From Pseudarthrobacter sulfonivorans (GTDB lineage: Bacteria; Actinomycetota; Actinomycetes; Actinomycetales; Micrococcaceae): a DNA stretch of 64,000 nucleotides. The notes below the pieces were generated by a model. The model was not told the origin of the DNA. It worked only from the letters and a program-made list of their open reading frames with translations, and made no database searches. Of this stretch, positions 1-64,000 are shown piece after piece. The stretch's first letter is position 1, and every line of letters begins with the position of its first letter. The DNA lies in NCBI RefSeq assembly GCF_001484605.1, contig NZ_CP013747.1, positions 2,790,001-2,854,000 of the forward strand, in the 5' to 3' direction. The position numbers and the translations under genes are program-made.

Positions 1-240
1 GGCACCATCATCGTTGAGGCCTTGTTCGTACTCCCGGGTCTCGGGCAACTCATCACGCAGTCGATTGCCCAACGAGACGTCATCACCGTGCAGGGGGTCG
101 TGGCGTTCATCGCCATCGTGTTCGTGATCATCAATACCCTCGTCGACGTCGGGTACGGCCTTATCGACCCACGCGTGCGGCGGGCCCCCCGGGTCCAGAG
201 AAAACCGAAAGCGACTATCAAGAAGGAGGCCGCCGTATGA
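1..240 (+). CDS. Oligopeptide-type ABC transporter permease (DppB-like), C-terminal part
   Basis: Only the last 79 codons are inside the window; the frame is open from base 1. The visible part has the EAL-FVLPGLGQL segment typical of the cytoplasmic EAA loop of DppB/OppB permeases, one clear hydrophobic helix (GVVAFIAIVFVIINTLVDVGYGL) and the usual C-terminal YGLIDPRVR signature, followed by a basic tail. The stop codon overlaps the start of the next permease by 4 nt, so the two integral membrane subunits are translationally coupled. The substrate cannot be told from this fragment. Confidence 0.9.
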   Translation, partial: GTIIVEALFVLPGLGQLITQSIAQRDVITVQGVVAFIAIVFVIINTLVDVGYGLIDPRVRRAPRVQRKPKATIKKEAAV

Positions 241-1139
241 CTGCCAGAGCCATCCCGCGCGAACGGGGCATCGAGACCGCTTCGCGGACGGCGGTAGCAA
301 CGCCCCGGGTTTCGATGCCGCGCAAGCGACTGTCCATCCTGGTGGTGTTTTCATACGTATGGATCGCGCTCATCGTGCTGCTCGCCATGTTTGCCCCGGT
401 ACTTCCAATCGCGGCGTATGACCAGTCAATAGGAGCGCCACGCCAGGCTCCGCGCCTCGGCGAACTCAATACCCTTCTCGGCACTGACCAAGTTGGAAGG
501 TCCCTCCTGTCCCGTGTCATCTACGGGGCCCAGGTCTCGCTGGTTGTCGGAGTTGTCGCAGGCTTGTCCGGCGCCATCCTGGGCACGGTGTTCGGGCTGC
601 TCGCAGGATACTTCCGCAAGGGGACCGACTGGGTGACCACCCTGGTCGCCGACGTCTTGCTGTCGTTCCCCGTGCTCGTTCTCCTCCTAGCGATCACCGC
701 CATCTTTTCGCCCAGCATTCCGGTACTGGTGGTGGGTCTGGCCATCGCAGGCACGCCCACTTTTATGCGCCTTGCGCGGGCCAACACGATGGCCTGGTCC
801 AACCGGGAGTTCGTGCGTGCCGCGCGGAACATGGGTGCCTCGAGCGGCCGGATCCTTATCCGCGAGATCCTTCCGAACGTCGTGCCGTCACTCGCTGCCT
901 ACATGCCGCTCGTCATCGCCGCACTCATCGTCGCCGAGGGGTCCTTGAGCTTCCTTGGCCTCGGTGTCCCGCCGCCAACTCCGAGTTGGGGCGGGCTCAT
1001 CAGCTCGGGAGCCGTCGACCTTCGCACCGCGCCCTACATGGTGTTCGTTCCAGCCACGGTGCTGTTCCTTACCGTCTTCGCCCTGAACCAAGGCGGAGAA
1101 CACCTCCGCCACCGTTTCGACCGCACTTTGCAGGACTGA
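237..1139 (+). CDS. Oligopeptide-type ABC transporter permease (DppC-like)
   Basis: A 300-residue inner-membrane subunit of a peptide/nickel-type importer. After a basic cytoplasmic N-terminus there is a first helix (about residues 35-60), the periplasmic loop with the LGTDQVGRSLLSRVIYGAQVSL signature near residues 85-105, and further helices. The EAA loop (about 195-230) is followed by ASLxFLGLGVPPPTPSWGG-like sequence, which is diagnostic of DppC/OppC. It overlaps the preceding permease by 4 nt and precedes the binding protein, so it belongs to one importer operon. The ligand is unknown; the downstream enzymes suggest a small amide-like or cyclic compound rather than simple peptides, which is inference. 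Confidence 0.92.
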   Translation: MTARAIPRERGIETASRTAVATPRVSMPRKRLSILVVFSYVWIALIVLLAMFAPVLPIAAYDQSIGAPRQAPRLGELNTLLGTDQVGRSLLSRVIYGAQVSLVVGVVAGLSGAILGTVFGLLAGYFRKGTDWVTTLVADVLLSFPVLVLLLAITAIFSPSIPVLVVGLAIAGTPTFMRLARANTMAWSNREFVRAARNMGASSGRILIREILPNVVPSLAAYMPLVIAALIVAEGSLSFLGLGVPPPTPSWGGLISSGAVDLRTAPYMVFVPATVLFLTVFALNQGGEHLRHRFDRTLQD

Positions 1140-1145
1140 GCGCCG

Positions 1146-1179
1146 CGGACCGCCGGCATGGTCTTCATGCCGAGGTCCG
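1146..1179. terminator. Intercistronic hairpin after the permease genes
   Basis: An interrupted inverted repeat (CGGACC..CGGCATG / CATGCCG.GGTCCG) begins 7 nt after the permease stop. No T-run follows. It may be an mRNA-stabilising or attenuating stem before the binding-protein gene rather than a full terminator. Confidence 0.5.
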
Positions 1180-1219
1180 AGCGCTTCGTTCCACCTAACA
1201 GCATCAAGAAAGAGGAAAC

Positions 1220-2779
1220 ATGATTTCAAAGGGGAGATCCATGTTCGTCGCACTCGCGACGGCAACTGTAGTCCTGCTGGCCGGATGCGCCGGCGGGGAA
1301 ACCGCCGGAAGCTCCGGCGCACCCGCGGGTGACCCGGTATCGGGAGGCACGCTCCGAGCCCTCGAGTTTTCGCAGCCGAAAGGCTTCGACCCGGTCCAGG
1401 TCTTCAGCTCCACGTCGATGCCGCTCACATACACGGCCCTGTACGGTCAGTTCCTGATCCCGAACCCCGAAACGGGCGAGTACGATTGCGGACTCTGCGA
1501 GTCGTTCTCTACCCCTGACAAAGGGGCCACATGGGAAGTCGTCACTCGAAAGGGCCTGACGTTCTCGGACGGCACACCGTTCGACGCCGCCGCCATCAAG
1601 TACAACTGGGATCGTATGAAGGATCCGAAGTTCGGATCCGCGAGTGCGGGCATCGCGAGCCAGATTGACCACATCGAGGTGGTCGACAATGAAACAGCAA
1701 AGCTCGTAATGACCGTTCCAAACCCCGGTTTCGAGGGCCTGATGCCCATCTACGCACTCCAGTGGATTGCGTCGCCGACAGCGCTGGAGAAAGGCCAGGC
1801 GGAGTTCAACAAGAACCCGATCGGCGCCGGTCCGTTCCTCTTTGACAGCTGGGTCCCCAACGGAACGCTCAAGCTCAAGAAGAACCCGGGCTACTATGAC
1901 GCGCCGAAGCCCTACCTGGATGCGCTCGAAATCCAGGGCGTTGCTGACAACGCACAGCGCCTCAACGCGCTCATCTCCGGCCAGGCAGACACAATCCTCA
2001 ACAGCGAGGCCTCCATCTTCGCCGAGGGTGAAGCCGCAGGATTCAAGAAAGTCGAATACCAGTTCAACGGCGGCGTCGGGCTGATGCTGAATAACGCGAA
2101 GGCGCCTTTCAACGATGTACGTGCGCGTCAAGCACTGGCCTACGCACTGGACCTGAATGCAATGTCGGATTCCATTACGCGCGGCTACCCCTCTGCACCA
2201 AAGACGCTGTTCACGGAAAACTCACCGCTCTACGAGGACATCCCGCTTACTACCCACGACCCTGAAAAGGCGCAGAAGCTCTTCGACGAGCTCGCCGCTG
2301 AAGGCAAGCCGGTGAACTTTTCCTACACGGTCTTCCCAGGCAGCGGACAACTCGTCTTCGACGCGCTGCAGTCACAGCTCCAGAAGTACAAGAACGTAAC
2401 CGTCACCCCCGACCAGCGCGACACATCGCAGCAGGGCGTCGTCGGCACCACGGGCGACTATCAGGCGCTGACCTCCTCGATGGCATTCGTCGACCCCGGG
2501 TCGCGGCTCTGGGGACAGCTCCATGGCTCCGCCGACCGCACCAACTACGCCCGGTTCAAAGACGCCGAGACGAGCGCCGCGCTTGACGCCGGATTCACGG
2601 AGGATCCCAAAGCGCAGAAAGAGGCGTACAAAATCGTGCAGGAGCGGCTCGCCGAGCTGCACCCGTACATCCTGTACACGTCCTACCTCAACGGCATGCT
2701 GACTTCCGACAAGGTCCATGGAGCCACTGTCTTCGGCTACACCTCGCCGTCGGCCGCCGAACTCTGGCTCCAACCCTGA
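1220..2779 (+). CDS. Extracellular solute-binding protein family 5 (lipoprotein)
   Basis: A 519-residue periplasmic-type binding protein for the DppBC-like permeases. The N-terminus has a basic n-region, a hydrophobic core and a lipobox (LLAGC, Cys about 18), so it should be a membrane-anchored lipoprotein. Mature sequence shows SBP_bac_5 features: GGTLRALEF strand, the TWEVVTRKGLTFSDGTPFDAAAIKYNWDR region near 100-125, and VRARQALAYALDLNAM near 300. An AGAGGAAAC ribosome site sits just before the ATG. Family members bind peptides, nickel, opines or other amides; which one here is not evident. Confidence 0.93.
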   Translation: MISKGRSMFVALATATVVLLAGCAGGETAGSSGAPAGDPVSGGTLRALEFSQPKGFDPVQVFSSTSMPLTYTALYGQFLIPNPETGEYDCGLCESFSTPDKGATWEVVTRKGLTFSDGTPFDAAAIKYNWDRMKDPKFGSASAGIASQIDHIEVVDNETAKLVMTVPNPGFEGLMPIYALQWIASPTALEKGQAEFNKNPIGAGPFLFDSWVPNGTLKLKKNPGYYDAPKPYLDALEIQGVADNAQRLNALISGQADTILNSEASIFAEGEAAGFKKVEYQFNGGVGLMLNNAKAPFNDVRARQALAYALDLNAMSDSITRGYPSAPKTLFTENSPLYEDIPLTTHDPEKAQKLFDELAAEGKPVNFSYTVFPGSGQLVFDALQSQLQKYKNVTVTPDQRDTSQQGVVGTTGDYQALTSSMAFVDPGSRLWGQLHGSADRTNYARFKDAETSAALDAGFTEDPKAQKEAYKIVQERLAELHPYILYTSYLNGMLTSDKVHGATVFGYTSPSAAELWLQP

Positions 2780-2784
2780 GCCAA

Positions 2785-2819
2785 CCGGGGCATCGCGAGT
2801 CCTCCTCGTGGTGCCCCGG
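2785..2819. terminator. Hairpin between binding-protein and ATPase genes
   Basis: 8-bp GC arms (CCGGGGCA / TGCCCCGG) with an inner CGAG/CTCG pairing start 6 nt after the binding-protein stop. No T-run follows, so this is probably an intercistronic stem that keeps binding-protein mRNA in excess over the ATPases. Confidence 0.6.
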
Positions 2820-2855
2820 CCCCTCTCCCTTATATGAACTAGTGAAAGCTGCGAC

Positions 2856-3854
2856 ATGAGCGACGGAGCACTACTCGAGGTCACCGACCTCCATGCCTAC
2901 ATCGGCTCCCCCCGTGGAGTCGTCAAGGCAGTGGACGGCGTGTCCTTCACCCTTCAGCACGGCGAGGCGCTCGGCGTCGTCGGCGAATCCGGCTCGGGCA
3001 AGTCCGTGATGGCCCGGGCGGTGATGGGCCTGATGCCGGCCCGATCGGGGCGTACAGGCCAGGTCCTCTTCCAGGGGCGCGAAATGCTCACCATGAAGCC
3101 AAAAGAGCTCCAGGGTATTTGGGGCAAGCAGATCGCGATGGTGTTCCAGGACCCCGGACGCTCGCTCAGCCCAGTGGTCCGCGTAGAGCGCCAGCTGACC
3201 GAAGGGATGCGCCGACACCTCGGGATCTCCCGTTCGGAAGCGAATTCCCGCGCGCTGGACCTCCTCCGGGAAGTCGGTGTGCCCGACCCCGAGCGGCGGC
3301 TGCGCGCCTATCCGCACGAATTGTCCGGCGGAATGCGCCAGCGCGTGATGATTGCCGTTGCGCTGGCGTGCGAGCCGGACCTGCTGATCGCCGACGAGCC
3401 CACAACCGCCCTCGACGTGACCATCCAGCGCCAAGTACTGGATCTGCTGCGGCGGGTACAGGTGCAGCGGCGGATGTCGCTCATTCTCATCTCCCACGAC
3501 CTGCACGTCGTTGCGGGAAGCACAGACCGCACCGCCGTCATGTACGCGGGCCGCATCGCCGAAATCGGTGCGAGCCGAACCGTGTTCCAGGACCCGCGCC
3601 ATCGCTATACCGATGCGCTGCTCTCGGCGACTCCGACGATCAATCATGAGCGCCACGCGCCGCTCAACGTCATCCCCGGTTCGCTGCCCTCTCCGACCGC
3701 CCCTCCAGCGGGTTGCCGCTTTGCGCCCCGGTGCGCGGCATCAACGCCGGACTGTATCGAAGTGCAGCCTCCTATGCTCTCGTTTGCCGATGACCATGAA
3801 GCCGCGTGCACCCACCCTGTGAACACGAAAGAAGGTGAGCTCGTTGGCCGGTAG
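2856..3854 (+). CDS. Oligopeptide-type ABC transporter ATPase (DppD-like)
   Basis: A 332-residue cytoplasmic ATPase. Walker A is GESGSGKS (about residues 44-51), the signature is LSGGMRQRV, Walker B is LLIADEPTTALD, and the switch His is in LISHDLHVV. The C-terminal oligopeptide-transporter extension (LPSPTAPPAGCRFAPRCAA...C...C) carries the Cys residues typical of DppD/OppD. The end overlaps the start of the next ATPase by 20 nt, giving the usual heterodimeric ATPase pair. Confidence 0.95.
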   Translation: MSDGALLEVTDLHAYIGSPRGVVKAVDGVSFTLQHGEALGVVGESGSGKSVMARAVMGLMPARSGRTGQVLFQGREMLTMKPKELQGIWGKQIAMVFQDPGRSLSPVVRVERQLTEGMRRHLGISRSEANSRALDLLREVGVPDPERRLRAYPHELSGGMRQRVMIAVALACEPDLLIADEPTTALDVTIQRQVLDLLRRVQVQRRMSLILISHDLHVVAGSTDRTAVMYAGRIAEIGASRTVFQDPRHRYTDALLSATPTINHERHAPLNVIPGSLPSPTAPPAGCRFAPRCAASTPDCIEVQPPMLSFADDHEAACTHPVNTKEGELVGR

Positions 3855-4824
3855 CGGAAGCGCGCACCTGCGCGGCGACGCGGCAGTTCTGTCCGTCGAA
3901 AATCTTGAGGTCGAATATCACACGTCGGGAGGGAGTTTCAAAGCAGTCGCCGGCGTCAGCTTCGATCTCCTGCCCGGTGAAACGCTCGGCATCGTCGGTG
4001 AGTCCGGATGCGGGAAGTCGACGACGGGACGGGCCGTACTGCGCCTCGATCCAATCGCCGGAGGGCACGTCCGGTTCCGGGACGAGACGATCGAAACCGC
4101 CACCCACAAGCGGATGCGGGAACTCCGGCGTGACATGCAGATGATCTTTCAGGATCCGGTGAGCTCGCTCAACCCGCGGCGCCTGGTGAAAGACATCGTC
4201 ACCGAAGGCCTTGCTATCGGTGGGCAGGGCGCGAAGGAACGTGCGGCCGTCGTTGACGAGCTGCTCGAACAGGTGGGTCTGCCGACGGAACGGTTCGCCG
4301 AGATGTCGCCGCGCCAGCTCTCTGGTGGTCAGGCGCAACGTGTCGCCATCGGCCGGGCGCTCGCCGTCCGCCCCGGCCTGCTCATCTGCGATGAGCCGGT
4401 ATCCGCGCTCGACGTATCGGTGCAGGCACAGATTCTGAACCTGCTGGAGGACCTGAAGAGCAAGTACGACCTCACGATTGTCTTTATCGCCCATGACCTT
4501 GGCGTGGTGCGCAGCTTCAGTGACAAGGTGCTCGTGATGTACCTCGGCAAGACCTGCGAGTTCGGTGATTCCGTCGAGGTTTACGAGCGGCCGGCCCACC
4601 CCTACACGCGAGGTCTGTTGGACTCGGTGCCGTCGCCTGAAGTGGAAGGCGGATTCGTCGGTCCCGCTCTCTACGGCGATTTGCCCTCGCCGCTCAACCC
4701 GCCGTCGGGCTGCCGTTTCCGCGCACGGTGCCCGAACAGCCAGGAGAAGTGCGCAGTTGAAGAGCCGGCCATGCGCGAGGTTCGCCCGGGCCAGTTCGCG
4801 GCGTGCCATTTCCCGCTCGTTTAG
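3835..4824 (+). CDS. Oligopeptide-type ABC transporter ATPase (DppF-like)
   Basis: A 329-residue partner ATPase starting at GTG, with a purine-rich GAAAGAAG just upstream inside the preceding gene. Walker A is GESGCGKST, the Q-loop is MIFQDPVSSLNPR (typical of DppF/OppF), the signature is LSGGQAQRVAIGRAL, and Walker B is LLICDEPVSALD. The C-terminal CRFRARCPNSQEKC block matches the oligopeptide ABC extension. With the DppD-like subunit it should energise uptake through the two permeases. Confidence 0.95.
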   Translation: MSSLAGSGSAHLRGDAAVLSVENLEVEYHTSGGSFKAVAGVSFDLLPGETLGIVGESGCGKSTTGRAVLRLDPIAGGHVRFRDETIETATHKRMRELRRDMQMIFQDPVSSLNPRRLVKDIVTEGLAIGGQGAKERAAVVDELLEQVGLPTERFAEMSPRQLSGGQAQRVAIGRALAVRPGLLICDEPVSALDVSVQAQILNLLEDLKSKYDLTIVFIAHDLGVVRSFSDKVLVMYLGKTCEFGDSVEVYERPAHPYTRGLLDSVPSPEVEGGFVGPALYGDLPSPLNPPSGCRFRARCPNSQEKCAVEEPAMREVRPGQFAACHFPLV

Positions 4825-4872
4825 CGTCCCTGCCTCATAAGTTTCGTTTCAAAGAATTGGAGTACCCAAAAT

Positions 4873-5859
4873 ATGTCTGTTGACCTCGCCCCCGACCCGG
4901 TCGCACCCTGGCTGCGTGAGCTCGGAGCAGCCCACGACGCAGCCCGCCATGTCGACGGAGTGCAATGCCGCGGCTCGGTGACGCTCATCGACGAGGCAGC
5001 CCGCCTCCGGGGAATCGCTGCGGTGTCCCTCGGCAAGGCGATTTCGCTAGAGCGTGAGATCGAGACCCGGGCCAAGCAGCTTGAAGCCCTCGCCGTTGTG
5101 GCCGAGGAGGAAAAGCTGCAGTGGCAGGCACTCGCCGTTGCTGAGCTCCCCGACGGTCACGGAAGCGTGGACCTCGACGTGAGGGTCGGCATCCATGGCC
5201 GGTCCGCACACGGTGGTGACTTCATCCGCTACGACGCCCACGGCATTCACAACACGCACATGGACGGGCTAGCCCATCTGGGGGCCGACGAGAGCTGGCA
5301 TGGTCCCATCCCGGCACGGTCCTCGGAGACCGACGAAGACACAATGGTCAACTGGGCTCAGCACGGAATCGCCACCCGGGCGGTGCTGCTCGACATCCCG
5401 GCCGTGCGCGGCGTTGAGTGGGTCACCGCTGAGTCACCGGTAACTGCGGCGGACCTAGATAAGGCCCTTGACGCCACGGGCGTCACGCTCGAGCCCGGCG
5501 ACGCGCTCCTCATCTACCAGGGCCGGGATCGATTCGAGGCCGCGGGCCACCGCTACACGCCGGGAGCCGTACTCCAGCCCCGGCCCGGAATCGGAAAGTC
5601 GGGCGCGCAGTGGATCGCGTCGAAAGATCCGGGCCTGGTGTCTTGGGATTTCCATGACGCACGATTCGACCCGCCGCACGCGCTCGAAGTGCACGGACTC
5701 ATTTATGCCATAGGTCTCTGCCTGATTGACAACAGCCTTCTCGGCCCTGCTGCAGCGGCGCTCAGGACCGCAGGCACCTCCACCGGGTTCCTGGTCGCCG
5801 CTCCCACAGCGATTCATCGCTCAACGGGCGTCATCATTAACCCTCTCCTCATCTACTAA
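4873..5859 (+). CDS. Cyclase-family metal hydrolase (kynurenine-formamidase-like)
   Basis: A 328-residue soluble enzyme of the cyclase family, metal-dependent amidohydrolases that include kynurenine formamidase. The metal-site segment is around residues 125-135: H129, D131 and H135 fit the THxDxxxH part of the motif, but the first His of the classic HxGTHxD is Ile125. Residues 210-220 (LEPGDALLIYQGR) match the family core, and VHGLIYAIGLCLIDN near 275 is the second conserved block. It follows the importer with a 48-nt gap and a TTGGAG ribosome site, so its substrate may be what the importer brings in. Longer than KynB (about 210), closer to plant/bacterial cyclase homologues. Confidence 0.8.
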   Translation: MSVDLAPDPVAPWLRELGAAHDAARHVDGVQCRGSVTLIDEAARLRGIAAVSLGKAISLEREIETRAKQLEALAVVAEEEKLQWQALAVAELPDGHGSVDLDVRVGIHGRSAHGGDFIRYDAHGIHNTHMDGLAHLGADESWHGPIPARSSETDEDTMVNWAQHGIATRAVLLDIPAVRGVEWVTAESPVTAADLDKALDATGVTLEPGDALLIYQGRDRFEAAGHRYTPGAVLQPRPGIGKSGAQWIASKDPGLVSWDFHDARFDPPHALEVHGLIYAIGLCLIDNSLLGPAAAALRTAGTSTGFLVAAPTAIHRSTGVIINPLLIY

Positions 5860-5907
5860 GCGCTGAGCACCACAGTCCTGATCTGACCACTACCCGAGGA
5901 GATGCCG

Positions 5908-7446
5908 ATGCGAATCGGAATTATCGCCGAACGTGCGGATGGCGAAACACGCGTCGCCGGCACCCCGTCCACCGTCCCCCACTTAATGAAGCTCGGCTAC
6001 GAGGTCGTGATCGAGCGCGGTGCAGGGGCCGGATCTGCTTTCCCTGACAGCGACTATGCGAACGCTGGAGCGGAGATCGTCGATCAAAGCGCCGCTTGGA
6101 GCGCGGACGTCGTGCTCACAGTGAATGCTCCGTCCGATGACCACCTTGCGCTACTGGCCGAAGGCGCCACGCTGGTGTCCTGGCTGAGTCCGGGCCTGAA
6201 CCCCGACATCGTAGACAAGCTCGTCGCGCTGCCTATCACAGCACTCGCTGTAGATGCCGTTCCGCGTCTGTCGCGGGCGCAATCGATGGATGTCCTTTCC
6301 TCCACCGGCAATATCGCCGGGTACCGTGCCGTCGTCGAGGCGGCGAATCAATTCGGGCGGTTCTTCACCGGACAGGTCACGGCGGCGGGCAAGGTCCCGC
6401 CGGCGAAGGTCCTTGTCGCTGGCGCCGGCGTCGCCGGCCTTGCCGCGATCGGTACCGCATCGAGCCTTGGGGCAATCGTTCGTGCGACAGACCCGCGCCC
6501 CGAAGTAGCCGAGCAGGTGAAATCGATCGGCGGCAGCTACCTCGCCGTTGAGGTCGCCGAGAAGATGGAGTCGACCGACGGCTACGCCAAGGCTACGAGT
6601 GAGGCCTACGACCGGCGAGCTGCCGAGATCTACTCGGAGCAGGCACGGGATGTCGACATCATCATCACCACCGCCAACATCCCCGGTCGAGCGGCTCCGA
6701 AGCTCTTTACCGCTGCCGACGTAGCTTCGATGAAGTCAGGTAGCGTCATCGTCGATCTCGCGGCCGCCAACGGCGGGAACGTCGAGGGTACGGTGCCCGG
6801 CGAGCTCGTTGTCACCCCCAATGGTGTAACGATCATCGGCTACACCGACCTCGCGCGTCGACTGCCGGCGCAGGCGTCGCAGCTCTACGGGCAGAACCTG
6901 GTCAACCTCCTGAAACTGCTCACTCCCGGGGAGGATGGCGTACTGGTCCTCGATCACGACGACGTGGTGCAGCGCGCGATCACAGTGGCGCAGAATGGCC
7001 AGAGACTGTGGCCGCCGCCCCCCGTGCACGTCTCGGCCGCACCCAAGGCGACCACCACAGACGAAGCTTCGGCAGCCCCGGTGAAGGCGGCCAAGAAACT
7101 TTCGAAGCCCGCACGCGCCGCTCTCACTATTGCCGGCATCGGTGCCTTGTTCGGGACCATTGCCATCGCACCGGCGCCGTTGCCGCAGCACATCACAGTG
7201 CTGGTGCTTGCGGTCGTGATCGGGTTCTACGTGATCGGCAAGGTACACCACGCGCTGCATACCCCGCTCATGTCGGTGACCAACGCCATCAGCGGCATCG
7301 TCGTGGTCGGGGCAATGTTGCAGCTCGCGATCGACGACCCCGTAACGAAGGTGCTCTCCGCCGCCGCCGTGCTCCTCGCCAGCATCAATGTCTTCGGCGG
7401 CTTCGCCGTCTCCCGCCGCATGCTCCGCATGTTCTCGAAGGACTGA
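5908..7446 (+). CDS. pntA: NAD(P) transhydrogenase subunit alpha
   Basis: A 512-residue alpha subunit in which the NAD(H)-binding domain and the membrane segment are fused, as in E. coli PntA. The N-terminal part begins [19 protein letters not shown], the alanine-dehydrogenase/PntA entry motif. The Rossmann [13 protein letters not shown] lies near residues 173-185, and [22 protein letters not shown] near 315-335 is diagnostic. Four hydrophobic helices occupy about 395-505. ATG 5908 is preferred over ATG 5902 because GAGGAG ends directly against the earlier one and lies 6 nt from this one. With PntB it converts NADH plus NADP+ to NAD+ plus NADPH using proton motive force. Confidence 0.95.
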
Positions 7447-7451
7447 ACGCC

Positions 7452-8876
7452 ATGACTACCGATTCCCTCTCCGCGGTGACGCTCGCAATTTCCGGCGCCG
7501 CCTACATTGTGGCCGCGCTGCTCTTCATCCTGAGCCTCGCCGGTCTCTCGAAGCACGAGACCGCCCGCGGCGGTCTCACGTACGGCATCGCAGGTATGGT
7601 CATCGCGATGGGTGCCACGTTTGGTCTGGTGATCCGGGGCGCAGATCAGCTCGGCATCATCCTTCTCCTCGGCGCCGTGGCAATCGGTGCCGCCGTCGGT
7701 CTGTGGCGCGCGGCCAAGGTCGAGATGACCGGGATGCCCCAGTTCATTGCCCTCTTACACTCCTTCGTTGGGCTGGCAGCGGTGCTCATCGGCTGGAGTG
7801 GCTTCCTCGACAGCGCCCACACCTCCTCCGACCTGGTCGGCATCCATCGCGGCGAGGTCTTCGTCGGCATTTTCATCGGTGGCGTAACGTTCACGGGCTC
7901 GATCGTCGCCTTCCTTAAGTTGTCGGCGCGCATCAAGTCCGCTCCACTCGTGCTTCCGGGCCGCAACGCGCTGAACGTTGGCGCGCTCGTGGTCTTCATC
8001 GCGCTAACGGCATGGTTCGTCATCACGCCGTCAACCTGGTGGGTCGTGGCCGTCACCGCGCTTGCGCTGCTGCTCGGGTGGCACCTGGTCGCGTCGATCG
8101 GTGGCGGCGACATGCCCGTCGTCGTCTCGATGCTGAACAGCTATTCCGGCTGGGCAGCGGCGGCGAGCGGCTTCCTGCTGAACAACGACCTGCTCATCGT
8201 CACCGGCGCGCTCGTGGGATCCTCAGGCGCCTACCTCAGCTTCATCATGTGCAAGGCGATGAACAGGTCGTTTATCTCGGTGATCGCGGGCGGATTCGGC
8301 ATTGCCGCTCCGACCCAGGGCAGCGAGGAAACAGGCGAGCACCACGAGATTACCGCGGAAGAGACGGCGCGGCTGCTGGCCGATGCCAAGTCGGTCATCA
8401 TCACACCCGGTTTCGGTATGGCTGTCGCGCAGGCGCAGTACCCCGTCGCGGAACTCGCGCGCTCACTCCGTGAACGTGGAGTCGATGTCAGATTTGGCAT
8501 ACATCCGGTTGCCGGCAGGCTCCCCGGACACATGAACGTGCTGCTCGCGGAGGCGAAGGTGCCGTACGACATCGTGCTTGAGATGGACGAGGTGAACGAT
8601 GATTTCCCGGAGACCAGCGTTGTGCTGGTGATCGGCGCGAACGACACGGTGAATCCGTCTGCGGCGGAAGACCCGAGCAGCCCGATCGCCGGGATGCCGG
8701 TGCTGAAGGTATGGGAGGCCGAGGAGGTCATCGTGTTCAAGCGGTCCATGGCGTCGGGCTACGCCGGCGTCCAGAACCCGCTGTTCTTCCGGGACAACAC
8801 TCGGATGCTGTTCGGCGATGCGAAGGAACGGGTGGAGGAGATTGTGCACGCTCTGAGTGGGGCACGCGTCTCCTGA
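7452..8876 (+). CDS. pntB: NAD(P) transhydrogenase subunit beta
   Basis: A 474-residue membrane subunit starting 5 nt after pntA. The first about 270 residues form some nine hydrophobic helices. The C-terminal NADP(H) domain (about 300-474) has the [16 protein letters not shown] nucleotide-binding loop, [38 protein letters not shown] and the [11 protein letters not shown] segment typical of PntB. The start is set by the pntA boundary; the frame is open further upstream but that stretch is antiparallel to nothing conserved and lies inside pntA. Its place in a catabolic operon suggests NADPH supply for the reductase encoded next. Confidence 0.95.
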
Positions 8877-8878
8877 TC

Positions 8879-9724
8879 ATGCAGGCCGTGACCCTGAATA
8901 ATGGCGTCGAAATGCCGGTCCTCGGGTTCGGTGTGCTGCAGATCCCCGACGACGAGACCGAGAAAGCAGTCCTGACCGCCCTGCAAGCAGGCTACCGTCT
9001 GATCGATACCGCCGCGCTCTACCGGAATGAGGAGGCCGTCGGCAGGGCCATCGCCAAGAGCGGGATCCCGCGGGAGGAGCTGTTCGTCACCACCAAGGTC
9101 TGGGTGCAGAACTCGGGCGAGCACAACACGGTCCGGTCCTTCAACAGCTCGCTCCAGCGCCTGGGACTCGACTACGTGGACCTTTACCTGATTCACCAGC
9201 CTTACGGTGACTACTACAGCGAGTGGCGGGCCATGCAGGACCTCCATCAGGACGGCCACGCTAAGGCAATCGGCGTGTCCAACTTCCACCCGGACCGCCT
9301 CGTGGACCTCATCACGCACAACGAGATCACCCCGGCCGTCAACCAGATCGAAACCCACCCGTTCTACCAGCGCACCGAAGACCAACGCATCATGAAGGAA
9401 CACGGCGTGCAGATCATGTCCTGGGGGCCCTTCGCCCGAGGGAAAAATGACCTGTTTACCCACCCTGGACTCACATCGATTGCCGAGGCGCACGGCAAGT
9501 CCGTGGCGCAGGTGGTCCTCCGTTGGCTCAACCAGCGCGACGTCGTCGTGATCCCCAAATCCGCGAAACCTGAACGCATCGCGCAGAATATCCAGGTCTT
9601 CGACTTCACCCTCACCGACAACGAGATGGCCCAAATCGCACAGTTCGACGCCGGAACATCCCTGTTCCTCGACCACCGCGACCCTGGCATGACCGCCAAG
9701 CTCGGATCAATTCGCTTCAGCTGA
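8879..9724 (+). CDS. Aldo/keto reductase
   Basis: A 281-residue cytoplasmic NADPH-dependent oxidoreductase with a TIM-barrel fold. The N-terminus [19 protein letters not shown] is the family entry. The catalytic tetrad is visible as Asp and Tyr in [13 protein letters not shown], Lys in FVTTKVW and His in LYLIHQPYG. The [13 protein letters not shown] segment near 225-240 is the NADPH 2'-phosphate site. The ATG lies 2 nt past the pntB stop, so translation is closely coupled, consistent with use of transhydrogenase-made NADPH. Family members reduce 2,5-diketogluconate, methylglyoxal and many other carbonyls; the substrate here is unknown. Confidence 0.9.
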
Positions 9725-9773
9725 CCCGTTACCCCTCACGCCGGACCAACCGCCATGCAAAAGGAGAGCGCCC

Positions 9774-10331
9774 ATGTCGATAAATGTGCTTGACCAACAA
9801 ATCGCCCTGATCGTGATCGACTTGCAGGCCGGAACTGTCGCCAACCCTTCGGCGCATCCCACCGGCCAGATCGTTGCCCGGGCAGGTGAACTGCTGTCAG
9901 CCTTCCGTCAACGCGAATTCCTCGTGGTGCTGGCTACGGTTGACGGAACGCCGGCAGGCCGTACCCACTACGGCGAAGGTGCGCGTCAGTTCCCACCCGA
10001 GTGGAACGAACTCCTGCCCGAGCTCAACCGGCAGCCCCAGGACGTCGTCGTCGTCCGACGGACCTGGAGCGCGTTCGCAGGTACCGATCTCTCATCGCTA
10101 TTGAGGGAACGTCGTGTTACCCAGGTCGTTCTCGCAGGGATGGCGACCAGTTTCGGTGTGGAGTCGACGGCCCGCGACGCGTACGACCTTGGCTATACAG
10201 TGACCTTGGCGATCGACGCCATGACGGATCCGAACCTGGATGCCCACCTCAGCAGTGTCAGCCGTGTCTTTCCCGCTCTAGGGCAGACTGGTTCAGCGTC
10301 GGAGATTATCGCCCTGCTTGAAAGTCGCTGA
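9774..10331 (+). CDS. Isochorismatase-like hydrolase lacking catalytic Cys and Lys
   Basis: A 185-residue protein of the isochorismatase/cysteine-hydrolase fold, preceded by AAGGAG. The motif-I Asp is present (D16 in VIDLQAG). The usual Lys position reads VVRRTWSAFAGTDL (Arg96), and the block that normally holds the nucleophile Cys reads AGMATSFGVESTARDAY, giving Gly128. True isochorismatases such as EntB also have Gly at that place but keep the Lys. It is therefore probably not a Cys-dependent amidase. It is the last gene of the importer operon. Confidence 0.85.
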   Translation: MSINVLDQQIALIVIDLQAGTVANPSAHPTGQIVARAGELLSAFRQREFLVVLATVDGTPAGRTHYGEGARQFPPEWNELLPELNRQPQDVVVVRRTWSAFAGTDLSSLLRERRVTQVVLAGMATSFGVESTARDAYDLGYTVTLAIDAMTDPNLDAHLSSVSRVFPALGQTGSASEIIALLESR

Positions 10332-10555
10332 GCTTTGGCTCTCAGAGCCTTCCGTCCCCGGACATGTCACCGCCAACATCCAACTGTCTGAGTCAACGCG
10401 AACTCTTGACACCGACGTTCCCGAGAAACACCATGGGTTCATGGTTCGCCGTGCATGTTCGTGGGTGAAATGCCCGTCAGACGTAGACGAAAACCCGTCC
10501 CGACGCGCTGGAACTGTCAAAGCCCAAGTCGGAGGCTGACGGTAAGGAAACTGCG
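10332..10555. other. Intergenic region before the GH15 fusion gene
   Basis: A 224-nt gap. A short stem GGCTCT-C-AGAGCC lies at 10337-10349, just after the upstream stop. Otherwise I see no conserved coding frame or clear promoter. Confidence 0.4.
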
Positions 10556-13207
10556 ATGACAACTCCTGATAGCCGATGGTCGGCCAGACGGTCGGTGGCC
10601 AATTCTGCCCAGCTTTCCGACTCGCTGCCGCAGGACCTCCTCAGGTCCCTGCTCCAGTCGGACGCTACAGGTGAAACACTGTCGCCGCAGCTTCTATCCG
10701 ACCTGAAGATATTGGCACGCACTCCGAACCTTCTGGTGGCCTGTAACTACGGCGGGACACTCACCACCGAGGGGACCTCAGTGGCGGCCCTCCCGGTGGG
10801 CAGTGCCTCGATTGCCCTGCGTGCAATCGCGGCATTGCCCAACACGCACGCGGCAGTGATTTCCGGACGTTCACTGCGAGACCTGGCTTCCGCGTCGCGG
10901 CTGCCTGCGGAAGTCCACCTGGTGGGTTCCCACGGTGCCGAGTTCGACATGGGTTTTCTCTACAGCCAGCCGCCGAGCACCATTTCCGTCCTGCAGGAAG
11001 TAAGAGCCGCCCTAGTTGAAGCGGTGGGGTTGGAAAAAGACTTCAGGATCGAGAGAATTTCGAGTAAAGCCGTTGGGGTGTCCGTTCACCTGATCGGGAA
11101 GCCGCCGGACGTGGCAGCCAGGGTGACCGCCAAAGCAGAGCAGATCGCCCGGGACCATGGGATGTTCTTCATGGTGGACGGATCCGTCCTGGAGCTGTCT
11201 CTGGCGGAACCTTCCAAGGGCCACGCGCTCGAACGCCTCCGATCCGAGCTGCGCATCACTGCCGCCCTGTACGCCGGGGATGGCCCCAGTGACGAGTACG
11301 CATTGGCCACACTGCGAGGTCCGGACCTGGGGCTGAGGGTGGGGGAGGGGCCGCAGGACGGACGCCGACTGCGGGATCCGGATGCCTTCGTGATGGTCCT
11401 GGCCGTGCTGTTCGAGCTGCGCCGCGCCTGGCTGTTTGGCGCAGACGCCGTCAGCCTGGAACGGCACACCCTCTTGGGAAACGGATCCTCCACGGCGCTC
11501 GTGACCCCGGCTGCGAAGATCTGCTGGATGACCCACCCGATGCCGGAATCGGGCTCGCTGTTCGCACAAATCCTGGGCGGGGACGCCGCCGGTCACTTCA
11601 GCGTCGAGCCGGTGAAACCATCCCGGGTGCTGGGGCAGCGCTACGTGGACAACACGATGATCGTCGAGACCCGGTGGGCGGATGTCACGGTCACGGATTA
11701 CCTGGAGCAGTCGGCGGACGGGCTCACGAGCCTGGTGCGGGTGCTCTCCGGCACCGGCACGGCGAGGATCATTTTCGCGCCCCGGCCGGATTACGCCAGT
11801 GCCCCGTTTAGCATGGAGGTCCGCGGCCATGAGCTCCATGTTCTGGGCGTCTCCGATCCGATTGTCCTGCATTCGCCGGGCGTCGGCTTCATGGTCAGCA
11901 CCGACGGCCGCCATGCGACAGCGACGGCGGATGTGGACCTGGGCAACGGGACGGTGGTCCTAAACCTCCGCTGTGGAGACACCGAATCTTTTGTGCTGGA
12001 TCCCGACGGCGAGCCGGCCCGCCGGGCCGACGTCGCCGCAGGATCCCGCGCCTGGGTGCGGAAGCTGAAGCTGCCTGCGGTCAGTCCAGCCCTGGTCAAG
12101 CGCTCCGCGCTCATCCTCCGGGCCATGGTGCACGAACCGACCGGCGGAGTTCTTGCGGCGCCCACCACTTCGCTACCCGAGGGAATCGGCGGAATCCGCA
12201 ACTGGGATTACCGGTACTGCTGGCTGCGGGACGGTTCCATGACCGTGAAGGCACTGGTGGATCTGGGTTCCACGGAAGAGGCCGAGGGCTTCCTACGGTG
12301 GCTCGGCCGGATCCTGGACGAGGCTCCAGGCCCCGAGTGGCTGCACCCGCTGTATTCGGTGAGCGGGAAAGCCATGGTTACAGAGGCCACCATCGAGAGT
12401 TTGCCAGGCTATGCAGGGTCGCGACCGGTGCGGATCGGCAATGCCGCGGACCACCAGGTGCAGCTGGACGTCTTCGGCCCGATCGCGGAGCTGATCCACG
12501 GGCTGAGTGAATACCGCGATCTCCTGACCGATTTTCAGTGGGAACTGCTGGAGCAGATGGCAGCGGCTGTCATGGCCCGCTGGCACGAACCCGACCACGG
12601 GATCTGGGAAGTCCGGCGCCCGCAACGGCACCACGTCTATACGAAGGTCATGTGCTGGGTCACGCTGGACCGGGCGCTGCGCACCGCCGCGCGCCACGGC
12701 CGGGTGCCTGATCCGCTGTGGCGCATCACCGCAGACACCATCCGGGACGAAGTCCTGCGTCAGGGCTGGAACGAGGATTCGGCGTCGTACACGGTGGCCT
12801 ACGGCAGTCCGGATCTGGACGCGGCGGTCCTGCATATCGGCCTCTCCGGCCTGCTGGACGTGGACGACCCGCGATTCCTGGGAACGGTCAACGCCGTCGA
12901 ACGCGTCCTGCGGGTGGGTCCCACCGTTTTCCGGTACAGGTACGACGACGGGCTGCCGGGTCTGGAGGGCGGCTTCCACATCTGCACGACCTGGCTGATC
13001 GAGGCCTATCTCGCAGTCGGCCGCGCCGATGATGCCCAGGTACTGTTCGGCCAGCTCGTGAACCTGATCGGACCCACCGGGCTGCTGCCCGAAGAGTATG
13101 ACCCGGTGACAGAAACGCACCTAGGCAACCATCCGCAGGCCTATTCGCACCTGGGCCTGATCCGATGCGCGCAACTGCTGGACCGGTATCAGGTTCAGGA
13201 GGGCTAA
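10556..13207 (+). CDS. Trehalose-phosphatase-like/GH15 glycoside hydrolase fusion
   Basis: An 883-residue two-domain protein. Residues about 50-290 resemble trehalose-6-phosphate phosphatase of the HAD superfamily (AAVISGRSLRDLA, HLVGSHGAEF, YAGDGPSDEYALATL). HAD motif I, normally DxDGT, reads N64-Y-G66-G-T68, so both catalytic Asp residues are lost and this half is probably not a phosphatase. Residues about 300-880 are GH15 (glucoamylase/trehalase family): AAPTTSLPE..GGIRNWDYRYCWLRD near 540-560, a second conserved block GIWEVRRPQ near 680, and LLPEEYDP near 842 with the expected catalytic Glu. Actinobacterial GH15 proteins include trehalases, so trehalose or alpha-glucan hydrolysis is likely. 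Monocistronic, with no signal peptide seen. Confidence 0.88.
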   Translation: MTTPDSRWSARRSVANSAQLSDSLPQDLLRSLLQSDATGETLSPQLLSDLKILARTPNLLVACNYGGTLTTEGTSVAALPVGSASIALRAIAALPNTHAAVISGRSLRDLASASRLPAEVHLVGSHGAEFDMGFLYSQPPSTISVLQEVRAALVEAVGLEKDFRIERISSKAVGVSVHLIGKPPDVAARVTAKAEQIARDHGMFFMVDGSVLELSLAEPSKGHALERLRSELRITAALYAGDGPSDEYALATLRGPDLGLRVGEGPQDGRRLRDPDAFVMVLAVLFELRRAWLFGADAVSLERHTLLGNGSSTALVTPAAKICWMTHPMPESGSLFAQILGGDAAGHFSVEPVKPSRVLGQRYVDNTMIVETRWADVTVTDYLEQSADGLTSLVRVLSGTGTARIIFAPRPDYASAPFSMEVRGHELHVLGVSDPIVLHSPGVGFMVSTDGRHATATADVDLGNGTVVLNLRCGDTESFVLDPDGEPARRADVAAGSRAWVRKLKLPAVSPALVKRSALILRAMVHEPTGGVLAAPTTSLPEGIGGIRNWDYRYCWLRDGSMTVKALVDLGSTEEAEGFLRWLGRILDEAPGPEWLHPLYSVSGKAMVTEATIESLPGYAGSRPVRIGNAADHQVQLDVFGPIAELIHGLSEYRDLLTDFQWELLEQMAAAVMARWHEPDHGIWEVRRPQRHHVYTKVMCWVTLDRALRTAARHGRVPDPLWRITADTIRDEVLRQGWNEDSASYTVAYGSPDLDAAVLHIGLSGLLDVDDPRFLGTVNAVERVLRVGPTVFRYRYDDGLPGLEGGFHICTTWLIEAYLAVGRADDAQVLFGQLVNLIGPTGLLPEEYDPVTETHLGNHPQAYSHLGLIRCAQLLDRYQVQEG

Positions 13208-13350
13208 GCCTTGATCCACCAACCTACTTATTGGGCGTCCCGGCGTTGAATTTGGCTGCGGAGTTCCGGTTTTGGGGCGTGCGGGAGTGTCCGGGCAGTG
13301 GAAGCCTAAAGGTTCTGTAGGGGATTGGCCATGGCGGCATTTGACGCCTG

Positions 13351-13548
13351 TTATAACAACTCGTGCCTGTAGTGCAGGAGGAACTCATGCTTGTAGTGAA
13401 GGCCGATCCAAGGGGATTCAGTAAATTCGTCAATATTGATCACCTGGAGCGGCGCTGGTGCCTCTTCTGCGCGGGTTTTCCAGTCCGGCGCACCTGATCC
13501 GAACGCACTCTGAGTAGTGCTATCGAGAGGAACTCGACGTCTGAGCAT
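13351..13548 (-). CDS. Hypothetical 65-residue protein with a C-terminal octapeptide repeat
   Basis: An unrecognised small frame inside a 575-nt stretch (13208-13782) that has no other convincing gene. A good GAGGAG lies 6 nt before the ATG. The C-terminus is two copies of an eight-residue unit (LHYKHEFL then LHYRHELL), encoded by a 24-bp tandem repeat. A 36-codon frame with its own AGGAGG runs on the opposite strand at 13387-13497, so strand assignment is not secure. No domain recognised. Confidence 0.3.
   Translation of the reverse strand: MLRRRVPLDSTTQSAFGSGAPDWKTRAEEAPAPLQVINIDEFTESPWIGLHYKHEFLLHYRHELL
13358..13405. repeat. 24-bp imperfect tandem repeat, two copies
   Basis: Copies at 13358-13381 and 13382-13405 share an AACTC.TGC.TGTAGTG.AGG core. 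The period of 24 keeps a reading frame and gives the octapeptide repeat of the small minus-strand frame. Confidence 0.7.
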
Positions 13549-13782
13549 GCTGTCTCCTCGTCTTGGTAGGTGATCAGGACTGGCGGCGCGAACCAGAATC
13601 GGAGTCTGTCAGCAGGCATTGTGTGATGGACCCTCGCTGGAGGACCCATCAGTGGGCTCTGCTTGGGCACGAACTGCCACGCCGCCCATTCGCACCAGCA
13701 CAGCACCCGCTGGGGACTGCGGCGTCTTCCTCGTGCCTGACGTTACCAACAGATAAGCGGTAATGCTTAGTTTCGAGTTCGA

Positions 13783-14100
13783 TTAGGTCGCTTTCGGAAG
13801 CTGCGCCACGTACTCGACGTCGTGATCGATGCGACCGAGCTTGCGCCCGCCCTTTGGTGGCTTCGCTTCTTCGAAGAACAGCTCATTGAGCTCAAGGAAC
13901 TTTTCGTCGTCCCCTTCGAGCTCGTCGTCGAAGCGGATGGCTGAAACCGGGCAGGCGGGCTCGCAAGCACCGCAATTTATGCACTGGTCAGAGTTGATGT
14001 ACATCATCCGATTGCCCTCGAAAAGACAGTCAACGGGACATACTTGGATGCAGCTTTTGTCTTTGATATCAACGCAAGCTTCGGTTACAACAAAGGTCAT
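13783..14100 (-). CDS. fdxA: 7Fe ferredoxin (3Fe-4S plus 4Fe-4S)
   Basis: A 105-residue soluble electron carrier. The N-terminal half has C-x7-C-x3-CP (ACVDIKDKSCIQVCPVDC), and the second cluster motif is CINCGACEPACP near residues 40-51. The acidic C-terminal tail and the DCLFEGNRMMYINSDQC bridge are characteristic of actinobacterial FdxA. It is transcribed divergently from the P450 with a 168-nt spacer containing a palindrome, so it may share control with the P450 and serve as an alternative electron donor; the 3Fe-4S ferredoxin behind the P450 is the more direct partner. Confidence 0.93.
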   Translation of the reverse strand: MTFVVTEACVDIKDKSCIQVCPVDCLFEGNRMMYINSDQCINCGACEPACPVSAIRFDDELEGDDEKFLELNELFFEEAKPPKGGRKLGRIDHDVEYVAQLPKAT

Positions 14101-14152
14101 TTGAGGCCCTTCCGGACGTCGGTGTTCGGAGCGTAATAGGGGGTGGACGCGG

Positions 14153-14178
14153 AGGTTTCAATGTGTACACTGAAACCT
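14153..14178. promoter_or_regulatory. Palindromic operator candidate between ferredoxin and P450
   Basis: Perfect 8-bp arms AGGTTTCA / TGAAACCT separated by 10 nt. Two further direct copies of a related box (CGCTGAAACCCT at 14232-14243 and CGCTAAAACCCT at 14246-14257) lie next to the P450 ribosome site. The IclR-type regulator encoded downstream of the P450 genes is the obvious candidate to bind here; this is inference. Confidence 0.5.
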
Positions 14179-14268
14179 AAGCGTTGTATTTCAAAACTAC
14201 CACGCAGAACGGTTACGTGACCAGTGCAGTTCGCTGAAACCCTTTCGCTAAAACCCTGAGGAGACCCG

Positions 14269-15438
14269 ATGACGGTTAACGCCATCCAGACCCGCCGAGT
14301 AGACCCGTACAGCCCCCCGACCGAACACCTCGAGTTGCAAAGCGACGAGCCCGTCGCCTTCCTCGACTGGCGCGACGGACGCAAGGCCTGGGCGATCACA
14401 AAGCACGCCGATGTCCGCACGATGCTGAGCGACGTACGCTTCAGCTCTGACCGGTCGAACCCCGATCACCCGGCGCATGGCGGCTACGTTCCCGGTGCAC
14501 ATAAGGGGGCGATCATTGCAATCGATCCGCCCGAGCATTCCGCAATCCGCTCGCGCGTCATGAACGAGTTCACGGTGAAAAAGATCTCGCTTATGCGCCC
14601 GCGCATCGAGGAGATTGTCAGCGAAGCCCTCGATGCGATGCTCGATGGGAAGTCCGAGGCGGAACTGGTGGAGGAGTTGTCCCTTCCGGTCCCCGCGATG
14701 GCGATTGCCGAGTTGCTCGGAGTGCCTTATGAGGACCACGACTTCTTCCAGCACAACACCTCTCTTTTCTCCGATGCACACATCGACCCCAAGCAGCGGG
14801 GCGAAGCTATCGCGAAGCTCCGCGACTACATCAGCGAACTCGTCGACGCACGAGTGAATGAGCGTGGAAACGACATCATCAGTCGTCAACTCGATGCCGG
14901 CGCGGACGCCGAGGAGGCTGTTGGTCTCGGCTTCCTGTTGCTCATCGCGGGTCACGAGACGACAGCGAATATGATCACCTTGAGCATCATGACCCTGCTC
15001 GACAAGCCGGATCTGCTTCAGCAGTTGCGCGAAGACCCTTCGCTAATACCTGGCGCTGTCGAGGAGTTGCTGCGTTATTTCACCATCGCGGAGGTCGGCG
15101 GGCTGCGACTCGCGACTACCGATCTTGAAATCGGCGGCAAACAGATCCACGCGGGCGATGCCGTATTCGGGCTTGCGAACACCGCGAACCGCGATCCCGA
15201 GGTGTTCCCTGACCCGCATACGATTGACTTCAAACGCGGTGCCCGCAATCACATGGCCTTCGGTTTTGGCCCGCACCAGTGTCTGGGACAGAATCTCGCT
15301 CGGCTTGAGCTTGTGGTGGTGCTCGAACAGGTCATTCAACGCATACCCACCCTCCGGCTCCTCGACCCGCTCTCCGCGATTGCTTTCAAGGAATGGGGGC
15401 CGAACTACGGCATCAACGAGCTTCGGGTGGCATGGTGA
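14269..15438 (+). CDS. Cytochrome P450 (bacterial class I)
   Basis: A 389-residue soluble monooxygenase. The I-helix oxygen-activation motif is A227-G-H-E-T-T232, ExxR is E266-L-L-R269, and the haem loop FGFGPHQCLG places the thiolate ligand at Cys338. The IDPPEHSAIRSRVMNEFT block near 85-103 is the C-helix region that contacts haem propionates. The gene starts after CTGAGGAG and its stop overlaps the next ferredoxin gene by 7 nt, a usual redox-partner arrangement. The general features resemble CYP105-like actinobacterial P450s, but the substrate cannot be inferred. Confidence 0.95.
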   Translation: MTVNAIQTRRVDPYSPPTEHLELQSDEPVAFLDWRDGRKAWAITKHADVRTMLSDVRFSSDRSNPDHPAHGGYVPGAHKGAIIAIDPPEHSAIRSRVMNEFTVKKISLMRPRIEEIVSEALDAMLDGKSEAELVEELSLPVPAMAIAELLGVPYEDHDFFQHNTSLFSDAHIDPKQRGEAIAKLRDYISELVDARVNERGNDIISRQLDAGADAEEAVGLGFLLLIAGHETTANMITLSIMTLLDKPDLLQQLREDPSLIPGAVEELLRYFTIAEVGGLRLATTDLEIGGKQIHAGDAVFGLANTANRDPEVFPDPHTIDFKRGARNHMAFGFGPHQCLGQNLARLELVVVLEQVIQRIPTLRLLDPLSAIAFKEWGPNYGINELRVAW

Positions 15439-15635
15439 GCGCGCAAATAGTTGCGAAACGCGAAACGTGCATTGGTGCGGGCCAATGCGTATTCGCCGAC
15501 CCGGACGCCTTCGACCAGGACGACAACGGCTTGGTGGTCGTGCTGCAGGCCGATCCTGCGTCGCCGGACGCGCTCGCGCGTGCGAAGGAAGCGGTGAACG
15601 TGTGTCCGAGCCGATCGATTACCCTCCTCGCCTGA
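15432..15635 (+). CDS. 3Fe-4S-type ferredoxin, P450 partner
   Basis: A 67-residue ferredoxin. Cys residues are in ETCIGAGQCVFADPDAF and NVCPSRSI, giving C-x5-C...C-P. The position that would supply a fourth Cys is Ala-Gly, as in the 3Fe-4S ferredoxins found behind CYP105-type P450 genes. The start at ATG 15432 overlaps the P450 stop; GTG 15435 is the alternative. It should pass electrons from a ferredoxin reductase, not encoded nearby, to the P450. Confidence 0.9.
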   Translation: MVSAQIVAKRETCIGAGQCVFADPDAFDQDDNGLVVVLQADPASPDALARAKEAVNVCPSRSITLLA

Positions 15636-15710
15636 ACAGAGTCGAGGACTCTGACTGACAGGGCCGGGCAGGAGACCTTCATCCAGGAACACAGCCGTGC
15701 CCACCGCTGT

Positions 15711-16523
15711 TCAGCTTGCGCCGAGACCGCCGCCCATACGTTCACTGAGGACTGCTGCAGAATGCTTAACGATGTCTGACAGCTCTGATTCAACAGCAGA
15801 GTCAAACCGAGACTCAGGGATCATTAGACCGGACGTTCCAACTACTTCCCGTCCCGGGCCAAACACTGGTGCTGCAAGCGCAATTGCACCCGTAACCCGC
15901 TCACCGAGAGAGACCGCGTAGCCCTGGTTTCGGATGGCCTCGATGCGTTTCGAAAGGACCTCGGGATCGATGATCGTGTTCGCCGTGACCTTCGTCAGGT
16001 TGCCATGCAGGATTTCGTGGCGTGTCTCCTCGGGGAGGAACGCAAGTATAGAAAGCCCGCTGGCTCCACTGTGCAACGGGAGCCATTTTTGCAGCGGGAT
16101 CATGTATCGAAGGGGGTGAGGAGAATCGATCGTGTGGGCGAACATCATTTCGTGCCGTTGATCATTGTAGATCCCAAGAAAGGAGGACTCGCCGCTACGG
16201 TCTGTCATCTCCTGGAGCAGGTCGTTCGCCATGTCCCGCAGCGGAAACCGTGTCATTAGCTTCCACGAGAGCCGCAGGAATTCAAGCCCAAGCTGGTAGC
16301 CGCCTTCTTGAGTCCGGCGAACCATGCCAAGTTTCTCCAGGTCCGCAAGGAGCCTATGGGCAGTGCTAGGGCTGACGCCCAGCTGCGTTCCTAATTCGCG
16401 GACGCCGTAGGACTGCTCGCCAGTTTCCACCATGAGGGTTAGGATTTCGAAACCTCTTGCCAGCGGATCCCTCTGCCGATCGGTCCCGGAATTTTCCTGC
16501 TGCTTCTTTGGTGTGGTTGCCAC
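15711..16523 (-). CDS. IclR-family transcriptional regulator
   Basis: A 270-residue regulator. The N-terminal winged helix-turn-helix is ARGFEILTLMVETGEQSYGVRELGTQLGVSPSTAHRLLADLEKLG, and the C-terminal IclR effector domain includes LPLHSGASGLSILAFLP and SLGERVTGAIALAAPVFG. The frame extends 30 codons further upstream, but GTG 16523 is preceded by GGAGGAG at 10 nt and removes a non-conserved Arg/Trp-rich extension. It converges on the P450-ferredoxin pair and is the likely regulator of the palindromic boxes in front of the P450. Confidence 0.9.
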   Translation of the reverse strand: MATTPKKQQENSGTDRQRDPLARGFEILTLMVETGEQSYGVRELGTQLGVSPSTAHRLLADLEKLGMVRRTQEGGYQLGLEFLRLSWKLMTRFPLRDMANDLLQEMTDRSGESSFLGIYNDQRHEMMFAHTIDSPHPLRYMIPLQKWLPLHSGASGLSILAFLPEETRHEILHGNLTKVTANTIIDPEVLSKRIEAIRNQGYAVSLGERVTGAIALAAPVFGPGREVVGTSGLMIPESRFDSAVESELSDIVKHSAAVLSERMGGGLGAS

Positions 16524-16619
16524 CTTCGTGTTTCTCCTCCAAGAATTGCAGGCTGGGATAGTCACCCGTAAGCCTTTAGGGGTCATGCTAGCGCACCACA
16601 AAACCGAACGCATTTTCTG

Positions 16620-16913
16620 TTGAATGATTCATCGCCGACCGAAAAGCGGGTCCCAGACGCCGGTTGCTCAGCGTCCATCACGCTGCCAGAAGAAGCCCCG
16701 TCCGCAACGTGCAGCGGCATAGCGTCACCGCAAACGTCGCAGACGTGGCCGGCACGATCCGCGACATGGAACTCCCAGGCCGCGACGATGCAGATGGGCA
16801 CTACATTCCGGACTCAGGCGCGCCTGGGGGAGTACCTCTCAGCCCGGGACGCGGACCCCAGCATCATCTTCCGCCAGCACCTGCATGCGTTCGGCGGCGA
16901 GATCGAAGAGTAA
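16620..16913 (+). pseudogene. Possible gene remnant of unknown family
   Basis: The stretch between the IclR and MFS genes is otherwise empty. Its plus frame ends with a coding-like segment (QARLGEYLSARDADPSIIFRQHLHAFGGEIEE) and a stop 19 nt before the convergent MFS stop. The first half has no natural composition, and no start or domain is convincing. I read it as a C-terminal leftover of a lost gene, with low confidence. Confidence 0.25.
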
Positions 16914-16932
16914 CCGCTGGCTTCGGCTGCTC

Positions 16933-18432
16933 CTAAGGACGCCCGTCGGTTTCAACGACCGGCTGTCGCCTTTTGCCCAGCGAGAACTTGGGCGTCGCGG
17001 CGACGAGGAGGGCAGCCACGGCCACCGCGGCACTCAGGATCAGGCCCGGTCGGTACTGTTCCAGCATCGCGGCCGCATCGACGGCGGCACCTGGGTCGGG
17101 CGCGTTGCCGTGACCGCTCACCATTGCCGTGGTGACCGCCAGCACCAGGGCGGCGCCGACTTGGGTGCTGGTCTGGATCAGGCCTGCGGCCAGGCCTTGC
17201 TCGGCATCCCGGATGCCAGCAGTGGCCTGGACGTTGATGGACGGGAAGGCCAGGGCGAAACCGACGCCCAGCAGCAGGACGGACGGCAGAATGTCAGTCA
17301 CGTAATTGGGCGAGGTGCCCACGCGAAGGAACAGCACGTATCCGAGGGTCAACGACGCCAGTCCCGTCAGGATCAGCCGCGGGGCGCCGAATCTCTCGAT
17401 GAGCCGGTCCGCGAAGGGTGCGCTCGAGGCAACCAGCAGGCCGGTCGGGAGCAGCGCCAGGGCCATGCCAAGGGGGCTCCATCCCAGCACGGACTGCAGG
17501 TAGAGCGTCAGGATGAACTGGAAACTCAGGTATGAACCGAACAGCCCCACGGCACTGAGGTTGGCCCGGGCAACCCAGCCTTCCTTGAGGATGCTGAACC
17601 GGATCAGGGGGTGTTTGACGCGGTTTTCGATCACGGCGAACGCTGCCAGCACCGCGGTGGAGGCCACGAATCCGGCGATAGTTGCCACAGATCCCCAGCC
17701 GCTCCCCGGCGCCGCTACCAGCGTGTACACCAGCCCCAGCATGCCGCCCGCGAGCGTGATGGCGCCCCAGACGTCATGCCCGCTCTCTTGCTCCCCGTCT
17801 GCGGCCTTGCCTGCGGCTCCGTCCCGGGGGATGTACCTCAGGCCGAGGATCACAACGGCGACTGCCACCGGAACGGAGACCAGGAAGGTCCAGCGCCAGC
17901 TCAGGGAGGTCATGAGGCCACCTACAACCAGGCCGAGGGAGAATCCGCTGGCGCCGAACGTGGTGAAGATGGACAAGGCACGGTTGCGTTCGCGCCCTTC
18001 AGCGAAGTTGGTGGTGATGATCGAGAAGGCAGCGGGAGCCGTGAATGCGGCGGCCAGGCCCTTGACGAACCGGGTGGCGATCAGCAGGGCGGGGTCATCC
18101 ACCAGCCCGCCGAGCAGGGATGCTGCGGCGAAAACGCTGAGCGCAATCAGGAAGATGCGCCGCCGGCCGAGCAGGTCCGCCATGCGACCGCCCAGCAGGA
18201 GCAGGCTTCCGTAGCCGAGCACGTAGGCGGAGACGATCCACTGGAGGGATTCGGTTCCGAGATGAAGTTCGTTGCCGATCGAGGGCAGGGCCACACCGAC
18301 CATTGATACGTCCAGTGCGTCGAGTGCCAGGACGGTGCACAGGACCAGGAGGAGCATCCATTGTGCACGGGTCCAGCGCACAGCTGTAAGCCGGCCTCCG
18401 GCTGATCTTTCAAGGGTGGAAGTTGAAGTCAT
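16933..18432 (-). CDS. MFS drug:H+ antiporter (DHA2 type, 14 TM)
   Basis: A 499-residue inner-membrane efflux pump. The first helix carries LDALDVSMVGVALPSIGNEL (motif D1 of drug antiporters), followed by LGGRMADLLGRRR (motif A, about residues 80-92) and GFSLGLVVGGLMTSLSWRWTFLVSVPV (motif C, helix 5). Length and hydrophobicity fit 14 helices, as in QacA/EmrB relatives. It is divergent from a MarR-family gene with an 84-nt spacer that holds a palindrome, a classic repressor-efflux pair. The substrate is likely a lipophilic or aromatic toxicant. Confidence 0.93.
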   Translation of the reverse strand: MTSTSTLERSAGGRLTAVRWTRAQWMLLLVLCTVLALDALDVSMVGVALPSIGNELHLGTESLQWIVSAYVLGYGSLLLLGGRMADLLGRRRIFLIALSVFAAASLLGGLVDDPALLIATRFVKGLAAAFTAPAAFSIITTNFAEGRERNRALSIFTTFGASGFSLGLVVGGLMTSLSWRWTFLVSVPVAVAVVILGLRYIPRDGAAGKAADGEQESGHDVWGAITLAGGMLGLVYTLVAAPGSGWGSVATIAGFVASTAVLAAFAVIENRVKHPLIRFSILKEGWVARANLSAVGLFGSYLSFQFILTLYLQSVLGWSPLGMALALLPTGLLVASSAPFADRLIERFGAPRLILTGLASLTLGYVLFLRVGTSPNYVTDILPSVLLLGVGFALAFPSINVQATAGIRDAEQGLAAGLIQTSTQVGAALVLAVTTAMVSGHGNAPDPGAAVDAAAMLEQYRPGLILSAAVAVAALLVAATPKFSLGKRRQPVVETDGRP

Positions 18433-18445
18433 GGCAACAACTTAT

Positions 18446-18457
18446 ATGACACGTCAT
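18446..18457. promoter_or_regulatory. MarR operator candidate
   Basis: Palindromic ATGAC-AC-GTCAT lies just before the MFS start. Related half sites (ATGACGTG at about 18476, CGTCATGAA at about 18495) fill the rest of the divergent promoter region, suggesting that the adjacent MarR protein controls both genes. Confidence 0.5.
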
Positions 18458-18516
18458 TGAATGACAAGGAATATTATGACGTGGACTTTTAATTCGTCAT
18501 GAACTAGAATCGCTGC

Positions 18517-18900
18517 ATGGCAAAACCGCAGGACCGCCAGTTGGTTGAGCAATGGCGCAGCATCCAGACCACGTACTTCCACACGGCGGGGGCGCTGGAG
18601 CGTGCGCTGGAGTCGAAGTTCAGCATCGGCCTGACGGAGTTTGAAATCCTGGACCTCGTGGCCGAAAGCGCCGACGCGGCATGCCGCATGAAGCAACTCG
18701 GTGAGCGCACGCCCATGACCCAGAGCGCCATGTCCAAGGTGGTGGACCGGCTCGACAAAGCCGGACTGATTTCCCGCCAGTCCTGCGAAGATGACCGGCG
18801 CTCACTGTTCCTGGAACTCACCGACGCTGGCCGCGCGCTCCACAAGCAAGCCGCCATCGAACACCGCGCCCTGCTCAGGGAAAACCTGGGCAAAGACTAA
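18517..18900 (+). CDS. MarR-family transcriptional regulator
   Basis: A 127-residue winged-helix repressor. The recognition region is MKQLGERTPMTQSAMSKVVDRLDKAGLISRQSCEDDRRSLFLELTDAG, with the DDRRS wing typical of MarR. At 127 residues it is a little shorter than the usual 140-150, mainly at the C-terminal dimerisation helix. Divergent from the efflux gene, which it probably represses until a ligand binds. Confidence 0.9.
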   Translation: MAKPQDRQLVEQWRSIQTTYFHTAGALERALESKFSIGLTEFEILDLVAESADAACRMKQLGERTPMTQSAMSKVVDRLDKAGLISRQSCEDDRRSLFLELTDAGRALHKQAAIEHRALLRENLGKD

Positions 18901-19074
18901 CCACCTTTCCGTAGGGAACGGGCCAAGGTTGTCGCGGCCGTCGAGTCAAGTGACGGGGACGACGCGTCCGGTCCGAGGTCGGTAGCTGGCGGTACCCTTC
19001 GCAGCCTGGTCGCAACCTTTGAAGTTCTAGCATGGGGGCCAGGACGAAGACGTCTGTTTTCCAGAGGAGTGACC

Positions 19075-20598
19075 ATGACTGTTTATGTACAGCCCGGCCA
19101 ATCAGGATCCAAGGTCCAGTTCAAGGACCGCTATGAGAACTGGATCGGCGGAGAATGGGTGGCTCCAACGACCGGCCAATACATCGAGAACGTTTCCCCG
19201 GTGAACGGAAAGCAATTCACCGAGGTGGCACGCGGCGCCGCCGCGGACGTTGAGCTCGCACTCGATGCCGCGCACAAGGCCGCACCGGCGTGGGGCAAGG
19301 CTTCGGCCACAGAGCGCGCCGCCGTGCTGAACAAGATCGCCGACCGGATCGACGCGAACCTTGAGATGCTCGCCGTCGCCGAATCGTGGGACAACGGCAA
19401 GCCCATCCGCGAAACGTTGAATGCGGACATTCCGCTCGCTGCGGACCACTTCCGCTACTTTGCCTCCGCCATCCGCGCCCAGGAAGGCCGGCTGTCCCAG
19501 CTCGACGACGACACCACGGCCTACCACTTCCACGAACCCCTCGGCGTCGTGGGCCAGATTATTCCGTGGAATTTCCCCATCCTGATGGCCGTCTGGAAGA
19601 TGGCTCCTGCCCTGGCGGCCGGCAACGCGGTGGTGCTCAAGCCCGCTTCCAACACCCCGGCCTCCATCCTGGTCCTGGCGGAACTCATTGCGGACCTGCT
19701 GCCTGCGGGCCTGCTGAATATCGTCAACGGCTTCGGGGCGGAAGTGGGTAAGCCGCTGGCCTCCAGCCCGCGGATCCGCAAGATCGCGTTCACCGGCGAG
19801 ACCTCCACCGGGCGCTTGATCAGCCAGTACGCCAGCCAGAACCTGATCCCGGTCACCCTGGAACTCGGCGGCAAGAGCCCGAACATCTTCTTCAACGATG
19901 TTGCCGAATCCAACGACGCGTTCTATGACAAGGCGCTGGAGGGCTTCACCCTTTACGCCTTCAACCAGGGCGAAGTCTGCAGCAGCCCCTCCCGTGCCCT
20001 CGTCCAGGACGGTATCTACGATTCCTTCATGGCTGATGCCGTGGCCAGGACAGAACAGATCATCCAGGGCAACCCGCTGGACACCAACACCCAGATCGGC
20101 GCCCAGGCATCCGTGGGCCAGATGGAGAAGATTCTCTCCTACATCGACATCGGACTCGAAGAGGGCGCCACAATTCTGTCCGGCGGTGCACGGACGGAGC
20201 TCGATGGGGACCTGGCCGGCGGCTATTACGTCCAGCCGACCATTTTTGAGGGTCAGAACAGCATGCGGATTTTCCAGGAGGAGATATTCGGCCCGGTGGT
20301 CTCCGTTGCACGCTTCGGCGACTACAAGGACGCAGTCAGCATCGCCAACGACACCCTGTACGGCCTTGGCGCCGGCGTCTGGTCCCGCAACGGCAACGTG
20401 GCCTACCGTGCCGGCCGCGAGATCCAGGCCGGCCGGGTGTGGGTGAACAACTACCACGCCTACCCTGCCGGGGCTGCGTTCGGCGGCTACAAGTCCTCGG
20501 GCATCGGCCGTGAAAACCACTCCATGATGTTGGACCACTACCAGCAGACTAAGAACCTCCTGGTCAGCCACTCAGAGAACAAGCTCGGCTTCTTCTAG
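19075..20598 (+). CDS. NAD-dependent aldehyde dehydrogenase (AldA/ExaC type)
   Basis: A 507-residue cytoplasmic enzyme oxidising aldehydes, probably acetaldehyde-like, to acids. Conserved blocks are [33 protein letters not shown], the Glu in LELGGKSPN, the catalytic Cys in [15 protein letters not shown] and [12 protein letters not shown]. The C-terminal [29 protein letters not shown] is typical of the ExaC/AldA subgroup. ATG 19075 lies 5 nt after AGAGGAG; an in-frame GTG 19069 overlaps that site and is less likely. The next gene starts 57 nt later on the same strand. Confidence 0.94.
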
Positions 20599-20655
20599 CC
20601 CGGGCAGATAGCACAGCTAGCGTTCAACAAACTGGTACCACGAAGGGGCTTTTAC

Positions 20656-21252
20656 ATGACGAGAATGCTGATTATCGGACCTCCCGGTTCCGGAAAAGGA
20701 ACGCAGGCCGAACGGATTTCGGAGCGCCTCGGTGTCGCCGCGGTCTCCACCGGCGACATCTTCCGCGCCAACGTGAAGGGCGAAACTCCTCTTGGCATCG
20801 AGGCCAAGAAGTACATGGACGCCGGGGACTTCGTTCCGGACAGCGTCACCAACAAGATGGTCCGCGACCGCCTCAGCGAGTCCGACGTCGAAAACGGCTT
20901 CCTCCTGGACGGCTACCCGCGCACCACGGCGCAGGTGGGCTACCTTGACGGGATCCTCGCGAACAGCGAAGAAAAGCTCGACGTCGTCCTGCAGCTCACG
21001 GCCGACGACGAGGAACTCGTCTCGCGCCTGTTGGGCCGTGCCAAGGAAACCGGCCGGAGCGACGACAACGAAGCCGTGATCCGCCACCGCCTTGACCTGT
21101 ACCACGAGCAGACCGAGGCCGTTGTGGCCAAGTATGCCGAACGCGGCATCCTGACCCAGGTTGACGGCATCGGCGGCATCGGCGAGGTCACGGACAGAGT
21201 GATGAGCACGCTCGGAGATCTTCTTAAGGTCTCCGCCGTAACCGGACGGTAG
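20656..21252 (+). CDS. adk: Adenylate kinase
   Basis: A 198-residue enzyme for ATP + AMP = 2 ADP. The P-loop is GPPGSGKGT (about residues 8-16), the AMP site is STGDIFRANV and DGYPRTTAQ, and the lid region is short (LLGRAKETGRSDDNEAVIRHRL), the actinobacterial short-lid form. Its location behind an aldehyde dehydrogenase, outside a ribosomal-protein operon, suggests a second paralogue. That would fit AMP recycling by an acyl-CoA synthetase working on the acid product, but no such gene is visible here. Confidence 0.93.
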   Translation: MTRMLIIGPPGSGKGTQAERISERLGVAAVSTGDIFRANVKGETPLGIEAKKYMDAGDFVPDSVTNKMVRDRLSESDVENGFLLDGYPRTTAQVGYLDGILANSEEKLDVVLQLTADDEELVSRLLGRAKETGRSDDNEAVIRHRLDLYHEQTEAVVAKYAERGILTQVDGIGGIGEVTDRVMSTLGDLLKVSAVTGR

Positions 21253-21288
21253 TACTCAACCGCCCGCACCGCTGATGAGTAGCGGTGA

Positions 21289-21330
21289 TCGAGCCTGTCG
21301 GAAACCACCACCGGAATCCGACAGGCTCGA
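21289..21330. terminator. Bidirectional hairpin between adk and lacI
   Basis: Perfect 14-bp arms TCGAGCCTGTCGGA / TCCGACAGGCTCGA with a 14-nt loop separate two convergent genes. Confidence 0.8.
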
Positions 21331-21393
21331 CCTGGCTGTCCGGGCGAACGCACGGCTCGTTGGACGGCGGCACTGGCCAATTCCTGGGTGCGG

Positions 21394-22473
21394 CTATGCG
21401 GGGGCCAGAGCCCGCACCGAGTTTCGTTCCACGGTGGGACAGTGGATTTTTGTGGGGTCAGCGGCCGGTGCTTCTTCAAGGCCCAGGAGCATCCGCACTC
21501 CGGCTGCGCCCAGTTCGTAGTGGGGGAGAGCCACGGTGGAAAGCGGGGGCCGGACGTGGGCGGCGATGACTTCCTGGTTATCGAATCCCACCACTGCTAT
21601 GTCCTCGGGGATGGAGAGCCCGTGCTCGCGTAGCCCGTCGTATAGCCCCATCGCCATTCGGTCGTTATAGCAGTACACGGCAGTGGCTTCGCGCTTGAGG
21701 AGTTCCTCGGTCGCTCCGTACCCGCCTTCCTGGTCTGGGTAGGCTTCCAAGACCAGGCCCGCGTCGAACGGGATGCCTTCCGCTTCCAGCGCTTCCCTGT
21801 AGCCCTGGAGTCGTCCGTCCTTAGCCGGGGCCGGGATGGTGGCGTTGATGAAGGCGATCCGGCGGTGGCCGTGTTTCAGCAGGATCTCCGTGGCTGAACG
21901 GCCGCCCTGTATTTCATCCGGGACCACGGCCCGGGAGCCTGGTTCCGTGGAAAAGCAGTTGACGAGGACGAAGTCCGACTCCTTAAGGGAGGCCGGGATG
22001 TCGGTGGGCCGGTGGAACCAGGTGGAGTAGAGGATTCCGCGCACCTTGTATTCGAGCATCATGGCAATCGCGTCCGTCTCCAGCTCGCGGTTGCCTTCGG
22101 TGTTGGCGATGAGAAGTGCGTAGCCGTGCTTCCAGGCTTCATCCTGGGCGCCGTGGATGATCTGGCCGGCAAAAGGGGTGGTGGCAATGGCATCGGCTAC
22201 GAGCCCGATGAACCGCGAACTCCCGCTGACCAGGGTTTGCGCCATGGCATTCGGCCGATAGCCCAGGTCCCGGATGGCGTCCCGCACGCGCTGGCGGGTT
22301 TCGTCGGATATCCGGGCAGTCTTTTTCTTGTTCACTACCAGGGAGACGGTGGCAGTCGAAACGCCCGCGGCCTCGGCTACCTGCCGGAGCGTGACGGGTT
22401 GAGGGCGCCCGGGACGTTCGAGGGGTGCAGCCGCACCCAGTGGTGTGACAGAACTATTCTCCTGCGAATTCAT
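21394..22473 (-). CDS. LacI-family repressor of the fructan/sucrose operon
   Basis: A 359-residue regulator. The N-terminal helix-turn-helix is VTLRQVAEAAGVSTATVSLVVNKKK, with hinge helix YRPNAMAQTLVSG, followed by a periplasmic-binding-like sugar domain (DGRLQGYREALEAEGI, VVGFDNQEVIAAHVRPPLSTV). ATG 22473 has AAGGAGGG at 4 nt; the frame opens 14 codons earlier inside the end of the permease gene. As last gene of the ABC-GH32 operon it would autoregulate. The four 17-bp near-identical boxes before the two GH32 genes contain the LacI-type AARCGTTT core and are its likely targets. Confidence 0.93.
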   Translation of the reverse strand: MNSQENSSVTPLGAAAPLERPGRPQPVTLRQVAEAAGVSTATVSLVVNKKKTARISDETRQRVRDAIRDLGYRPNAMAQTLVSGSSRFIGLVADAIATTPFAGQIIHGAQDEAWKHGYALLIANTEGNRELETDAIAMMLEYKVRGILYSTWFHRPTDIPASLKESDFVLVNCFSTEPGSRAVVPDEIQGGRSATEILLKHGHRRIAFINATIPAPAKDGRLQGYREALEAEGIPFDAGLVLEAYPDQEGGYGATEELLKREATAVYCYNDRMAMGLYDGLREHGLSIPEDIAVVGFDNQEVIAAHVRPPLSTVALPHYELGAAGVRMLLGLEEAPAADPTKIHCPTVERNSVRALAPA

Positions 22474-22511
22474 GAGCCCTCCTTGAGGAGTATATCCGGC
22501 TGTTCCTGCTG

Positions 22512-23417
22512 TCATCCCTTGCTCCCACCGCTCTCCAGGCCTTGGATCATGGCTTTGTTCAGCACGAGGAAGACCAGCAGCAGGGGCGTGATGGTGATGC
22601 AGACGGCGGCAAACGTGGCCGTCCAGTCCGTCTTTCCCATGGCGCCGATGTAGTTCTGCAGGCCCAGTGGAATGGTCTTCAGTTCTTCGGAAAGGACGAA
22701 GGTGTTGGCGAAGATGAAATCGTTCCAGATGAAGATGCTGTTGACCAGGACGACCGTCACGACGGTATTTACCGAAAGGGGCAGCGTGATGAGTCCGAAG
22801 ATCCGGTATGGACCTGCTCCGTCAAGGGACGCGGCCTCGTACGTTTCCCGGGGGATGTATTCAAAGAACGACGAGAAAAGGTAGATCGACATCGGAAGGG
22901 CGAAGCCGGCCAGGGGAATGATCATCGACGGGTAGGTGTCGAGCAGGTTGATGGTTGAGTAGTCGATGAAGAGCGGCACGAGAGCGATCTGGACGGGCAC
23001 GATGATGCCGACCAGGAAAAGGCTGCGGACGAACTTGCTGAACCGGAACCCGAGGACCTGCAACGCATAGGCTGCCATCATTCCCAGCAGCACAATCAGG
23101 ACATTGGCTCCCATGGTGACGATGAAACTGTTCAGGATGTTCAACCAGAGGTTGCCCGTCTCGAAGGCGCGGGCGTAGTTCTCCCACGTCAGGGACTTTG
23201 GCAGCGCGAAGGGGTCGCCGGTCGCGAAGTCGTGTTCGGTGCGGAGGCTGGTGATGAAAAGCCAGGCGAGAGGGTAGACCTGCACGATGACGATGAGGGC
23301 GATAAGCACTCTTGACAGGGTGCTGTGAAGGCTGGGCGGCTTGCGGCGGCGGAGCGGCGGCAGGCTGTCTGATGGGACTGCCACAGGCCTGGTGATCGGA
23401 GCTGCCGGCGCGGTCAT
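22512..23417 (-). CDS. Carbohydrate ABC transporter permease (MalG-like)
   Basis: A 301-residue inner-membrane subunit of a CUT1-family sugar importer. About six hydrophobic helices are visible. The EAA loop reads YEAASLDGAGPYRIFGLITLPLS near residues 210-232, and the C-terminal WTATFAAVCITITPLLLVFLVLNKAMIQGLESGGSKG is typical. ATG 23417 overlaps the stop of the preceding permease by 4 nt; the frame is open further upstream but the extension is His/Pro/Arg-rich antisense-like sequence. No cognate ATPase is encoded here, so a shared MsiK-type ATPase is presumably used, as is common in actinobacteria. Confidence 0.93.
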   Translation of the reverse strand: MTAPAAPITRPVAVPSDSLPPLRRRKPPSLHSTLSRVLIALIVIVQVYPLAWLFITSLRTEHDFATGDPFALPKSLTWENYARAFETGNLWLNILNSFIVTMGANVLIVLLGMMAAYALQVLGFRFSKFVRSLFLVGIIVPVQIALVPLFIDYSTINLLDTYPSMIIPLAGFALPMSIYLFSSFFEYIPRETYEAASLDGAGPYRIFGLITLPLSVNTVVTVVLVNSIFIWNDFIFANTFVLSEELKTIPLGLQNYIGAMGKTDWTATFAAVCITITPLLLVFLVLNKAMIQGLESGGSKG

Positions 23418-24295
23418 GCGTCCGCCTTTCGTTTGAGCAGGAAGAGGATGAGCCCTACGGCCACCAGGCACTCGACAACGATGAATACGGCGATGGTGCT
23501 GGCGTATCCGAAGTCGGTGCTCGAGAAGGCCGTCTTGTACATGTAGGTGGTCAGCAGCTCCGAGGACTGTCCGGGGCCGCCGTTGGTCATGAGGTAGGGG
23601 ATGTCGAATCCGCGCAGGCCGTAGGTGGTTGCCATGATCGTGGTAGTGATCCAGACGGGCATGATGTGCGGGAAGCGGATCTTGGTGAACAGTTGCCACC
23701 GCGAGGCGCCGTCGAGGCGGGCCGCCTCCTCAAGTTCCTGCGGGACGGACAGCAGCGCCGCGTAGATGATGAGCATGTACAGGCCGGTGAACCGCCACCC
23801 TTCCGGAGCCGATACTGCGGTGAGCACGGTGTTGATGTCCGAGAGCCAGGGCCGTTCAAGGGCGCCGAGGCCGATCCAGTGCAGGAGCTGGTTGAGCAGG
23901 CCAACCGGTTCGATCGAGTAGATGCGCACGAAGAGGAACGCGATGGCCACGGTGGAGATCACCGCCGGCAGCAGGTAGAGGGTCTTGATGAGCTCGCGGC
24001 CGCGTCGCATTGAGGTGAGGAGGCTGGCCACGAGCAGGGCGCCGCCGAGCTGCAGCACCAGGCAGATGGCGAGATATCCGAGGGCGTTGAAGAAGGAGCG
24101 CCAGAAGATGTCGTCTGCGGTGAGCATCCGCACGTAGTTGGCGAGCCCTACGAACTCCATGTCGCTGATGCCGTTCCAGGAGAAGAAGCTGAGGAACATC
24201 GACTGCACGATGGGGAACAGCACGGCGACGCAGTAAAGGAGCAACGGTGGGAGCAGGAACACCAGGACAGAAAGTCGTGACCTGTTGGGGAGCAT
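23414..24295 (-). CDS. Carbohydrate ABC transporter permease (MalF-like)
   Basis: A 293-residue membrane subunit pairing with the MalG-like protein. The N-terminus has LVFLLPPLLLYCVAVLFPIVQSMFLSFFSWNG, typical of UgpA/MalF-type permeases, and the EAA loop reads LEEAARLDGASRWQLFTKIRFPHI near residues 190-215. GAAAGG lies 7 nt before the ATG. A stable hairpin separates it from the binding-protein gene upstream, probably lowering permease relative to binding-protein expression. Confidence 0.93.
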   Translation of the reverse strand: MLPNRSRLSVLVFLLPPLLLYCVAVLFPIVQSMFLSFFSWNGISDMEFVGLANYVRMLTADDIFWRSFFNALGYLAICLVLQLGGALLVASLLTSMRRGRELIKTLYLLPAVISTVAIAFLFVRIYSIEPVGLLNQLLHWIGLGALERPWLSDINTVLTAVSAPEGWRFTGLYMLIIYAALLSVPQELEEAARLDGASRWQLFTKIRFPHIMPVWITTTIMATTYGLRGFDIPYLMTNGGPGQSSELLTTYMYKTAFSSTDFGYASTIAVFIVVECLVAVGLILFLLKRKADA

Positions 24296-24309
24296 GGCTA
24301 GGCCTTTCG

Positions 24310-24337
24310 GGTGGGGGCCGCAGCCGCAGCCCCCACC
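24310..24337 (-). terminator. Attenuating hairpin after the sugar-binding protein gene
   Basis: 9-bp arms GGTGGGGGC / GCCCCCACC with a 10-nt loop sit 7 nt beyond the binding-protein stop, between it and the permeases. Position is typical of partial terminators in CUT1 operons. Confidence 0.65.
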
Positions 24338-24344
24338 GCTGTGA

Positions 24345-25679
24345 TTACTTGAAGAACTTCGGGGCGTTCTGCGCGATGGTGCTGTCCATCGTGCTGGTGA
24401 ACTGTTCGGGCGTGATGTTGCCCTGGACGAGGAGCACTAGCTCCTGCTGCAGCCGGCCGTTGGTTGTCGGGTCAAGCTGGGTGTCCCACGGCATGGCCTG
24501 CTTGCCCCCGAGGTCGTTGGCCTTCTCCAGGGCCTTCTTGTACAAGGGTGTGGCGTTGGCCGGCAGGGCGGTCTCCACATTGGTGGTCGGCGAGAGCGCA
24601 CCGGTGGCCGCGTATTCGGCCGGGTACTTCTTCAGCGCGAACTTCAGGAAGTCGCTGACCAGCGGGTCGTAGGTCTTGGAGTTGACGGCCATTCCAATGC
24701 CCGACGGCGACACGAACTCGTTTGCCGCCGTGACGGATCCTGCAGTGGTTGGCAAGGTGAAGAAATCGATGTCCTCGCGCACTTCAGGATTCAGCTTGTC
24801 CGTTGCCAGGCTGGGCAGCTCCCAGGTGCCGATGTTGTACATCGCTGCCTGGCCGGAGGTGAACTGGTTCTGGGCGTCGGAGTAGCCCTGCGATGAGAAG
24901 CCATCCTGGAAGCACTTGGCCTTGCCGAGCGCCGCCAGCCATTCGACGGTCTTCTGGCCTGCGGGGTCAGAGAACTTCGCTTCGCCCTTCTTGAGCTTCT
25001 GGATGAAGTCCGGCCCGGCTTCACGGAACGGCTGGTAGGCGACGTACCGCTCGAGCGGCCACTGGTCCTGGCCGTCGATGGCGATGGGGGTGATGCCGGC
25101 ATCGCGCAGGGCGGTGCACATGGCGGGGATGTCATCGAGGGACTTCGGGACGGCGACCCCGGCCTTCTGCAGCAGGGCTTTGTTGTACCAGACGAACTCC
25201 AGCTCGAACTGGAACGGGATCATGTTCAGGGACCCGTCGTCGAACCGTTGGTAGTCCAGCGCGCTGGGCCGGTAGTCGTCGTAGACGTCCAGGGACTTCA
25301 GCAGCTTTTCGGCGTCGACCATTTTGCCTTGTTTGGCCAGCTGTTGGGCGAAGGGCGTGGCGTCGGTGTCGAAGAGCTCGGGGAGTTTGTTGGCCGCGGC
25401 CAGCGTCTCGAGCTTTTGGATGTAGGAGGGCCGGTCGGGAGTGGTGATGAGCTTCAGTTCGAAGCCCGGGTGGTCTTTGGCGTACTCGTCCGCCAGCTTC
25501 TTCATGATGTTGATGACGGCCCCGTCGGCCGGCCGCGAAAGCAGCCACGAGATTTCACGGGCTTTGATTTCCCCGGTGGGGCTGACGTTGGAAGGGTCAC
25601 TGGACCCTCCGCCGCCGCAGGCTGTCAAAGCCAGGGCGGTGACGGCTGCGACAGCGGCAGCACGGAAGAGTTTTTTCAT
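24345..25679 (-). CDS. Carbohydrate ABC transporter substrate-binding lipoprotein
   Basis: A 444-residue extracellular binding protein. The signal MKKLFRAAAVAAVTALALTACGGGG has a lipobox TACG, so the protein is a lipoprotein. The mature part shows the SBP_bac_1 fold pattern: ISWLLSRPADGAVINIMKKLADEYAKDHPGFELKLI, LFDTDATPFAQQLAKQGKM, and a hinge segment WYNKALLQKAGVAVPKSLDD. AAGGAG lies about 10 nt upstream of the ATG. The frame continues far upstream without a conserved start. With the flanking GH32 genes the expected ligand is a fructo-oligosaccharide, sucrose or levan fragment (inference). Confidence 0.94.
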   Translation of the reverse strand: MKKLFRAAAVAAVTALALTACGGGGSSDPSNVSPTGEIKAREISWLLSRPADGAVINIMKKLADEYAKDHPGFELKLITTPDRPSYIQKLETLAAANKLPELFDTDATPFAQQLAKQGKMVDAEKLLKSLDVYDDYRPSALDYQRFDDGSLNMIPFQFELEFVWYNKALLQKAGVAVPKSLDDIPAMCTALRDAGITPIAIDGQDQWPLERYVAYQPFREAGPDFIQKLKKGEAKFSDPAGQKTVEWLAALGKAKCFQDGFSSQGYSDAQNQFTSGQAAMYNIGTWELPSLATDKLNPEVREDIDFFTLPTTAGSVTAANEFVSPSGIGMAVNSKTYDPLVSDFLKFALKKYPAEYAATGALSPTTNVETALPANATPLYKKALEKANDLGGKQAMPWDTQLDPTTNGRLQQELVLLVQGNITPEQFTSTMDSTIAQNAPKFFK

Positions 25680-25725
25680 GAGGGCAATCTCCTTTGATTG
25701 GAACGGAGGTGAGGGTGGTGTGTAT

Positions 25726-27162
25726 TTAGTTGTCGGTGCGCTGACGTATTTGAAGTTCAGTGACGGTGACGGATCCTTCGCCGGCGAAAACGCCGATCCG
25801 CCCCGCGGGCAAGTCGTAGATCCTGGTGCTGAGGGCCACCTGCCGGTCCAGGACGGCAACGCAGATGTCGCCGTCGACGATGACTTCCAGGGTGTGTTCG
25901 CCGGGGGACAGGTCGCACGGGCGTTCCAACTCGATGTGGAACGGAATGTCGCCGGAGACATGCCATTGCGCGTCTCCGGTGCTGGTCCTTGGCCATCGGT
26001 CGAAGACGAGCCTGCCGCGCTTCGGTTCCAGGCGCAGCACGTAGGACTGGTCACCGTCTGGCCCTGAGCGCAGCAGCAGACCGCATTCCGTTGTCCCGGG
26101 GGCAATGTCCAGCACTGCCTTCGCGTAAAACTGGCTGGGCAGTTCTTCCTCCGAGACGAGGGCGGTGTAGCCGTCCGGGACGTTGAGCCGGGTGGGCAGT
26201 TCGTGAGCCAGGGACACCGGGACGTCCTCCCAGAAGCTGTCCACCAGTTCATCGGCGAAGGCGAACCCGAGCGTTCCGTCCGCATTTTGGCGGGCTTCCA
26301 GGACGGACATCGTGCCTGCCCACTGCCAGGGTCCGTCGTCGCGGTTGCCTTCCTTGCTGGCGATCCAGCCGAAAAAGAAGCGGCGTCCGTCCCGCTCCGC
26401 GGTCTTTGAGGCGTAGTAGGCGCGCCCGTCGATGCTGTCCAGGTCCGGTACCGTCCACGGGCCGTCGGGGCTCTTGGCCATGCGGTACCGGGTGGTGAAC
26501 GATTCGGAGAACTCCGAGTAGACCATGTACCACCAGTCACCCCACGCGAAGACATCCGGGCATTCATGCGTGATGTAGCGGCGCGGATCCCAGAACGGTT
26601 CGGTGTGCCGCCAGTTCATCAGGTCATCGGACACGCACTGGGCAATGACGCCGCGGCGGCGTTCAGGTCCTGTGGAGTGCCGTGCCGCCAGCAGCATCCG
26701 CCACTGGCCTGCGGCCTCATCCCGGAAGACGAACGGATCCCGCCAGTCCCCGGACTCAAAGCCGTCCGGGGGGCCGAAAGTGAGCTCGGGGTGCTTCACC
26801 CAGGTCTGCATACCATCGGTGCTCGTGGCCTGCATGACCAGTTGCAGGGGAACGCCGTCCGGTCCGAGGTTCCGTGGGTTCTGTCCCGTGTAGAACAGGC
26901 GGTGGTTGCCGCTTTCATCGACGACGACGCTGCCCGTGTAAGCGTTGAAGTCCAGGTCGGTGTCGCTTCCGTGGTGGAGCGAAACACCCTGGTCCGCAAA
27001 CTGCGTGAGGTCTTTGGTGGTGACCAGGTTCCACGAGGTTCCCGGCTTCGGGTCTGAGCGGACCTCGTGAAGGTAGAAGAGCCAGAACTCCCCGTCCTTC
27101 TCGAAGGGGATAAGATCGCCAACCCATCCATCGGAGGGCTGGAAGAAAACTGAGCGTTTCAT
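25726..27162 (-). CDS. Intracellular GH32 beta-fructosidase
   Basis: A 478-residue five-bladed propeller plus beta-sandwich enzyme without signal peptide. The first blade reads GWVGDLIPFEKDGEFWLFYLHE, where the Asp replaces the Asp of the classic WMNDPNG nucleophile motif, as in one GH32 clade. SGDWRDPFVFRDE holds the transition-state stabilising RDP, and THECPDVFAWGDWW the acid/base Glu of the EC motif. The C-terminal sandwich ends ILDRQVALSTRIYDLPAGRIGVF. ATG 27162 is chosen; GTG 27168 is an alternative with a closer GGA. First gene of the ABC operon, so it would hydrolyse imported fructosides. Confidence 0.92.
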   Translation of the reverse strand: MKRSVFFQPSDGWVGDLIPFEKDGEFWLFYLHEVRSDPKPGTSWNLVTTKDLTQFADQGVSLHHGSDTDLDFNAYTGSVVVDESGNHRLFYTGQNPRNLGPDGVPLQLVMQATSTDGMQTWVKHPELTFGPPDGFESGDWRDPFVFRDEAAGQWRMLLAARHSTGPERRRGVIAQCVSDDLMNWRHTEPFWDPRRYITHECPDVFAWGDWWYMVYSEFSESFTTRYRMAKSPDGPWTVPDLDSIDGRAYYASKTAERDGRRFFFGWIASKEGNRDDGPWQWAGTMSVLEARQNADGTLGFAFADELVDSFWEDVPVSLAHELPTRLNVPDGYTALVSEEELPSQFYAKAVLDIAPGTTECGLLLRSGPDGDQSYVLRLEPKRGRLVFDRWPRTSTGDAQWHVSGDIPFHIELERPCDLSPGEHTLEVIVDGDICVAVLDRQVALSTRIYDLPAGRIGVFAGEGSVTVTELQIRQRTDN

Positions 27163-27182
27163 CGGCACTGATGTCCATTTCT

Positions 27183-27243
27183 GCTAAAACGTTTGATCAC
27201 CTGTAATCTAGCCCCAATCGGAATTCTGATCAAGCGTTTTAGC
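27183..27243. promoter_or_regulatory. Paired LacI operators before the intracellular GH32 gene
   Basis: Box 1 at 27183-27199 reads GCTAAAACGTTTGATCA. Box 2 at 27227-27243 reads TGATCAAGCGTTTTAGC, the inverse complement of box 1 with one change. Each has the A-A-R-C-G-T-T-T core of LacI operators. They start 44 bp apart, just upstream of the operon start. Confidence 0.85.
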
Positions 27244-27401
27244 AAAAGTTTAGTTTATTCTTTCGCTGGTCTTAATCCGGAAGATGCGGACAGCGCGGAA
27301 GCAGCCTCATACTTCCCACGGACCCGGTTCCCGAAGCTTCGGACGACACAGCACTGCCGGCCGACAGGAAGCTCCTGGGGGCCGGCAGTCTGGTTCAGGT
27401 C

Positions 27402-28955
27402 CTAGCTGAATTCGCGGATGGTGATTCCGGAGAAGGTCGCAGGGTCGCCGTCGGCGTACAGCGAGATTCCGGTGTCGCCGTCTGCGAAGTGCACCTGCTG
27501 CGAGAGCACCGTTTGCCCGGCATTAACGAAGACTTCGACACTCTGTTTGTCGACGAAAATGCGCAGGTGCACTGAGCGTGCGGCGGCGTCGATGGGCGCC
27601 GCCGCACGAGTGTACGGCACTAGCGAGAAGCCGCTTTGGTCCGAAGATGCGCGGTCGACATACACCTCGTCACCGTACTTGCCGATGTTCGTGTGGCGCG
27701 TGCCGTTGGCGGAGCGCCCCACCGATACCCCGACGTTCGCGGCAGCATCCCACGAGATGTCGAGTTCGAGCTCGTAGGCGCTGCCGCTCCACGGCAGCAC
27801 GGCGCTGCCGTTCACGGTGCGGTCGGGCAGTACGGTTGTCGAGCTGACGTAATTTAAGAGCGCCCCGACCGGGGCGCTGAGTAGGCTGTACCAGCCTTCC
27901 GGCTGACGCTCCAGGCGCAGCTCGCGCACGATCGAGTTCTGGCCGTTGTACCCGTCGGAGGCATCGGTGGGAACATCGCGCGCGGCGTACTTCCAGTTGT
28001 TCATCCAGGCGACCGCGTACCGTCGCTCGTCCGGTGCATCGACCGCGGGCCAGGTCACGGCGGCGTACCAGTCCCAGCCCCAATCGAGCCACTGCGGGTC
28101 GAGGTTGTTGGTGATAAATTCTTCGCCATCCCAGGTGCCTGTCCAGTAGGCGAAGGTCATCGGCAGGCCGACGCTGTAGGCGTCCATGCTTGCGCCGAGC
28201 ACCCAGTGCCGTGTGCCGTCATTGGCGGTCATTTGGAAGATGTCGGGGCATTCGATGCCGCCAAGCGCGTGATTCGGGTAGTCGAAGTTTCGTTTCAGCT
28301 GCCAGTCGCGCAAATTCGGTGAGGTGTAGAACGCTGCGTATCGGGCTCGGCCGATTACGCATACCCACTCGCTGCGCGCCGCATCCCAGTGGATCTTCGG
28401 GTCGCGGAACCATTCCGCGTTCTCGATCTCCGCCGGTGTCGTCGCGGTCCGGCCGTCGGAATTGAAGATCACCGGATTGGGGAGGGCCGTGAAGGTGTAC
28501 CCGCCGTCGGTTGACAAGTACAGGTACTGCTCCTGGTACTTGCGGATGTTGTCGGTGGGCTGCGTCGCGAGCGCCACGATGGCTCCTGCGCCGAAGCCCG
28601 CAGTGTTTGACGTGTCGACGACTGCCGAGCCCGACCACACGGGAAAGTCTGGCTGCAGCGGCAGTGCGACTCCGTGATGCGTGAAGGTCACCCCGTCGGT
28701 GGTTGTGGCGTGGTCCCATCCGCCGGGGCCGTTGTTCTGCCCGGAGTGAAGGTAGTAGAGGTGGTGGGCGCCGTTGGCATACACCGGGCGCTGCGGGTCG
28801 CACAGCCAACCGGACGGCGGGGTCAGGTGGTAGACGGCACGCAGTGATCCCTGGGCCTGGGCGGCCGTGATGGGCATGCCGCTGCTCGTGAACAGGGCGA
28901 GTGCTCCTGCTCCTGTGCCTTGCAGGACGTGGCGCCGAGAAAAATCATGGGTCAT
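27402..28955 (-). CDS. Secreted GH32 levanase/fructanase with Tat signal
   Basis: A 517-residue enzyme. The N-terminus has a twin-arginine signal (SRRHVLQGTGAGALALF, cleavage probably after AAQA), so it is exported folded. GH32 motifs: GWLCDPQRPVY near 43-53 (variant of WMNDPNG retaining the nucleophile Asp), WFRDPKIHW (RDP) and GGIECPDIF (acid/base Glu). A C-terminal beta-sandwich includes VHLRIFVDKQSVEVFVNAG. ATG 28955 is preceded by GAGGAA at 6 nt. It has its own promoter with paired operators identical in layout to those of the downstream operon, so extracellular fructan cleavage and uptake are co-regulated. Confidence 0.93.
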   Translation of the reverse strand: MTHDFSRRHVLQGTGAGALALFTSSGMPITAAQAQGSLRAVYHLTPPSGWLCDPQRPVYANGAHHLYYLHSGQNNGPGGWDHATTTDGVTFTHHGVALPLQPDFPVWSGSAVVDTSNTAGFGAGAIVALATQPTDNIRKYQEQYLYLSTDGGYTFTALPNPVIFNSDGRTATTPAEIENAEWFRDPKIHWDAARSEWVCVIGRARYAAFYTSPNLRDWQLKRNFDYPNHALGGIECPDIFQMTANDGTRHWVLGASMDAYSVGLPMTFAYWTGTWDGEEFITNNLDPQWLDWGWDWYAAVTWPAVDAPDERRYAVAWMNNWKYAARDVPTDASDGYNGQNSIVRELRLERQPEGWYSLLSAPVGALLNYVSSTTVLPDRTVNGSAVLPWSGSAYELELDISWDAAANVGVSVGRSANGTRHTNIGKYGDEVYVDRASSDQSGFSLVPYTRAAAPIDAAARSVHLRIFVDKQSVEVFVNAGQTVLSQQVHFADGDTGISLYADGDPATFSGITIREFS

Positions 28956-29011
28956 GTTTGCTTCCTCGCAAAGGGTGGTAGCTGCAGGCATCAACTTTGA
29001 TGCCCGGTCCT

Positions 29012-29072
29012 GCTTAAGCGTTTGATCAAGCTAAAGATAAATGTTGGCGCCGTCGTGATCAAGCGTTTTAGC
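29012..29072. promoter_or_regulatory. Paired LacI operators before the secreted GH32 gene
   Basis: Box 3 at 29012-29028 reads GCTTAAGCGTTTGATCA and box 4 at 29056-29072 reads TGATCAAGCGTTTTAGC, identical to box 2 at the other promoter. Start-to-start distance is again 44 bp and the orientation is again inverted. Confidence 0.85.
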
Positions 29073-29396
29073 GGATCCTTTTTTGAATCTCTTCTTTGGG
29101 GCGGGCGGAATCCCAACCTCCGGGCGTAAGCTGACCTTCGCGGGACCACACCCTCGGGGCTTCTGCCGCCCGCGTGGTGGGGCCAGCCGAGGGCCGCCGG
29201 CCAGGCGATTGAACCCTCCTCCCTGCGGCGAGCCGCCCAGGATGACGTGATCTTTCCCGGAGCCAGCTTGCCCGGCAGGGTGCTGTCAAAGGTCGGTGTC
29301 GCATCCCCGCGGATCCACCCCGACCAGGTGGTTCCCTACCGCTTCACCCGGACCGGCCGACGCCTACGTCGGATGTTGGGTAGGGGTAGGTTGCCC
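29073..29396. other. Long intergenic region with no convincing gene
   Basis: Between the fructanase promoter and the quinone-reductase promoter. It contains a 32-bp element at 29110-29141 that recurs at 35198-35229 with three changes. A plus-strand stretch at 29247-29380 reads like a coding fragment (GASLPGRVLSKVGVASPRIHPDQVVPYRF) but has no recognisable family. No tRNA or IS element seen. Confidence 0.4.
29110..29141. repeat. 32-bp dispersed repeat, copy 1
   Basis: Core CCTCCGG.CGTAA.CTGACC. It matches 29 of 32 positions with the copy at 35198-35229, which lies just upstream of a truncated ABC-transporter gene. May be a conserved promoter element left after gene loss. Confidence 0.6.
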
Positions 29397-29442
29397 TTGA
29401 CAATATTACTGACTGGACTCAGAATTGAGTTCAGTCAGTAAT
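29397..29442 (+). promoter_or_regulatory. Promoter with 38-bp palindrome before the quinone reductase
   Basis: A TTGACA -35 box at 29397-29402 runs into a large inverted repeat: ATTACTGACTGGACTCA (29405-29421), GAAT, then TGAGTTCAGTCAGTAAT (29426-29442), arms differing at one position. It can be read as two 14-bp sites (CTGACTGGACTCAG and TTGAGTTCAGTCAG) resembling the box before the TetR gene at 32298. Binding by that TetR would block the promoter. Confidence 0.75.
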
Positions 29443-29478
29443 TGAGTGATGCAACATCACCAAGAGGGAGTCGGAACC

Positions 29479-30474
29479 ATGAGAGCGTTCGTCGTCACAA
29501 AGTACAAGGGCGCACTGCAGGAATCGAATGTTCCTGAGCCCACAGTGGGGGAGCGGGATGTGCTGGTGCAGGTGCAGGCCGCGGGCCTCAATATGCTCGA
29601 TGAGAAGATCCGGGCGGGCGAGTTCAAGCAGATCCTGCCGTACCGGCTTCCTTTGATCGCCGGAAATGATGTCGCGGGAACCGTCATCCGTGTCGGTTCG
29701 AAGGTACGCGCGTTCAAGCCTGGCGACGAGGTTTACGCACGCCCCGGCCAGGACCGCATCGGCACGTTCGCCGAGCGAATCGCCATCGCCGAGGCCGATC
29801 TGGCGCTGAAACCGGCTTCAATCAGCATGGAGGAGGCGGGCTCGCTTCCACTGGTCGCGCTGACCGCGTGGCAGGCGCTTGTTGAGCGCGGCAACGTGGG
29901 GCCCGGCCAGAAGGTCCTCATCCACGCCGGCGCCGGGGGAGTCGGATCGATCGCGATCCAGCTCGCCAAGCACCTCGGCGCAACCGTCGCGACCACAGCA
30001 AGTGCCTCAAACATGGACTTCGTGCGCGACCTCGGCGCAGACACCGTCATTGACTACCGCAGCCAAGACTTCGAACAGCTCCTGAGCGGCTACGACGTGG
30101 TGCTGGACAGCCTGGGCGGCGGAAATCTCGAGAAGTCCCTGCGCGTGCTCAAGCCTGGCGGCAAAGCGATCGGCATTGCCGGGCCTCCGGACCCGGCATT
30201 TGCCCGCGAAGCCGGCCTGAACCCGGTGCTCCGCCTGGCGATCAGCGGCCTCAGCGCAGGGATCCGCCGGCAGGCCAGGAAGCTCGGCGTCAGTTACGAG
30301 TTCCTGTTCATGCGCGCCAGCGGCGACCAGCTGCGCCAGATCACCGCACTGATCGACGGCGGCGCGCTCCGCCCCGTCGTCGGCCGCGTTTTCCCTTTCG
30401 GCCAGACCATCGAGGCCCTCGAGGGTCTGGAAAAGGGCGGCATCCGAGGCAAGGCCGTCATCAGCAACCCCTGA
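29479..30474 (+). CDS. Zinc-independent quinone oxidoreductase (MDR superfamily)
   Basis: A 331-residue NADPH-dependent reductase. N-terminal GroES-like domain MRAFVVTKYKGALQESNVPEP...LVQVQAAGLNMLDEKIRAGE, then the nucleotide-binding loop HAGAGGVGSIAIQLAKHLGATVATTAS near 150-176. The zinc-binding Cys/His set of alcohol dehydrogenases is absent, so this is the quinone reductase/enone reductase type. GAGGGAG sits 8 nt before the ATG. First gene of a module with an alpha/beta hydrolase, under the TetR palindrome; likely a reactive quinone or enal detoxification system. Confidence 0.92.
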   Translation: MRAFVVTKYKGALQESNVPEPTVGERDVLVQVQAAGLNMLDEKIRAGEFKQILPYRLPLIAGNDVAGTVIRVGSKVRAFKPGDEVYARPGQDRIGTFAERIAIAEADLALKPASISMEEAGSLPLVALTAWQALVERGNVGPGQKVLIHAGAGGVGSIAIQLAKHLGATVATTASASNMDFVRDLGADTVIDYRSQDFEQLLSGYDVVLDSLGGGNLEKSLRVLKPGGKAIGIAGPPDPAFAREAGLNPVLRLAISGLSAGIRRQARKLGVSYEFLFMRASGDQLRQITALIDGGALRPVVGRVFPFGQTIEALEGLEKGGIRGKAVISNP

Positions 30475-30540
30475 GGACAACCAAGGCACCGACACCATCT
30501 TCACCAGGCGACTACCAACCAACTTCACAGGAGAACCGTC

Positions 30541-31407
30541 ATGAACGCGCACGAGCCCTTGAATGAACCCGTAATTATGTCCTACGCCAAAGCGCCGGCC
30601 AGCGCCATCAGCGCCGGCGGCGTCACCTACGCCTACCGCGAGCTTGGACCCAAGGGTGGCATTCCCGTCATCTTCTTCGTCCATCTCGCCGCGACCTTGG
30701 ATAACTGGGATCCACGCATCATCGACCCCATCGCAAAAAACCACCACGTCATCACGTTCGACAACCAGGGTGTGGGCGCCTCGACCGGCCGGGTGCCCGA
30801 CAGCATCGAGGCGATGGCCGACGACGCCTACACCTTCATCAAGGCGCTCGGATTCGACAAGATCGACATCTTCTCCTTCTCCCTCGGCGGCATGGTTGCC
30901 CAGGACCTGGTGCTCAAGCACCCCGACCTCGTCCGCAAGCTCGTCCTCACCGGCACCGGCCCCAGGGGCGGCAAGGACATGGACAAGGTCGCCGGGACCA
31001 CCTACTACGACATGCTCCGCGCGGCCCTGACCCGGTCCGACCCCAAGGAATTCCTGTTCTTCAACCGCGACACCGCGGGCAAGCAAGCCGGTAAAGCATT
31101 CGTGAAGCGACTCGAGGAGCGAACCGCCGACCGCGACGCGCCGATCACGGTCAAGGCGTTCCAGACCCAGTTGAAAGCCATCAGGAAGTGGGGGCGCGGG
31201 ACGCCGGCTAACCTGTCGAAGATCACCCAGCCCACCCTGATCGCCAACGGGGACAACGACCGGATGGTGCCCTCGGTCCTCTCCCAGGATCTGCACCGCC
31301 GCATCAAAGGCTCCGAGCTGATCATCTACCCGGGTTCCGGCCACGGCGGCATCTTCCAGTTCCACGACAAGTTCGCCCCGGCCGCGGTGGAGTTTCTGGA
31401 CCGCTGA
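30541..31407 (+). CDS. Alpha/beta hydrolase
   Basis: A 288-residue cytoplasmic hydrolase. The nucleophile elbow is FSFSLGG with Ser114 (the first Gly of GxSxG is Ser). ITFDNQGVGASTG near 71-83 follows strand 4. The acid Asp is in NGDNDRMV and the catalytic His in YPGSGHGGIFQ. It follows the quinone reductase by 66 nt on the same strand and ends before a strong terminator. The pattern resembles stress-linked chloroperoxidase/esterase-like hydrolases; substrate unknown. ATG at codon 13 is an alternative start. Confidence 0.9.
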   Translation: MNAHEPLNEPVIMSYAKAPASAISAGGVTYAYRELGPKGGIPVIFFVHLAATLDNWDPRIIDPIAKNHHVITFDNQGVGASTGRVPDSIEAMADDAYTFIKALGFDKIDIFSFSLGGMVAQDLVLKHPDLVRKLVLTGTGPRGGKDMDKVAGTTYYDMLRAALTRSDPKEFLFFNRDTAGKQAGKAFVKRLEERTADRDAPITVKAFQTQLKAIRKWGRGTPANLSKITQPTLIANGDNDRMVPSVLSQDLHRRIKGSELIIYPGSGHGGIFQFHDKFAPAAVEFLDR

Positions 31408-31414
31408 GCAAGGA

Positions 31415-31462
31415 GGAACCTGCATCGGCGTGGGATTCCCCATCCCGGCCGATGCAGGTTCC
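31415..31462. terminator. Bidirectional terminator hairpin
   Basis: Perfect 15-bp arms GGAACCTGCATCGGC / GCCGATGCAGGTTCC with an 18-nt loop lie between the convergent hydrolase and SDR genes. Confidence 0.85.
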
Positions 31463-31488
31463 GCCCCGCGTCAGGTGTGGGCGCTGCT

Positions 31489-32202
31489 TCAGACGATCGT
31501 CCTGCGCAGCTCGGGGTAGAGCGTTTCAACTGGACCGCTCAGCCCTGCTTTGACTGTCGCAGTTGTTTCGTCAGCGATGACCTCGTACTCGCCGGCCTCG
31601 ACAGCATCGAAGACCGCCCTGGCCAGCTCGGCTGGCTGCATTTTTGGGCCAGTGGCGTGAGCAGCCATCGCGGTGTCGACATAGCCGACGTGTACGCCCA
31701 CAACGTGGACGCCTGCGGGGGCGAGTTCCAGGCGCAGTGAGTTGGTGGCCGACCAGAGGGCGGCCTTGGTGGCGCTGTAGATGCCGGCGACGGCGTACCA
31801 GCTCAGGGCGGAGTGGATGTTGATGATCGAAGACTCTTCCCTCGCTGACAGGGTCGGAGCGAATGCCCGGGTGAGGAACAATGGGCCGAGGAAGTTCGTC
31901 TCGACGTTGGTTCGGATTTCTTCAATGGTGTGGGTGAGAATGCCACTGCTGGCCACGGAGGCTCCGGCGTTGTTGATCAACACCGTGATGTCCCCGGCGG
32001 CCTCGACCGCTGCCTGTATGGAGGCCGGGTCCGTGACATCGAGGGTGAGCGGGACGATGCGCTCGTCCTCCCAGTTGCGGGGAGACCGGGCTGTGGCGTA
32101 CACCTTGCTTGCGCCGCGGGCGAGGGCGTCGTGAACGAACTCCGTTCCAATGCCTCCGTTCGCACCGGTTACGAGAACGATGGATCCTTTAAGTGAGGGC
32201 AT
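31489..32202 (-). CDS. Short-chain dehydrogenase/reductase (classical SDR)
   Basis: A 237-residue NAD(P)-dependent oxidoreductase. The cofactor motif is TGANGGIG (residues 13-20), then NNAGAS, a catalytic Ser in IINIHSALSWYA and Tyr/Lys in YSATKAALW. It is divergent from the TetR gene, with 132 nt between them holding a TetR-like site, so it is probably the third enzyme of the TetR regulon with the quinone reductase and hydrolase. Confidence 0.92.
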   Translation of the reverse strand: MPSLKGSIVLVTGANGGIGTEFVHDALARGASKVYATARSPRNWEDERIVPLTLDVTDPASIQAAVEAAGDITVLINNAGASVASSGILTHTIEEIRTNVETNFLGPLFLTRAFAPTLSAREESSIINIHSALSWYAVAGIYSATKAALWSATNSLRLELAPAGVHVVGVHVGYVDTAMAAHATGPKMQPAELARAVFDAVEAGEYEVIADETTATVKAGLSGPVETLYPELRRTIV

Positions 32203-32297
32203 GGTGTGTCTTCTTTCGTTGCGATGAAGCCGTGTTCAGAGGCCATGCGAAGATGAGAGCAGTATCTGAGCAGCAGCATTAGTGACTGCGTTCATAA

Positions 32298-32311
32298 CTG
32301 AGTGTAGTCAG
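32298..32311. promoter_or_regulatory. TetR autoregulatory site candidate
   Basis: CTGAGTGTAGTCAG lies 24 nt before the TetR ATG. It has the CTGA-N6-TCAG outline of both halves of the 29405-29442 palindrome. Confidence 0.55.
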
Positions 32312-32334
32312 AGTTTATTCCCGGGAAGGTCACC

Positions 32335-32958
32335 ATGTCGCTCGCATCCAAGTCCGTCGGCCGGCGCGAACGCAACAAGCAGGAGAAGCTTGACCGCATC
32401 ACCGCTGCCGCCAGGGAACTCTTCTCAACGCATGGCGTAGACGAGGTCACCACGCAGCAGATCGCCGATAGGGCCGACATCGGCACCGGCACGCTGTTCC
32501 TCTACGCCAAGACCAAGGGCGAGCTCCTCCTTCTCGTTCAGAACTCCAGCTATGTCGACGCGCTGGTGCGCGGCCGGGCGGCGGCCGCGGATATCCCCGA
32601 AGTCCTTGATGCCGTGATGGCAATCGTGCGGCCCGTCGTGGAATGCAACCGCACCCAGATTGACAACGGACGGACCTACTTGCGGGAAATGATCTTCGGG
32701 GATCCCGAAGAACCTCACCACCGGGACGCACTCGCCCTGACGGGTCAAACTGAGGAAGCCATCGTCGCGATCCTGCGGCGCGATGAAAGCGTCGGCGAAC
32801 CCGAGGCCGCGGCCCAGGCGCACATCATCTCCGCCATTATGTTTGTCAGCATGGCGGCAACCGTCAATATCGGCAGCACCGTCGACGACCTTCTGCAGGA
32901 CATCAGGAGACAGGCCGAGGTCCTCCTGAGCCCGAAGAAAAGTACTCCAGTTCGATGA
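32335..32958 (+). CDS. TetR-family transcriptional regulator
   Basis: A 207-residue repressor. The helix-turn-helix covers RERNKQEKLDRITAAARELFSTHGVDEVTTQQIADRADIGTGTLFLYAKTKGELLLL (about residues 10-65). The C-terminal ligand domain is not family-specific. Divergent from the SDR gene; shared 14-bp boxes before it and before the quinone-reductase gene suggest it controls both. Confidence 0.92.
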   Translation: MSLASKSVGRRERNKQEKLDRITAAARELFSTHGVDEVTTQQIADRADIGTGTLFLYAKTKGELLLLVQNSSYVDALVRGRAAAADIPEVLDAVMAIVRPVVECNRTQIDNGRTYLREMIFGDPEEPHHRDALALTGQTEEAIVAILRRDESVGEPEAAAQAHIISAIMFVSMAATVNIGSTVDDLLQDIRRQAEVLLSPKKSTPVR

Positions 32959-33077
32959 ACGGGGCTTCCCGGCCGTGTGGTCTTCTTCTGTAGCACCTTC
33001 GCGTCGACGATGGGTAGGACTCTTCGGCTGATTCTGAGTGCGGCTGAAGATCAACAGCTACCGTCAATCCGCGATGC

Positions 33078-33111
33078 GCGGACGACGGCGGGACGTCCCT
33101 CCGTCGTCCGC
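33078..33111. terminator. Bidirectional terminator hairpin
   Basis: 11-bp arms GCGGACGACGG / CCGTCGTCCGC enclose a self-complementary GGGACGTCCC, making an almost continuous stem between the convergent tetR and DODA-type genes. Confidence 0.85.
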
Positions 33112-33131
33112 TGCACTGCGGTTCCAAAGTC

Positions 33132-34007
33132 TTAGGCGACTTGGAGTGACCGGATGGAGTTGCCGAACCATAGGCGGTCGATTGCTGTGGTGGCCGGCGC
33201 TCCGAGCTTTGAACCTGCCCCGAGAGTGAGGAGCAGGGGGACGAAGTGGTCGGCGGTGGGGTGTGCGACCTCAACGCCGGGACCCTTATCGCGATAATCG
33301 GTCAACGCGTCGATATCGCCATGGGAGAGTGCATCGGCTGCCCATTCGTCAAAGGCCTTTGTGTGGCCGACGAGTGCGGGGTTCCGCATGATGGCGAAAC
33401 TGTGGGTCATGAATCCGGAGCCGATGATGAGGATGCCTTCATTACGGAGCTGGCGTAGCCGCTGACCCAGCTTCAGCAAGGCTTCGGGGTCCAGGCTGGG
33501 CATGCTGAGCTGCACGACGGGGACGTCGGCGGCGGGGTACATGGCCATCAGCGGGATAAAGGCGCCGTGGTCGAGGCCCCTGTCGGCGTAGTGGTGCACC
33601 GTGGTGGTGTCACTCAGGGTGGCGGCGATGCGCCGGGCCAGATGGGTGGCATCCGGTGTGGCGTATTGGAGGGTGTAATAGCGCGGGTGGAAGCCGCCGA
33701 AGTCGTAGTACAGGGGAGTGCCCGCAGCTGCGCCGGAGATGGCCAGCGGTGCGTTTTCCCAATGTGCTGAGACGACGACGATGGCCCGTGGCTTGGGCAT
33801 GCTCTGTGACCAGGTGAAAAGGTCGTCAAGCCATTGCGGGTCATCCAGGGTGGGCGGGGCACCGTGGCTGACGAACAGTGCCGGCAGCGGCCCGTCTTCG
33901 GGTTCCCAGGTTTTTTGTGCCCGCGCCCGGGGCAGGGCGTGGGCGAGCAGGTTGTCATAGGCACCCGCGGGGACTGCAGGGTGGAACGGGTCATGCTGGG
34001 TTGTCAT
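33132..34007 (-). CDS. Class III extradiol dioxygenase, DODA/YgiD type
   Basis: A 291-residue member of the LigB superfamily, related to 4,5-DOPA extradiol dioxygenase. Family blocks are PALFVSHGAPPTLDD (metal His), IVVVSAHWE (second His), ADRGLDHGAFIPLMAMYP and GSGFMTHSF, and the C-terminal HPTADHFVPLLLTLGA. It opens the ring of catechols with non-haem iron or zinc; many members have broad, weak activity. It lies 70 nt downstream of a DoxX gene and opposite a MarR gene with a palindromic promoter, suggesting one small phenolic-stress module. Confidence 0.92.
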   Translation of the reverse strand: MTTQHDPFHPAVPAGAYDNLLAHALPRARAQKTWEPEDGPLPALFVSHGAPPTLDDPQWLDDLFTWSQSMPKPRAIVVVSAHWENAPLAISGAAAGTPLYYDFGGFHPRYYTLQYATPDATHLARRIAATLSDTTTVHHYADRGLDHGAFIPLMAMYPAADVPVVQLSMPSLDPEALLKLGQRLRQLRNEGILIIGSGFMTHSFAIMRNPALVGHTKAFDEWAADALSHGDIDALTDYRDKGPGVEVAHPTADHFVPLLLTLGAGSKLGAPATTAIDRLWFGNSIRSLQVA

Positions 34008-34077
34008 GGCTGTTTCCTTTCAGGATCCTGTTTGTCCGTGGCGGGGATGTAGCGCTGGTATGCCGGGCGGTGTTGGG

Positions 34078-34452
34078 TTAGAACGGGACGGGGCCAAAGC
34101 GGCCGACGGCGACGAAGAGTGCCAACGCGCCCAGGACGGCGTTGATGACAACCGCCTGCTTCTCGCCGCGCTTGATGTGGGTGATGATGGCGCCGACCAT
34201 CACGACGGCGAGGCCGGCGGCGGCGACAGGGACAAGGAAAGTGGCGATACCCGTGACCGCCGGCAGGATCAGGCCCAGGGCGCCGAGGACTTCAGCTGCG
34301 CCGATGGCCTTTATGGCGCCGGAATTGAAGTCTTCCGCCCAGGCCAGGCCCGAAGCGGCGAGCTTCTCCTGCGGCTGGGAGATCTTCATCAAACCCGCGG
34401 CCAGAAAGGCCAGGGCAAGGGCAGAAGCGACAATCCAGAGGGCGATGTTCAT
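34078..34452 (-). CDS. DoxX-family membrane protein
   Basis: A 124-residue four-helix membrane protein. Helix 1 is IALWIVASALALAFLAAGLMKI, followed by the conserved GxxEVLGALGLILPAVTG segment (about 50-68) and two more helices. DoxX-like proteins associate with redox/thiol stress systems. It is divergent from the MarR gene and probably cotranscribed with the DODA-type dioxygenase. Confidence 0.9.
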   Translation of the reverse strand: MNIALWIVASALALAFLAAGLMKISQPQEKLAASGLAWAEDFNSGAIKAIGAAEVLGALGLILPAVTGIATFLVPVAAAGLAVVMVGAIITHIKRGEKQAVVINAVLGALALFVAVGRFGPVPF

Positions 34453-34584
34453 GATGATTCCTATTTGGTGTGAGGGTGGAAGATGTTCGCGATCGAAGTG
34501 CTGCGACTTCCGGCTCTCACTTCAACCTTGAACTCAACAGTAGAACTAATGACTTCAAGATGCAAGTGAATTTCTTGACCAGAG

Positions 34585-34600
34585 ACTTCATGAATGAAGT
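34585..34600. promoter_or_regulatory. MarR operator candidate
   Basis: Perfect palindrome ACTTCAT-GA-ATGAAGT, 12 nt before the MarR ATG. Further ACTTCAA/CTTGAA half sites occur at about 34525-34560 between the divergent doxX and marR genes. Confidence 0.65.
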
Positions 34601-34612
34601 GAACCCTGTAGC

Positions 34613-35149
34613 ATGGCTGACATGGAAAGGTCACTCAGTGTCGAAGCCAAGGGGCAGTCGTCGCCTCCCCAACCTGAGAGCGAGCCGCGCTGGCTGAGCG
34701 AGGAAGAACAGGCGGTCTGGATTGCCCTCGGCAGCGTTGTCTTTCGCCTGCCGGGTGCGCTGGATGCGCAGCTTCAGCGGGATGCCGGCATCAGCCATTT
34801 TGAGTACGTTGTCATGTCTGTTCTGTCCGAGTCCCCGGAACGCACGCTGAGGATGAGCGAGCTGGCCGTGATGGCCGAAGCTATGCTCCCGAGGCTGTCC
34901 CAGGTGGTGGCAAAGTTGGAGAAGAGAGGCTGGCTCCGCAGGGCCCCCGACCCTGCCGATGGCAGGTACACACTGGCCACCCTCACCGACGATGGCTGGG
35001 AAAAGGTCGTTGCAACCGCGCCCGGCCACGTCGAGACCGTCCGCAGTCTCGTCTTTGACCCGCTGACCAAGGCCCAACTCAAACAAGTCCGCGAAATCAG
35101 CCGCCGCATCATGACCGCCATCGACCCGGAAGACCGCTGCCTGCGCTAA
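34613..35149 (+). CDS. MarR-family transcriptional regulator
   Basis: A 178-residue winged-helix regulator. The DNA-binding part is RTLRMSELAVMAEAMLPRLSQVVAKLEKRGWLRRAPDPADGRYTLATLTDDG with the DGR wing. An N-terminal extension of about 30 residues is low-complexity (SSPPQPESEP). It probably represses the divergent DoxX-dioxygenase pair through the ACTTCAT/ATGAAGT palindrome. Confidence 0.92.
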   Translation: MADMERSLSVEAKGQSSPPQPESEPRWLSEEEQAVWIALGSVVFRLPGALDAQLQRDAGISHFEYVVMSVLSESPERTLRMSELAVMAEAMLPRLSQVVAKLEKRGWLRRAPDPADGRYTLATLTDDGWEKVVATAPGHVETVRSLVFDPLTKAQLKQVREISRRIMTAIDPEDRCLR

Positions 35150-35197
35150 TACGCTCTGCGAGAACCGGCCCATTTTCCCAGCCGCCCGCCCGGCTTT

Positions 35198-35229
35198 ATC
35201 CCAGCCTCCGGACGTAAACTGACCTTCGC
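35198..35229. repeat. 32-bp dispersed repeat, copy 2
   Basis: Matches 29 of 32 bases with 29110-29141. It lies 49 nt before the ATG of the truncated ABC gene, where a promoter would be expected. Confidence 0.6.
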
Positions 35230-35277
35230 ACCACCCCCAGCTAGACCTTCCAGCGGGACAGAACCTTTGGAGCCGCC

Positions 35278-35637
35278 ATGCTCTGGAAACTGCTTGTTGA
35301 ATACCTGCGGCCGCACCGGCAGCTGCTGATCGCCGTCGTGATTTTCCAGCTGGCGCAGTCCATCGCGTCGCTGTACCTGCCCACGCTCAATGCGGACATC
35401 ATCGATGAGGGTGTGGCCAAGGGGGACACCGGCGTCATCCTCAGCCTGGGTGGCCTGATGCTGGCGATCACGCTGCTGCAGATCGTGTGCGCGGTGATTG
35501 CCGTGTACTTCGGGGCGAAGGCCGCCATGGGGGCGGGCCGGGACCTGCGCGGGGCCATTTTCACGCGGGTGGGGGAGTTCTCCGAGCAGGAAGTCCCGAA
35601 GTTCGGAATCCCTTGCATCCTCGCGCGAACAATGTGA
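35278..35637 (+). pseudogene. ABC exporter gene, truncated after the start of the TM domain
   Basis: The 119-residue frame matches the N-terminus of a LmrA/MdlB-type ABC half transporter: LWKLLVEYLRPHRQLLIAVVIFQLAQSIASLYLPTLNADIIDEGVAKGD, two helices, then the coupling region ARRDLR-like GRDLRGAIFTRVGEFSEQEVPKFG. Intact members continue for another about 470 residues including the ATPase. Here similarity stops near base 35610 and the frame ends ten codons later in unrelated sequence. No Walker motifs follow. A deletion or insertion junction, probably the edge of the catabolic region to the right. Confidence 0.85.
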
Positions 35638-35897
35638 AGGCGATAATGCACTTCTCGGCAGCGTCGTCCGAGGTCGCGGATTTGATTCAGTTACTGGTCT
35701 CCGCTCCGATGGTAGCCACATTGCCGGCGTCAATCATGCGTCGGCCCATGCCCCGCAAGCTGAGATGGTTCCCGGGCTTTAGGATCTCGTGATCGAGGCC
35801 TGAATTTGCAGAGCCCGATCCGGTGTTAGCGACGTTCAGGGGGTCGCGCGGTGCAGTCTGTCCATCGAGCGGGCGTTGGTCATCGACAGCTGCACCA
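35638..35897. other. Scrambled region between truncated ABC gene and cupin gene
   Basis: No intact gene. On the minus strand 35687-35880 reads as a coding-like tail (VANTGSGSANSGLDHEILKPGNHLSLRGMGRRMIDAGNVATIGAE) with a stop but no identifiable family. It looks like debris at a recombination boundary. Confidence 0.4.
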
Positions 35898-35937
35898 AGA
35901 AGCGCGGGTACCAGCTCTAGCTGGTACCCGCGCTTCT
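35898..35937 (-). terminator. Strong terminator hairpin after the cupin gene
   Basis: Perfect 19-bp arms (35898-35916 and 35919-35937, AGAAGCGCGGGTACCAGCT and its complement) begin 12 nt past the cupin stop. Confidence 0.85.
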
Positions 35938-35949
35938 CGGAGAACATTT

Positions 35950-36468
35950 CTAGCGAGTGACTCCGTGCATCTCGGAGGTCGGCGGGTAGAAGGGAATCTC
36001 CGGCTTTTTCGCACCGATGATTACGCAGATCAGCGCATCGTCTTCGCTGACAGTGCGAAGGCTCCGGGGAACGCCTGCAGGAACACGAATGAGGTCGCGG
36101 TAGCCCAAAACGCGACTGGCCGTCTTTGTGCCGTCCTCGACATCGTGGACGCAGAACTCCACCTGCCCCTCGAGGACAAAGAACACCTCTTCGACGTCGG
36201 GGTGAGTGTGCTCCGGTCCTACGCACCCGGCCGGCAGAACCATGTTAGAGAACGTGAAGTGCTCGGCCTGGAGGATGTTGTTGTCGTCCGAGTGGTCCCC
36301 GGTAGCGCCCGAGCCGATGTAGCGGACCTGGCCACGCCGGAATTTGTCTCCCATTTTCGTCTGGAACTTCAGAGTGTCAAAGTCAACGACGCGGCTCTCA
36401 CGGGACGCGATAGACGAATCGATGAGCTCTTCAAGATCTATTGTCGGTGCATTTACGGTTTCGCTCAT
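35950..36468 (-). CDS. Cupin-domain protein
   Basis: A 172-residue protein with one conserved cupin barrel near residues 80-165. Motif 1 is HTHPDVEEVFFVLEGQ with metal-ligand His/His/Glu, and motif 2 covers RDLIRVPAGVPRSL (the usual His replaced by Arg or shifted). ATG 36468 is used, with AGAGG 7 nt upstream; 16 more codons upstream are open but unlikely. It is divergent from a MarR gene and next to the ring-cleavage cluster, so it may be a metal dioxygenase, isomerase or ligand sensor there. The exact reaction is unknown. Confidence 0.85.
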   Translation of the reverse strand: MSETVNAPTIDLEELIDSSIASRESRVVDFDTLKFQTKMGDKFRRGQVRYIGSGATGDHSDDNNILQAEHFTFSNMVLPAGCVGPEHTHPDVEEVFFVLEGQVEFCVHDVEDGTKTASRVLGYRDLIRVPAGVPRSLRTVSEDDALICVIIGAKKPEIPFYPPTSEMHGVTR

Positions 36469-36666
36469 TGTTAAACCTCTCGGACTGGGTCGATGTAAAC
36501 CAAAAACTGGTAGCAAAGCTAAGGAGCAACTCCCTCAACTATAACTATCTCAACACTAAGGTAGATTGGATCAAGTATCAAGACCCTGAGTGGAACTAGA
36601 CTGAGTTAGTTGATTGCTGAAAAGCTCAATGTTAAGATGCATTACCTACATCTAAAGGACAGGGCC
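36469..36666. promoter_or_regulatory. Divergent cupin/marR promoter region
   Basis: AT-richer than its surroundings. It holds several related TAAG boxes (ACACTAAGGTAGAT near 36553, GTTAAGATGCATTACC near 36630 with CATCTAA following as an inverted partner). Similar ACTAAG boxes occur in the ALDH/MFS promoter at about 48703 and 48755, so one regulator may serve both. Confidence 0.4.
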
Positions 36667-37212
36667 ATGCCTGACGATACGACTGAAGACGACGCTATTG
36701 ACCGCATTCTGGCGGATTGGCTGCGTGAACGGCCGGACTTGGATGCGAGCTCCATTGGCGTCCTCGGGCGGCTCTTGCGGCTGGCCAATCAGGTCCGCGC
36801 TGTCGAAAGTTCCTACTTTGATGAGTACGGGCTGACACTTGCGTCCTTCGACGTCCTGGCCAACCTGCGCCGCTCCGGGCCACCGCACCGGAAGACTGCC
36901 GGAGAGCTCGCGACCTCCTCCATGCTCACGACCGGTGGTATTACTTTCCGGTTGGACAGGATGGAGGAGCAGAACCTCATTGAGAGAGTTCGGACCCGCG
37001 AAGACCGTCGGGTTGTCTATGCCCAGCTGACCGCACATGGCAAGGCTGTTATCGATGAGGCACTCGGAAAGCATTTAGACAAGCAACGTCAGATGTTGAG
37101 CGGTCTGTCACTATCGGAACTCGATCAACTCGCAGCGCTGCTTAAGAAGGCAGAGGCATCGGTGGTCGCATTTGATGTAAATGCGACGGAAGCGGTTGGC
37201 CAAGGCTCCTGA
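36667..37212 (+). CDS. MarR-family transcriptional regulator
   Basis: A 181-residue regulator. N-terminal helix DAIDRILADWLRERPDLDASSIGVLGRLLRLANQVRAVESSYFDEYGLTLASFDVLANL, recognition helix GELATSSMLTTGGITFRLDRMEEQNLIERVRTREDRRVVYAQLTAHG. This layout is the MarR subgroup that often controls aromatic catabolism. ATG 36667 fits; the frame is open 19 codons earlier. Likely the local regulator of the 36-50 kb cluster. Confidence 0.92.
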   Translation: MPDDTTEDDAIDRILADWLRERPDLDASSIGVLGRLLRLANQVRAVESSYFDEYGLTLASFDVLANLRRSGPPHRKTAGELATSSMLTTGGITFRLDRMEEQNLIERVRTREDRRVVYAQLTAHGKAVIDEALGKHLDKQRQMLSGLSLSELDQLAALLKKAEASVVAFDVNATEAVGQGS

Positions 37213-37312
37213 AACATTCCGTCTTCTTCTGCCGGCGCTAACTGGCACACTTCTGGCGCGAAGGCTTACTGCCCGCTGCGAGGAGGGCAGTAATTCGAGG
37301 CGGTTCCTGCAC

Positions 37313-38113
37313 TCATATCAGTCCACCCCGGCCACCGATAATGGATTCCAGGGATCGTAGTACGGCGAACGGCACTACACCGCTTGTCCTCGGATTGTCC
37401 TCAGAAGGCTTGTTGCGGATTTCGAATCGATATTCCCCGATGGTTCCAGAAGCTTCAATGACGTGGCTGGTCAGTTCCGCTGCGGGGTCTGCCCGTACTC
37501 TGACCGTCACAGCGTCCCAGTTGTTAACAGCGATGGCAACGGCGGCGCCAGCGTTTAGAGACTTGGGGAACAACAGCGCGGCTTCAGCGGCCGATCCTTC
37601 ATAAACGTCCAGTGGGCCACGAACATTGCGTATCTCCTCAACCAAGGCCTCGTTCATCCAGGGCTGGACAAGGGAGCCCGGCAACTTCGTCGTCGTAATC
37701 GTGACTCTGTCATAGCCTCCCGCACGGGCGCCTGAGGACAAAAGGTCGAGGCCGCCAACTGCGCCAGATGTCAGGAAGAGCCGCCCCGGCCCGGCGGCAT
37801 TGAGCTGCTTTGAGAATTCTCTATCTGCCAGGGCACCAATAGACGTCACGAGCAGGTCAACACCCGCCCGGAGCACAACCTCGGCGTGCTCGACGAGTGC
37901 TTCCTGACCTGCACATTCAACTAGCAAGTCGCAGCATTCCAGAGCCTCCGTCAGGTCCAACTGCTTCGCCGGAGCACTCCTTAGCGGGCTCCGGGAGATG
38001 ATCCCTTCCAAGACAGCCCCTGTGACCCGTCCCGTAGTAATCCCAGCAACGACGGGTACTCCGATGGCGCCGTAACCGATGACTCCGACCCGGCAGGTGC
38101 GTGCTGACTTCAT
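37313..38113 (-). CDS. Aspartate-dehydrogenase-like NAD(P) oxidoreductase
   Basis: A 266-residue protein with N-terminal Rossmann motif VGVIGYGAIGVPVV and the aspartate dehydrogenase domain blocks DLLVECAGQEALVEHAEVVLRAGVDLLVTSIGALAD, LTSGAVGGLDLL and FPKSLNAGAAVAIA. Length equals L-aspartate dehydrogenases, which deaminate aspartate or make iminoaspartate for NAD. In a ring-cleavage cluster it more likely oxidatively deaminates or reduces another amino/keto acid. AAGGAC lies 5 nt before the ATG. It ends 100 nt from the convergent MarR gene. Confidence 0.85.
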   Translation of the reverse strand: MKSARTCRVGVIGYGAIGVPVVAGITTGRVTGAVLEGIISRSPLRSAPAKQLDLTEALECCDLLVECAGQEALVEHAEVVLRAGVDLLVTSIGALADREFSKQLNAAGPGRLFLTSGAVGGLDLLSSGARAGGYDRVTITTTKLPGSLVQPWMNEALVEEIRNVRGPLDVYEGSAAEAALLFPKSLNAGAAVAIAVNNWDAVTVRVRADPAAELTSHVIEASGTIGEYRFEIRNKPSEDNPRTSGVVPFAVLRSLESIIGGRGGLI

Positions 38114-38291
38114 AATGTCCTTCGAGTCTTGAGAGTAGGTAGTTAGTTCCGCTCGCACAGAGGGTTCATGAAGCACAGTGACGAGAATATTCTCGTCACG
38201 CTCGGAGGCATTAGTGCTCACTCGAATACCACTCTGAACTACCGGTGCTTTCACGCGCTTTACAGCGCCTTAGTGGGAGAGAAGGTCGGTT

Positions 38292-38336
38292 CCCTCCGAA
38301 TGTCGGATTGCCAACTACAATCCGACATTCGGAGGG
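38292..38336. repeat. 19-bp perfect inverted repeat downstream of the Rieske gene
   Basis: Arms CCCTCCGAATGTCGGATTG and its exact complement flank a 7-nt loop. Each arm contains its own near palindrome (TCCGA-N3-TCGGA). It lies 129 nt beyond the Rieske stop and 178 nt before the next ATG on the same strand. It may be a terminator stem without a T-run, or a double regulator site for the gene at 37313. Confidence 0.7.
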
Positions 38337-38464
38337 TCAGAACTGGAAGAGACGTATCCACCCGGACCGCGCACCCAGGGCATCTGACGCAAATCCCACT
38401 GGTGGGCAGCCCCGATAATCCCTTGTGCTTCGATTTCCACCGTCCAGCAACATGGAGTCCTCCG

Positions 38465-39553
38465 TTACAGGCCTTCCCCTCTGAGGACGGCGGCCTGCTT
38501 TTCTGCGTCGGCTTCGTATATGCGCCTGATCCGTGCGACGCCAAGGTCATGCTGGTAGAGATGTTCATCTTTGTCGGCGTCTGCGGCGAGTGCTTCGAGG
38601 ACTTCGCGGTCCTGTTCAAGGACTGCCCAGTGCTTTTCTTCAAGTGTCGCCTTGTACATGAACCGCCAGACGTCCCGCTCCCAGTCGGAGACGGTGCGGG
38701 TACGCCAGTGGAAAATTGCCGAGTTGTTTGCATCAATGGGAGTGGCCATACCGACGATGCCAAAATTCCCGCCGGGCCCTGCAGACTCGGCATAGGGGAT
38801 TTCCAGATCGACGTAGTCCATAGCTTCGCGGCAGTATTCGACCCAGTCGAAGTTCACGCCGCGCTGGTCTGTCTTCTCAAAGAAGAAGCCGCGATCAGTT
38901 TCGCGGATGCGGAAGCGGGCGCTGGTGTCTCCGCCGAACATGGAGTGTGAGTCGCGGTGGAGGAAAGCGCCGTGCATCGGATCCAGGACGTTGTCCATGT
39001 AGAAGCGCCAGGGCCCCTTCCATTCCGCGAAGTTCGAGAACCAGGAAACTTCCGGATTGGCCAAGCGGTCCGGCAGCTTGAACTCCGTTACCTCGGAGTC
39101 AGCTGTCAGTGGCATGAACGCAAAGATGGTGTCGGCTGCTTCTGCAACTGCCAGCGACGTGGTAACGGTTCGGCCTTCGAGGGCACATCCGGGCATGCCA
39201 GGAACGGAAATTACCGTACCGTTTCCATCGACCTGCACTCCGTGATATTTGCAGGCCACGCGGTCTCCGAGGTGCTGACCGACTGAGAGGGGGGCGCTGC
39301 GGTGGGGGCAGCGGTCCTCTAGCATGCGAATACGTCCGGTGGCATCGCGAAACAGCAGCCAGTCCACGCCCAGGCGCTTGACCTTGACCATGTCCCCAAC
39401 GCCGACAAAGCGGGAGGGGTAGATGGGGTACCAGCGGTCCCGCAGGCCCATCGCTGCCAGTTCCTTGGCATCGACTTCGTGGCGGACGCCCACGACGTTT
39501 TTTGTCCTGCTCTTGCCGCCGGTGGGACGTGCGGTTGGTGTTGTAGTTGTCAT
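38465..39553 (-). CDS. Rieske non-haem iron oxygenase, alpha subunit
   Basis: A 362-residue terminal oxygenase of the VanA/phthalate-oxygenase-like class. The Rieske centre is C82-P-H84...C101-x2-H104. The mononuclear iron site is N188-x2-D191-x2-H194-x4-H199, with D191 bridging to the neighbouring subunit. It hydroxylates or dealkylates an aromatic ring with electrons from a reductase; the PDR-type reductase at 45590 is the probable partner. No beta subunit is present, consistent with a homotrimeric alpha-only enzyme. Last structural gene of the leftward operon. Confidence 0.95.
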   Translation of the reverse strand: MTTTTPTARPTGGKSRTKNVVGVRHEVDAKELAAMGLRDRWYPIYPSRFVGVGDMVKVKRLGVDWLLFRDATGRIRMLEDRCPHRSAPLSVGQHLGDRVACKYHGVQVDGNGTVISVPGMPGCALEGRTVTTSLAVAEAADTIFAFMPLTADSEVTEFKLPDRLANPEVSWFSNFAEWKGPWRFYMDNVLDPMHGAFLHRDSHSMFGGDTSARFRIRETDRGFFFEKTDQRGVNFDWVEYCREAMDYVDLEIPYAESAGPGGNFGIVGMATPIDANNSAIFHWRTRTVSDWERDVWRFMYKATLEEKHWAVLEQDREVLEALAADADKDEHLYQHDLGVARIRRIYEADAEKQAAVLRGEGL

Positions 39554-39556
39554 TTC

Positions 39557-39775
39557 TTATTCTCCCAATCGTCGCATTTCGGCGCGGAAACGGGCTTCGT
39601 CCCACGGGCTGCCATCCGGAGCATTTAGACCGAGGCCGTTCAAACCTGCAACCACTCCTGGCAGATCTTTTGAGCCGCCGGCGAAGATCTCGCTGAGTGC
39701 CCCGGCGAGTTTCTTCTCGTAGGGAGTCGCAGGCCCGGTGCGGGCCTGATTCGGTTCTAGGTACTGTTCAGGCAC
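39557..39775 (-). CDS. Small recombinase-like helix-turn-helix domain protein
   Basis: A 72-residue protein starting at GTG with GAGGAGG in front. Sequence YLEPNQARTGPATPYEKKLAGALSEIFAGGSKDLPGVVAGLNGLGLNAPDGSPWDEARFRAEMRRLG resembles the short domain labelled recombinase-like helix-turn-helix, found beside Rieske oxygenases (recalled, not searched). It overlaps the hydrolase upstream by 8 nt and ends 3 nt before the Rieske ATG, so all three are coupled. I suspect a small accessory subunit of the oxygenase rather than a DNA-binding protein. Confidence 0.75.
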   Translation of the reverse strand: MPEQYLEPNQARTGPATPYEKKLAGALSEIFAGGSKDLPGVVAGLNGLGLNAPDGSPWDEARFRAEMRRLGE

Positions 39776-40391
39776 GGAAGTCCTCCTCTGATTCGGCGAA
39801 GGTGTGCAGGCCTTCGGCGATGGTCATGAATGATGTGGCCCACTCGTTGAAAGAGTCAGCCCTTGTTCGGTGTGCGGGGACGGCGGTATTTTCGATAATG
39901 ACGAAGACGCCATTGTCGATGCCGCCAGCGATGCTCTGGGGCTCGTTAATATCTGTGTCCGCGTGCGGCGCGGCGGCGATAACCAGCGATGGGGCCTGAA
40001 CGAGTTGGAGCGAACGGGCATATCCCTCGATGGAGATGTCAACTTCCGGGTCGCCAAGAATCATGCTTTTGACCAGCTCGGGATAACGGCCCGCGAGCAC
40101 GATCGTGCCGTAGACGGCACGGCCGGAGGCCACTAGGTGCACCGGGGTGACCCCGCCGTCCCGCAGCGCTGCCGCAGCAGTTGTCACCCATGCCTCAATC
40201 TGGTCTGGTGAGCCAGCGGCGTCCGGAATGACACCGTCCGGAACGTCCCAGGCCACGGCGTCGTAGGCGGCTATCTGATGCGCGAACCACTCTCCGGCTC
40301 CGGCGCCGTTGTGAAGACAGACGACGCGATGCCGGATCTGCCCTGCTTCCAGTTCCGGGCCGTCCCAGGTTAGAGTTTCTGTCGGTTCCAT
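39768..40391 (-). CDS. Alpha/beta-hydrolase-fold protein with degenerate nucleophile elbow
   Basis: A 207-residue protein. HRVVCLHNGAGAGEWFAHQIAAYDAVAWDVPDG matches the first strands and the oxyanion HG-type loop (HNGAGAG). The elbow reads HLVASGRAVYGTIVLAG instead of GxSxG, although a Ser is present. A late His is in VPAHRTRAD. It is shorter than normal hydrolases (about 270) and lacks a clear cap, so it may be inactive or act on an unusual ester. Coupled to the small HTH-like gene and 18 nt after the TPP enzyme gene. Confidence 0.75.
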   Translation of the reverse strand: MEPTETLTWDGPELEAGQIRHRVVCLHNGAGAGEWFAHQIAAYDAVAWDVPDGVIPDAAGSPDQIEAWVTTAAAALRDGGVTPVHLVASGRAVYGTIVLAGRYPELVKSMILGDPEVDISIEGYARSLQLVQAPSLVIAAAPHADTDINEPQSIAGGIDNGVFVIIENTAVPAHRTRADSFNEWATSFMTIAEGLHTFAESEEDFRA

Positions 40392-40409
40392 GATTTCCTC
40401 CTCGTGCGT

Positions 40410-42080
40410 CTAGTGGTTCCGGCTGGGGATATGCACCGGCGGCACAAAGGCTCCCGGGGCTGGGTCCAGGGCGGTGACATCAATTTCGATAACTGCCGGT
40501 CCCGGAACTGCCAGCGCTTCTGCCAGGGCCTGGTCGAACTGCCCGGAACCACGGACCCGCCAAAACGGCAGGCGAAGTGATTGGGCCAACAAATCGAAGT
40601 CCGGTGTGTAAAGGTCCACGCCGGCTTCGGCGAAGCCGTTGGCTTTTTGCATGTTCCGAAGGACCCCGTAGCCGCTGTCATTGAAGACCAGCACTACGCA
40701 CCAGGCACCCGACCCGCCCAGGGAGGCAAGCTCACCGAGGTGGACCGCCAGTCCGCCGTCACCGACGATCACCGCCGTCGGGATTCCGGGCCGGGCGCAG
40801 GCGGCACCGATACCCATCGCAAGTCCCTGGCCAATGCCGCCGCCGAGCGGGAAAATGTTCGTCTCCCGCGAGTAAATTTCCAGCAGGCGGTTGCCCCATT
40901 GGCTGGAGGGGATCGTCACGTCGCGGGCGATCACTGATTCACGGTCAAGCCGGCGGCGAAGGCTTTCGCAGATCTCGGCATACCCGCCGATGTATTCGGT
41001 CAGGGCGGCCCGGACACTGCGGCGGGTCGCGCGGACCCGCTCGGTCCAGCCTGCTTCGACGCTGTGCGCGGGGAGTTTCTTAACGATCTCTTCGAGCAGG
41101 ATCCGTGAATCACCCTCCAGCCCGACATCAGCCGGGTAAACCCGGCCGATGGCGGCAGGATCAATATCAAGCTGGATGTGCGGCCTGGGCAAGGTCATTG
41201 AGTAGTGTTTCGTTTCATTGGAACGAAAATGCGTTCCAACACTCAGCAGCAGGTCCGCATCCGCAATGAGCGCGGCGGCCTCGGGCGTGGTGGCGAAGTT
41301 TCCGATCACCTGATCGTCGTCTTCGGGTACTACGCCCCTGCCCGAGTTGCTGGTCAGCAGCCCGGCCCCGAGGCGGTGCAGCAGCTCAGCCAGGGCGGTA
41401 CCGGCGCCGGCGGCTCCACCGCCTGCCCAGATAAGGGGTCTTTTGGCTTGAGAGAGCAATTTCACGGCTTCAGCCACGGCGTCATGATCGAAGGAGACAG
41501 CTGCCGGGCTGGGGGTGTCGGCCGGGCGCTGGTCTTCCGGGAGGGCCAGGTATTGCAGATCGATGGGCCATTCCAGGCTGGCTGGTGTGTGCGGAAGAGT
41601 GAGCAGGTGCGCAATAGCCTCCTCCAGATCCGCCTCCGCATCTTTCTCGTTGAAGATCGTCCGTGCGTAACCGGATACTGCTTGAAGCATCTGCAGCTGG
41701 CGAGGGACCTCATGGATCACTCCCCGGTTGCTTCCGAGGTATTCGCTGTCGATCTGGCCCGTGATGTGCAGCACCCTGCTGCCCGCAGTCAGTGCCTCCA
41801 CCATGGAGCCGGCTGCATTGCCCGCTCCGGTGCCGGTGCTGGTCAGGGCCACACCGAACTTACCCGAAGCGCGCGCGTAAGCGTCGGCCGCATTAACTGC
41901 GGCGGCTTCGTGGCGGACTGCTACAAAGTTCAGTTCCCGGTCCACGGCCTCGACCAGGGGAAGGTTGTGGATGCTGATCACCCCAAAAGCGGTGTCAATG
42001 CCGTGCCTGCGCATGACGCGGACGAGGATGTCCCCGCCCGTAGGATCCCGGGGTATTTCTGTTGCTTGTTCCTGTGACAT
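40410..42080 (-). CDS. Thiamine-pyrophosphate-dependent enzyme (IlvB/benzoylformate decarboxylase family)
   Basis: A 556-residue soluble enzyme. N-terminal PYR domain with the cofactor-activating Glu in VAVRHEAAAVNAADAYARASGKFGVALTSTGTGAGN, a central domain, and a C-terminal PP domain with GDGGLAVHLGELASL...VFNDSGYGVLRNMQ (the GDG-N Mg/TPP motif). Family members decarboxylate 2-oxo acids or condense them. No FAD-domain hallmark of true acetolactate synthase is obvious. In this cluster a 2-oxo-acid decarboxylase or carboligase acting on a ring-cleavage or side-chain intermediate is likely. Confidence 0.9.
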   Translation of the reverse strand: MSQEQATEIPRDPTGGDILVRVMRRHGIDTAFGVISIHNLPLVEAVDRELNFVAVRHEAAAVNAADAYARASGKFGVALTSTGTGAGNAAGSMVEALTAGSRVLHITGQIDSEYLGSNRGVIHEVPRQLQMLQAVSGYARTIFNEKDAEADLEEAIAHLLTLPHTPASLEWPIDLQYLALPEDQRPADTPSPAAVSFDHDAVAEAVKLLSQAKRPLIWAGGGAAGAGTALAELLHRLGAGLLTSNSGRGVVPEDDDQVIGNFATTPEAAALIADADLLLSVGTHFRSNETKHYSMTLPRPHIQLDIDPAAIGRVYPADVGLEGDSRILLEEIVKKLPAHSVEAGWTERVRATRRSVRAALTEYIGGYAEICESLRRRLDRESVIARDVTIPSSQWGNRLLEIYSRETNIFPLGGGIGQGLAMGIGAACARPGIPTAVIVGDGGLAVHLGELASLGGSGAWCVVLVFNDSGYGVLRNMQKANGFAEAGVDLYTPDFDLLAQSLRLPFWRVRGSGQFDQALAEALAVPGPAVIEIDVTALDPAPGAFVPPVHIPSRNH

Positions 42081-42154
42081 GTCTTATCTCTTTCGTAGAT
42101 CAGGGCCGGGTCCGCCGGGGAGGCCGTGCAGCGGAAGCCGGATTGGCGGGTGGC

Positions 42155-42943
42155 TTACACATAGCGGCCAACACCGCCGCCGACGTCGATCGTGGCTCCC
42201 GTTGTATAGCCGCTAAGCGGGGATAGAAGGGTGAGAATGTGGAAGGCGACTTCTTCGGCAGTGCCGAAGCGGCCCAGCTTTACCCCCCGGTCTTTCGTGA
42301 TCTCGGCGCTCCAGTCCGTGAAGTCCAGCCCGCTGCCGGAATTCTCAAATCGCCGGCGCCACTGGCCGGTGTCGATCAGTCCCAGCAGCACCGAGTTGAC
42401 CCGGGTACCGTCCCCGGCGAGATCATCTGCGATCGAATGGGACAAGTTCAGCAACCCGGCGCGGGCGGCCGAAGTAGCTGCCAGGCGCAGCTCGGGCTGG
42501 CGGGACAGGATGGCATTCACGTTGACCACCGATCCCTGCGCCGATGCGGCAAGTGCGGCACGAGCGGATCGCACCATGTTCAAAACGCCGAATATCTTGA
42601 GGTCGAATTCGTCGCGGAACTGTTCGTCAGTCGTCTCATCCAACGTGGCCATGAGGGAACGGCCGGCATTGCAGACCAGCCCATCCACGGTGCCAAAGCT
42701 ATCCAGCGTCCCGGCGACGAATGCGTCCGTCGCTTGGCGGTCAGTGACGTCGCAGGAGGCGAGGTAGATGGAGTTCTTGTCGGCCCAGGCAAATTGATCG
42801 AAGGCTGCGGCGAGGCGCCCGGCATCACGGGCGCAAGCAGCTACTTTGGCGCCTTCCGCGAGCAGGTAGTGGGCGGTGGCCAGGCCGACACCGGAACTCG
42901 CGCCTGTCACGACGACGGTGCGGTCCTTGAGTTGCAGGTCCAT
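42155..42943 (-). CDS. SDR-family protein lacking the catalytic Tyr
   Basis: A 262-residue SDR. The cofactor motif is TGASSGVG (about 13-20) and CNAGRS is conserved. The active-site region reads ILSRQPELRLAATSAARAGLLNLSHSIA, where the YxxxK pair of classical SDRs is not present. This matches an SDR subgroup related to beta-ketoacyl-ACP reductases that lacks the standard tetrad. The C-terminus LSPLSGYTTGATIDVGGGVG is ordinary. It may still act as dehydrogenase by another mechanism or be structural. Confidence 0.88.
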   Translation of the reverse strand: MDLQLKDRTVVVTGASSGVGLATAHYLLAEGAKVAACARDAGRLAAAFDQFAWADKNSIYLASCDVTDRQATDAFVAGTLDSFGTVDGLVCNAGRSLMATLDETTDEQFRDEFDLKIFGVLNMVRSARAALAASAQGSVVNVNAILSRQPELRLAATSAARAGLLNLSHSIADDLAGDGTRVNSVLLGLIDTGQWRRRFENSGSGLDFTDWSAEITKDRGVKLGRFGTAEEVAFHILTLLSPLSGYTTGATIDVGGGVGRYV

Positions 42944-43028
42944 CTGGGATCTCCTTGATCGTTAGCCGGTGGTCGGCATCATGGGGTAGTTTTCGGAAGG
43001 GGATGTTCATAGGTCGGCGAAGGCCGCC

Positions 43029-43772
43029 TTAGTGCCCCATAACAAAGCCGCCGTCCACAACGATGTTTTGACCTGTGATGAACGCCGCCGCGTCGGAGAG
43101 CAGGAATTGGACCACGCCGGAGACGTCCTCGGGTACCTGGTCCCGTGTGAGTACCCTGTTGTCCTCATAAAGCTGATAGCGGGAGGACGGAACGGACTCG
43201 GTTGCTTCGACCCTGGTCAGGCCTGGGGCGACGGCGTTGACGCGGATCCCGGCTGCTCCCGCGTCGCGGGCCATGGTCCGGGTCATCGCCAGGACCGCAC
43301 CTTTGGAGCCGACGTAGTGGACAAGGCGCGGAGACCCGTACAGGGCGGCATCGGACGCGATATTGACGATGGAGCCCGTCTGCTTTTTCGCTAAGTGTGG
43401 ATAGAGGTGCTTGCTCACGAGCCAGGTACCGTAGGTGTTGACGGTCATGACCCGCTGGAAGAAATCCTCGTCAAGGTCCCAGAATGCGTCGCCGCCGACT
43501 CCGTCGGCGAGGGCGGCATTGTTGACCAGCCCATCTGCGCCGCCTAGCTTCCAGACGGCGTCGGCCAAGGCCGCGACGGAGGCCTTGTCGGCGATGTCGG
43601 TAATGATTGCCGTGGCATCGAGTCCGCGTTCCCGCAGCGTCGCGGCTGCCTGTTCGGCGAGCTCGGCGTTCTTCTCGGCGATGACGACGCGGTCACCGTC
43701 GGCCGCCAGCCGTTCGGCAATACTGAACCCCAGTCCGCGGCCGGAGCCGGTGATTACTATCAACCGTGTCAT
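43029..43772 (-). CDS. Short-chain dehydrogenase/reductase
   Basis: A 247-residue classical SDR. GSGRGLG cofactor motif at residues 9-15, NNAA at about 86, catalytic Ser in IVNIASDAALYG and Tyr/Lys in YVGSKGAV. C-terminal FITGQNIVVDGGFVMGH is typical of FabG-like enzymes. The start overlaps the hydrolase stop by 4 nt. Likely oxidises a cis-dihydrodiol or hydroxy-acid intermediate in the pathway. Confidence 0.92.
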   Translation of the reverse strand: MTRLIVITGSGRGLGFSIAERLAADGDRVVIAEKNAELAEQAAATLRERGLDATAIITDIADKASVAALADAVWKLGGADGLVNNAALADGVGGDAFWDLDEDFFQRVMTVNTYGTWLVSKHLYPHLAKKQTGSIVNIASDAALYGSPRLVHYVGSKGAVLAMTRTMARDAGAAGIRVNAVAPGLTRVEATESVPSSRYQLYEDNRVLTRDQVPEDVSGVVQFLLSDAAAFITGQNIVVDGGFVMGH

Positions 43773-44596
43773 GACAGCCCTTTCCAGAACTCAAGAATCG
43801 ATGACGCCATCTCTGCAGGCTTCTCCTGCACTGCGGCATGGCCTGCACGCGGAATGACTTCTAACGAGGCATTTGGTATGGATTCGGCGAGGACCCTGGA
43901 TTCTGCCACGCCGGTAACTACATCGTCTTCGCCGACCAGGACCAGTGACGGTACCTGCAGAGACGGCAACACATCCGACGTGTCGGTGGCTGCCATCATC
44001 GTCGCTGCGGCGGTATACCCGGGCAGGCGGACCGCGGCCATCTCGGACCTGACCGCCGCGGCCGTGACAGCATCCGCTGCTGGCGAGAGCAGCCGGGAAG
44101 CCCGTCGGCCGGCAAAGGCTTCTGGCCCCATTGCGGCCAGTTCCGGGATGCGCGCCAGCATCCTGTCCGCCGAATCCCCGGTAACAGCCGAACCGCGGGT
44201 GCTGTCCGCTAGAACCAGAGAGCGGACAGCATCCGGTGCTTGCGCTGCCGCTTTGGTGGCGATAACTCCTCCCCACGAGGTCCCGATCAGGTGGGCGGGT
44301 CCGACGGCGAGGGAAGCCAAGATCTGCAGGACGAGCCCGGAGTGGTCCACCGGGCCCCGCGGATCCGCAGATTCCCCGTAGCCGGGCGCATCCCAGCAGA
44401 ACGTGCGGTGGCCGGCCTCACTGAGCAGTTGCGCCAACGCCCCGCAGGATGAGGCATTTCCCCCGATGCCATGCATCAGGAAGACAGGCGCTCCTTCGCC
44501 GCGGACCACCAGCGATACGCCGTGGAGGGAAATACGGCTGTCCAGGTTTCGGATGGCGGTAGCCACCTCAGTGGGCTGCTGCATGGTTTGCCGCAT
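43769..44596 (-). CDS. Alpha/beta hydrolase (meta-cleavage-product-hydrolase-like)
   Basis: A 275-residue hydrolase. Oxyanion loop FLMHGIGGNASSCG, nucleophile elbow GTSWGG, and a terminal His in PRAGHAAVQEKPAEMASSILEF, which follows the MhpC/BphD pattern. It sits between an extradiol dioxygenase and an SDR, the place where a C-C hydrolase for a ring-fission product is expected. ATG 44596 overlaps the dioxygenase end by 29 nt; ATG 44584 is an alternative. Assignment as a C-C hydrolase is inferred from context. Confidence 0.87.
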   Translation of the reverse strand: MRQTMQQPTEVATAIRNLDSRISLHGVSLVVRGEGAPVFLMHGIGGNASSCGALAQLLSEAGHRTFCWDAPGYGESADPRGPVDHSGLVLQILASLAVGPAHLIGTSWGGVIATKAAAQAPDAVRSLVLADSTRGSAVTGDSADRMLARIPELAAMGPEAFAGRRASRLLSPAADAVTAAAVRSEMAAVRLPGYTAAATMMAATDTSDVLPSLQVPSLVLVGEDDVVTGVAESRVLAESIPNASLEVIPRAGHAAVQEKPAEMASSILEFWKGLS

Positions 44597-45563
44597 CTAC
44601 CGAGGGAACAGTGAAGTAGTCGGCGCTACCCGGAACAACCAGCGAGCGGTAGCCGTCATCGGGGATTCCGGCCATAGCGGTGCGAACATCAACCGTGGGC
44701 GGCCCGGCAGTTCCCCACTGGTCCGACAGCTCGGGAGTCCGCTTCCACGTACGGCACAGCCAGCTGTCTTCATCAACCTGCGCCACTTCAGAGGTGTACT
44801 CACATACAAGGCCTGAAGGGTCGGTGAAGTAGGAGAAGGTGTTATCCCCGGGACCGTGGCGGCCCGGACCCCACTGGGGGGCAATACCGTGGGTTTTGAG
44901 GGACCCGATGCCGCGCATGAAATGGTCGATGCTCTGCATTTCGTACGCCACATGGTTGACCGCTGTCCAGGGGGCCCGATTGAAGGCGATGACATGGTGC
45001 TCGGAATTGCACCGAAGAAATGACATCTGATGCTCGGACCAGTCCGAGACCCGCATCCCCAAAACTTGGGTGTAGAAGGCCGTAGCCCGGTCAATGTCAA
45101 TAGTGTTCAGCACGACGTGGGCGATCTTGCGCGGGATCGCCCGCCGCCCCGCAGGCTCTTGGTTGAGGACGGCATGAACATCAGCGGAAAGTTCAACAAG
45201 TCTTCCCTCGGGGTCAACCAGCTGCAGGCCGTAACCGCCTGCAGCGTCGTCCAATGGTCCTGGCTCGCGGAAGAGGGGAATACCCAGAGCGGTGAGCTTA
45301 GCTGCGGCCTGGTCCACCTCCTGGGGCGTAGCGAGGGCGAAGGCCACGCCGCCAAGGGCGTTCTGCTGGCCCTTTTCCAGCTTCAGAATGTGGTGCTCCG
45401 AGCCGGTTCCGCGAAGCCAGAAGCGGTCACTGTCCTCCTCAACGGTGGAAAGGCCCCAAACCTCGTGATAGAAATCCTTGGCACGCGCCGTTTCCGGTAC
45501 CTTCAAGGACACTGACCGAAGAGATCGCAACTTACAGACAGGCTCTGCTGCAAAGAAATTCAT
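44568..45563 (-). CDS. Type I (VOC) extradiol ring-cleavage dioxygenase
   Basis: A 331-residue two-domain vicinal-oxygen-chelate protein. The catalytic C-terminal domain has the complete 2-His-1-Glu metal triad: H149 (KIAHVVLNT), H204 (VNHVAYEM) and E255 (GLVCEYTSE). H190 in SEHHVIAF corresponds to the second-shell base of BphC-like enzymes. The N-terminal domain (11-130) lacks metal ligands, as expected. It should cleave a catechol next to its hydroxyls (meta cleavage). Substrate may be a substituted catechol produced by the Rieske oxygenase and an SDR. Confidence 0.92.
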   Translation of the reverse strand: MNFFAAEPVCKLRSLRSVSLKVPETARAKDFYHEVWGLSTVEEDSDRFWLRGTGSEHHILKLEKGQQNALGGVAFALATPQEVDQAAAKLTALGIPLFREPGPLDDAAGGYGLQLVDPEGRLVELSADVHAVLNQEPAGRRAIPRKIAHVVLNTIDIDRATAFYTQVLGMRVSDWSEHQMSFLRCNSEHHVIAFNRAPWTAVNHVAYEMQSIDHFMRGIGSLKTHGIAPQWGPGRHGPGDNTFSYFTDPSGLVCEYTSEVAQVDEDSWLCRTWKRTPELSDQWGTAGPPTVDVRTAMAGIPDDGYRSLVVPGSADYFTVPSVDAANHAAAH

Positions 45564-45589
45564 GGGGCTACCTTCTTACTTTTCGAGGT

Positions 45590-46624
45590 TTAAAGATCAA
45601 GAATCAGTTCGGCCGAACGGCAACGCGAGACGCAGACGAACATTGACTTGTTCGCGGCCTGCTCAGCCTGGCTGAGGAGAAAATCACGGTGTTCCACCTC
45701 GCCGCTGATGACACGGGTTTCGCACGTACCGCAGATTCCCTCCGCACAGGAGCTGGGAACGTCAACACCGGCGTTGTTGAGAGCATCAAGGACAGATACA
45801 TCAGGCGCCACAGGAATGCGTTGGCCGGTGCTGTTGCACACCACGTCAAACGCTGATTCGCTCTGTTCCGCGACGATTACCTTCTCCGGTGCCTTGAACC
45901 GCTCGATCCGAAGCTGGGCTTCGTCCTGCATGGCCCCGGCAACAGCCTTCAGCAATGGTTCCGGACCACAGGCGTAGACCAGCGCATCCGGGCTCAGGGT
46001 TCCGACAGCGGCGGCCAGGTCAGGGTAACTGCCGTTGGCCTCGTCATCGGCGTGGATGGTAATCCGGTCCTGCGGAAGGGCCACGATCTCAGGCAGAAAG
46101 GCCATAGTGCCCCTGGACCGGCCGGTGTAGAGCAGCGACCAGTCCGCCCCTGCCGCCTGAAGTTCCCGTGCCATGGAGATGATCGGGGTGATGCCGATTC
46201 CGCCGGCCACGAGCACGTAGCGTCCGGCGTCTTCGAGCGCGAAGTTATTGCGCGGGCCTTCAACCTTAAGGAGCGATCCCACCGGCAAACCCTCGTGGAC
46301 CAGTTGGCTGCCACCCCGTGAATCAGGCGTCCGCAGCACAGCCACTGTCCAGCTGCTCGAATCCAGCGGATTCGAGCACAGCGAGTACTCGCGTATGAGC
46401 CCGTTGGGCAGATGAAGGCTCAAGTGCGAACCTGGCTGCCATTGCGGCAATTTCGCCCCGGACGGATCAGCGAACGTGACGCTGGTAGCGCCGTCCGCTT
46501 CCCAGGTCTTCTGCTGTACCCTCAGGGTCCGTGCGGGGGGCTCCCCGGCTACTGCCCCTTCATTGGCGGGAACCGGCTGGGGGGATACTTCCGGTCCCCG
46601 TGTGTTCAAAATGGCGGTAGTCAT
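45590..46624 (-). CDS. PDR-type oxygenase reductase (flavin, NAD, 2Fe-2S)
   Basis: A 344-residue reductase like VanB or phthalate dioxygenase reductase. N-terminal flavin domain with REYSLCSNP, a nucleotide domain with LVAGGIGITPIISMARELQAAG, YACGPEPLL, and a C-terminal plant-type ferredoxin with CAEGICGTCETRV...C (2Fe-2S). It transfers electrons from NADH to the Rieske oxygenase encoded seven genes downstream, the only such oxygenase in the window. It lies 26 nt upstream of the extradiol dioxygenase gene. Confidence 0.94.
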   Translation of the reverse strand: MTTAILNTRGPEVSPQPVPANEGAVAGEPPARTLRVQQKTWEADGATSVTFADPSGAKLPQWQPGSHLSLHLPNGLIREYSLCSNPLDSSSWTVAVLRTPDSRGGSQLVHEGLPVGSLLKVEGPRNNFALEDAGRYVLVAGGIGITPIISMARELQAAGADWSLLYTGRSRGTMAFLPEIVALPQDRITIHADDEANGSYPDLAAAVGTLSPDALVYACGPEPLLKAVAGAMQDEAQLRIERFKAPEKVIVAEQSESAFDVVCNSTGQRIPVAPDVSVLDALNNAGVDVPSSCAEGICGTCETRVISGEVEHRDFLLSQAEQAANKSMFVCVSRCRSAELILDL

Positions 46625-46627
46625 GGT

Positions 46628-46975
46628 TCACTCCTGGCCACGGTGCGCGATGGCTTCAATTTCCACCGTGGCACCGTATGGCAGCGCAGAAACTTCCACG
46701 AAGGTCCGGGCCGGCCGGGGAGCACTGAAGAGTTGCTCATAGTGGCTGTTGGCTTCTTCGCGCAGGGTCAGGTCCGTGACGAAGTAGGTGGTCTTGACGA
46801 TGTCCTGCATAGACATGCCGATGGTTGCCAACCGCTCCGAGAGCCTGGTCGAAGCGGCCTCAATGGCTTCGAGCCGACCACTGACGGGCGTGTAGTTTTC
46901 ATCAACGGACAACGCCCCGGACACAAAGCCGAAACCTCCGGCCTGATATGCCGGACTGTAGGGGTGAGCACTCAC
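46628..46975 (-). CDS. Rid-family protein (RidA-like deaminase)
   Basis: A 115-residue trimer-forming Rid/YjgF protein. Conserved pieces are HPYSPAYQAGGFGFVSGALSVD, NSHYEQLFSAPRPARTFVEVSALPYGATVEIEAIAHRG, including the Arg that binds the carboxylate of imine substrates. Rid proteins hydrolyse enamine/imines, and the family includes 2-aminomuconate deaminases. GTG 46975 has AAAGG at 7 nt; ATG 46990 would add five residues. Placed between the semialdehyde-dehydrogenase-like gene and the reductase, it suggests an amino-substituted intermediate. Confidence 0.88.
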   Translation of the reverse strand: MSAHPYSPAYQAGGFGFVSGALSVDENYTPVSGRLEAIEAASTRLSERLATIGMSMQDIVKTTYFVTDLTLREEANSHYEQLFSAPRPARTFVEVSALPYGATVEIEAIAHRGQE

Positions 46976-47019
46976 TGACTTGCCTTTCATCGGGGATGGA
47001 TTGGAATATGCTGCAGGTC

Positions 47020-48615
47020 TCATGCGCCGGCCCATGGCAACGGGGCACCGGAAAGATCCACGTAGATGCTCTTTTGGCGCATGTAGGAGCGGATGCCGTC
47101 CCTGCCTTTTTCGGTTCCCAGACCGCTTTCCTTGATCCCGCTAAAGGGGGTAGCAATGCTGAACTGCTTGTACGTGTTGATCCAGACAGTGCCCGCAGCA
47201 ACGGCGCGCGCAATGCGCCAGGCCCGCCGGTAGTCTGCCGTCCAGATGCCGCAGGCCAGACCAAACACACTGTCGTTGGCCTGGGCGAGCAGATCAGCTT
47301 CATCATCAAAGGGAAGAACCACTGCCACAGGACCGAAGATCTCCTCCTGGCAGATCAGGTCGGAGTTGGTCACACCGGCAATGACGGTGGGCAGGTAGTA
47401 GGCACCCTGCTGTAGTTCCGCCTCCACCGGCCGTGCGCCGCCGCACAGGATCTGTGCTCCGGCTGCCCGTGCGTCCTCAACCATCTTTTCAACGGAATCC
47501 CTATGGGCGTGGGCAACAAGCGGTGCAACCTGCGTGCCCGCCTCGGTTCCTGGACCCACCCGCAGGGCTTTGGCCCCCTCGACCAAGCGCGCCAGGACGG
47601 TGTCATAGATGGCCCGCTGGATAAATATCCGCGAACCCGCGATGCAGCTCTGTCCGCTTGAGGAAAAGATTCCGTAGAGCACCCCCGCGACGGCTTGATC
47701 CAGGTCCGCGTCCGAAAAAACGATGGTTGGCGATTTTCCGCCCAGTTCCAGCGTGATCGGCATGATTTTCTCGGCCGCGATGCGGCCCAGCTGCCGGCCG
47801 GTCGAGGTGCCGCCGGTGAAGGAGACCTTGCCGACATCCCTGTGCCGTGCCAGCGCATCCCCGACGGTCCGTCCCGGGCCCGGAAGCACCGAAAGCAGAC
47901 CCGAAGGCAATCCTGCCTCGTCACAGATCCTTGCCAGCAGCAGCGACACCCACGGGGCCCAGACCGGCGGTTTGATCACGACGGCGTTGCCCGCAGCAAG
48001 TGCCGGGGCAACCTTTTGCGCGTCGCTGGCGATCGGGGAGTTCCATGGCGTGATGGCAGCTACCACGCCGATATGTTCATAGGTGGAGATGCTCAGGTAG
48101 TCACCCCGCGGCGGGGTTAACGCGTCCTCCATAGTTTCCAGGGCTGACGCGGTGAAACGGAAGGTGGCAGCAGCGCTCATTGCCAGCCCACGTGTCTCTT
48201 TGAGGGTTTTACCGGTGTCCTGGGTCTGAAGAATAGCGATGCGGTCAGCATTGGCTTCGATAGCCGAACCGATCCTGTGCAGAACAGCAGCGCGTTCGTG
48301 CGGTAGCCTACGGGCCCAGCCGGACTCTTCAATGGCCGCCAGGCCGGCCGTAACTGCTAGATCAACATCGTCAATGGTGGCACCATGGAGCGTCGCGAAC
48401 ACCTCTGACGTTGCGGGATTGACGGACTCGATCAGTGCCCCCGCGCCCCGGGTCCAGACCCCGCCGACATAAATTTCGTCCAGCGTGTCCATGCCCGGTT
48501 CAGAGCCGAGGGTGGGGTCGAATCCTTCGGAGCCCGTACCCGCCGGCCGGTCCGCGATGCCCGCGCTACTCTGCGTTGTCATCCTCAGGGTCCACCAATC
48601 TTCATAGTCACTCAT
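47020..48615 (-). CDS. Aldehyde dehydrogenase (semialdehyde dehydrogenase-like)
   Basis: A 531-residue NAD-dependent enzyme, first gene of the leftward operon. [39 protein letters not shown], catalytic Glu in LELGGKSPT and Cys in SSSGQSCIAGSR are all intact. The tail SGIKESGLGTEKGRDGIRSYMRQKSIYVDLSG is of the 2-hydroxymuconic/4-aminobutyrate semialdehyde group. About 45 extra N-terminal residues precede the usual IYVGGVW entry, so ATG 48582 or a later start may be used. With the extradiol enzyme and Rid protein it fits oxidation of a ring-fission semialdehyde. Confidence 0.9.
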   Translation of the reverse strand: MSDYEDWWTLRMTTQSSAGIADRPAGTGSEGFDPTLGSEPGMDTLDEIYVGGVWTRGAGALIESVNPATSEVFATLHGATIDDVDLAVTAGLAAIEESGWARRLPHERAAVLHRIGSAIEANADRIAILQTQDTGKTLKETRGLAMSAAATFRFTASALETMEDALTPPRGDYLSISTYEHIGVVAAITPWNSPIASDAQKVAPALAAGNAVVIKPPVWAPWVSLLLARICDEAGLPSGLLSVLPGPGRTVGDALARHRDVGKVSFTGGTSTGRQLGRIAAEKIMPITLELGGKSPTIVFSDADLDQAVAGVLYGIFSSSGQSCIAGSRIFIQRAIYDTVLARLVEGAKALRVGPGTEAGTQVAPLVAHAHRDSVEKMVEDARAAGAQILCGGARPVEAELQQGAYYLPTVIAGVTNSDLICQEEIFGPVAVVLPFDDEADLLAQANDSVFGLACGIWTADYRRAWRIARAVAAGTVWINTYKQFSIATPFSGIKESGLGTEKGRDGIRSYMRQKSIYVDLSGAPLPWAGA

Positions 48616-48990
48616 GCTGCCGTCGACGTTGTTCGCGGCTTGTCCCGCAGGTCGCGGGGGCGACCCGGAATGTGAACTAGGTCATGCCAAAGAATAACAG
48701 TACTAAGATACTTTGTGTCAAGGAAGTGGGGGCTTGACCTTTAAGCACTAAGGAGATAGAACTAACGCAGTGGCATGATCTTCACCACACTTGCCTACCT
48801 CGCCAGCCCGCGTATTTATGGCCGGGCCGACGGCGAGAGAGCACATGTCGGGCTTGAACGGAGAAAATCGCCATGACGTAGCCTGCGAGCGTGCACCTCG
48901 TCCACGGCACTGACTGGCGAGCCGCCGATGATGGTGGCATCCCCCGCTTCGAGACTGAATTCGAAGCCCTCACAACCTTAAGGATGTCCG
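48616..48990. promoter_or_regulatory. Divergent promoter region of ALDH operon and AAHS transporter
   Basis: A 375-nt gap. The AT-rich part at 48690-48770 has AGTACTAAGATACTT (near 48700) and GCACTAAGGAGATAG (near 48753), similar to boxes before the cupin and marR genes. The remainder shows no coding signal. Confidence 0.45.
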
Positions 48991-50277
48991 ATGGAGACGA
49001 TGATCGAACCCAAGAAGCAGGACGAGACCAAACCGAATTGGTGGGTACTTTGTCTCGCATGTGCCGCTGTAGTGCTCGATGGATACGACACGGTCGCGTT
49101 GGGGGTGTCCATACCGGCGATTGCGAAGGACTGGGGTGTTGAACCCTCGCACTTCACTCCTGCGCTCGCGCTGACCAGCGCTGGAGTGGCTCTGGGGTAT
49201 CTGGCGGTAGGGCGCCTCGTGGCCAAGCTCGGCACCAGAAACGTCATTTTTTCGGCAGTCGTGGTGTTCACGCTGGGTTCGCTGCTGACGGCGTGGTCAG
49301 ATTCGATTATGGTGCTGACGATTCTACGTTTCGTGACCGGCCTGGGACTGGGTGCCGTGCTGCCGGCCGCTGTCTCCCATGCGACCGCAGTCAATCCCGG
49401 TCGTTTGCGTCAATCGATTGCGGTGGCCGTGATGACGGGCATCTCACTCGGGGCTCTCATTGCAGGGCTGGCCGGGAGCGGTATCGTGAGCGCATTCGGG
49501 TGGGAATGGGTGTTCATTGTCGGAGCTATCGCTTCTGCTGTACTTCTGCCGTTCCTGTGGTTCGGATTGTCCGGTAGCCACGTATCGAGCACGCCCAACG
49601 ACGCGGCTGAGGCCAAGCGCCATGCGTCAGTTGCGCGTCTGTTCGATGCTTCCGTACGAAGCAGAACGATTCTCCTGTGGGCTTTTTCGTTCCTCATCTT
49701 CGCCGTGTTCTACGTGTTCTCGTCGTGGTTGCCGACCCTGCTCACCAGCTACGGCTTCAGCACCGGTCTAGCACCGCTGGGGTCCGCGGCCCTGGGCATA
49801 GGAAGCATCGTCGGTGCCTGCGTACTAATCCTCGGGTCGAGTCGATACCGGATGACGTCGGTCCTGGCTGGAACCTCGGCAGCAGCGATCGTGTTCCTTG
49901 TCATCTCTGCATTCCTCGGCCCGGACAAAGCGCTGCTGCTGCTGGTGTTCGGTGGCGTCGGCCTCGGACTTCAGGCCGGCATGATCGGCCAGGCCGCGGT
50001 GGCAGTGACGCTGTACCCCCAGGCAACGGTGACTGCCGGCATCGGCTGGGCGGCTTCAATGGGCCGACTCGGATCGGTTGTCGGCCCGATCTTCGGCGGC
50101 GTCCTCATCGGACTCGGCGTGGATACCAGCATCATCGTTCTCTCAGTATGCGTGCCCGTGATCATCGCTCTGGTGTTGGTGCTGATTCTAGGGCGGATCA
50201 CAGCAGCCAAAGCGCGGATTTCGATGTCAGCACACCTGGCGAAATCGCCTCACCGCGCCGCCTCGGACCTAGCGTAA
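48991..50277 (+). CDS. MFS aromatic acid:H+ symporter (AAHS family)
   Basis: A 428-residue 12-helix transporter. VLDGYDTVALGVSIPAIAKDWGV in helix 1 is the DGxD aromatic-acid symporter motif, and GYLAVGRLVAKLGTRNVIF is MFS motif A after helix 2. AAGGATGTCCG precedes the ATG. AAHS members import 4-hydroxybenzoate, protocatechuate, benzoate and similar acids. It is divergent from the ALDH-Rieske operon, implying that the pathway substrate is an aromatic or heteroaromatic carboxylate. Confidence 0.93.
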   Translation: METMIEPKKQDETKPNWWVLCLACAAVVLDGYDTVALGVSIPAIAKDWGVEPSHFTPALALTSAGVALGYLAVGRLVAKLGTRNVIFSAVVVFTLGSLLTAWSDSIMVLTILRFVTGLGLGAVLPAAVSHATAVNPGRLRQSIAVAVMTGISLGALIAGLAGSGIVSAFGWEWVFIVGAIASAVLLPFLWFGLSGSHVSSTPNDAAEAKRHASVARLFDASVRSRTILLWAFSFLIFAVFYVFSSWLPTLLTSYGFSTGLAPLGSAALGIGSIVGACVLILGSSRYRMTSVLAGTSAAAIVFLVISAFLGPDKALLLLVFGGVGLGLQAGMIGQAAVAVTLYPQATVTAGIGWAASMGRLGSVVGPIFGGVLIGLGVDTSIIVLSVCVPVIIALVLVLILGRITAAKARISMSAHLAKSPHRAASDLA

Positions 50278-50434
50278 ACCCTGCCCGCACTGCCCCTTGG
50301 ACAACGACCGGCAGGGGCAGCGCGGGACTATATACATAGGTTGGATCTTCATTCTCGTGCCGCCAGTGGAATGCTTCCCAGACACTTCAAGGCACGGAAG
50401 AAGTCGCCCGATCAGACGCGGATTAGCGGACTGG

Positions 50435-50725
50435 ATGGGTTGGAACGAAGGGCTGTGGGCGCTGTTGGTCCTGCTCGCTGCCGCCATGATGGCCTGCGGG
50501 CTGGCCGCCTCGTTCAATTTCATCGTCCGGTCACCAACGCACGCGGTGGGGCACCGGCTGGTACTGCTCGGCGCACTCGCTTTTGCGGCCACGGCCGTGT
50601 GGGCGCGGCTTCGGGGGAGGCCGATATGGGGCTCGGTCCTGACGGGCCTCCGCGCGGTGGTGGTGGGCGGGCTGGCATATGAGCTTCCCGACGGCTTGTA
50701 CGCCCACCTCCCAAAGCAGCGGTGA
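50435..50725 (+). CDS. Small hypothetical membrane protein
   Basis: A 96-residue frame beginning MGWNEGLWALLVLLAAAMMACGLAASFNFIV, with two or three hydrophobic helices (residues 6-30, 45-62, 75-92). The frame extends upstream to 50297 but that part is not coding-like. No family recognised and the ribosome site is weak. Follows the AAHS gene by 157 nt. Confidence 0.4.
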   Translation: MGWNEGLWALLVLLAAAMMACGLAASFNFIVRSPTHAVGHRLVLLGALAFAATAVWARLRGRPIWGSVLTGLRAVVVGGLAYELPDGLYAHLPKQR

Positions 50726-50763
50726 TCAGTGCCTCATAGGCTTCCCTACGCTGGTGAGGATCT

Positions 50764-50879
50764 TTCTGATGATTTACGACGGAGCCGCCATTCAATACAT
50801 GACCGACCCGAAGGCTACCGATCACCGCGCCCAGTTCTTCATGATGATTGATGCACTGTTGATCAAGGCCGGCGTCTAA
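50764..50879 (+). pseudogene. C-terminal remnant of a TetR-like regulator
   Basis: The sequence MIYDGAAIQYMTDPKATDHRAQFFMMIDALLIKAGV with stop resembles the last helix of a TetR/AcrR protein (dimer helix DG..IQ...DP.....F..ML.AL). No helix-turn-helix lies upstream in any frame. Probably leftover from an earlier gene at this junction. Confidence 0.45.
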
Positions 50880-50892
50880 GCGCGCTGACGCG

Positions 50893-50934
50893 CCGTACAC
50901 CCTCTGCTGCCGCCAGGTAGTAGAGGGTGTACGG
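50893..50934. terminator. Bidirectional terminator hairpin
   Basis: 13-bp arms CCGTACACCCTCT / AGAGGGTGTACGG with a 16-nt loop separate the TetR remnant from the convergent YcnI gene. Confidence 0.8.
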
Positions 50935-50990
50935 GCCCTAGGAGCAGGCAGGGCTCGCCCATGACAGAGCCGCCCGCCAGTCTTCCGGTG

Positions 50991-51716
50991 TTAGTCCTTG
51001 TCGACCCTGCGAGTCTTGGCCAGCGCGGTTGCTCCGGCGGCCAGACCCAGCAGGCCGGTGCCCAGGCCTGCCCATCCAAGGGCCGCAGAGCCGGCATCGT
51101 GGGACACGGCAGAGGTAGCCGATGCCGCCTCAATATCTGCGGTTGCTTCGGCGCCGTGCGCACCTGCCGGAGGGGTGGCGATGAAGGAAGGCGCGGGATG
51201 CTCGGGCTTCGCTTGGCCGGCAACTGCCGCCTCACTCCAGTTCACAACAGTTCCGTCGGAGTACGTTTGGGCTGCCGGCAGCAGCACGGTAGTTCCTGCG
51301 TGCGGCAACCGGCCCACTGAGATAGAAAAGGTCTGGTACTGCCGCTGGGAAATCTGATGCGCCTCATCTGCTGTCCATACAACAGAGGCCGGAGCTTTCG
51401 TGATCGTTGCGCCCTTGACAGTTATAGGAGCTGCAAGCTCTGCTTCCAGGACCTCGACCGTCCAGCCATCCATCGGTTTGACCGACACGGACGTGAAGGG
51501 CGTTTCGGATGGGAGGGTGACTGTGAGTTTGGTCGTCTTGGCCGTTTGGGATTCGTTGGGGACCCGGAATGTCAGTTGGGAGAAACCACCTTCAGATGTT
51601 GAATCAGGTGTAACGCCGACGTGTGCTGACGCGGCTCCAGCGCCGAAGGTCATCAAACAGGTTGCAACGGCCAGAACCGCGGCTGTCTTGGGCGTGCGGC
51701 CGGTTGAAGAGTTCAT
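50991..51716 (-). CDS. ycnI: YcnI-family copper-binding membrane protein (DUF1775)
   Basis: A 241-residue exported protein. Signal peptide AVLAVATCLMTFGAGAASA is followed by HVGVTPDST, so the mature N-terminus would start with His, the expected copper ligand of YcnI proteins. FRVPNESQTAKTTKLTVTLP and GWTVEVLEAELAAP are family blocks, and a C-terminal helix LGWAGLGTGLLGLAAGATAL with KTRR tail anchors it. YcnI proteins bind Cu(II) and act in copper delivery. Located close to a copper amine oxidase gene, which needs copper to form its TPQ cofactor. Confidence 0.9.
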   Translation of the reverse strand: MNSSTGRTPKTAAVLAVATCLMTFGAGAASAHVGVTPDSTSEGGFSQLTFRVPNESQTAKTTKLTVTLPSETPFTSVSVKPMDGWTVEVLEAELAAPITVKGATITKAPASVVWTADEAHQISQRQYQTFSISVGRLPHAGTTVLLPAAQTYSDGTVVNWSEAAVAGQAKPEHPAPSFIATPPAGAHGAEATADIEAASATSAVSHDAGSAALGWAGLGTGLLGLAAGATALAKTRRVDKD

Positions 51717-51829
51717 CGTGATTGCCTTTCTCAGAGCGGTGTCACGGGCTCCGAACCGGACGCCGCGCCGATGGGCATTAAGGAAGCTGCGTCCACATTC
51801 GGATCGTATGACCGCTCGCTTTTTTGGTA

Positions 51830-51865
51830 CCAGGGCCTTCCGCGTTGGGCAACGGAAGGCCCTGG
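51830..51865. terminator. Hairpin after the Cys-rich small gene
   Basis: Perfect 13-bp arms CCAGGGCCTTCCG / CGGAAGGCCCTGG with a 10-nt loop, 13 nt past the stop of the 51-codon frame. Confidence 0.75.
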
Positions 51866-51877
51866 GGTCTGCTGCGC

Positions 51878-52033
51878 TCAGTCGGTCTCAGGTCCGGTGC
51901 AGAAGAAGCACTCCCCGGCCTCGAGGCTTGAGTCGCAAGTCTTTTCTATGAGGGTGGATCGCTCGGCGTTGGATAGGGCTCGGGTTTTCGCGACGCACTG
52001 TGTTGCTTGTGGGCGATCAATTGCCAGGGTCAT
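51878..52033 (-). CDS. Cysteine-rich 51-residue peptide coupled to the DUF5134 gene
   Basis: A short frame whose ATG overlaps the stop of the DUF5134 gene by 4 nt (ATGA). It encodes MTLAIDRPQATQCVAK...IEKTCDSSLEAGECFFCTGPETD with Cys at 13, 33, 42 and 45; the last two form CFFC. No signal peptide or known family. Support comes from the coupled start, the terminator placed 13 nt after its stop, and the copper context. It could bind copper or another metal, or be a redox peptide. Chance overlap cannot be excluded. Confidence 0.5.
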   Translation of the reverse strand: MTLAIDRPQATQCVAKTRALSNAERSTLIEKTCDSSLEAGECFFCTGPETD

Positions 52034-52686
52034 GACATGGTGGCAAACATCATGGCCATGACGGCGGCGCCGAGAGCTTCCAGCCCGTGTTCTGCACGGA
52101 CGGAAAGCCGCGAGGCCGCCGTGTCGCGGAGAGTGGTTTTCGTTACCCGGAAACGCACTAAAAGGAGAATGAAAACCACTGCCGCAGCTCCGAATAATAC
52201 TGTCAGCAGGATCGCGAGACCGGGTGAGTGGTCAAAGGTTGCTGCAGCCGTGCTTGGGGCTGCGGCTGCCATCGAGTGATGGGCGTTCGGCATTGACATT
52301 CCGCCTGCCGGAACGTGGCCGGTGGTGACCTGACCCATCATGGCAATCATGACCGCAGCGCCAGCCATGCTGAGGCTGTGGTACAGGCATTTTAGCCGCC
52401 CTTGGTTACCCGCGCAGAGTGTTTTGAATTCCGGCCGGGCGCCGGCCTGTATAACAAACCACAGCGCCGCACCGGTGAGGACTGCGGTCTGGGCCAGCGT
52501 CGTTGACGGCACGAGGTTCCATAACATGGCAGCCATGAGGACGTTCATGAGTGCATGGAGGCTTTTGTTGATCTGGTCCGTACGCTGGTGAGACTTTGTA
52601 GCCTGCAGGAAGTGGTAGCTCCCGCTAAGCAACAGAACGGCCGTGAGGGCCCAGGTAATGGCGGGGATATTGAACACGGGGATCAC
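52030..52686 (-). CDS. DUF5134 polytopic membrane protein
   Basis: A 218-residue membrane protein with about five helices (ITWALTAVLLLSGSYHFL, LNVLMAAMLWNLVP-like, LTGAALWFVIQAG, SMAGAAVMIAMMGQV, LAILLTVLFGAAAVVFILLLV). It carries His/Met-rich segments (MSMPNAHHSMAAAA) and a pattern seen in DUF5134 proteins, which are often encoded with copper genes such as YcnI. GTG 52686 is used; the frame opens 18 codons earlier but inside a stable hairpin. Probably helps copper uptake or delivery for the neighbouring amine oxidase. Confidence 0.75.
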   Translation of the reverse strand: MIPVFNIPAITWALTAVLLLSGSYHFLQATKSHQRTDQINKSLHALMNVLMAAMLWNLVPSTTLAQTAVLTGAALWFVIQAGARPEFKTLCAGNQGRLKCLYHSLSMAGAAVMIAMMGQVTTGHVPAGGMSMPNAHHSMAAAAPSTAAATFDHSPGLAILLTVLFGAAAVVFILLLVRFRVTKTTLRDTAASRLSVRAEHGLEALGAAVMAMMFATMS

Positions 52687-52719
52687 GCTCTCACTACTGG
52701 GTTTGGGTAGGTGCAGGAC

Positions 52720-52753
52720 GGTCCCCGATGCTGCTGCCACAGCACCGGGGACC
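52720..52753. terminator. Hairpin between amine oxidase and DUF5134 genes
   Basis: Arms GGTCCCCG / CGGGGACC with an inner TGCTG/CAGCA pairing. No T-run, so probably partial read-through. Confidence 0.65.
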
Positions 52754-52804
52754 GCCTGTTTAGGGTTGTTCCTTTTCCAGCTCTGATTCGTCAGCTTGGT
52801 CGGT

Positions 52805-54751
52805 TCACTTTTCCGTGGTGCAGCATGTTTCGGTGGTGGTTGTTTCGGTTCGGTTTTCGTTGCTGGGGAGGTTGAGGGTGGGGTTTTGGTCGAAGAAGCC
52901 GTGGGGTTCGAGCATGAAGCCGATGTTTTGGCGGGGCATGATGGGCCAGTCTTCGAGGCGGACGACGTGGTGCATGCCGAAGGTGTACCAGACTACGAGG
53001 TCTTGGTCGACGATGTTCCGGTCTTTTTGGGTCCAGATGTGCAGGCCGTCGTCGGCGCCGGTGGCTTGGTTGGGGAATTCGCCGGCGGCGAAGCGTTCGG
53101 TGCGGTCGTAGGCGGTGACCCAGAGGTTGTTGCGGGCGAATTGGGCTCGTTTGCTGACGTAGGATTCGTCGCCGGCGGCCAGTTGGATACCGTCGGTGGG
53201 GATGAGGCGGTAGGCGACGGGTTCGTCCACGATGTTCTTGCTGTCGCGGTTGGCGATTTTCCAGAAGCGGTGTTTGGAGGAGTCGGTTTTCCGGATGGCG
53301 GCTTGTTCGGTTTCGAGTAGCCGGTCCACTGCCATGAAGGCGGTGTGGGTGGGGTTGTCTTCGGGGATTTCCATGTCTACTTCGTAGACGGCGTTGTTCG
53401 GGCCGTCGATTTCGAAGTCCATGCGGACGTTGAACATGTGTTGGTGGATCGGGGCGTAGAGTCCGTCGTTGTTCAGGGTCTGGCCGTAGGGGCTTTTCTC
53501 GCCGGGTTTCTGGCCGGCGGTGGAGAGGATGCCGGTGGCTTTGACGAGGAATTCGATGCTGCCGTCGAGGAAGAGGTGCCAGTAGAAGGCGTATTCGTAG
53601 TTGGCGACGGTGGCGATGAAGGAGATGACGAGTTTGCGGCTGCGGCGGGTTTCGGTGGTGCCTTCGCGGAAGTCGAAGTGCTTCCAGAGGATGGAGTCGT
53701 CTTCCTCGTGCATGCAGATGGCGTTTTCGATGGTCAGCGGGTTGCCGTGGCTGTCGGCGGTGATGCCGTCGAAGTATTTGATTTCGCCGAGGCAGTCGCA
53801 GCCCAGGGTGAGGGAGTTGGCCATGTTGCCGATGTTGTATTCGCCGGAGTCGAAGGCGTTCTTTTTGGCCTGGACGGGGGCGGTGTCGCCGTAGGGGACG
53901 ACCATTTCGGAGAGTGAGGCGCGGTTGATGACGGGGCGTTCGGTGTCTTTGTTGCGGAACTTCAGCTGGTGGAGGACCAGGCCTTCGCGGGGGGTGAATC
54001 CGACGCGGAAGGACCAGTCGGCCCACTGGACGTGGTTTCCGGTGACGTTGAAGGAAGCGCCTTCGGGCTGGGTGATGGAGATGGGTTTGAGGTCGGTGCG
54101 GGCGGGGCCGACGTATTTGGGCAGGTAGTTGCCGCTGGCGCTGGGGACGGGGATGGCCTGGTCGTCTTCGACCTTGACGACCTCGCCGGAGTTGAGGTCA
54201 ACGATGACGATGAAGTTCTCGATCGGGTGCGCGTACGGGCTGTCGTCGGCCTCCTGACGGACGAAGACCAGGGCACGCATCAGGCGCCGGCCCTCGTTAT
54301 CCTCGCCGAAGTAGCCCACGGACCACGGTTCGAAGCAGACCAGGCCCATGTCGGTGATGCCGCGTTTGGCGAGGGCGGCCTGGACCTCGGGGTTCTTCCG
54401 GCAGCTCTCTTCACCCTCGGCGAACTCGTCGAGCATGAAGGGCGGGTGGATGTTGGCAGCCAGCTGCGTCCACTTCGAGACGATGCCCGCATCAAGGTCG
54501 ACAATCGCTTCGTAGGAACGCCCCTCGGCACGGTCCACGAGGACTGCATCTGCCTCGCGCACCGTCTTAGCGCCGCTGCGCAGCAGTTCCTTCTCAGGCT
54601 CGCGCAGCTCAATGCTGATGAAGCGGAACGACTCTGCCGCGGCCGGGCCGTCCTTCAGGATGGACGCCGCCCGGGAAATCTCATTCCGGGAAAGCGGATC
54701 CAGGGGGTGCGTTACCCCTACAACAGTTTCGGTTTCAATGTCGATAGACAT
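52805..54751 (-). CDS. Copper-containing primary amine oxidase (methylamine oxidase type)
   Basis: A 648-residue quinoprotein. The TPQ precursor is Tyr385 in N384-Y-E-Y387, copper ligands are H436, H438 (IHQHMF) and H594/H595 (GMHHVV), and the catalytic base is probably D301 (AFDSGEYNIG). Spacing matches Arthrobacter globiformis enzymes, and 648 residues is the length I recall for methylamine oxidases of Arthrobacter P1. It converts a primary amine, O2 and water to aldehyde, ammonia and H2O2. AAGGAG lies 6 nt before the ATG. Fourth catabolic gene after DmmA, reductase and DUF3445, so methylamine is the likely substrate. The C-terminus ends in a Thr-rich CC tail. Confidence 0.95.
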   Translation of the reverse strand: MSIDIETETVVGVTHPLDPLSRNEISRAASILKDGPAAAESFRFISIELREPEKELLRSGAKTVREADAVLVDRAEGRSYEAIVDLDAGIVSKWTQLAANIHPPFMLDEFAEGEESCRKNPEVQAALAKRGITDMGLVCFEPWSVGYFGEDNEGRRLMRALVFVRQEADDSPYAHPIENFIVIVDLNSGEVVKVEDDQAIPVPSASGNYLPKYVGPARTDLKPISITQPEGASFNVTGNHVQWADWSFRVGFTPREGLVLHQLKFRNKDTERPVINRASLSEMVVPYGDTAPVQAKKNAFDSGEYNIGNMANSLTLGCDCLGEIKYFDGITADSHGNPLTIENAICMHEEDDSILWKHFDFREGTTETRRSRKLVISFIATVANYEYAFYWHLFLDGSIEFLVKATGILSTAGQKPGEKSPYGQTLNNDGLYAPIHQHMFNVRMDFEIDGPNNAVYEVDMEIPEDNPTHTAFMAVDRLLETEQAAIRKTDSSKHRFWKIANRDSKNIVDEPVAYRLIPTDGIQLAAGDESYVSKRAQFARNNLWVTAYDRTERFAAGEFPNQATGADDGLHIWTQKDRNIVDQDLVVWYTFGMHHVVRLEDWPIMPRQNIGFMLEPHGFFDQNPTLNLPSNENRTETTTTETCCTTEK

Positions 54752-54854
54752 ACTTTTCTCCTTGGTTCTTTCTTCGCAATGAGGGTCAATAAAGGTCTGA
54801 CAGCCGGGGTGTTCTCCACCGATCGTTGGATGGGTAGAGGGCCCGGGCGGGTGA

Positions 54855-55853
54855 CTAGGTGGCCAGCAACCAGTCAGATGCCGCCTTGCGGTACCTGCTG
54901 ATGCCCTTGTACTCGGCCATGTCTTCCGGGAGCTCGGCCAACACGCGGCCCACGATCTCCCGCCAGACGGGGACCCGGGCAATGTCGGCGAGCGACAGAA
55001 GGTAGGTCCGGACCAAGAACAGGATCGCCCCGGAGTGGGGGAGGCGGATGAGGTGCTGGACCTCCACCCGCAGGTGGACTCTATCCGGGAGGGCGGGATC
55101 GTCGGCGATGGTGCCGCGCTCCGGTGCCCAGTTGGGATAGGTTTCGGTGGAGGTGTCCAGACGCCGGTCGATGGTTAAGGTCCAGTTGGTCCGCCGGTAC
55201 TGCTCGCCCGGCTGCAGCCTCAAGAGGAATTGCTCGGCCCGGCTGACGATCTTCTCCTCGAGTACCCGTGGGACGGGGCCGTGGATTTCGTGGAATTTCA
55301 TGCCGGTATCGAATCCGAGGGACCAGTCGGCGGCGAATGTGACGAGTCCGGCGTCGAGCCACAGCGCATCCTCGCGCTGGTCAAGAAAGACCATGTCGTC
55401 CTGGATCTGGCTGCCGAGGAACCGCAACGGGCCCCCCTGCAGGGAACTGTCGTCGCCGATGGTGAATTCCACCTCCAGGTCCTGCAGGCCGTTCCACCAG
55501 CGGCAATTATTTCCCTCCCGGTGGAAGGACATACTGTCCGGGTTTTCTTCCGCCATTGCGGGCAGCAGGGTAGCGATGGCGTCCCACACGGCTGGCCGCA
55601 TGTGCGGGAGGACCTGGATTCGTGAGGGATCCCGGTCCAGCACTTCGCCGCGTTCCTTGACGTCTGAAAGGTAGTGCTCGTCGATGTCCAGCAGCCGGCC
55701 GCCCCACTCGCCAGCTTCAGTCATCACTACTTTGCGGGACGGTTCGACGTTGGCGCTGTAGCGGTAACTTTCACTGGAATAGGGAAAGGGAAAGCGTTTG
55801 ATCCGTTCGGGGAGGGCCGCGGTGACCGCGTCTGTGTCGATGATGATGCTCAA
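54855..55853 (-). CDS. Haem-dependent oxidative N-demethylase-like subunit (DUF3445)
   Basis: A 332-residue protein of the DUF3445 family, haem-containing oxidative N-demethylases found in fungi and as a subunit of bacterial dimethylamine monooxygenase. Recognisable parts are RFPFPYSSESYRYSANVEPS at the N-terminus, SMSFHREGNNCRWWNG near 108-124, VTFAADWSLGFDTGMKFHEIHGPVP near 173-197 and WTLTIDRRLDT near 228. It overlaps the reductase gene by 4 nt. Expected reaction: dimethylamine + NAD(P)H + O2 to methylamine + formaldehyde. It should be the catalytic subunit with electrons from the flavin/2Fe-2S protein. Confidence 0.88.
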   Translation of the reverse strand: MSIIIDTDAVTAALPERIKRFPFPYSSESYRYSANVEPSRKVVMTEAGEWGGRLLDIDEHYLSDVKERGEVLDRDPSRIQVLPHMRPAVWDAIATLLPAMAEENPDSMSFHREGNNCRWWNGLQDLEVEFTIGDDSSLQGGPLRFLGSQIQDDMVFLDQREDALWLDAGLVTFAADWSLGFDTGMKFHEIHGPVPRVLEEKIVSRAEQFLLRLQPGEQYRRTNWTLTIDRRLDTSTETYPNWAPERGTIADDPALPDRVHLRVEVQHLIRLPHSGAILFLVRTYLLSLADIARVPVWREIVGRVLAELPEDMAEYKGISRYRKAASDWLLAT

Positions 55854-56827
55854 AGGTCCAACTCCAATTCTTCATCCAGGCTGCGTGAAACGCAGCACAT
55901 CATGGTGGTGTTCTCGGCTTTTTCCTGGTCACTCAAGTAGAGATCCCGGTGCTGGGGTGCCCCTCGAAGTACTGACAGGGAGCATTCGCCGCAGATGCCT
56001 TTGCGGCACATGTTCGGAATGCTTTTTCCTGCCTTTTCGAGTGTCTCCAGCAACGAAACGCCGGCCGGAACTTCCAATCTGATGCCGCTGCGGGCCAGGT
56101 TCACTGAGAACGGTTGGCCCTCATCCAGGTCGGCCGCGCCAAAGGCTTCTGAATGCAGAAGGCCCTTCGGCCAGCCAAGGTCGCGGGCCTGCTCGAGGAC
56201 TGAGTCCATGAAGGCAGCCGGGCCGCAGACATAAAGGTGAGTTCCGAGTTTCTGAGTAGTGAGCTTTTCCGTCAGAACTTCCTGGAAGCTGCCGCGATTA
56301 TGGCATTCCGTCAATCCCTGTCCCAGCAGTTCCCTCGCTTCCGCAACGTGGGCCCCTTCACCTGGCCGATAGCAGTAGATCAGGGATGCGGCCGCCCCCC
56401 ATTCGGCTGCGAACCGGGCGTGTGAAAGCACCGGCGTGATTCCGATTCCTGCGGCAATAAGCAAGTGATGTTTGGCATTTGCCGCAGGAGCGAAGGCACT
56501 GCGTGGACGCGAAACGTGGACGCGGTCACCCACGGCGAGCTCATGCATGGCCAGCGATCCCCCGGCACTGCCCTCAACACGCAGGACAGAGATGGTGTAC
56601 TCGAAGGGGGCGCTGCCTGATCCGGTGAGCGAATAGGCATTGGCGCCTGTCCCGTATTGGACCACGAGGTGGCTTCCCGGAACATAGGGAGGCAGAGGTT
56701 CCCCCGACGGATCACGAAACATGATGCTGGTAATCGATGGCGTCTGGATGCTGACGTTTGTCACCTCCAGCAACAGGCCTCCTGCCACCGCCGGGTGGAC
56801 AGTGGTCTCGAGAGTCGTCGCGGTCAT
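55850..56827 (-). CDS. PDR-type flavin/2Fe-2S reductase subunit of dimethylamine monooxygenase
   Basis: A 325-residue reductase: flavin domain (residues 20-105, with AYSLTGSGSAPFEYTISVL), nucleotide domain (LLIAAGIGITPVLSHARFAAEWG, LYVCGPAAFMDSVLEQA) and a C-terminal plant-type ferredoxin with CRKGICGECSLSV...C. It overlaps both neighbours by 4 nt (DmmA-like and DUF3445), so the three are made together. It passes electrons from NAD(P)H to the haem subunit. Similar in build to the Rieske reductase at 45590, but the gene context separates their roles. Confidence 0.93.
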   Translation of the reverse strand: MTATTLETTVHPAVAGGLLLEVTNVSIQTPSITSIMFRDPSGEPLPPYVPGSHLVVQYGTGANAYSLTGSGSAPFEYTISVLRVEGSAGGSLAMHELAVGDRVHVSRPRSAFAPAANAKHHLLIAAGIGITPVLSHARFAAEWGAAASLIYCYRPGEGAHVAEARELLGQGLTECHNRGSFQEVLTEKLTTQKLGTHLYVCGPAAFMDSVLEQARDLGWPKGLLHSEAFGAADLDEGQPFSVNLARSGIRLEVPAGVSLLETLEKAGKSIPNMCRKGICGECSLSVLRGAPQHRDLYLSDQEKAENTTMMCCVSRSLDEELELDL

Positions 56828-57312
56828 GCTGCTGCCTCCTCGGCATGGGCTGAGAATCCCAGGTAGCCTCCAATACGCCGGGAAAAGTGGCTACTAATTG
56901 CCAAGGTAGTAGTGCATCCCTGACAGTCCACCTCGGAGCCGCTGGGTTGATCGGTAATGGTGGCCGTGCGGCAGTGTCCGCAGAAAACGAGGCGCGGACC
57001 CCCTTCCTCACAGAGGAGGGTCATCTCCTCGTCCAGCAGTCCGCATTCCGCTGCTGCGGCTGCGGCTGCATGGACGTCGACTGCAGGGCCGGCCAGCACA
57101 AGACGGACCCCGATGCATGACCGGCCGAGCACAGACCTAAGGTTCGAGAGGGTTCCCTGGTCTGCAGATGAAAAACGGAGATCGTGCCGGGGCCGGCCAC
57201 CGTTGTTTTGATCCGCGGGAGCATCTGTTGAGCCGAATGAGGCACAGATGACCCCGCGGAAACCTGGTTCGCAGCCGGTGCCAGCTACCGGCCGCCTGGA
57301 TGCGGAACACAT
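56824..57312 (-). CDS. dmmA: Dimethylamine monooxygenase subunit DmmA-like
   Basis: A 162-residue protein. The C-terminal part has a four-Cys zinc-ribbon-like pair (C111-G-H-C114 and C130-Q-G-C133) followed by FSRRIGGYLGFSAHAEEAAA, the tail I associate with DmmA-family proteins. The N-terminus is unrecognised. The start at 57312 is supported because the same first codons survive in a truncated copy behind the second cupin gene (60324-60371). It precedes the reductase with a 4-nt overlap. Confidence 0.82.
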   Translation of the reverse strand: MCSASRRPVAGTGCEPGFRGVICASFGSTDAPADQNNGGRPRHDLRFSSADQGTLSNLRSVLGRSCIGVRLVLAGPAVDVHAAAAAAAECGLLDEEMTLLCEEGGPRLVFCGHCRTATITDQPSGSEVDCQGCTTTLAISSHFSRRIGGYLGFSAHAEEAAA

Positions 57313-57320
57313 GGTGGGTC

Positions 57321-57701
57321 CTACGGAGCGAAGGTGCGGTCGCCGGTGAAGAACCCCAGACCGTACTCAGGGGTTTCAAACTTGACGGTTGTGCCCTTGG
57401 GGAAGAACAGCACATCGCGTTCCTTCGCGTGCGTCACTTCGCCTGTCGTCTGGTCCGTGAGGATGAATTCACCCTTGATGACCACCTTCATTTCGTCGTA
57501 GGTGTACGTGTACACCAACGGCTCTGACGCCTTCAGTTCGAAGAATCCGGCGCACATGACCGATCCCTCGGGGTTGTGGAGGGAGTCGCCGATCGCAGCG
57601 ACCGTTCCAGGCTCGTTCATCGACGGCAGTCCGATGAAGCCGTTTTCGACTTTGTGGATGGAGCCGGCCTTGCTGAGTGTTCCTACGAGTGCGGTTTCCA
57701 T
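57321..57701 (-). CDS. EutQ-like cupin protein, copy 1
   Basis: A 126-residue single-domain cupin. LVYTYTYDEMKVVIKGEFILTDQTTGEV and ERDVLFFPKGTTVKFETPEYGLGFFTG are the two barrel motifs, resembling the cupin of EutQ/DUF861 proteins rather than the classic two-His type. It differs from copy 2 (60381-60761) at about 14 of 126 positions. AGGAG is 6 nt before ATG 57701. It ends 8 nt before dmmA. The role in amine use is unknown; metal or substrate binding is possible. Confidence 0.85.
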   Translation of the reverse strand: METALVGTLSKAGSIHKVENGFIGLPSMNEPGTVAAIGDSLHNPEGSVMCAGFFELKASEPLVYTYTYDEMKVVIKGEFILTDQTTGEVTHAKERDVLFFPKGTTVKFETPEYGLGFFTGDRTFAP

Positions 57702-58000
57702 GATTTCTCCTATGAATGGTGGTGTGAAAGATTTCTCAGTGCTGTTCATCGTTGTCAGAGCTGTTCGTCTTTGCTGCATGTGAGACTGCGCTGGAGATCT
57801 AGTTAGAACCCTGGATGGGCTCCGGGAGGATCCGTCTGCGATCCCGACATCCTCTGTTTCCAGAGGGCCAGCCGAGCTCTACTCGAGCCCTGCTGGGTGT
57901 GATGCCAGTCACGAACGTTTGTCCTGGTTGCAAAGCTACGCGACGTTATTCATCTAGTCCAGTCTTTTTTAGGATTATTAATTTGAGAGTTTCAAGTTAA
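57702..58000 (-). promoter_or_regulatory. Conserved leader of cupin copy 1 operon
   Basis: About 280 nt upstream of the cupin ATG closely resemble the leader of cupin copy 2. Shared blocks include AAAAAAGACTGGACTAGATGAA at the distal end (near 57950-57975), GTGAC-GGCATCACAC (near 57900), a GC-rich stem segment (57830-57880) and the last 80 nt. The frame just before the ATG is not kept open in copy 2, so it is untranslated. It may hold the promoter, operator and a structured RNA. Confidence 0.55.
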
Positions 58001-58042
58001 TTTTTCTCCCCGAGTATTGACATATCGGAACAATCAAGACAG

Positions 58043-58555
58043 GTGTGTGCGCGACCGCCAATCACGGGGCACGGGGAGGTCAGTGTTCGCGCTCGAATCC
58101 ATGACTTATGCCCACAAAATCCAATGCGAGCCTTGGTTCGTTGGAGAAAAAGGGGCCGGCCCCGGTGTCCGCCCGCAGCGATGGCATCATCGCGCCCCGA
58201 TCTCGGGTGGAGGACCCGCGACGCCGGAAACACGGTCGTGATCTCCGGCGGAAGTCTTGAACAGGGCTCGCGAAGCTCTTCGCGCTACGCCGAGGAATAC
58301 CTTTAGTACGATATTTTTGCCAGCGGCGCCGCGCCCTTCTTCCAGGAGATCACGAAATACATGGACCGAGCGATGCGGGCCATGGTGCAGGAGGCAGGCG
58401 GTGCCGTCATGGCTGCGGCGGGACATCGAGTCCGGCGGTTGGGAGGGGCCAAGGAAAAAATGCGTAGAGGGACGCAAGTACGCAGATTCCCGGACGCAGA
58501 AACAGGAAGGCAGACCGTTCTTGACCGGTCTGCCTTCCCGTCTTTGAGGCAGTGA
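58043..58555 (+). other. Possible decayed reading frame of unknown origin
   Basis: One plus frame stays open for 170 codons apart from a TAG at 58304. The part after it reads naturally (YDIFASGAAPFFQEITKYMDRAMRAMVQEAGG) but shows no recognisable family or ribosome site. It lies between two leftward transcription units and overlaps the permease terminator. Otherwise this 600-nt gap is empty. Confidence 0.2.
58505..58538. terminator. Terminator hairpin after the APC permease
   Basis: 13-bp arms GGAAGGCAGACCG / CGGTCTGCCTTCC with an 8-nt loop, 85 nt beyond the permease stop. Separates the cupin2-permease unit from the cupin1-dmm unit. Confidence 0.8.
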
Positions 58556-58622
58556 CTGGAACGGTGACCGGCAGTCAGCAGGGGGACTCCTTTGGATCTA
58601 GAAGCCATAGGTGCAGGTTCCG

Positions 58623-60107
58623 TCACCTGGCTACGGGAACCTCATCTTCCAAATCTGCGGCATCGTCATCTAAAGGGCGGGCAGTGGCTGCTTTTTTGGA
58701 GCGACTCGATTCGTGCTGGGAGTAGAACCAGATGGGTATGTAGAGCGCCAGTACGATGAAGCCGACCCAGGTCGGGGTCCAGCCGATCTCGAGGCTGTTG
58801 AGGTAGACCACACCGATTAGGCACAGGGGCAGGTTGAACAGGCCGAAGACGATGGCGACGTTTTTCCAGCCCTTGGGTGCCGTGAATGGCCTCTCCAGGG
58901 CAGCGAAGTCGGGGTGTTTTTTGGCTCTGACGTAGGCGAACAGGCTGATGCCGTTGGCGCAGGTGTAACCTATCGCCGATGCCGCGACAATCGCGGCGGG
59001 GTTTCCCATCGAGATCAGCAGCAGGTTGAAGGCTCCGATGACGAGCATGGCCACGAAGGGAGTGCCGTGGCGGTTCGTTTTGCCGAGAGACCTGGGGAGG
59101 TTGCCTTCCGTGGCCATGGAGTGCATGGCTCGGGACGAGCCCAGGTAAGCGGTTTGGATGATCAGTATCATGGCGGCGATCAGCATGATGATGGTGATCA
59201 TGGAGCCGGCTTGGCCAAAGACTGCCTGGGCGACCGGAATCAGGGGCGAGACAGGTTCGGCCAGTACGCCGTCGACACCCAGCACGCCGATCACTGCGGT
59301 TTGCACCAGCACATACGAGAAGAAGCAGATGATGCCGCAGGCAAGCAGGGCTTTGGGGACGTCTTTGGCTGGGTTTTTGTATTCGGGGCCGTAGATGGCT
59401 GCCGTTTCCCAGGCGCAGGCACTCCATTGTGCGATCGCAAAGATGCCAAAGAGAATCAGGATATGGTGCAGATCCCAGGCCCAGTCTGTCGGCACCCAGC
59501 TGCCGGTGATGTTGGTCAGCTGAACGTGTCCGGTAGCAAAAGGCGCCACCGTCAGGACGACCAGCGGTATCAGGGAAAAGGCAGCCAGGATGTACCCCAG
59601 TTTGGCGCCGTCCTTGAGGCCGAACCAGTTGACGGCGAACAATCCGCCGAAAATCACTACCCCGGATATCAACGAGAGCTGATACTCGGTAAACGTCTCG
59701 CCCAGCACCGGAAACAGCCCATGCAGGTAACCGCCGACCAGGATGGAAAAAATCGCCAGTACCGGGGTCCAGGCGAACCAGTAGCTCCAGGCACTGAAGC
59801 CGCCGATCAGCTTGCTCTTGTCGTACTTGCCCTGGTAGTTCTCGGTGCGAAAAATATGCTGCGCGAAACCCGGCAGGCCGGAGGCCTTGGGAAAGGTCGT
59901 AGCCATCTCGGCATAGGCGGCGTTCTGAAAGAATCCCTGAACGACCGACAATCCCCAGATAAGAATGGCTGCAGCCGATAAATACATTGGAAGATAGCCC
60001 AAGGAGGGCAGTATCAGCAGGGGCACACCCAGCGCAATGGCCAGACCCTGTTTCCAGTCGATCGACCTTTCCAGGTCATCGACTCCGTCCGAACGATTTT
60101 TACTCAT
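58623..60107 (-). CDS. APC-superfamily amino acid/amine permease
   Basis: A 494-residue 12-14-helix transporter. The first helix region GLAIALGVPLLILPSLGYLPMYLSAAAILIWGLSVVQGF, helix 6 ILILFGIFAIAQWSACAWETAAIYGPEYKNPAKDVPKAL (the conserved APC stretch with the E-x-K-N-P motif) and helix 8 TAYLGSSRAMHSMATEGNLPRSLGKTNRHGTPFVAM identify the family. It lies 273 nt behind cupin copy 2, with the remnant of a dmmA-like start between. In this context it likely imports dimethylamine, methylamine or a quaternary amine precursor; methylammonium uptake by APC members is plausible but unproven here. Confidence 0.9.
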   Translation of the reverse strand: MSKNRSDGVDDLERSIDWKQGLAIALGVPLLILPSLGYLPMYLSAAAILIWGLSVVQGFFQNAAYAEMATTFPKASGLPGFAQHIFRTENYQGKYDKSKLIGGFSAWSYWFAWTPVLAIFSILVGGYLHGLFPVLGETFTEYQLSLISGVVIFGGLFAVNWFGLKDGAKLGYILAAFSLIPLVVLTVAPFATGHVQLTNITGSWVPTDWAWDLHHILILFGIFAIAQWSACAWETAAIYGPEYKNPAKDVPKALLACGIICFFSYVLVQTAVIGVLGVDGVLAEPVSPLIPVAQAVFGQAGSMITIIMLIAAMILIIQTAYLGSSRAMHSMATEGNLPRSLGKTNRHGTPFVAMLVIGAFNLLLISMGNPAAIVAASAIGYTCANGISLFAYVRAKKHPDFAALERPFTAPKGWKNVAIVFGLFNLPLCLIGVVYLNSLEIGWTPTWVGFIVLALYIPIWFYSQHESSRSKKAATARPLDDDAADLEDEVPVAR

Positions 60108-60323
60108 AAGAATCTCCTTTAGACGAACTTAGATTCGTCTGATTTTTTAGACATGTGAGTTGCTTCTTGAATCGTTTAAAGAGGCGGCGTGGCAAACCAC
60201 AACACTCTTGCCGACAGCTGGTAATCGTGTGGTTTGCCATTGCTCGGCGGGATCAATCGTGCTGATTGATTCAACAGGCAGCGCATGATGCGGCGTACAC
60301 TACGGCGATTTGAAGGTACATGG

Positions 60324-60371
60324 ATGTTCGCTGCCGGTGCCTGAAGCGGGTGGCCTGGACCCAGAACGCAT
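60324..60371 (-). pseudogene. 5' remnant of a second dmmA copy
   Basis: Directly behind cupin copy 2, ATG 60371 begins MRSGSRPPASGTGSEH, matching MCSASRRPVAGTGCEP of the intact gene; the homology stops after about 16 codons and the frame soon ends. Shows that the duplicated segment reached into dmmA and was then cut. The rest of the gap 60108-60323 is empty. Confidence 0.7.
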
Positions 60372-60380
60372 GGTGGGGTC

Positions 60381-60761
60381 TTAGGGTGCGAAGGAACGGT
60401 GGCCGGTGAAGAACCCCAGACCATAGTCAGGCGTCTCGAATTTGACGGTTGTGCCCTTTGGGAAGAACAGCACGTCGCGTTCCCTGGCGTGCGTTACTTC
60501 CCCTGTGGCCTGGTCGGTGAGGATGAATTCACCCTGGATGACGACCTTCGTTTCGTCGTAGGTGTACGTGTACACCAGCGGTTCTGACTCCTTCAGTTCG
60601 AAGAATCCGGCGCACATGACCGACCCGGCAGGGTTGGAGAGGCAGTCGCCGATGGCGGCATCACACCCGGGTTCGTTCATCTCAGGCAGTCCGATGAAGC
60701 CGTTTTCAACTTTGTGGATGGAGCCGGCCTTGCTGAGTGTTCCTACGAGTGCGGTTTCCAT
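60381..60761 (-). CDS. EutQ-like cupin protein, copy 2
   Basis: A 126-residue paralogue of the protein at 57321, identical for the first 26 residues and about 89 percent overall. Two extra Cys (GCDAAIGDC) are present near residue 33-40. Same AGGAG ribosome site and the same conserved leader. It now heads the APC permease unit, whereas copy 1 heads the monooxygenase unit. Duplicate preservation suggests dosage or differential function; recent copying is equally possible. Confidence 0.85.
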   Translation of the reverse strand: METALVGTLSKAGSIHKVENGFIGLPEMNEPGCDAAIGDCLSNPAGSVMCAGFFELKESEPLVYTYTYDETKVVIQGEFILTDQATGEVTHARERDVLFFPKGTTVKFETPDYGLGFFTGHRSFAP

Positions 60762-61050
60762 GATTTCTCCTATGAATAGTGGCGTCAAAGATTTCTCAGA
60801 GCTGTTCATCTTTGTCAGAGCTGTTCATCTTTGCTGCATATGAGACTTGCTGAAGTTCAAGTCAGGGCCCTGGCCGAGGCTCCGGGAGGGATCGTCTGCG
60901 AACCCGGCATCCTCCAACTTCCAGAGGGCCAGCCGAGCTCTGCTCGGAGTTCTGCCGGTGTGATGCCTGTCACGAAGGTTCGTCCTAACGGGCAAAGCTA
61001 CGCCTCGAAATTCATCTAGTCCAGTCTTTTTTAAATGTCGGTTTCCGACC
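60762..61050 (-). promoter_or_regulatory. Conserved leader of cupin copy 2 operon
   Basis: Homologous to 57702-58000. The distal block AAAAAAGACTGGACTAGATGAA is at about 61010-61031. Just upstream, GTCGG-AAA-CCGAC (61037-61049) forms a palindrome that copy 1 lacks. Distance from the distal block to the ATG is about 250 nt, long for a simple promoter. Confidence 0.55.
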
Positions 61051-61412
61051 GGGCTCAATTTTCGCGTCAGCATGCAGGGGCAAGAATCGCAGCGCTTGCC
61101 TTAGGCAAGGCGAGCTGTGCCGGGTCCGATCCAGATGGCTTGTAAGCCAGTAAATGAGCCGTTGGCGTTGAGTGCGACGGCAGAGCGGGGGTGGAGTGCA
61201 CCTGGTGGAGGTGCTTCTTGGGATGTTCCGATCCAGACTCTGGAACGGAGGCGGCTGTGATGTATATCACTTCAAAGGTTGCAGACTTAAAGCTATATGG
61301 CAACAGTTTTCTTGCGGATCTCAGCCAACTTTGTCGGTCCCATGTATTGAGGCCGGCACACCAGAGCGCGAACTATAACAACGATCCACTGCCTACTTCA
61401 GGAGGTCCGAGG
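61051..61412. other. Intergenic region between Cache gene and cupin2 leader
   Basis: A perfect palindrome CTTGCCT-T-AGGCAAG lies at 61095-61109 and may be an operator or small stem. No coding frame with natural composition and no RNA gene seen. Confidence 0.45.
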
Positions 61413-62120
61413 CTAGGGGGTATAGATCAAGGACAGCCCCAGGTGGGGAACATCCAAATCCAACCGATGTTGGTCTGGAGATCCGGATTTGATCCGCTCG
61501 CCAACCAAGTACCTGCCAGAGTTGCCGAGAACGACGCGGTTGCTGGCGTTGATGAGGGCGGCATCGCCTGGGATGGCTCGCAGGGTTGGCATGATGAGGG
61601 GTTCCAGGTCCTTGATCCGAATATCGCATGCGGCTACGCCGGCAAAGTTCCCGTGGACGGAAAACGGAGCCGCGAACGTAAGGATGTATTCCTCGAAGCC
61701 GAGATAGTCGACATACGGCCCCCAAAAGGTCTGCTCACCTGTGGACGCGGCGGTTGAAAAGAACGGTAGCTTCTCATAGTTGTAATATCGGCTGCTGCCT
61801 GGAGTCAGGTCAAAATCAAGCCTGCCGATGGCGCCGGACTCCTTGCGGGACCACCATTCCCAAGGTCGGCCGCCCTCCTCAACGGATTCCGTGGCGAAGA
61901 AGGTCCCGGCGCCGACAGCAAAAGTGTTATTCGTCAGGAACTGCCGTGAGAGTTCGTCCAATCCGACCAGGGCAGCCTTGTCGATTTTGGACTTGCCGGC
62001 GAGATTCTGTTCAAGCAGCGAGGCAACGGACCTGGAGAGTTTCTGAGTCTCCATGGCGACGCCGCTAATCCACGAAGTGAGGGCATTGGCAGCTTGTACG
62101 ACTTCAGTGGCGGGCTTCAT
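61413..62120 (-). CDS. Soluble Cache-domain sensor protein
   Basis: A 235-residue protein without signal peptide or membrane helix. An N-terminal helical part (1-60) precedes a Cache fold: AVGAGTFFATESV, RPWEWWSRKESG, LDFDLTPGSSRYYNYEKLPFF, FWGPYVDYLGFEEYILTFAAPFSVHGNFAGVAACDIRIKDLEPL. Cache domains normally sit outside the membrane in chemoreceptors and kinases and bind amines, amino acids or carboxylates. Here it starts within the stop of the GntR gene (4-nt overlap). It probably binds an amine-type signal in the cytoplasm and works with the regulator. Confidence 0.82.
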   Translation of the reverse strand: MKPATEVVQAANALTSWISGVAMETQKLSRSVASLLEQNLAGKSKIDKAALVGLDELSRQFLTNNTFAVGAGTFFATESVEEGGRPWEWWSRKESGAIGRLDFDLTPGSSRYYNYEKLPFFSTAASTGEQTFWGPYVDYLGFEEYILTFAAPFSVHGNFAGVAACDIRIKDLEPLIMPTLRAIPGDAALINASNRVVLGNSGRYLVGERIKSGSPDQHRLDLDVPHLGLSLIYTP

Positions 62121-62878
62121 TGACCATCCTGGATTGATCGGGCGTAACCGAGGGTGAGTTTCTTGTCAATCAGATGGAAAATGTTTCGCCTGATGTGCTC
62201 AAGTACCAGTTTCTGGGCCTTCTCGGGTTGGTCCTGGGCGACTGCCCGGACCAATTCCAAGTGTTCAGCGGTTGCCTGTTCTGGGTCAAATGCCACCGTG
62301 AGCGGGGTCCATAGCTGCTGAACTGTTTCTTCCTGAAGCCGGATTTCGGCGTTGGCAAGCCTCGGTGATTGCGCGGCTACTGCCAACTCGATATGGAAGC
62401 GGCTGTCAGCAGGTGCACGCAATTCGGGGGTTGAGGCCAGAACCAATGCTCGCGCAAGTTCCTGAAGACGGTCGACGTCGTGTGCTTCCGCGCGCTCACA
62501 TGCCAGCCGGACGGTCGTGGCTGCAATAGCGGAATGCTCGTCTCCGATGTCACGTATTTCCGAAATGGACGTCGAGAGGAACCAATCCCGGATGGTGTCG
62601 GTCTGCGTACGAGGCTGGCTGACGACGAAGGTTCCCCCGCTCCGGCCTCTGCGAGTCTCGACGATTCCCCGCTCGCGCAGGTCCCCCAAAGCTTCGCGAA
62701 GAGTGGCGCCGCCAACTCCAAACATCTCCGAGAGTGCCGCTTCCGGGGGCAGACGTTCACCTACTTTGAGCAGCCCGAGGCCAATGGCCTTGGTAATCCT
62801 GTCCACAATTGCGTCGGCCCTCTCGATTTCCGGCAAGGACCGATATATCTGCGATTGGAATGAGGACGGCGAGGCCAA
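62117..62878 (-). CDS. GntR-family regulator, FCD subfamily
   Basis: A 253-residue regulator starting at TTG 62878. N-terminal winged helix ERADAIVDRITKAIGLGLLKVGERLPPEAALSEMFGVGGATLREALGDLRERGIVETRRGRSGGTFV; C-terminal all-helical FCD domain with metal/ligand-type residues (DSRFHIELAVAAQSPRLA, EHLELVRAV, EHIRRNIFHLI). Coupled to the Cache gene. Position at the edge of the amine cluster, between leftward dmm/permease units and rightward hxlBA, makes it the likely pathway regulator. Confidence 0.9.
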   Translation of the reverse strand: MASPSSFQSQIYRSLPEIERADAIVDRITKAIGLGLLKVGERLPPEAALSEMFGVGGATLREALGDLRERGIVETRRGRSGGTFVVSQPRTQTDTIRDWFLSTSISEIRDIGDEHSAIAATTVRLACERAEAHDVDRLQELARALVLASTPELRAPADSRFHIELAVAAQSPRLANAEIRLQEETVQQLWTPLTVAFDPEQATAEHLELVRAVAQDQPEKAQKLVLEHIRRNIFHLIDKKLTLGYARSIQDGQ

Positions 62879-63249
62879 AAGTCTGCGCTCCGAGAATGGG
62901 CTACGGGTCAGGACAACAACAAGCAGCCCGGACAGGACCTAAAGGACTTAACTCGTTCTTCAGAGTCTATGCAATAAATCCTTCAAAACTGCGGCTTTCA
63001 GAACGGTAGGCCTCCGCGCTCCAGCGGACCGGTCCCTCTAAGGAGCCACTCGTCCGGCATGGCAGTCCATGGACCACGGCGTTGGACGCTTCCTCAACGG
63101 ACGGCCTGGGACAACGCCCAATCCTTAAGTGTAGTTAGAACCGTCAGAAAACAGTGTTACCCCTGCCCTTTTGCTTCGGGATTATGGATATCAACCAGAA
63201 AGCATCGTTCGACCGACACAGGCCGACGACCGAAGGGAAGGGACAAATC
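62879..63249. promoter_or_regulatory. Divergent gntR/hxlB promoter region
   Basis: A 371-nt spacer between divergent genes. I see no strong palindrome; AT-rich segments near 62950-62995 and 63120-63150 could hold promoters. An ATG at 63184 would extend hxlB by 22 codons. Confidence 0.35.
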
Positions 63250-63849
63250 GTGAATCCGACAGCAAGTACAACGCTCACCGGGTACAGCACCACCGGTGAC
63301 ATTGTCCGCAATCTGTCTCTCGTCAGGGACGAGATCGCGGACACAGCGGCCAAGATCGACGAGCAGCAGGTAGCTGACGTGGCCCGCCATCTCAGCCACC
63401 CGGGCCGGGTGTTCGTGGCCGGCGCGGGCCGAAGCGGGCTTGTCCTGCGTATGGCCGCCATGAGGCTGATGCACCTGGGCCTGGATGTCCATGTCGCCGG
63501 TGACACCACCACTCCCGCAATCAGTTCCGGTGACCTGCTCCTGGTGGCCTCCGGATCGGGAACCACCTCGGGAGTGGTCAAGTCAGCGGAAACAGCAGCG
63601 AAGGCCGGAGCGCGGATTGCGGCGTTCACCACCAATCCGAGTTCGCCGCTCGCTGGGCTCGCAGACGCGGTGGTGATCATTCCCGCCGCCCAGAAGACCG
63701 ACCACGGCTCCAGCGTTTCCCGCCAGTACTCGGGGTCTCTCTTCGAACAGGTCCTTTTCCTCGCCACGGAAGCACTCTTCCAGTCTCTGTGGGACAACAC
63801 CGATGTACCGGCTGAAGAGCTCTGGCTCCGGCACGCCAACCTCGAATAA
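63250..63849 (+). CDS. hxlB: 6-phospho-3-hexuloisomerase
   Basis: A 199-residue SIS-domain isomerase. VFVAGAGRSGLVLRMAAMRLMHLGLDVHVAGDTTTPAISSGDLLLVASGSGTTSG is the PHI signature, with the catalytic Glu/His region near the C-terminus (QYSGSLFEQVLFLATEALFQ). GTG 63250 follows GAAGGGAAGGGA and gives the usual length. It converts hexulose 6-phosphate to fructose 6-phosphate in the RuMP pathway. The synthase gene follows after 55 nt. Confidence 0.94.
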   Translation: MNPTASTTLTGYSTTGDIVRNLSLVRDEIADTAAKIDEQQVADVARHLSHPGRVFVAGAGRSGLVLRMAAMRLMHLGLDVHVAGDTTTPAISSGDLLLVASGSGTTSGVVKSAETAAKAGARIAAFTTNPSSPLAGLADAVVIIPAAQKTDHGSSVSRQYSGSLFEQVLFLATEALFQSLWDNTDVPAEELWLRHANLE

Positions 63850-63904
63850 CCGAACCACAATTTTTCACACCCACCGCAGTTCCCAACAGAAGGAAAACAA
63901 CACC

Positions 63905-64000
63905 ATGAAACTCCAAGTTGCTATGGACGTCCTGACCACTGAAGCCGCCCTCGAACTGGCCGGTCAGGTCGCCGAGTACGTCGACATCATCGAGCTCGGC
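63905..64000 (+). CDS. hxlA: 3-hexulose-6-phosphate synthase, N-terminal part
   Basis: Only 32 codons are in the window: MKLQVAMDVLTTEAALELAGQVAEYVDIIELG. This is the characteristic start of hexulose-phosphate synthases (orotidine-decarboxylase superfamily, first strand with the catalytic Asp and the second strand IIELG). GAAGGAAAACAACACC precedes the ATG. The enzyme joins formaldehyde to ribulose 5-phosphate and with PHI removes formaldehyde made by the amine pathway. Confidence 0.93.
   Translation, partial: MKLQVAMDVLTTEAALELAGQVAEYVDIIELG

Follow-up and report, generated by a model that had tools for sequence, protein, structure and literature searches.

Does the soil actinobacterium Pseudarthrobacter sulfonivorans encode a complete route from dimethylamine (DMA) to fructose 6-phosphate at one end of the 64,000-nucleotide stretch of DNA analyzed here (hereafter the window), and how much of that route is new? 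The initial annotation proposed such a locus, complete within 13 kb and with its own copper genes. All the genes that it named are indeed present at positions 50991-64000, as judged by open reading frames and Pfam matches, and the features of this region are as follows.

50991-51716, minus strand: YcnI-like DUF1775 protein (PF07987, E 1.5e-43)
52030-52740, minus strand: DUF5134 protein (PF17197), near the oxidase in related loci
52805-54751, minus strand: copper (TPQ) amine oxidase, predicted methylamine oxidase, 648 aa (PF01179, E 1.1e-156; NF008559 above cut-off)
54855-55853, minus strand: DmmC, or HODM alpha, heme N-demethylase (PF11927, E 1.5e-63; 5LTE, E 9.8e-87)
55850-56827, minus strand: DmmB reductase, NAD(P)-binding, 2Fe-2S (Fer2, NAD_binding_1, DmmA-like_N), in the gene-order position of "Tmd" of McTaggart 2015
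56824-57312, minus strand: DmmA, short form, 162 aa, with a C-terminal four-cysteine motif (PF22289; NF041259 above cut-off)
57321-57779, minus strand: EutQ-like cupin 1, directly upstream of dmmA (PF06249; homology begins at the ATG at 57701)
57898-57913, minus strand: CRP-like palindrome CGTGACTGGCATCACA, upstream of cupin 1
58623-60107, minus strand: APC permease (Pfam; best NCBIfam match the TMAO permease model, below cut-off, 225 vs 690 bits)
60381-60809, minus strand: EutQ-like cupin 2, 88% identical to cupin 1
60959-60974, minus strand: CRP-like palindrome CGTGACAGGCATCACA, upstream of cupin 2
61413-62120, minus strand: PDC/dCache protein (Pfam), candidate amine sensor
62117-62878, minus strand: GntR-FCD regulator, 4-nt overlap with the PDC gene
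63130-63163, plus strand: promoter-like element, common to tkt and, in weaker form, gap genes
63154-63849, plus strand: hxlB, 6-phospho-3-hexuloisomerase, open frame (TIGR03127 above cut-off)
63905-64000, plus strand: hxlA, 3-hexulose-6-phosphate synthase, cut by the window end (TIGR03128 above cut-off)

The locus is incomplete within the window, since hxlA finishes 528 bp past its end, and in full it is much longer than 13 kb. Other RuMP genes and a mycothiol-dependent formaldehyde dehydrogenase gene lie in the part outside the window, and a trimethylamine monooxygenase (Tmm) gene is found 41 kb further along. The locus beyond the window, the two EutQ-like cupins and the overlapping GntR-FCD and PDC/Cache genes were absent from the initial annotation. 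No RNA families were found in L002.

Judging from gene content, we consider it very probable that this is a methylated-amine utilization and RuMP island of a Micrococcaceae-type bacterium, in which DMA would be converted to methylamine, formaldehyde and finally fructose 6-phosphate. DmmABC, a heme N-demethylase with its own NAD(P)H reductase, would split DMA into methylamine and formaldehyde; from the methylamine, the copper amine oxidase would release another molecule of formaldehyde along with ammonia and hydrogen peroxide. HxlA and HxlB would then form fructose 6-phosphate from formaldehyde and ribulose 5-phosphate, with the products of tkt, tal, rpe, rpiB, fba, pfk and gap predicted to close the RuMP cycle. 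Surplus formaldehyde may be burned by the mycothiol-dependent dehydrogenase, and the distant Tmm may feed trimethylamine in via TMAO. The operon opens with a EutQ-like cupin lacking metal histidines, where several proteobacterial operons have the folate-binding DmmD.

The DmmABC heme N-demethylase

As previously claimed, neighboring genes for the DmmA-like protein, the PDR reductase and the DUF3445 protein overlap by 4 nt, and the first two share an operon with alpha. Pfam, NCBIfam and the match to 5LTE support the family assignment of all three subunits. Alpha scores 215 bits against a Pfam cut-off of 25 (HODM_asu-like, the present name of the DUF3445 family), and its residues 15-329, nearly its whole length, align to the solved Pseudomonas mendocina HODM (5LTE, E 9.8e-87), from which it is separated by clade. 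In our tree, alpha belongs to an actinobacterial clade of 22 rows (100/99), beside a 20-row clade (100/100) containing 5LTE and Paracoccus aminophilus DmmC; a single, very distant row (L055) places the root, so sister relations are tentative. The closest named relative of alpha is in Pseudarthrobacter sp. SSS035 (95%).

In DmmA, C111, C114, C130 and C133 are invariant in 23 sequences. Its C domain alone reaches Pfam significance, whereas both the N and C domains of P. aminophilus DmmA do so; the two-domain form is a P. aminophilus trait rather than a requirement of family model NF041259, to which the short DmmA conforms. No PDB entry matched the DmmA fold at an E value of 0.001 or lower.

The three structural genes and their order, dmmA-dmmB-dmmC, are those of P. 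aminophilus pAMI6 and Ruegeria pomeroyi dmmDABC, as described in the cited parts of those reports (PMC4543880, PMC5520151), and on pAMI6 an APC permease and Tmm also lie near the dmm genes. Unlike here, a GcvT-type DmmD stands upstream in both, in the position of the cupin, and their serine cycle or folate oxidation contrasts with RuMP; in the pAMI6 stretch, no copper oxidase match was found beside dmm. DmmD is absent from our operon, and the five GcvT-family matches of the genome lie elsewhere (four of the five match the P. aminophilus DmmD at 25-31%). This absence counts against DMA as the substrate, since P. aminophilus mutants of each pAMI6 dmm gene, dmmD included, are reported to have failed on DMA (PMC4543880), and R. 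pomeroyi growth on DMA is reported to require dmmD (PMC5520151). Nevertheless, by the same R. pomeroyi account, its dmmABC in E. coli converted DMA to methylamine 1:1 without dmmD (PMC5520151).

Copper amine oxidase and gene organization

The 648-aa oxidase, starting at the ATG at 54751, was said to carry all TPQ and copper residues, and in alignment to phenylethylamine oxidase 1AV4 these are kept: Y385 (in TVANYEY), the HQH motif (H436, H438), H595 and D301. We take Y385 to be the TPQ tyrosine, the three histidines to be copper ligands, and D301 to be the catalytic Asp. Together with the Pfam, NCBIfam and solved-relative matches, these residues support the family assignment.

In 12 of the 18 operons of the clade, alpha is followed by the oxidase: two of the twelve oxidases (L017, L018) are remnants, that of L014 matches in two stretches of a shorter frame, and those of L006, L010, L015 and L019 were judged on the first 160-180 bp before the contig end. 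The oxidase is missing from four operons with at least 500 bp downstream, and none was seen in about 300 bp in L005 and L012. Divergent hxl genes occur upstream in 10 of the 18 operons (in L014 as a fragment only) and were not seen in seven with at least 8 kb upstream.

This organization had been presented as a less documented arrangement, which is overstated. Amine oxidase and RuMP islands were described in 2015 in Arthrobacter sp. 31Y, 35W and MA-N2 and Mycobacterium sp. 141 and 155 (McTaggart 2015; PMC5023230), and a 2022 article, in the part cited here, names dmmABC in the annotation of the actinobacterium Nesterenkonia (PMC8875376). According to Table 2 of the former, the islands have Mao, EutQ, Hps, Hpi, Zwf, Tkt, Tal, Rpe, Rpi, Fba, Pfk and Gap in common with ours, with just Mao fragments in Mycobacterium (PMC5023230). 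The order EutQ-DmmA-DmmB-DmmC-oxidase is the same in 35W (L007), MA-N2 (L014) and 141 (L018), strains isolated on methylamine (PMC5023230). As far as its relevant sections go, DmmA and DmmC went unidentified in the 2015 survey, which found no distinct DMA monooxygenase and assigned DMA activity to Tmo (PMC5023230). Our literature search found no published link between dmmABC and the amine oxidase and RuMP island. The island type is already known. From the earlier interpretation we retain the subunit, oxidase and HxlB/HxlA families and, as a prediction, the pathway, but neither the rarity of the arrangement nor the copper genes.

The latter were YcnI and DUF5134, and Pfam agrees with both names, as with that of the APC permease. 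YcnI is unmatched in the compared loci apart from the window, a result that rests on five related oxidase-bearing loci, as just L004, L007, L013, L014 and L018 extend more than 4 kb downstream. YcnI is probably a neighbor outside the conserved locus. DUF5134 lies near the oxidase in L004, L007 and L014, and weakly in L013 (34%, partial); a second copy is present in the genome (L043, 4232-4900), and an HH pair and a CxYH motif occur in all five aligned copies. With YcnI confined to the window and no paper found in our search that ties DUF5134 to copper, the case for dedicated copper genes is weak.

RuMP genes and putative regulation

The divergent hxlBA was confirmed with one reservation: HxlA, HxlB and MscR all score above NCBIfam cut-offs and hxlB is complete, but hxlA is not whole in the window. 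The RuMP operons share the promoter-like element, which was not found upstream of the cupins, and the true start of hxlB probably lies downstream of it. We dismissed MDINQKAS as a leader peptide ahead of hxlB and tkt, because its ATG reads ATT in L007 and L017. The cis elements are conserved between genera.

Most cupin genes have a CRP-like site upstream. The 16-bp pattern occurs twice in the window against 0.24 expected, a count of two being reached in 6 of 100 shuffles; its position in related loci is the stronger support.

The PDC/dCache protein has no signal or membrane segment obvious by eye, and a single-chain GntR-PDC protein is encoded at L044 627-2066. The stand-alone PDC gene overlapping a GntR gene resembles the two-gene operons of intracellular dCache_1AM and transcription factor described for Actinobacteria in the cited part of PMC10104139. 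The PDC and GntR pair probably senses amines.

Alternative substrates and functions

Alternatively, the substrate of the demethylase might be a different N-methyl amine, secondary or tertiary, such as N-methylethanolamine, sarcosine or a fragment of a pesticide, and that of the oxidase a larger primary amine. Alpha lies outside the clade of tested DMA enzymes, which also counts against DMA itself, the oxidase is matched best, among solved structures, by phenylethylamine oxidases, and the cupins resemble ethanolamine EutQ. We nevertheless consider this improbable, given that the surrounding genes include Tmm, those for RuMP and a permease whose best match is the TMAO permease model, that the same cluster occurs in the methylamine-isolated strains, and that our oxidase has 95% identity with the one in Arthrobacter sp. 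35W (L007), whose name Mao comes from the Arthrobacter P1 methylamine oxidase. For 35W, two nearly identical Mao copies are reported.

It is quite unlikely that the island is decaying or partly silent and its genes are relics of transfer. The genome does contain a second oxidase copy, 98.6% identical and split over two frames, two mycobacterial loci hold oxidase remnants, and alpha was found in none of the 8 other listed genomes of the genus; however, the dmm, oxidase and hxlB frames are open at full length with conserved residues, and cis elements are kept between genera.

Least credible is that the reductase alone is a TMAO demethylase, as McTaggart 2015 proposed for "Tmd" from gene location and cofactor motifs (PMC5023230) and as a genome with Tmm and without a DUF1989-type Tdm might invite: in L007, L014 and L018 "Tmd" sits at DmmB, between DmmC and DmmA, its gene here overlaps both neighbors by 4 nt, its order and domains match P. 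aminophilus DmmB, and R. pomeroyi dmmABC is reported as a proven DMA monooxygenase (PMC5520151).

EutQ-like cupins and the trimethylamine branch

The trimethylamine branch of the island is incomplete, because a TMAO demethylase of the known type is missing from the genome, a point against our main reading. Tmm scores above its NCBIfam cut-off (734 vs 675 bits), and the genome has no DUF1989 match with which to form Tdm (DUF1989 and GCV_T in one protein), while P. aminophilus Tdm, the positive control, has both domains.

The cupin may take the place of DmmD, or of this missing demethylase. It matches EutQ in Pfam and the fold of solved EutQ (2pyt, TMq 0.79, E 7.9e-10; AF2 model of cupin 1, pLDDT 92), its homologs are mostly 125-127 aa, and no other Eut genes were noticed in the annotation of the surroundings. 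Across 57 compared dmm operons, a cupin precedes 27, DmmD 7, neither 23, and both together none. Such mutual exclusion has a chance probability of 0.008 with relatedness ignored, and is therefore suggestive only.

A cupin mechanism dependent on metal was dismissed because the metal histidines are absent. Y64, Y66, Y68, E70 and K72 are invariant or near-invariant, and could plausibly cage a ligand such as methylammonium or TMAO with their aromatic and acidic side chains.

Within the 158 genomes of the family, Tmm was found in 45 with E values of 1e-60 or lower (in 42 also above the cut-off). Forty of the 45 lack the cupin, which was therefore rejected as a general Tmm partner. Nor is it a necessary part of DmmABC, in view of the 23 operons with neither gene and the 14 of 20 alpha genomes without a cupin. 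The six cupin genomes all have HODM alpha and five have Tmm; the exception (G055), and a genome in which a DUF1989 frame the size of Tdm coexists with the cupin (G034), weaken the case for the cupin as TMAO demethylase. It is possible, though we think it rather unlikely, that the cupin is a fourth component of methylated-amine demethylation, actinobacterial in kind, in place of folate-binding DmmD. In that case it would serve either as a carrier of amine or formaldehyde among Tmm, DmmABC and the enzymes of RuMP, or as the TMAO demethylase that the genome lacks.

Implications for Gram-positive methylotrophs

Gram-positive methylotrophs would gain a candidate DMA monooxygenase, a step whose genes the 2015 survey could not find. 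The survey's TMAO demethylase candidate would at the same time be removed, reopening the question of TMAO cleavage in these bacteria, and the dmm-linked cupin family is singled out as a tractable small-protein question. As DMA is reported to feed marine aerosols (PMC5520151), metagenome surveys need gene markers that identify its degraders correctly.

The dimethylamine monooxygenase locus and its surroundings

The window spans G000:C1:2790001-2854000 in a genome of 5.06 Mb. Its end carries a minus-strand series of genes centered on a predicted heme-dependent dimethylamine (DMA) monooxygenase, DmmABC.

Minus-strand genes of the dmm locus in transcription order (window coordinates)
62117-62878, minus strand: GntR-FCD regulator, first of the series
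61413-62120, minus strand: PDC/Cache protein, downstream of the GntR-FCD gene
60381-60809, minus strand: EutQ-like cupin 2, between the PDC/Cache and permease genes
58623-60107, minus strand: APC permease, between the two cupin genes
57321-57779, minus strand: EutQ-like cupin 1, directly before dmmA
56824-57312, minus strand: DmmA
55850-56827, minus strand: DmmB
54855-55853, minus strand: DmmC (HODM alpha)
52805-54751, minus strand: copper amine oxidase, followed by DUF5134 and YcnI genes on the same strand

The initial annotation's family assignments for the three subunits held: the alpha subunit matches PF11927 (215 bits) and the solved Pseudomonas mendocina HODM (E 9.8e-87), DmmB contains Fer2 and NAD-binding domains, and DmmA passes the NCBIfam DmmA model. 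The window DmmA is short (162 aa) and shows the C-terminal domain alone, whereas that of P. aminophilus shows two domains; four DmmA cysteines are invariant in 23 sequences. Thirty-seven alpha positions including H191 are near-invariant in 58 rows (a distant outlier left out).

Aligned to phenylethylamine oxidase (1AV4), the amine oxidase retains the TPQ tyrosine Y385, the copper histidines H436, H438, and H595, and the catalytic aspartate D301. It differs at A299, which aligns with a tyrosine of 1AV4. A second oxidase copy beyond the window (L043 6666-7936; G000:C1:2878665-2879935, minus strand), with 98.6% DNA identity and split over two frames, reflects either pseudogenization or misassembly.

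Divergent from this series, hxlB and hxlA begin a plus-strand run that extends past the window end. In the NCBIfam scan, HxlB, HxlA, an S-(hydroxymethyl)mycothiol dehydrogenase, and an FdhF/YdeP oxidoreductase scored above their own cut-offs, and an MBL-fold protein fell below any cut-off shown. By inspection of the translations, we also named zwf, opcA, tkt, tal, rpe, rpiB, and fba, with pfk and a gap-like gene on the opposite strand from the zwf-fba genes. Also present, inside the window, is an unrelated-looking neighbor cluster (43769-50277) encoding an alpha/beta hydrolase, an extradiol dioxygenase, a ferredoxin reductase-like protein, an aldehyde dehydrogenase, a RidA-like protein (by eye), and an aromatic-acid MFS transporter. 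We noticed no oxygenase partner of the ferredoxin reductase-like protein.

Phylogeny, distribution, and synteny

A tree of 59 alpha rows places the window protein in a 17-row group inside a 22-row clade (support 100/99). This clade comprises Micrococcaceae, Cryobacterium, and Mycobacteriaceae, and the cupin is present in 21 of its rows. Because the P. mendocina structure (5LTE) and P. aminophilus fall in a separate 20-row clade (100/100), together with other proteobacteria and ten rows of the window's own family, the window alpha appears to be a cousin of the tested enzymes rather than nested among them, in a tree whose root is unsure. Two dmm operons adjoin or lie near each other in loci L026, L027, L020, and L059; the more diverged operon lacks the cupin, which the other has. 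A second substrate is possible for such pairs.

The alpha gene was found in 20 of 158 family genomes and not in eight other listed genomes of the same genus. GC content is 0.56-0.59 at 56-64 kb of the window and 0.60-0.65 over most of the remainder, except at 14-16 and 36-40 kb. The island looks laterally acquired, a view also taken of such islands by McTaggart et al. (PMC5023230).

A scan of genome contigs yielded 27 loci. Synteny was counted in 18 operons (the window and its 17 closest loci, L004-L020), all of which contain the cupin. The oxidase, a part, or a remnant lies directly downstream in 12 of them; it is absent from four despite at least 500 bp of downstream sequence, and was not found in the ~300 bp available in L005 and L012. 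Divergent hxl genes lie upstream in 10/18 (in L014 as a fragment) and are absent from seven with at least 8 kb of upstream sequence. As a separate observation, a trimethylamine monooxygenase (Tmm) gene directly follows alpha, in place of the amine oxidase, in L009/L073 and L029.

Reassignment of "Tmd"

Islands of this type were described by McTaggart et al., who could identify no DMA monooxygenase candidate apart from Tmo, and put forward "Tmd," a protein that binds NAD(P) and is ferredoxin/flavodoxin-like, as a TMAO demethylase (PMC5023230). Their gene numbers for Mao, Tmd, and EutQ are 3577, 3579, and 3581 in Arthrobacter sp. 35W, 1322/1323, 1325, and 1327 in MA-N2, and 2885 (partial), 2887, and 2889 in Mycobacterium 141 (PMC5023230). 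The corresponding loci, whose record titles name these strains (L007, L014, and L018), have the order oxidase, DmmC, DmmB, DmmA, EutQ. L007 has the oxidase at full length, whereas in L018 the match covers 36 residues; in L014 two matching stretches lie inside one 568-aa frame, whereas two genes are reported for MA-N2 (PMC5023230). Since gene order and spacing agree in all three strains, "Tmd" corresponds by position to DmmB, and its two unnumbered neighbors to DmmC and DmmA. No published correction was found in the available text of open-licence PMC papers; dmmABC was reported by annotation in Nesterenkonia in 2022 (PMC8875376), and some close alphas are already labeled DMA monooxygenase or heme-dependent N-demethylase in their source names. 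The initially proposed reading, a route from dimethylamine to fructose-6-phosphate, is sound and the genes are intact, but the arrangement is an island type known since 2015, in which the DMA step was missed and misassigned.

A Tmm gene lies 41 kb beyond the window end (NF058570, 734 bits against a cut-off of 675). Though Tmm is present, DUF1989, a domain of the TMAO demethylase Tdm, had no match in this genome, and P. aminophilus Tdm matches four of its five GcvT-family loci over the GcvT part only. With "Tmd" reassigned, the genome is left with no TMAO demethylase of known type. DUF1989 occurs in 34/158 family genomes; matched by size and DUF1989, Tdm-sized frames (796-799 aa) occur only in G034, G060, G102, and G119.

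Regulation

Copies of an element that lies upstream of hxlB also precede tkt (about 90% over 80 bp) and, with weaker similarity, gap (80% over 44 bp); searched against the genome (blastn, E 0.1), the tkt copy matches only itself and the hxlB copy. The element is kept upstream of hxl in L004, L005, L006, L007, L012, L013, L015, and L017. A matrix of 11 sites, all but one being copies from those loci and this genome, gives its own sites scores far higher than those of shuffled sequence, as follows from its construction, and has no site upstream of the cupins. A weak match to this RuMP promoter element (16.8 bits against a shuffle maximum of 3.2) lies at L043 15641 (minus strand), near a glycoside-hydrolase-like gene (by eye).

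Of 22 cupin genes, 17 have a GTGA-N6-TCAC site in the 350 bp upstream (0.026 expected per stretch); those of L004, L006, L008, and L020 and one L014 copy have none there. The sites resemble those of CRP/GlxR.

The PDC protein is weakly similar to dCache sensors (PctA, E 1.3e-4). A natural single-chain GntR-FCD-PDC regulator (L044 627-2066; G000:C1:2889626-2891065, minus strand), with 31% identity to the window GntR and 29% over 72 residues to the window PDC, supports a predicted joint action of the pair. Intracellular dCache proteins of the amine type that stand alone and share a two-gene operon with a transcription factor are described from Arthrobacter and others (PMC10104139), so the window pair is probably of a known class.

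A cupin in place of DmmD

We compared 57 distinct dmm operons from the window, genome contigs, plasmids (ten hand-picked loci), and the Micrococcaceae family. Upstream lies the cupin in 27 of them, DmmD in seven, neither in 23, and both in none. The cupin also precedes dmmA in Candidatus Mycobacterium methanotrophicum, where its annotation reads "ethanolamine utilization protein." All six family genomes with the cupin also contain alpha (chance value 2e-6, relatedness ignored), and the cupin is absent from 14 of the 20 alpha genomes. A cupin also adjoins Tmm in G098, in G113, and in the window genome (G000), where it is the third cupin.

The closest solved relatives are the EutQ structures 2pyt and 4axo, and the best of five AF2 models reached a pLDDT of 92 (range 72.7 to 92.0). 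In cupin motif 1, Y64-x-Y66-x-Y68-x-E70-x-K72 takes the place of the usual HxH, with Y66, E70, and K72 invariant in 50 sequences and Y64 and Y68 nearly so; the residues of 2pyt at positions 64, 66, and 72 are W, L, and D. Judged from the cupin motif, the side chains of these five residues of the window family would face the barrel.

The cupin occupies the place that DmmD has in P. aminophilus. DmmD has been suggested to conjugate formaldehyde with tetrahydrofolate (PMC5520151, PMC4543880), and P. aminophilus mutants lacking it failed on DMA (PMC4543880). Loss of DmmD beside RuMP genes would fit free formaldehyde as the assimilated form; we infer this only, since some cupin-bearing operons showed no hxl genes. 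The cupin in place of DmmD is the new, testable part of this system.
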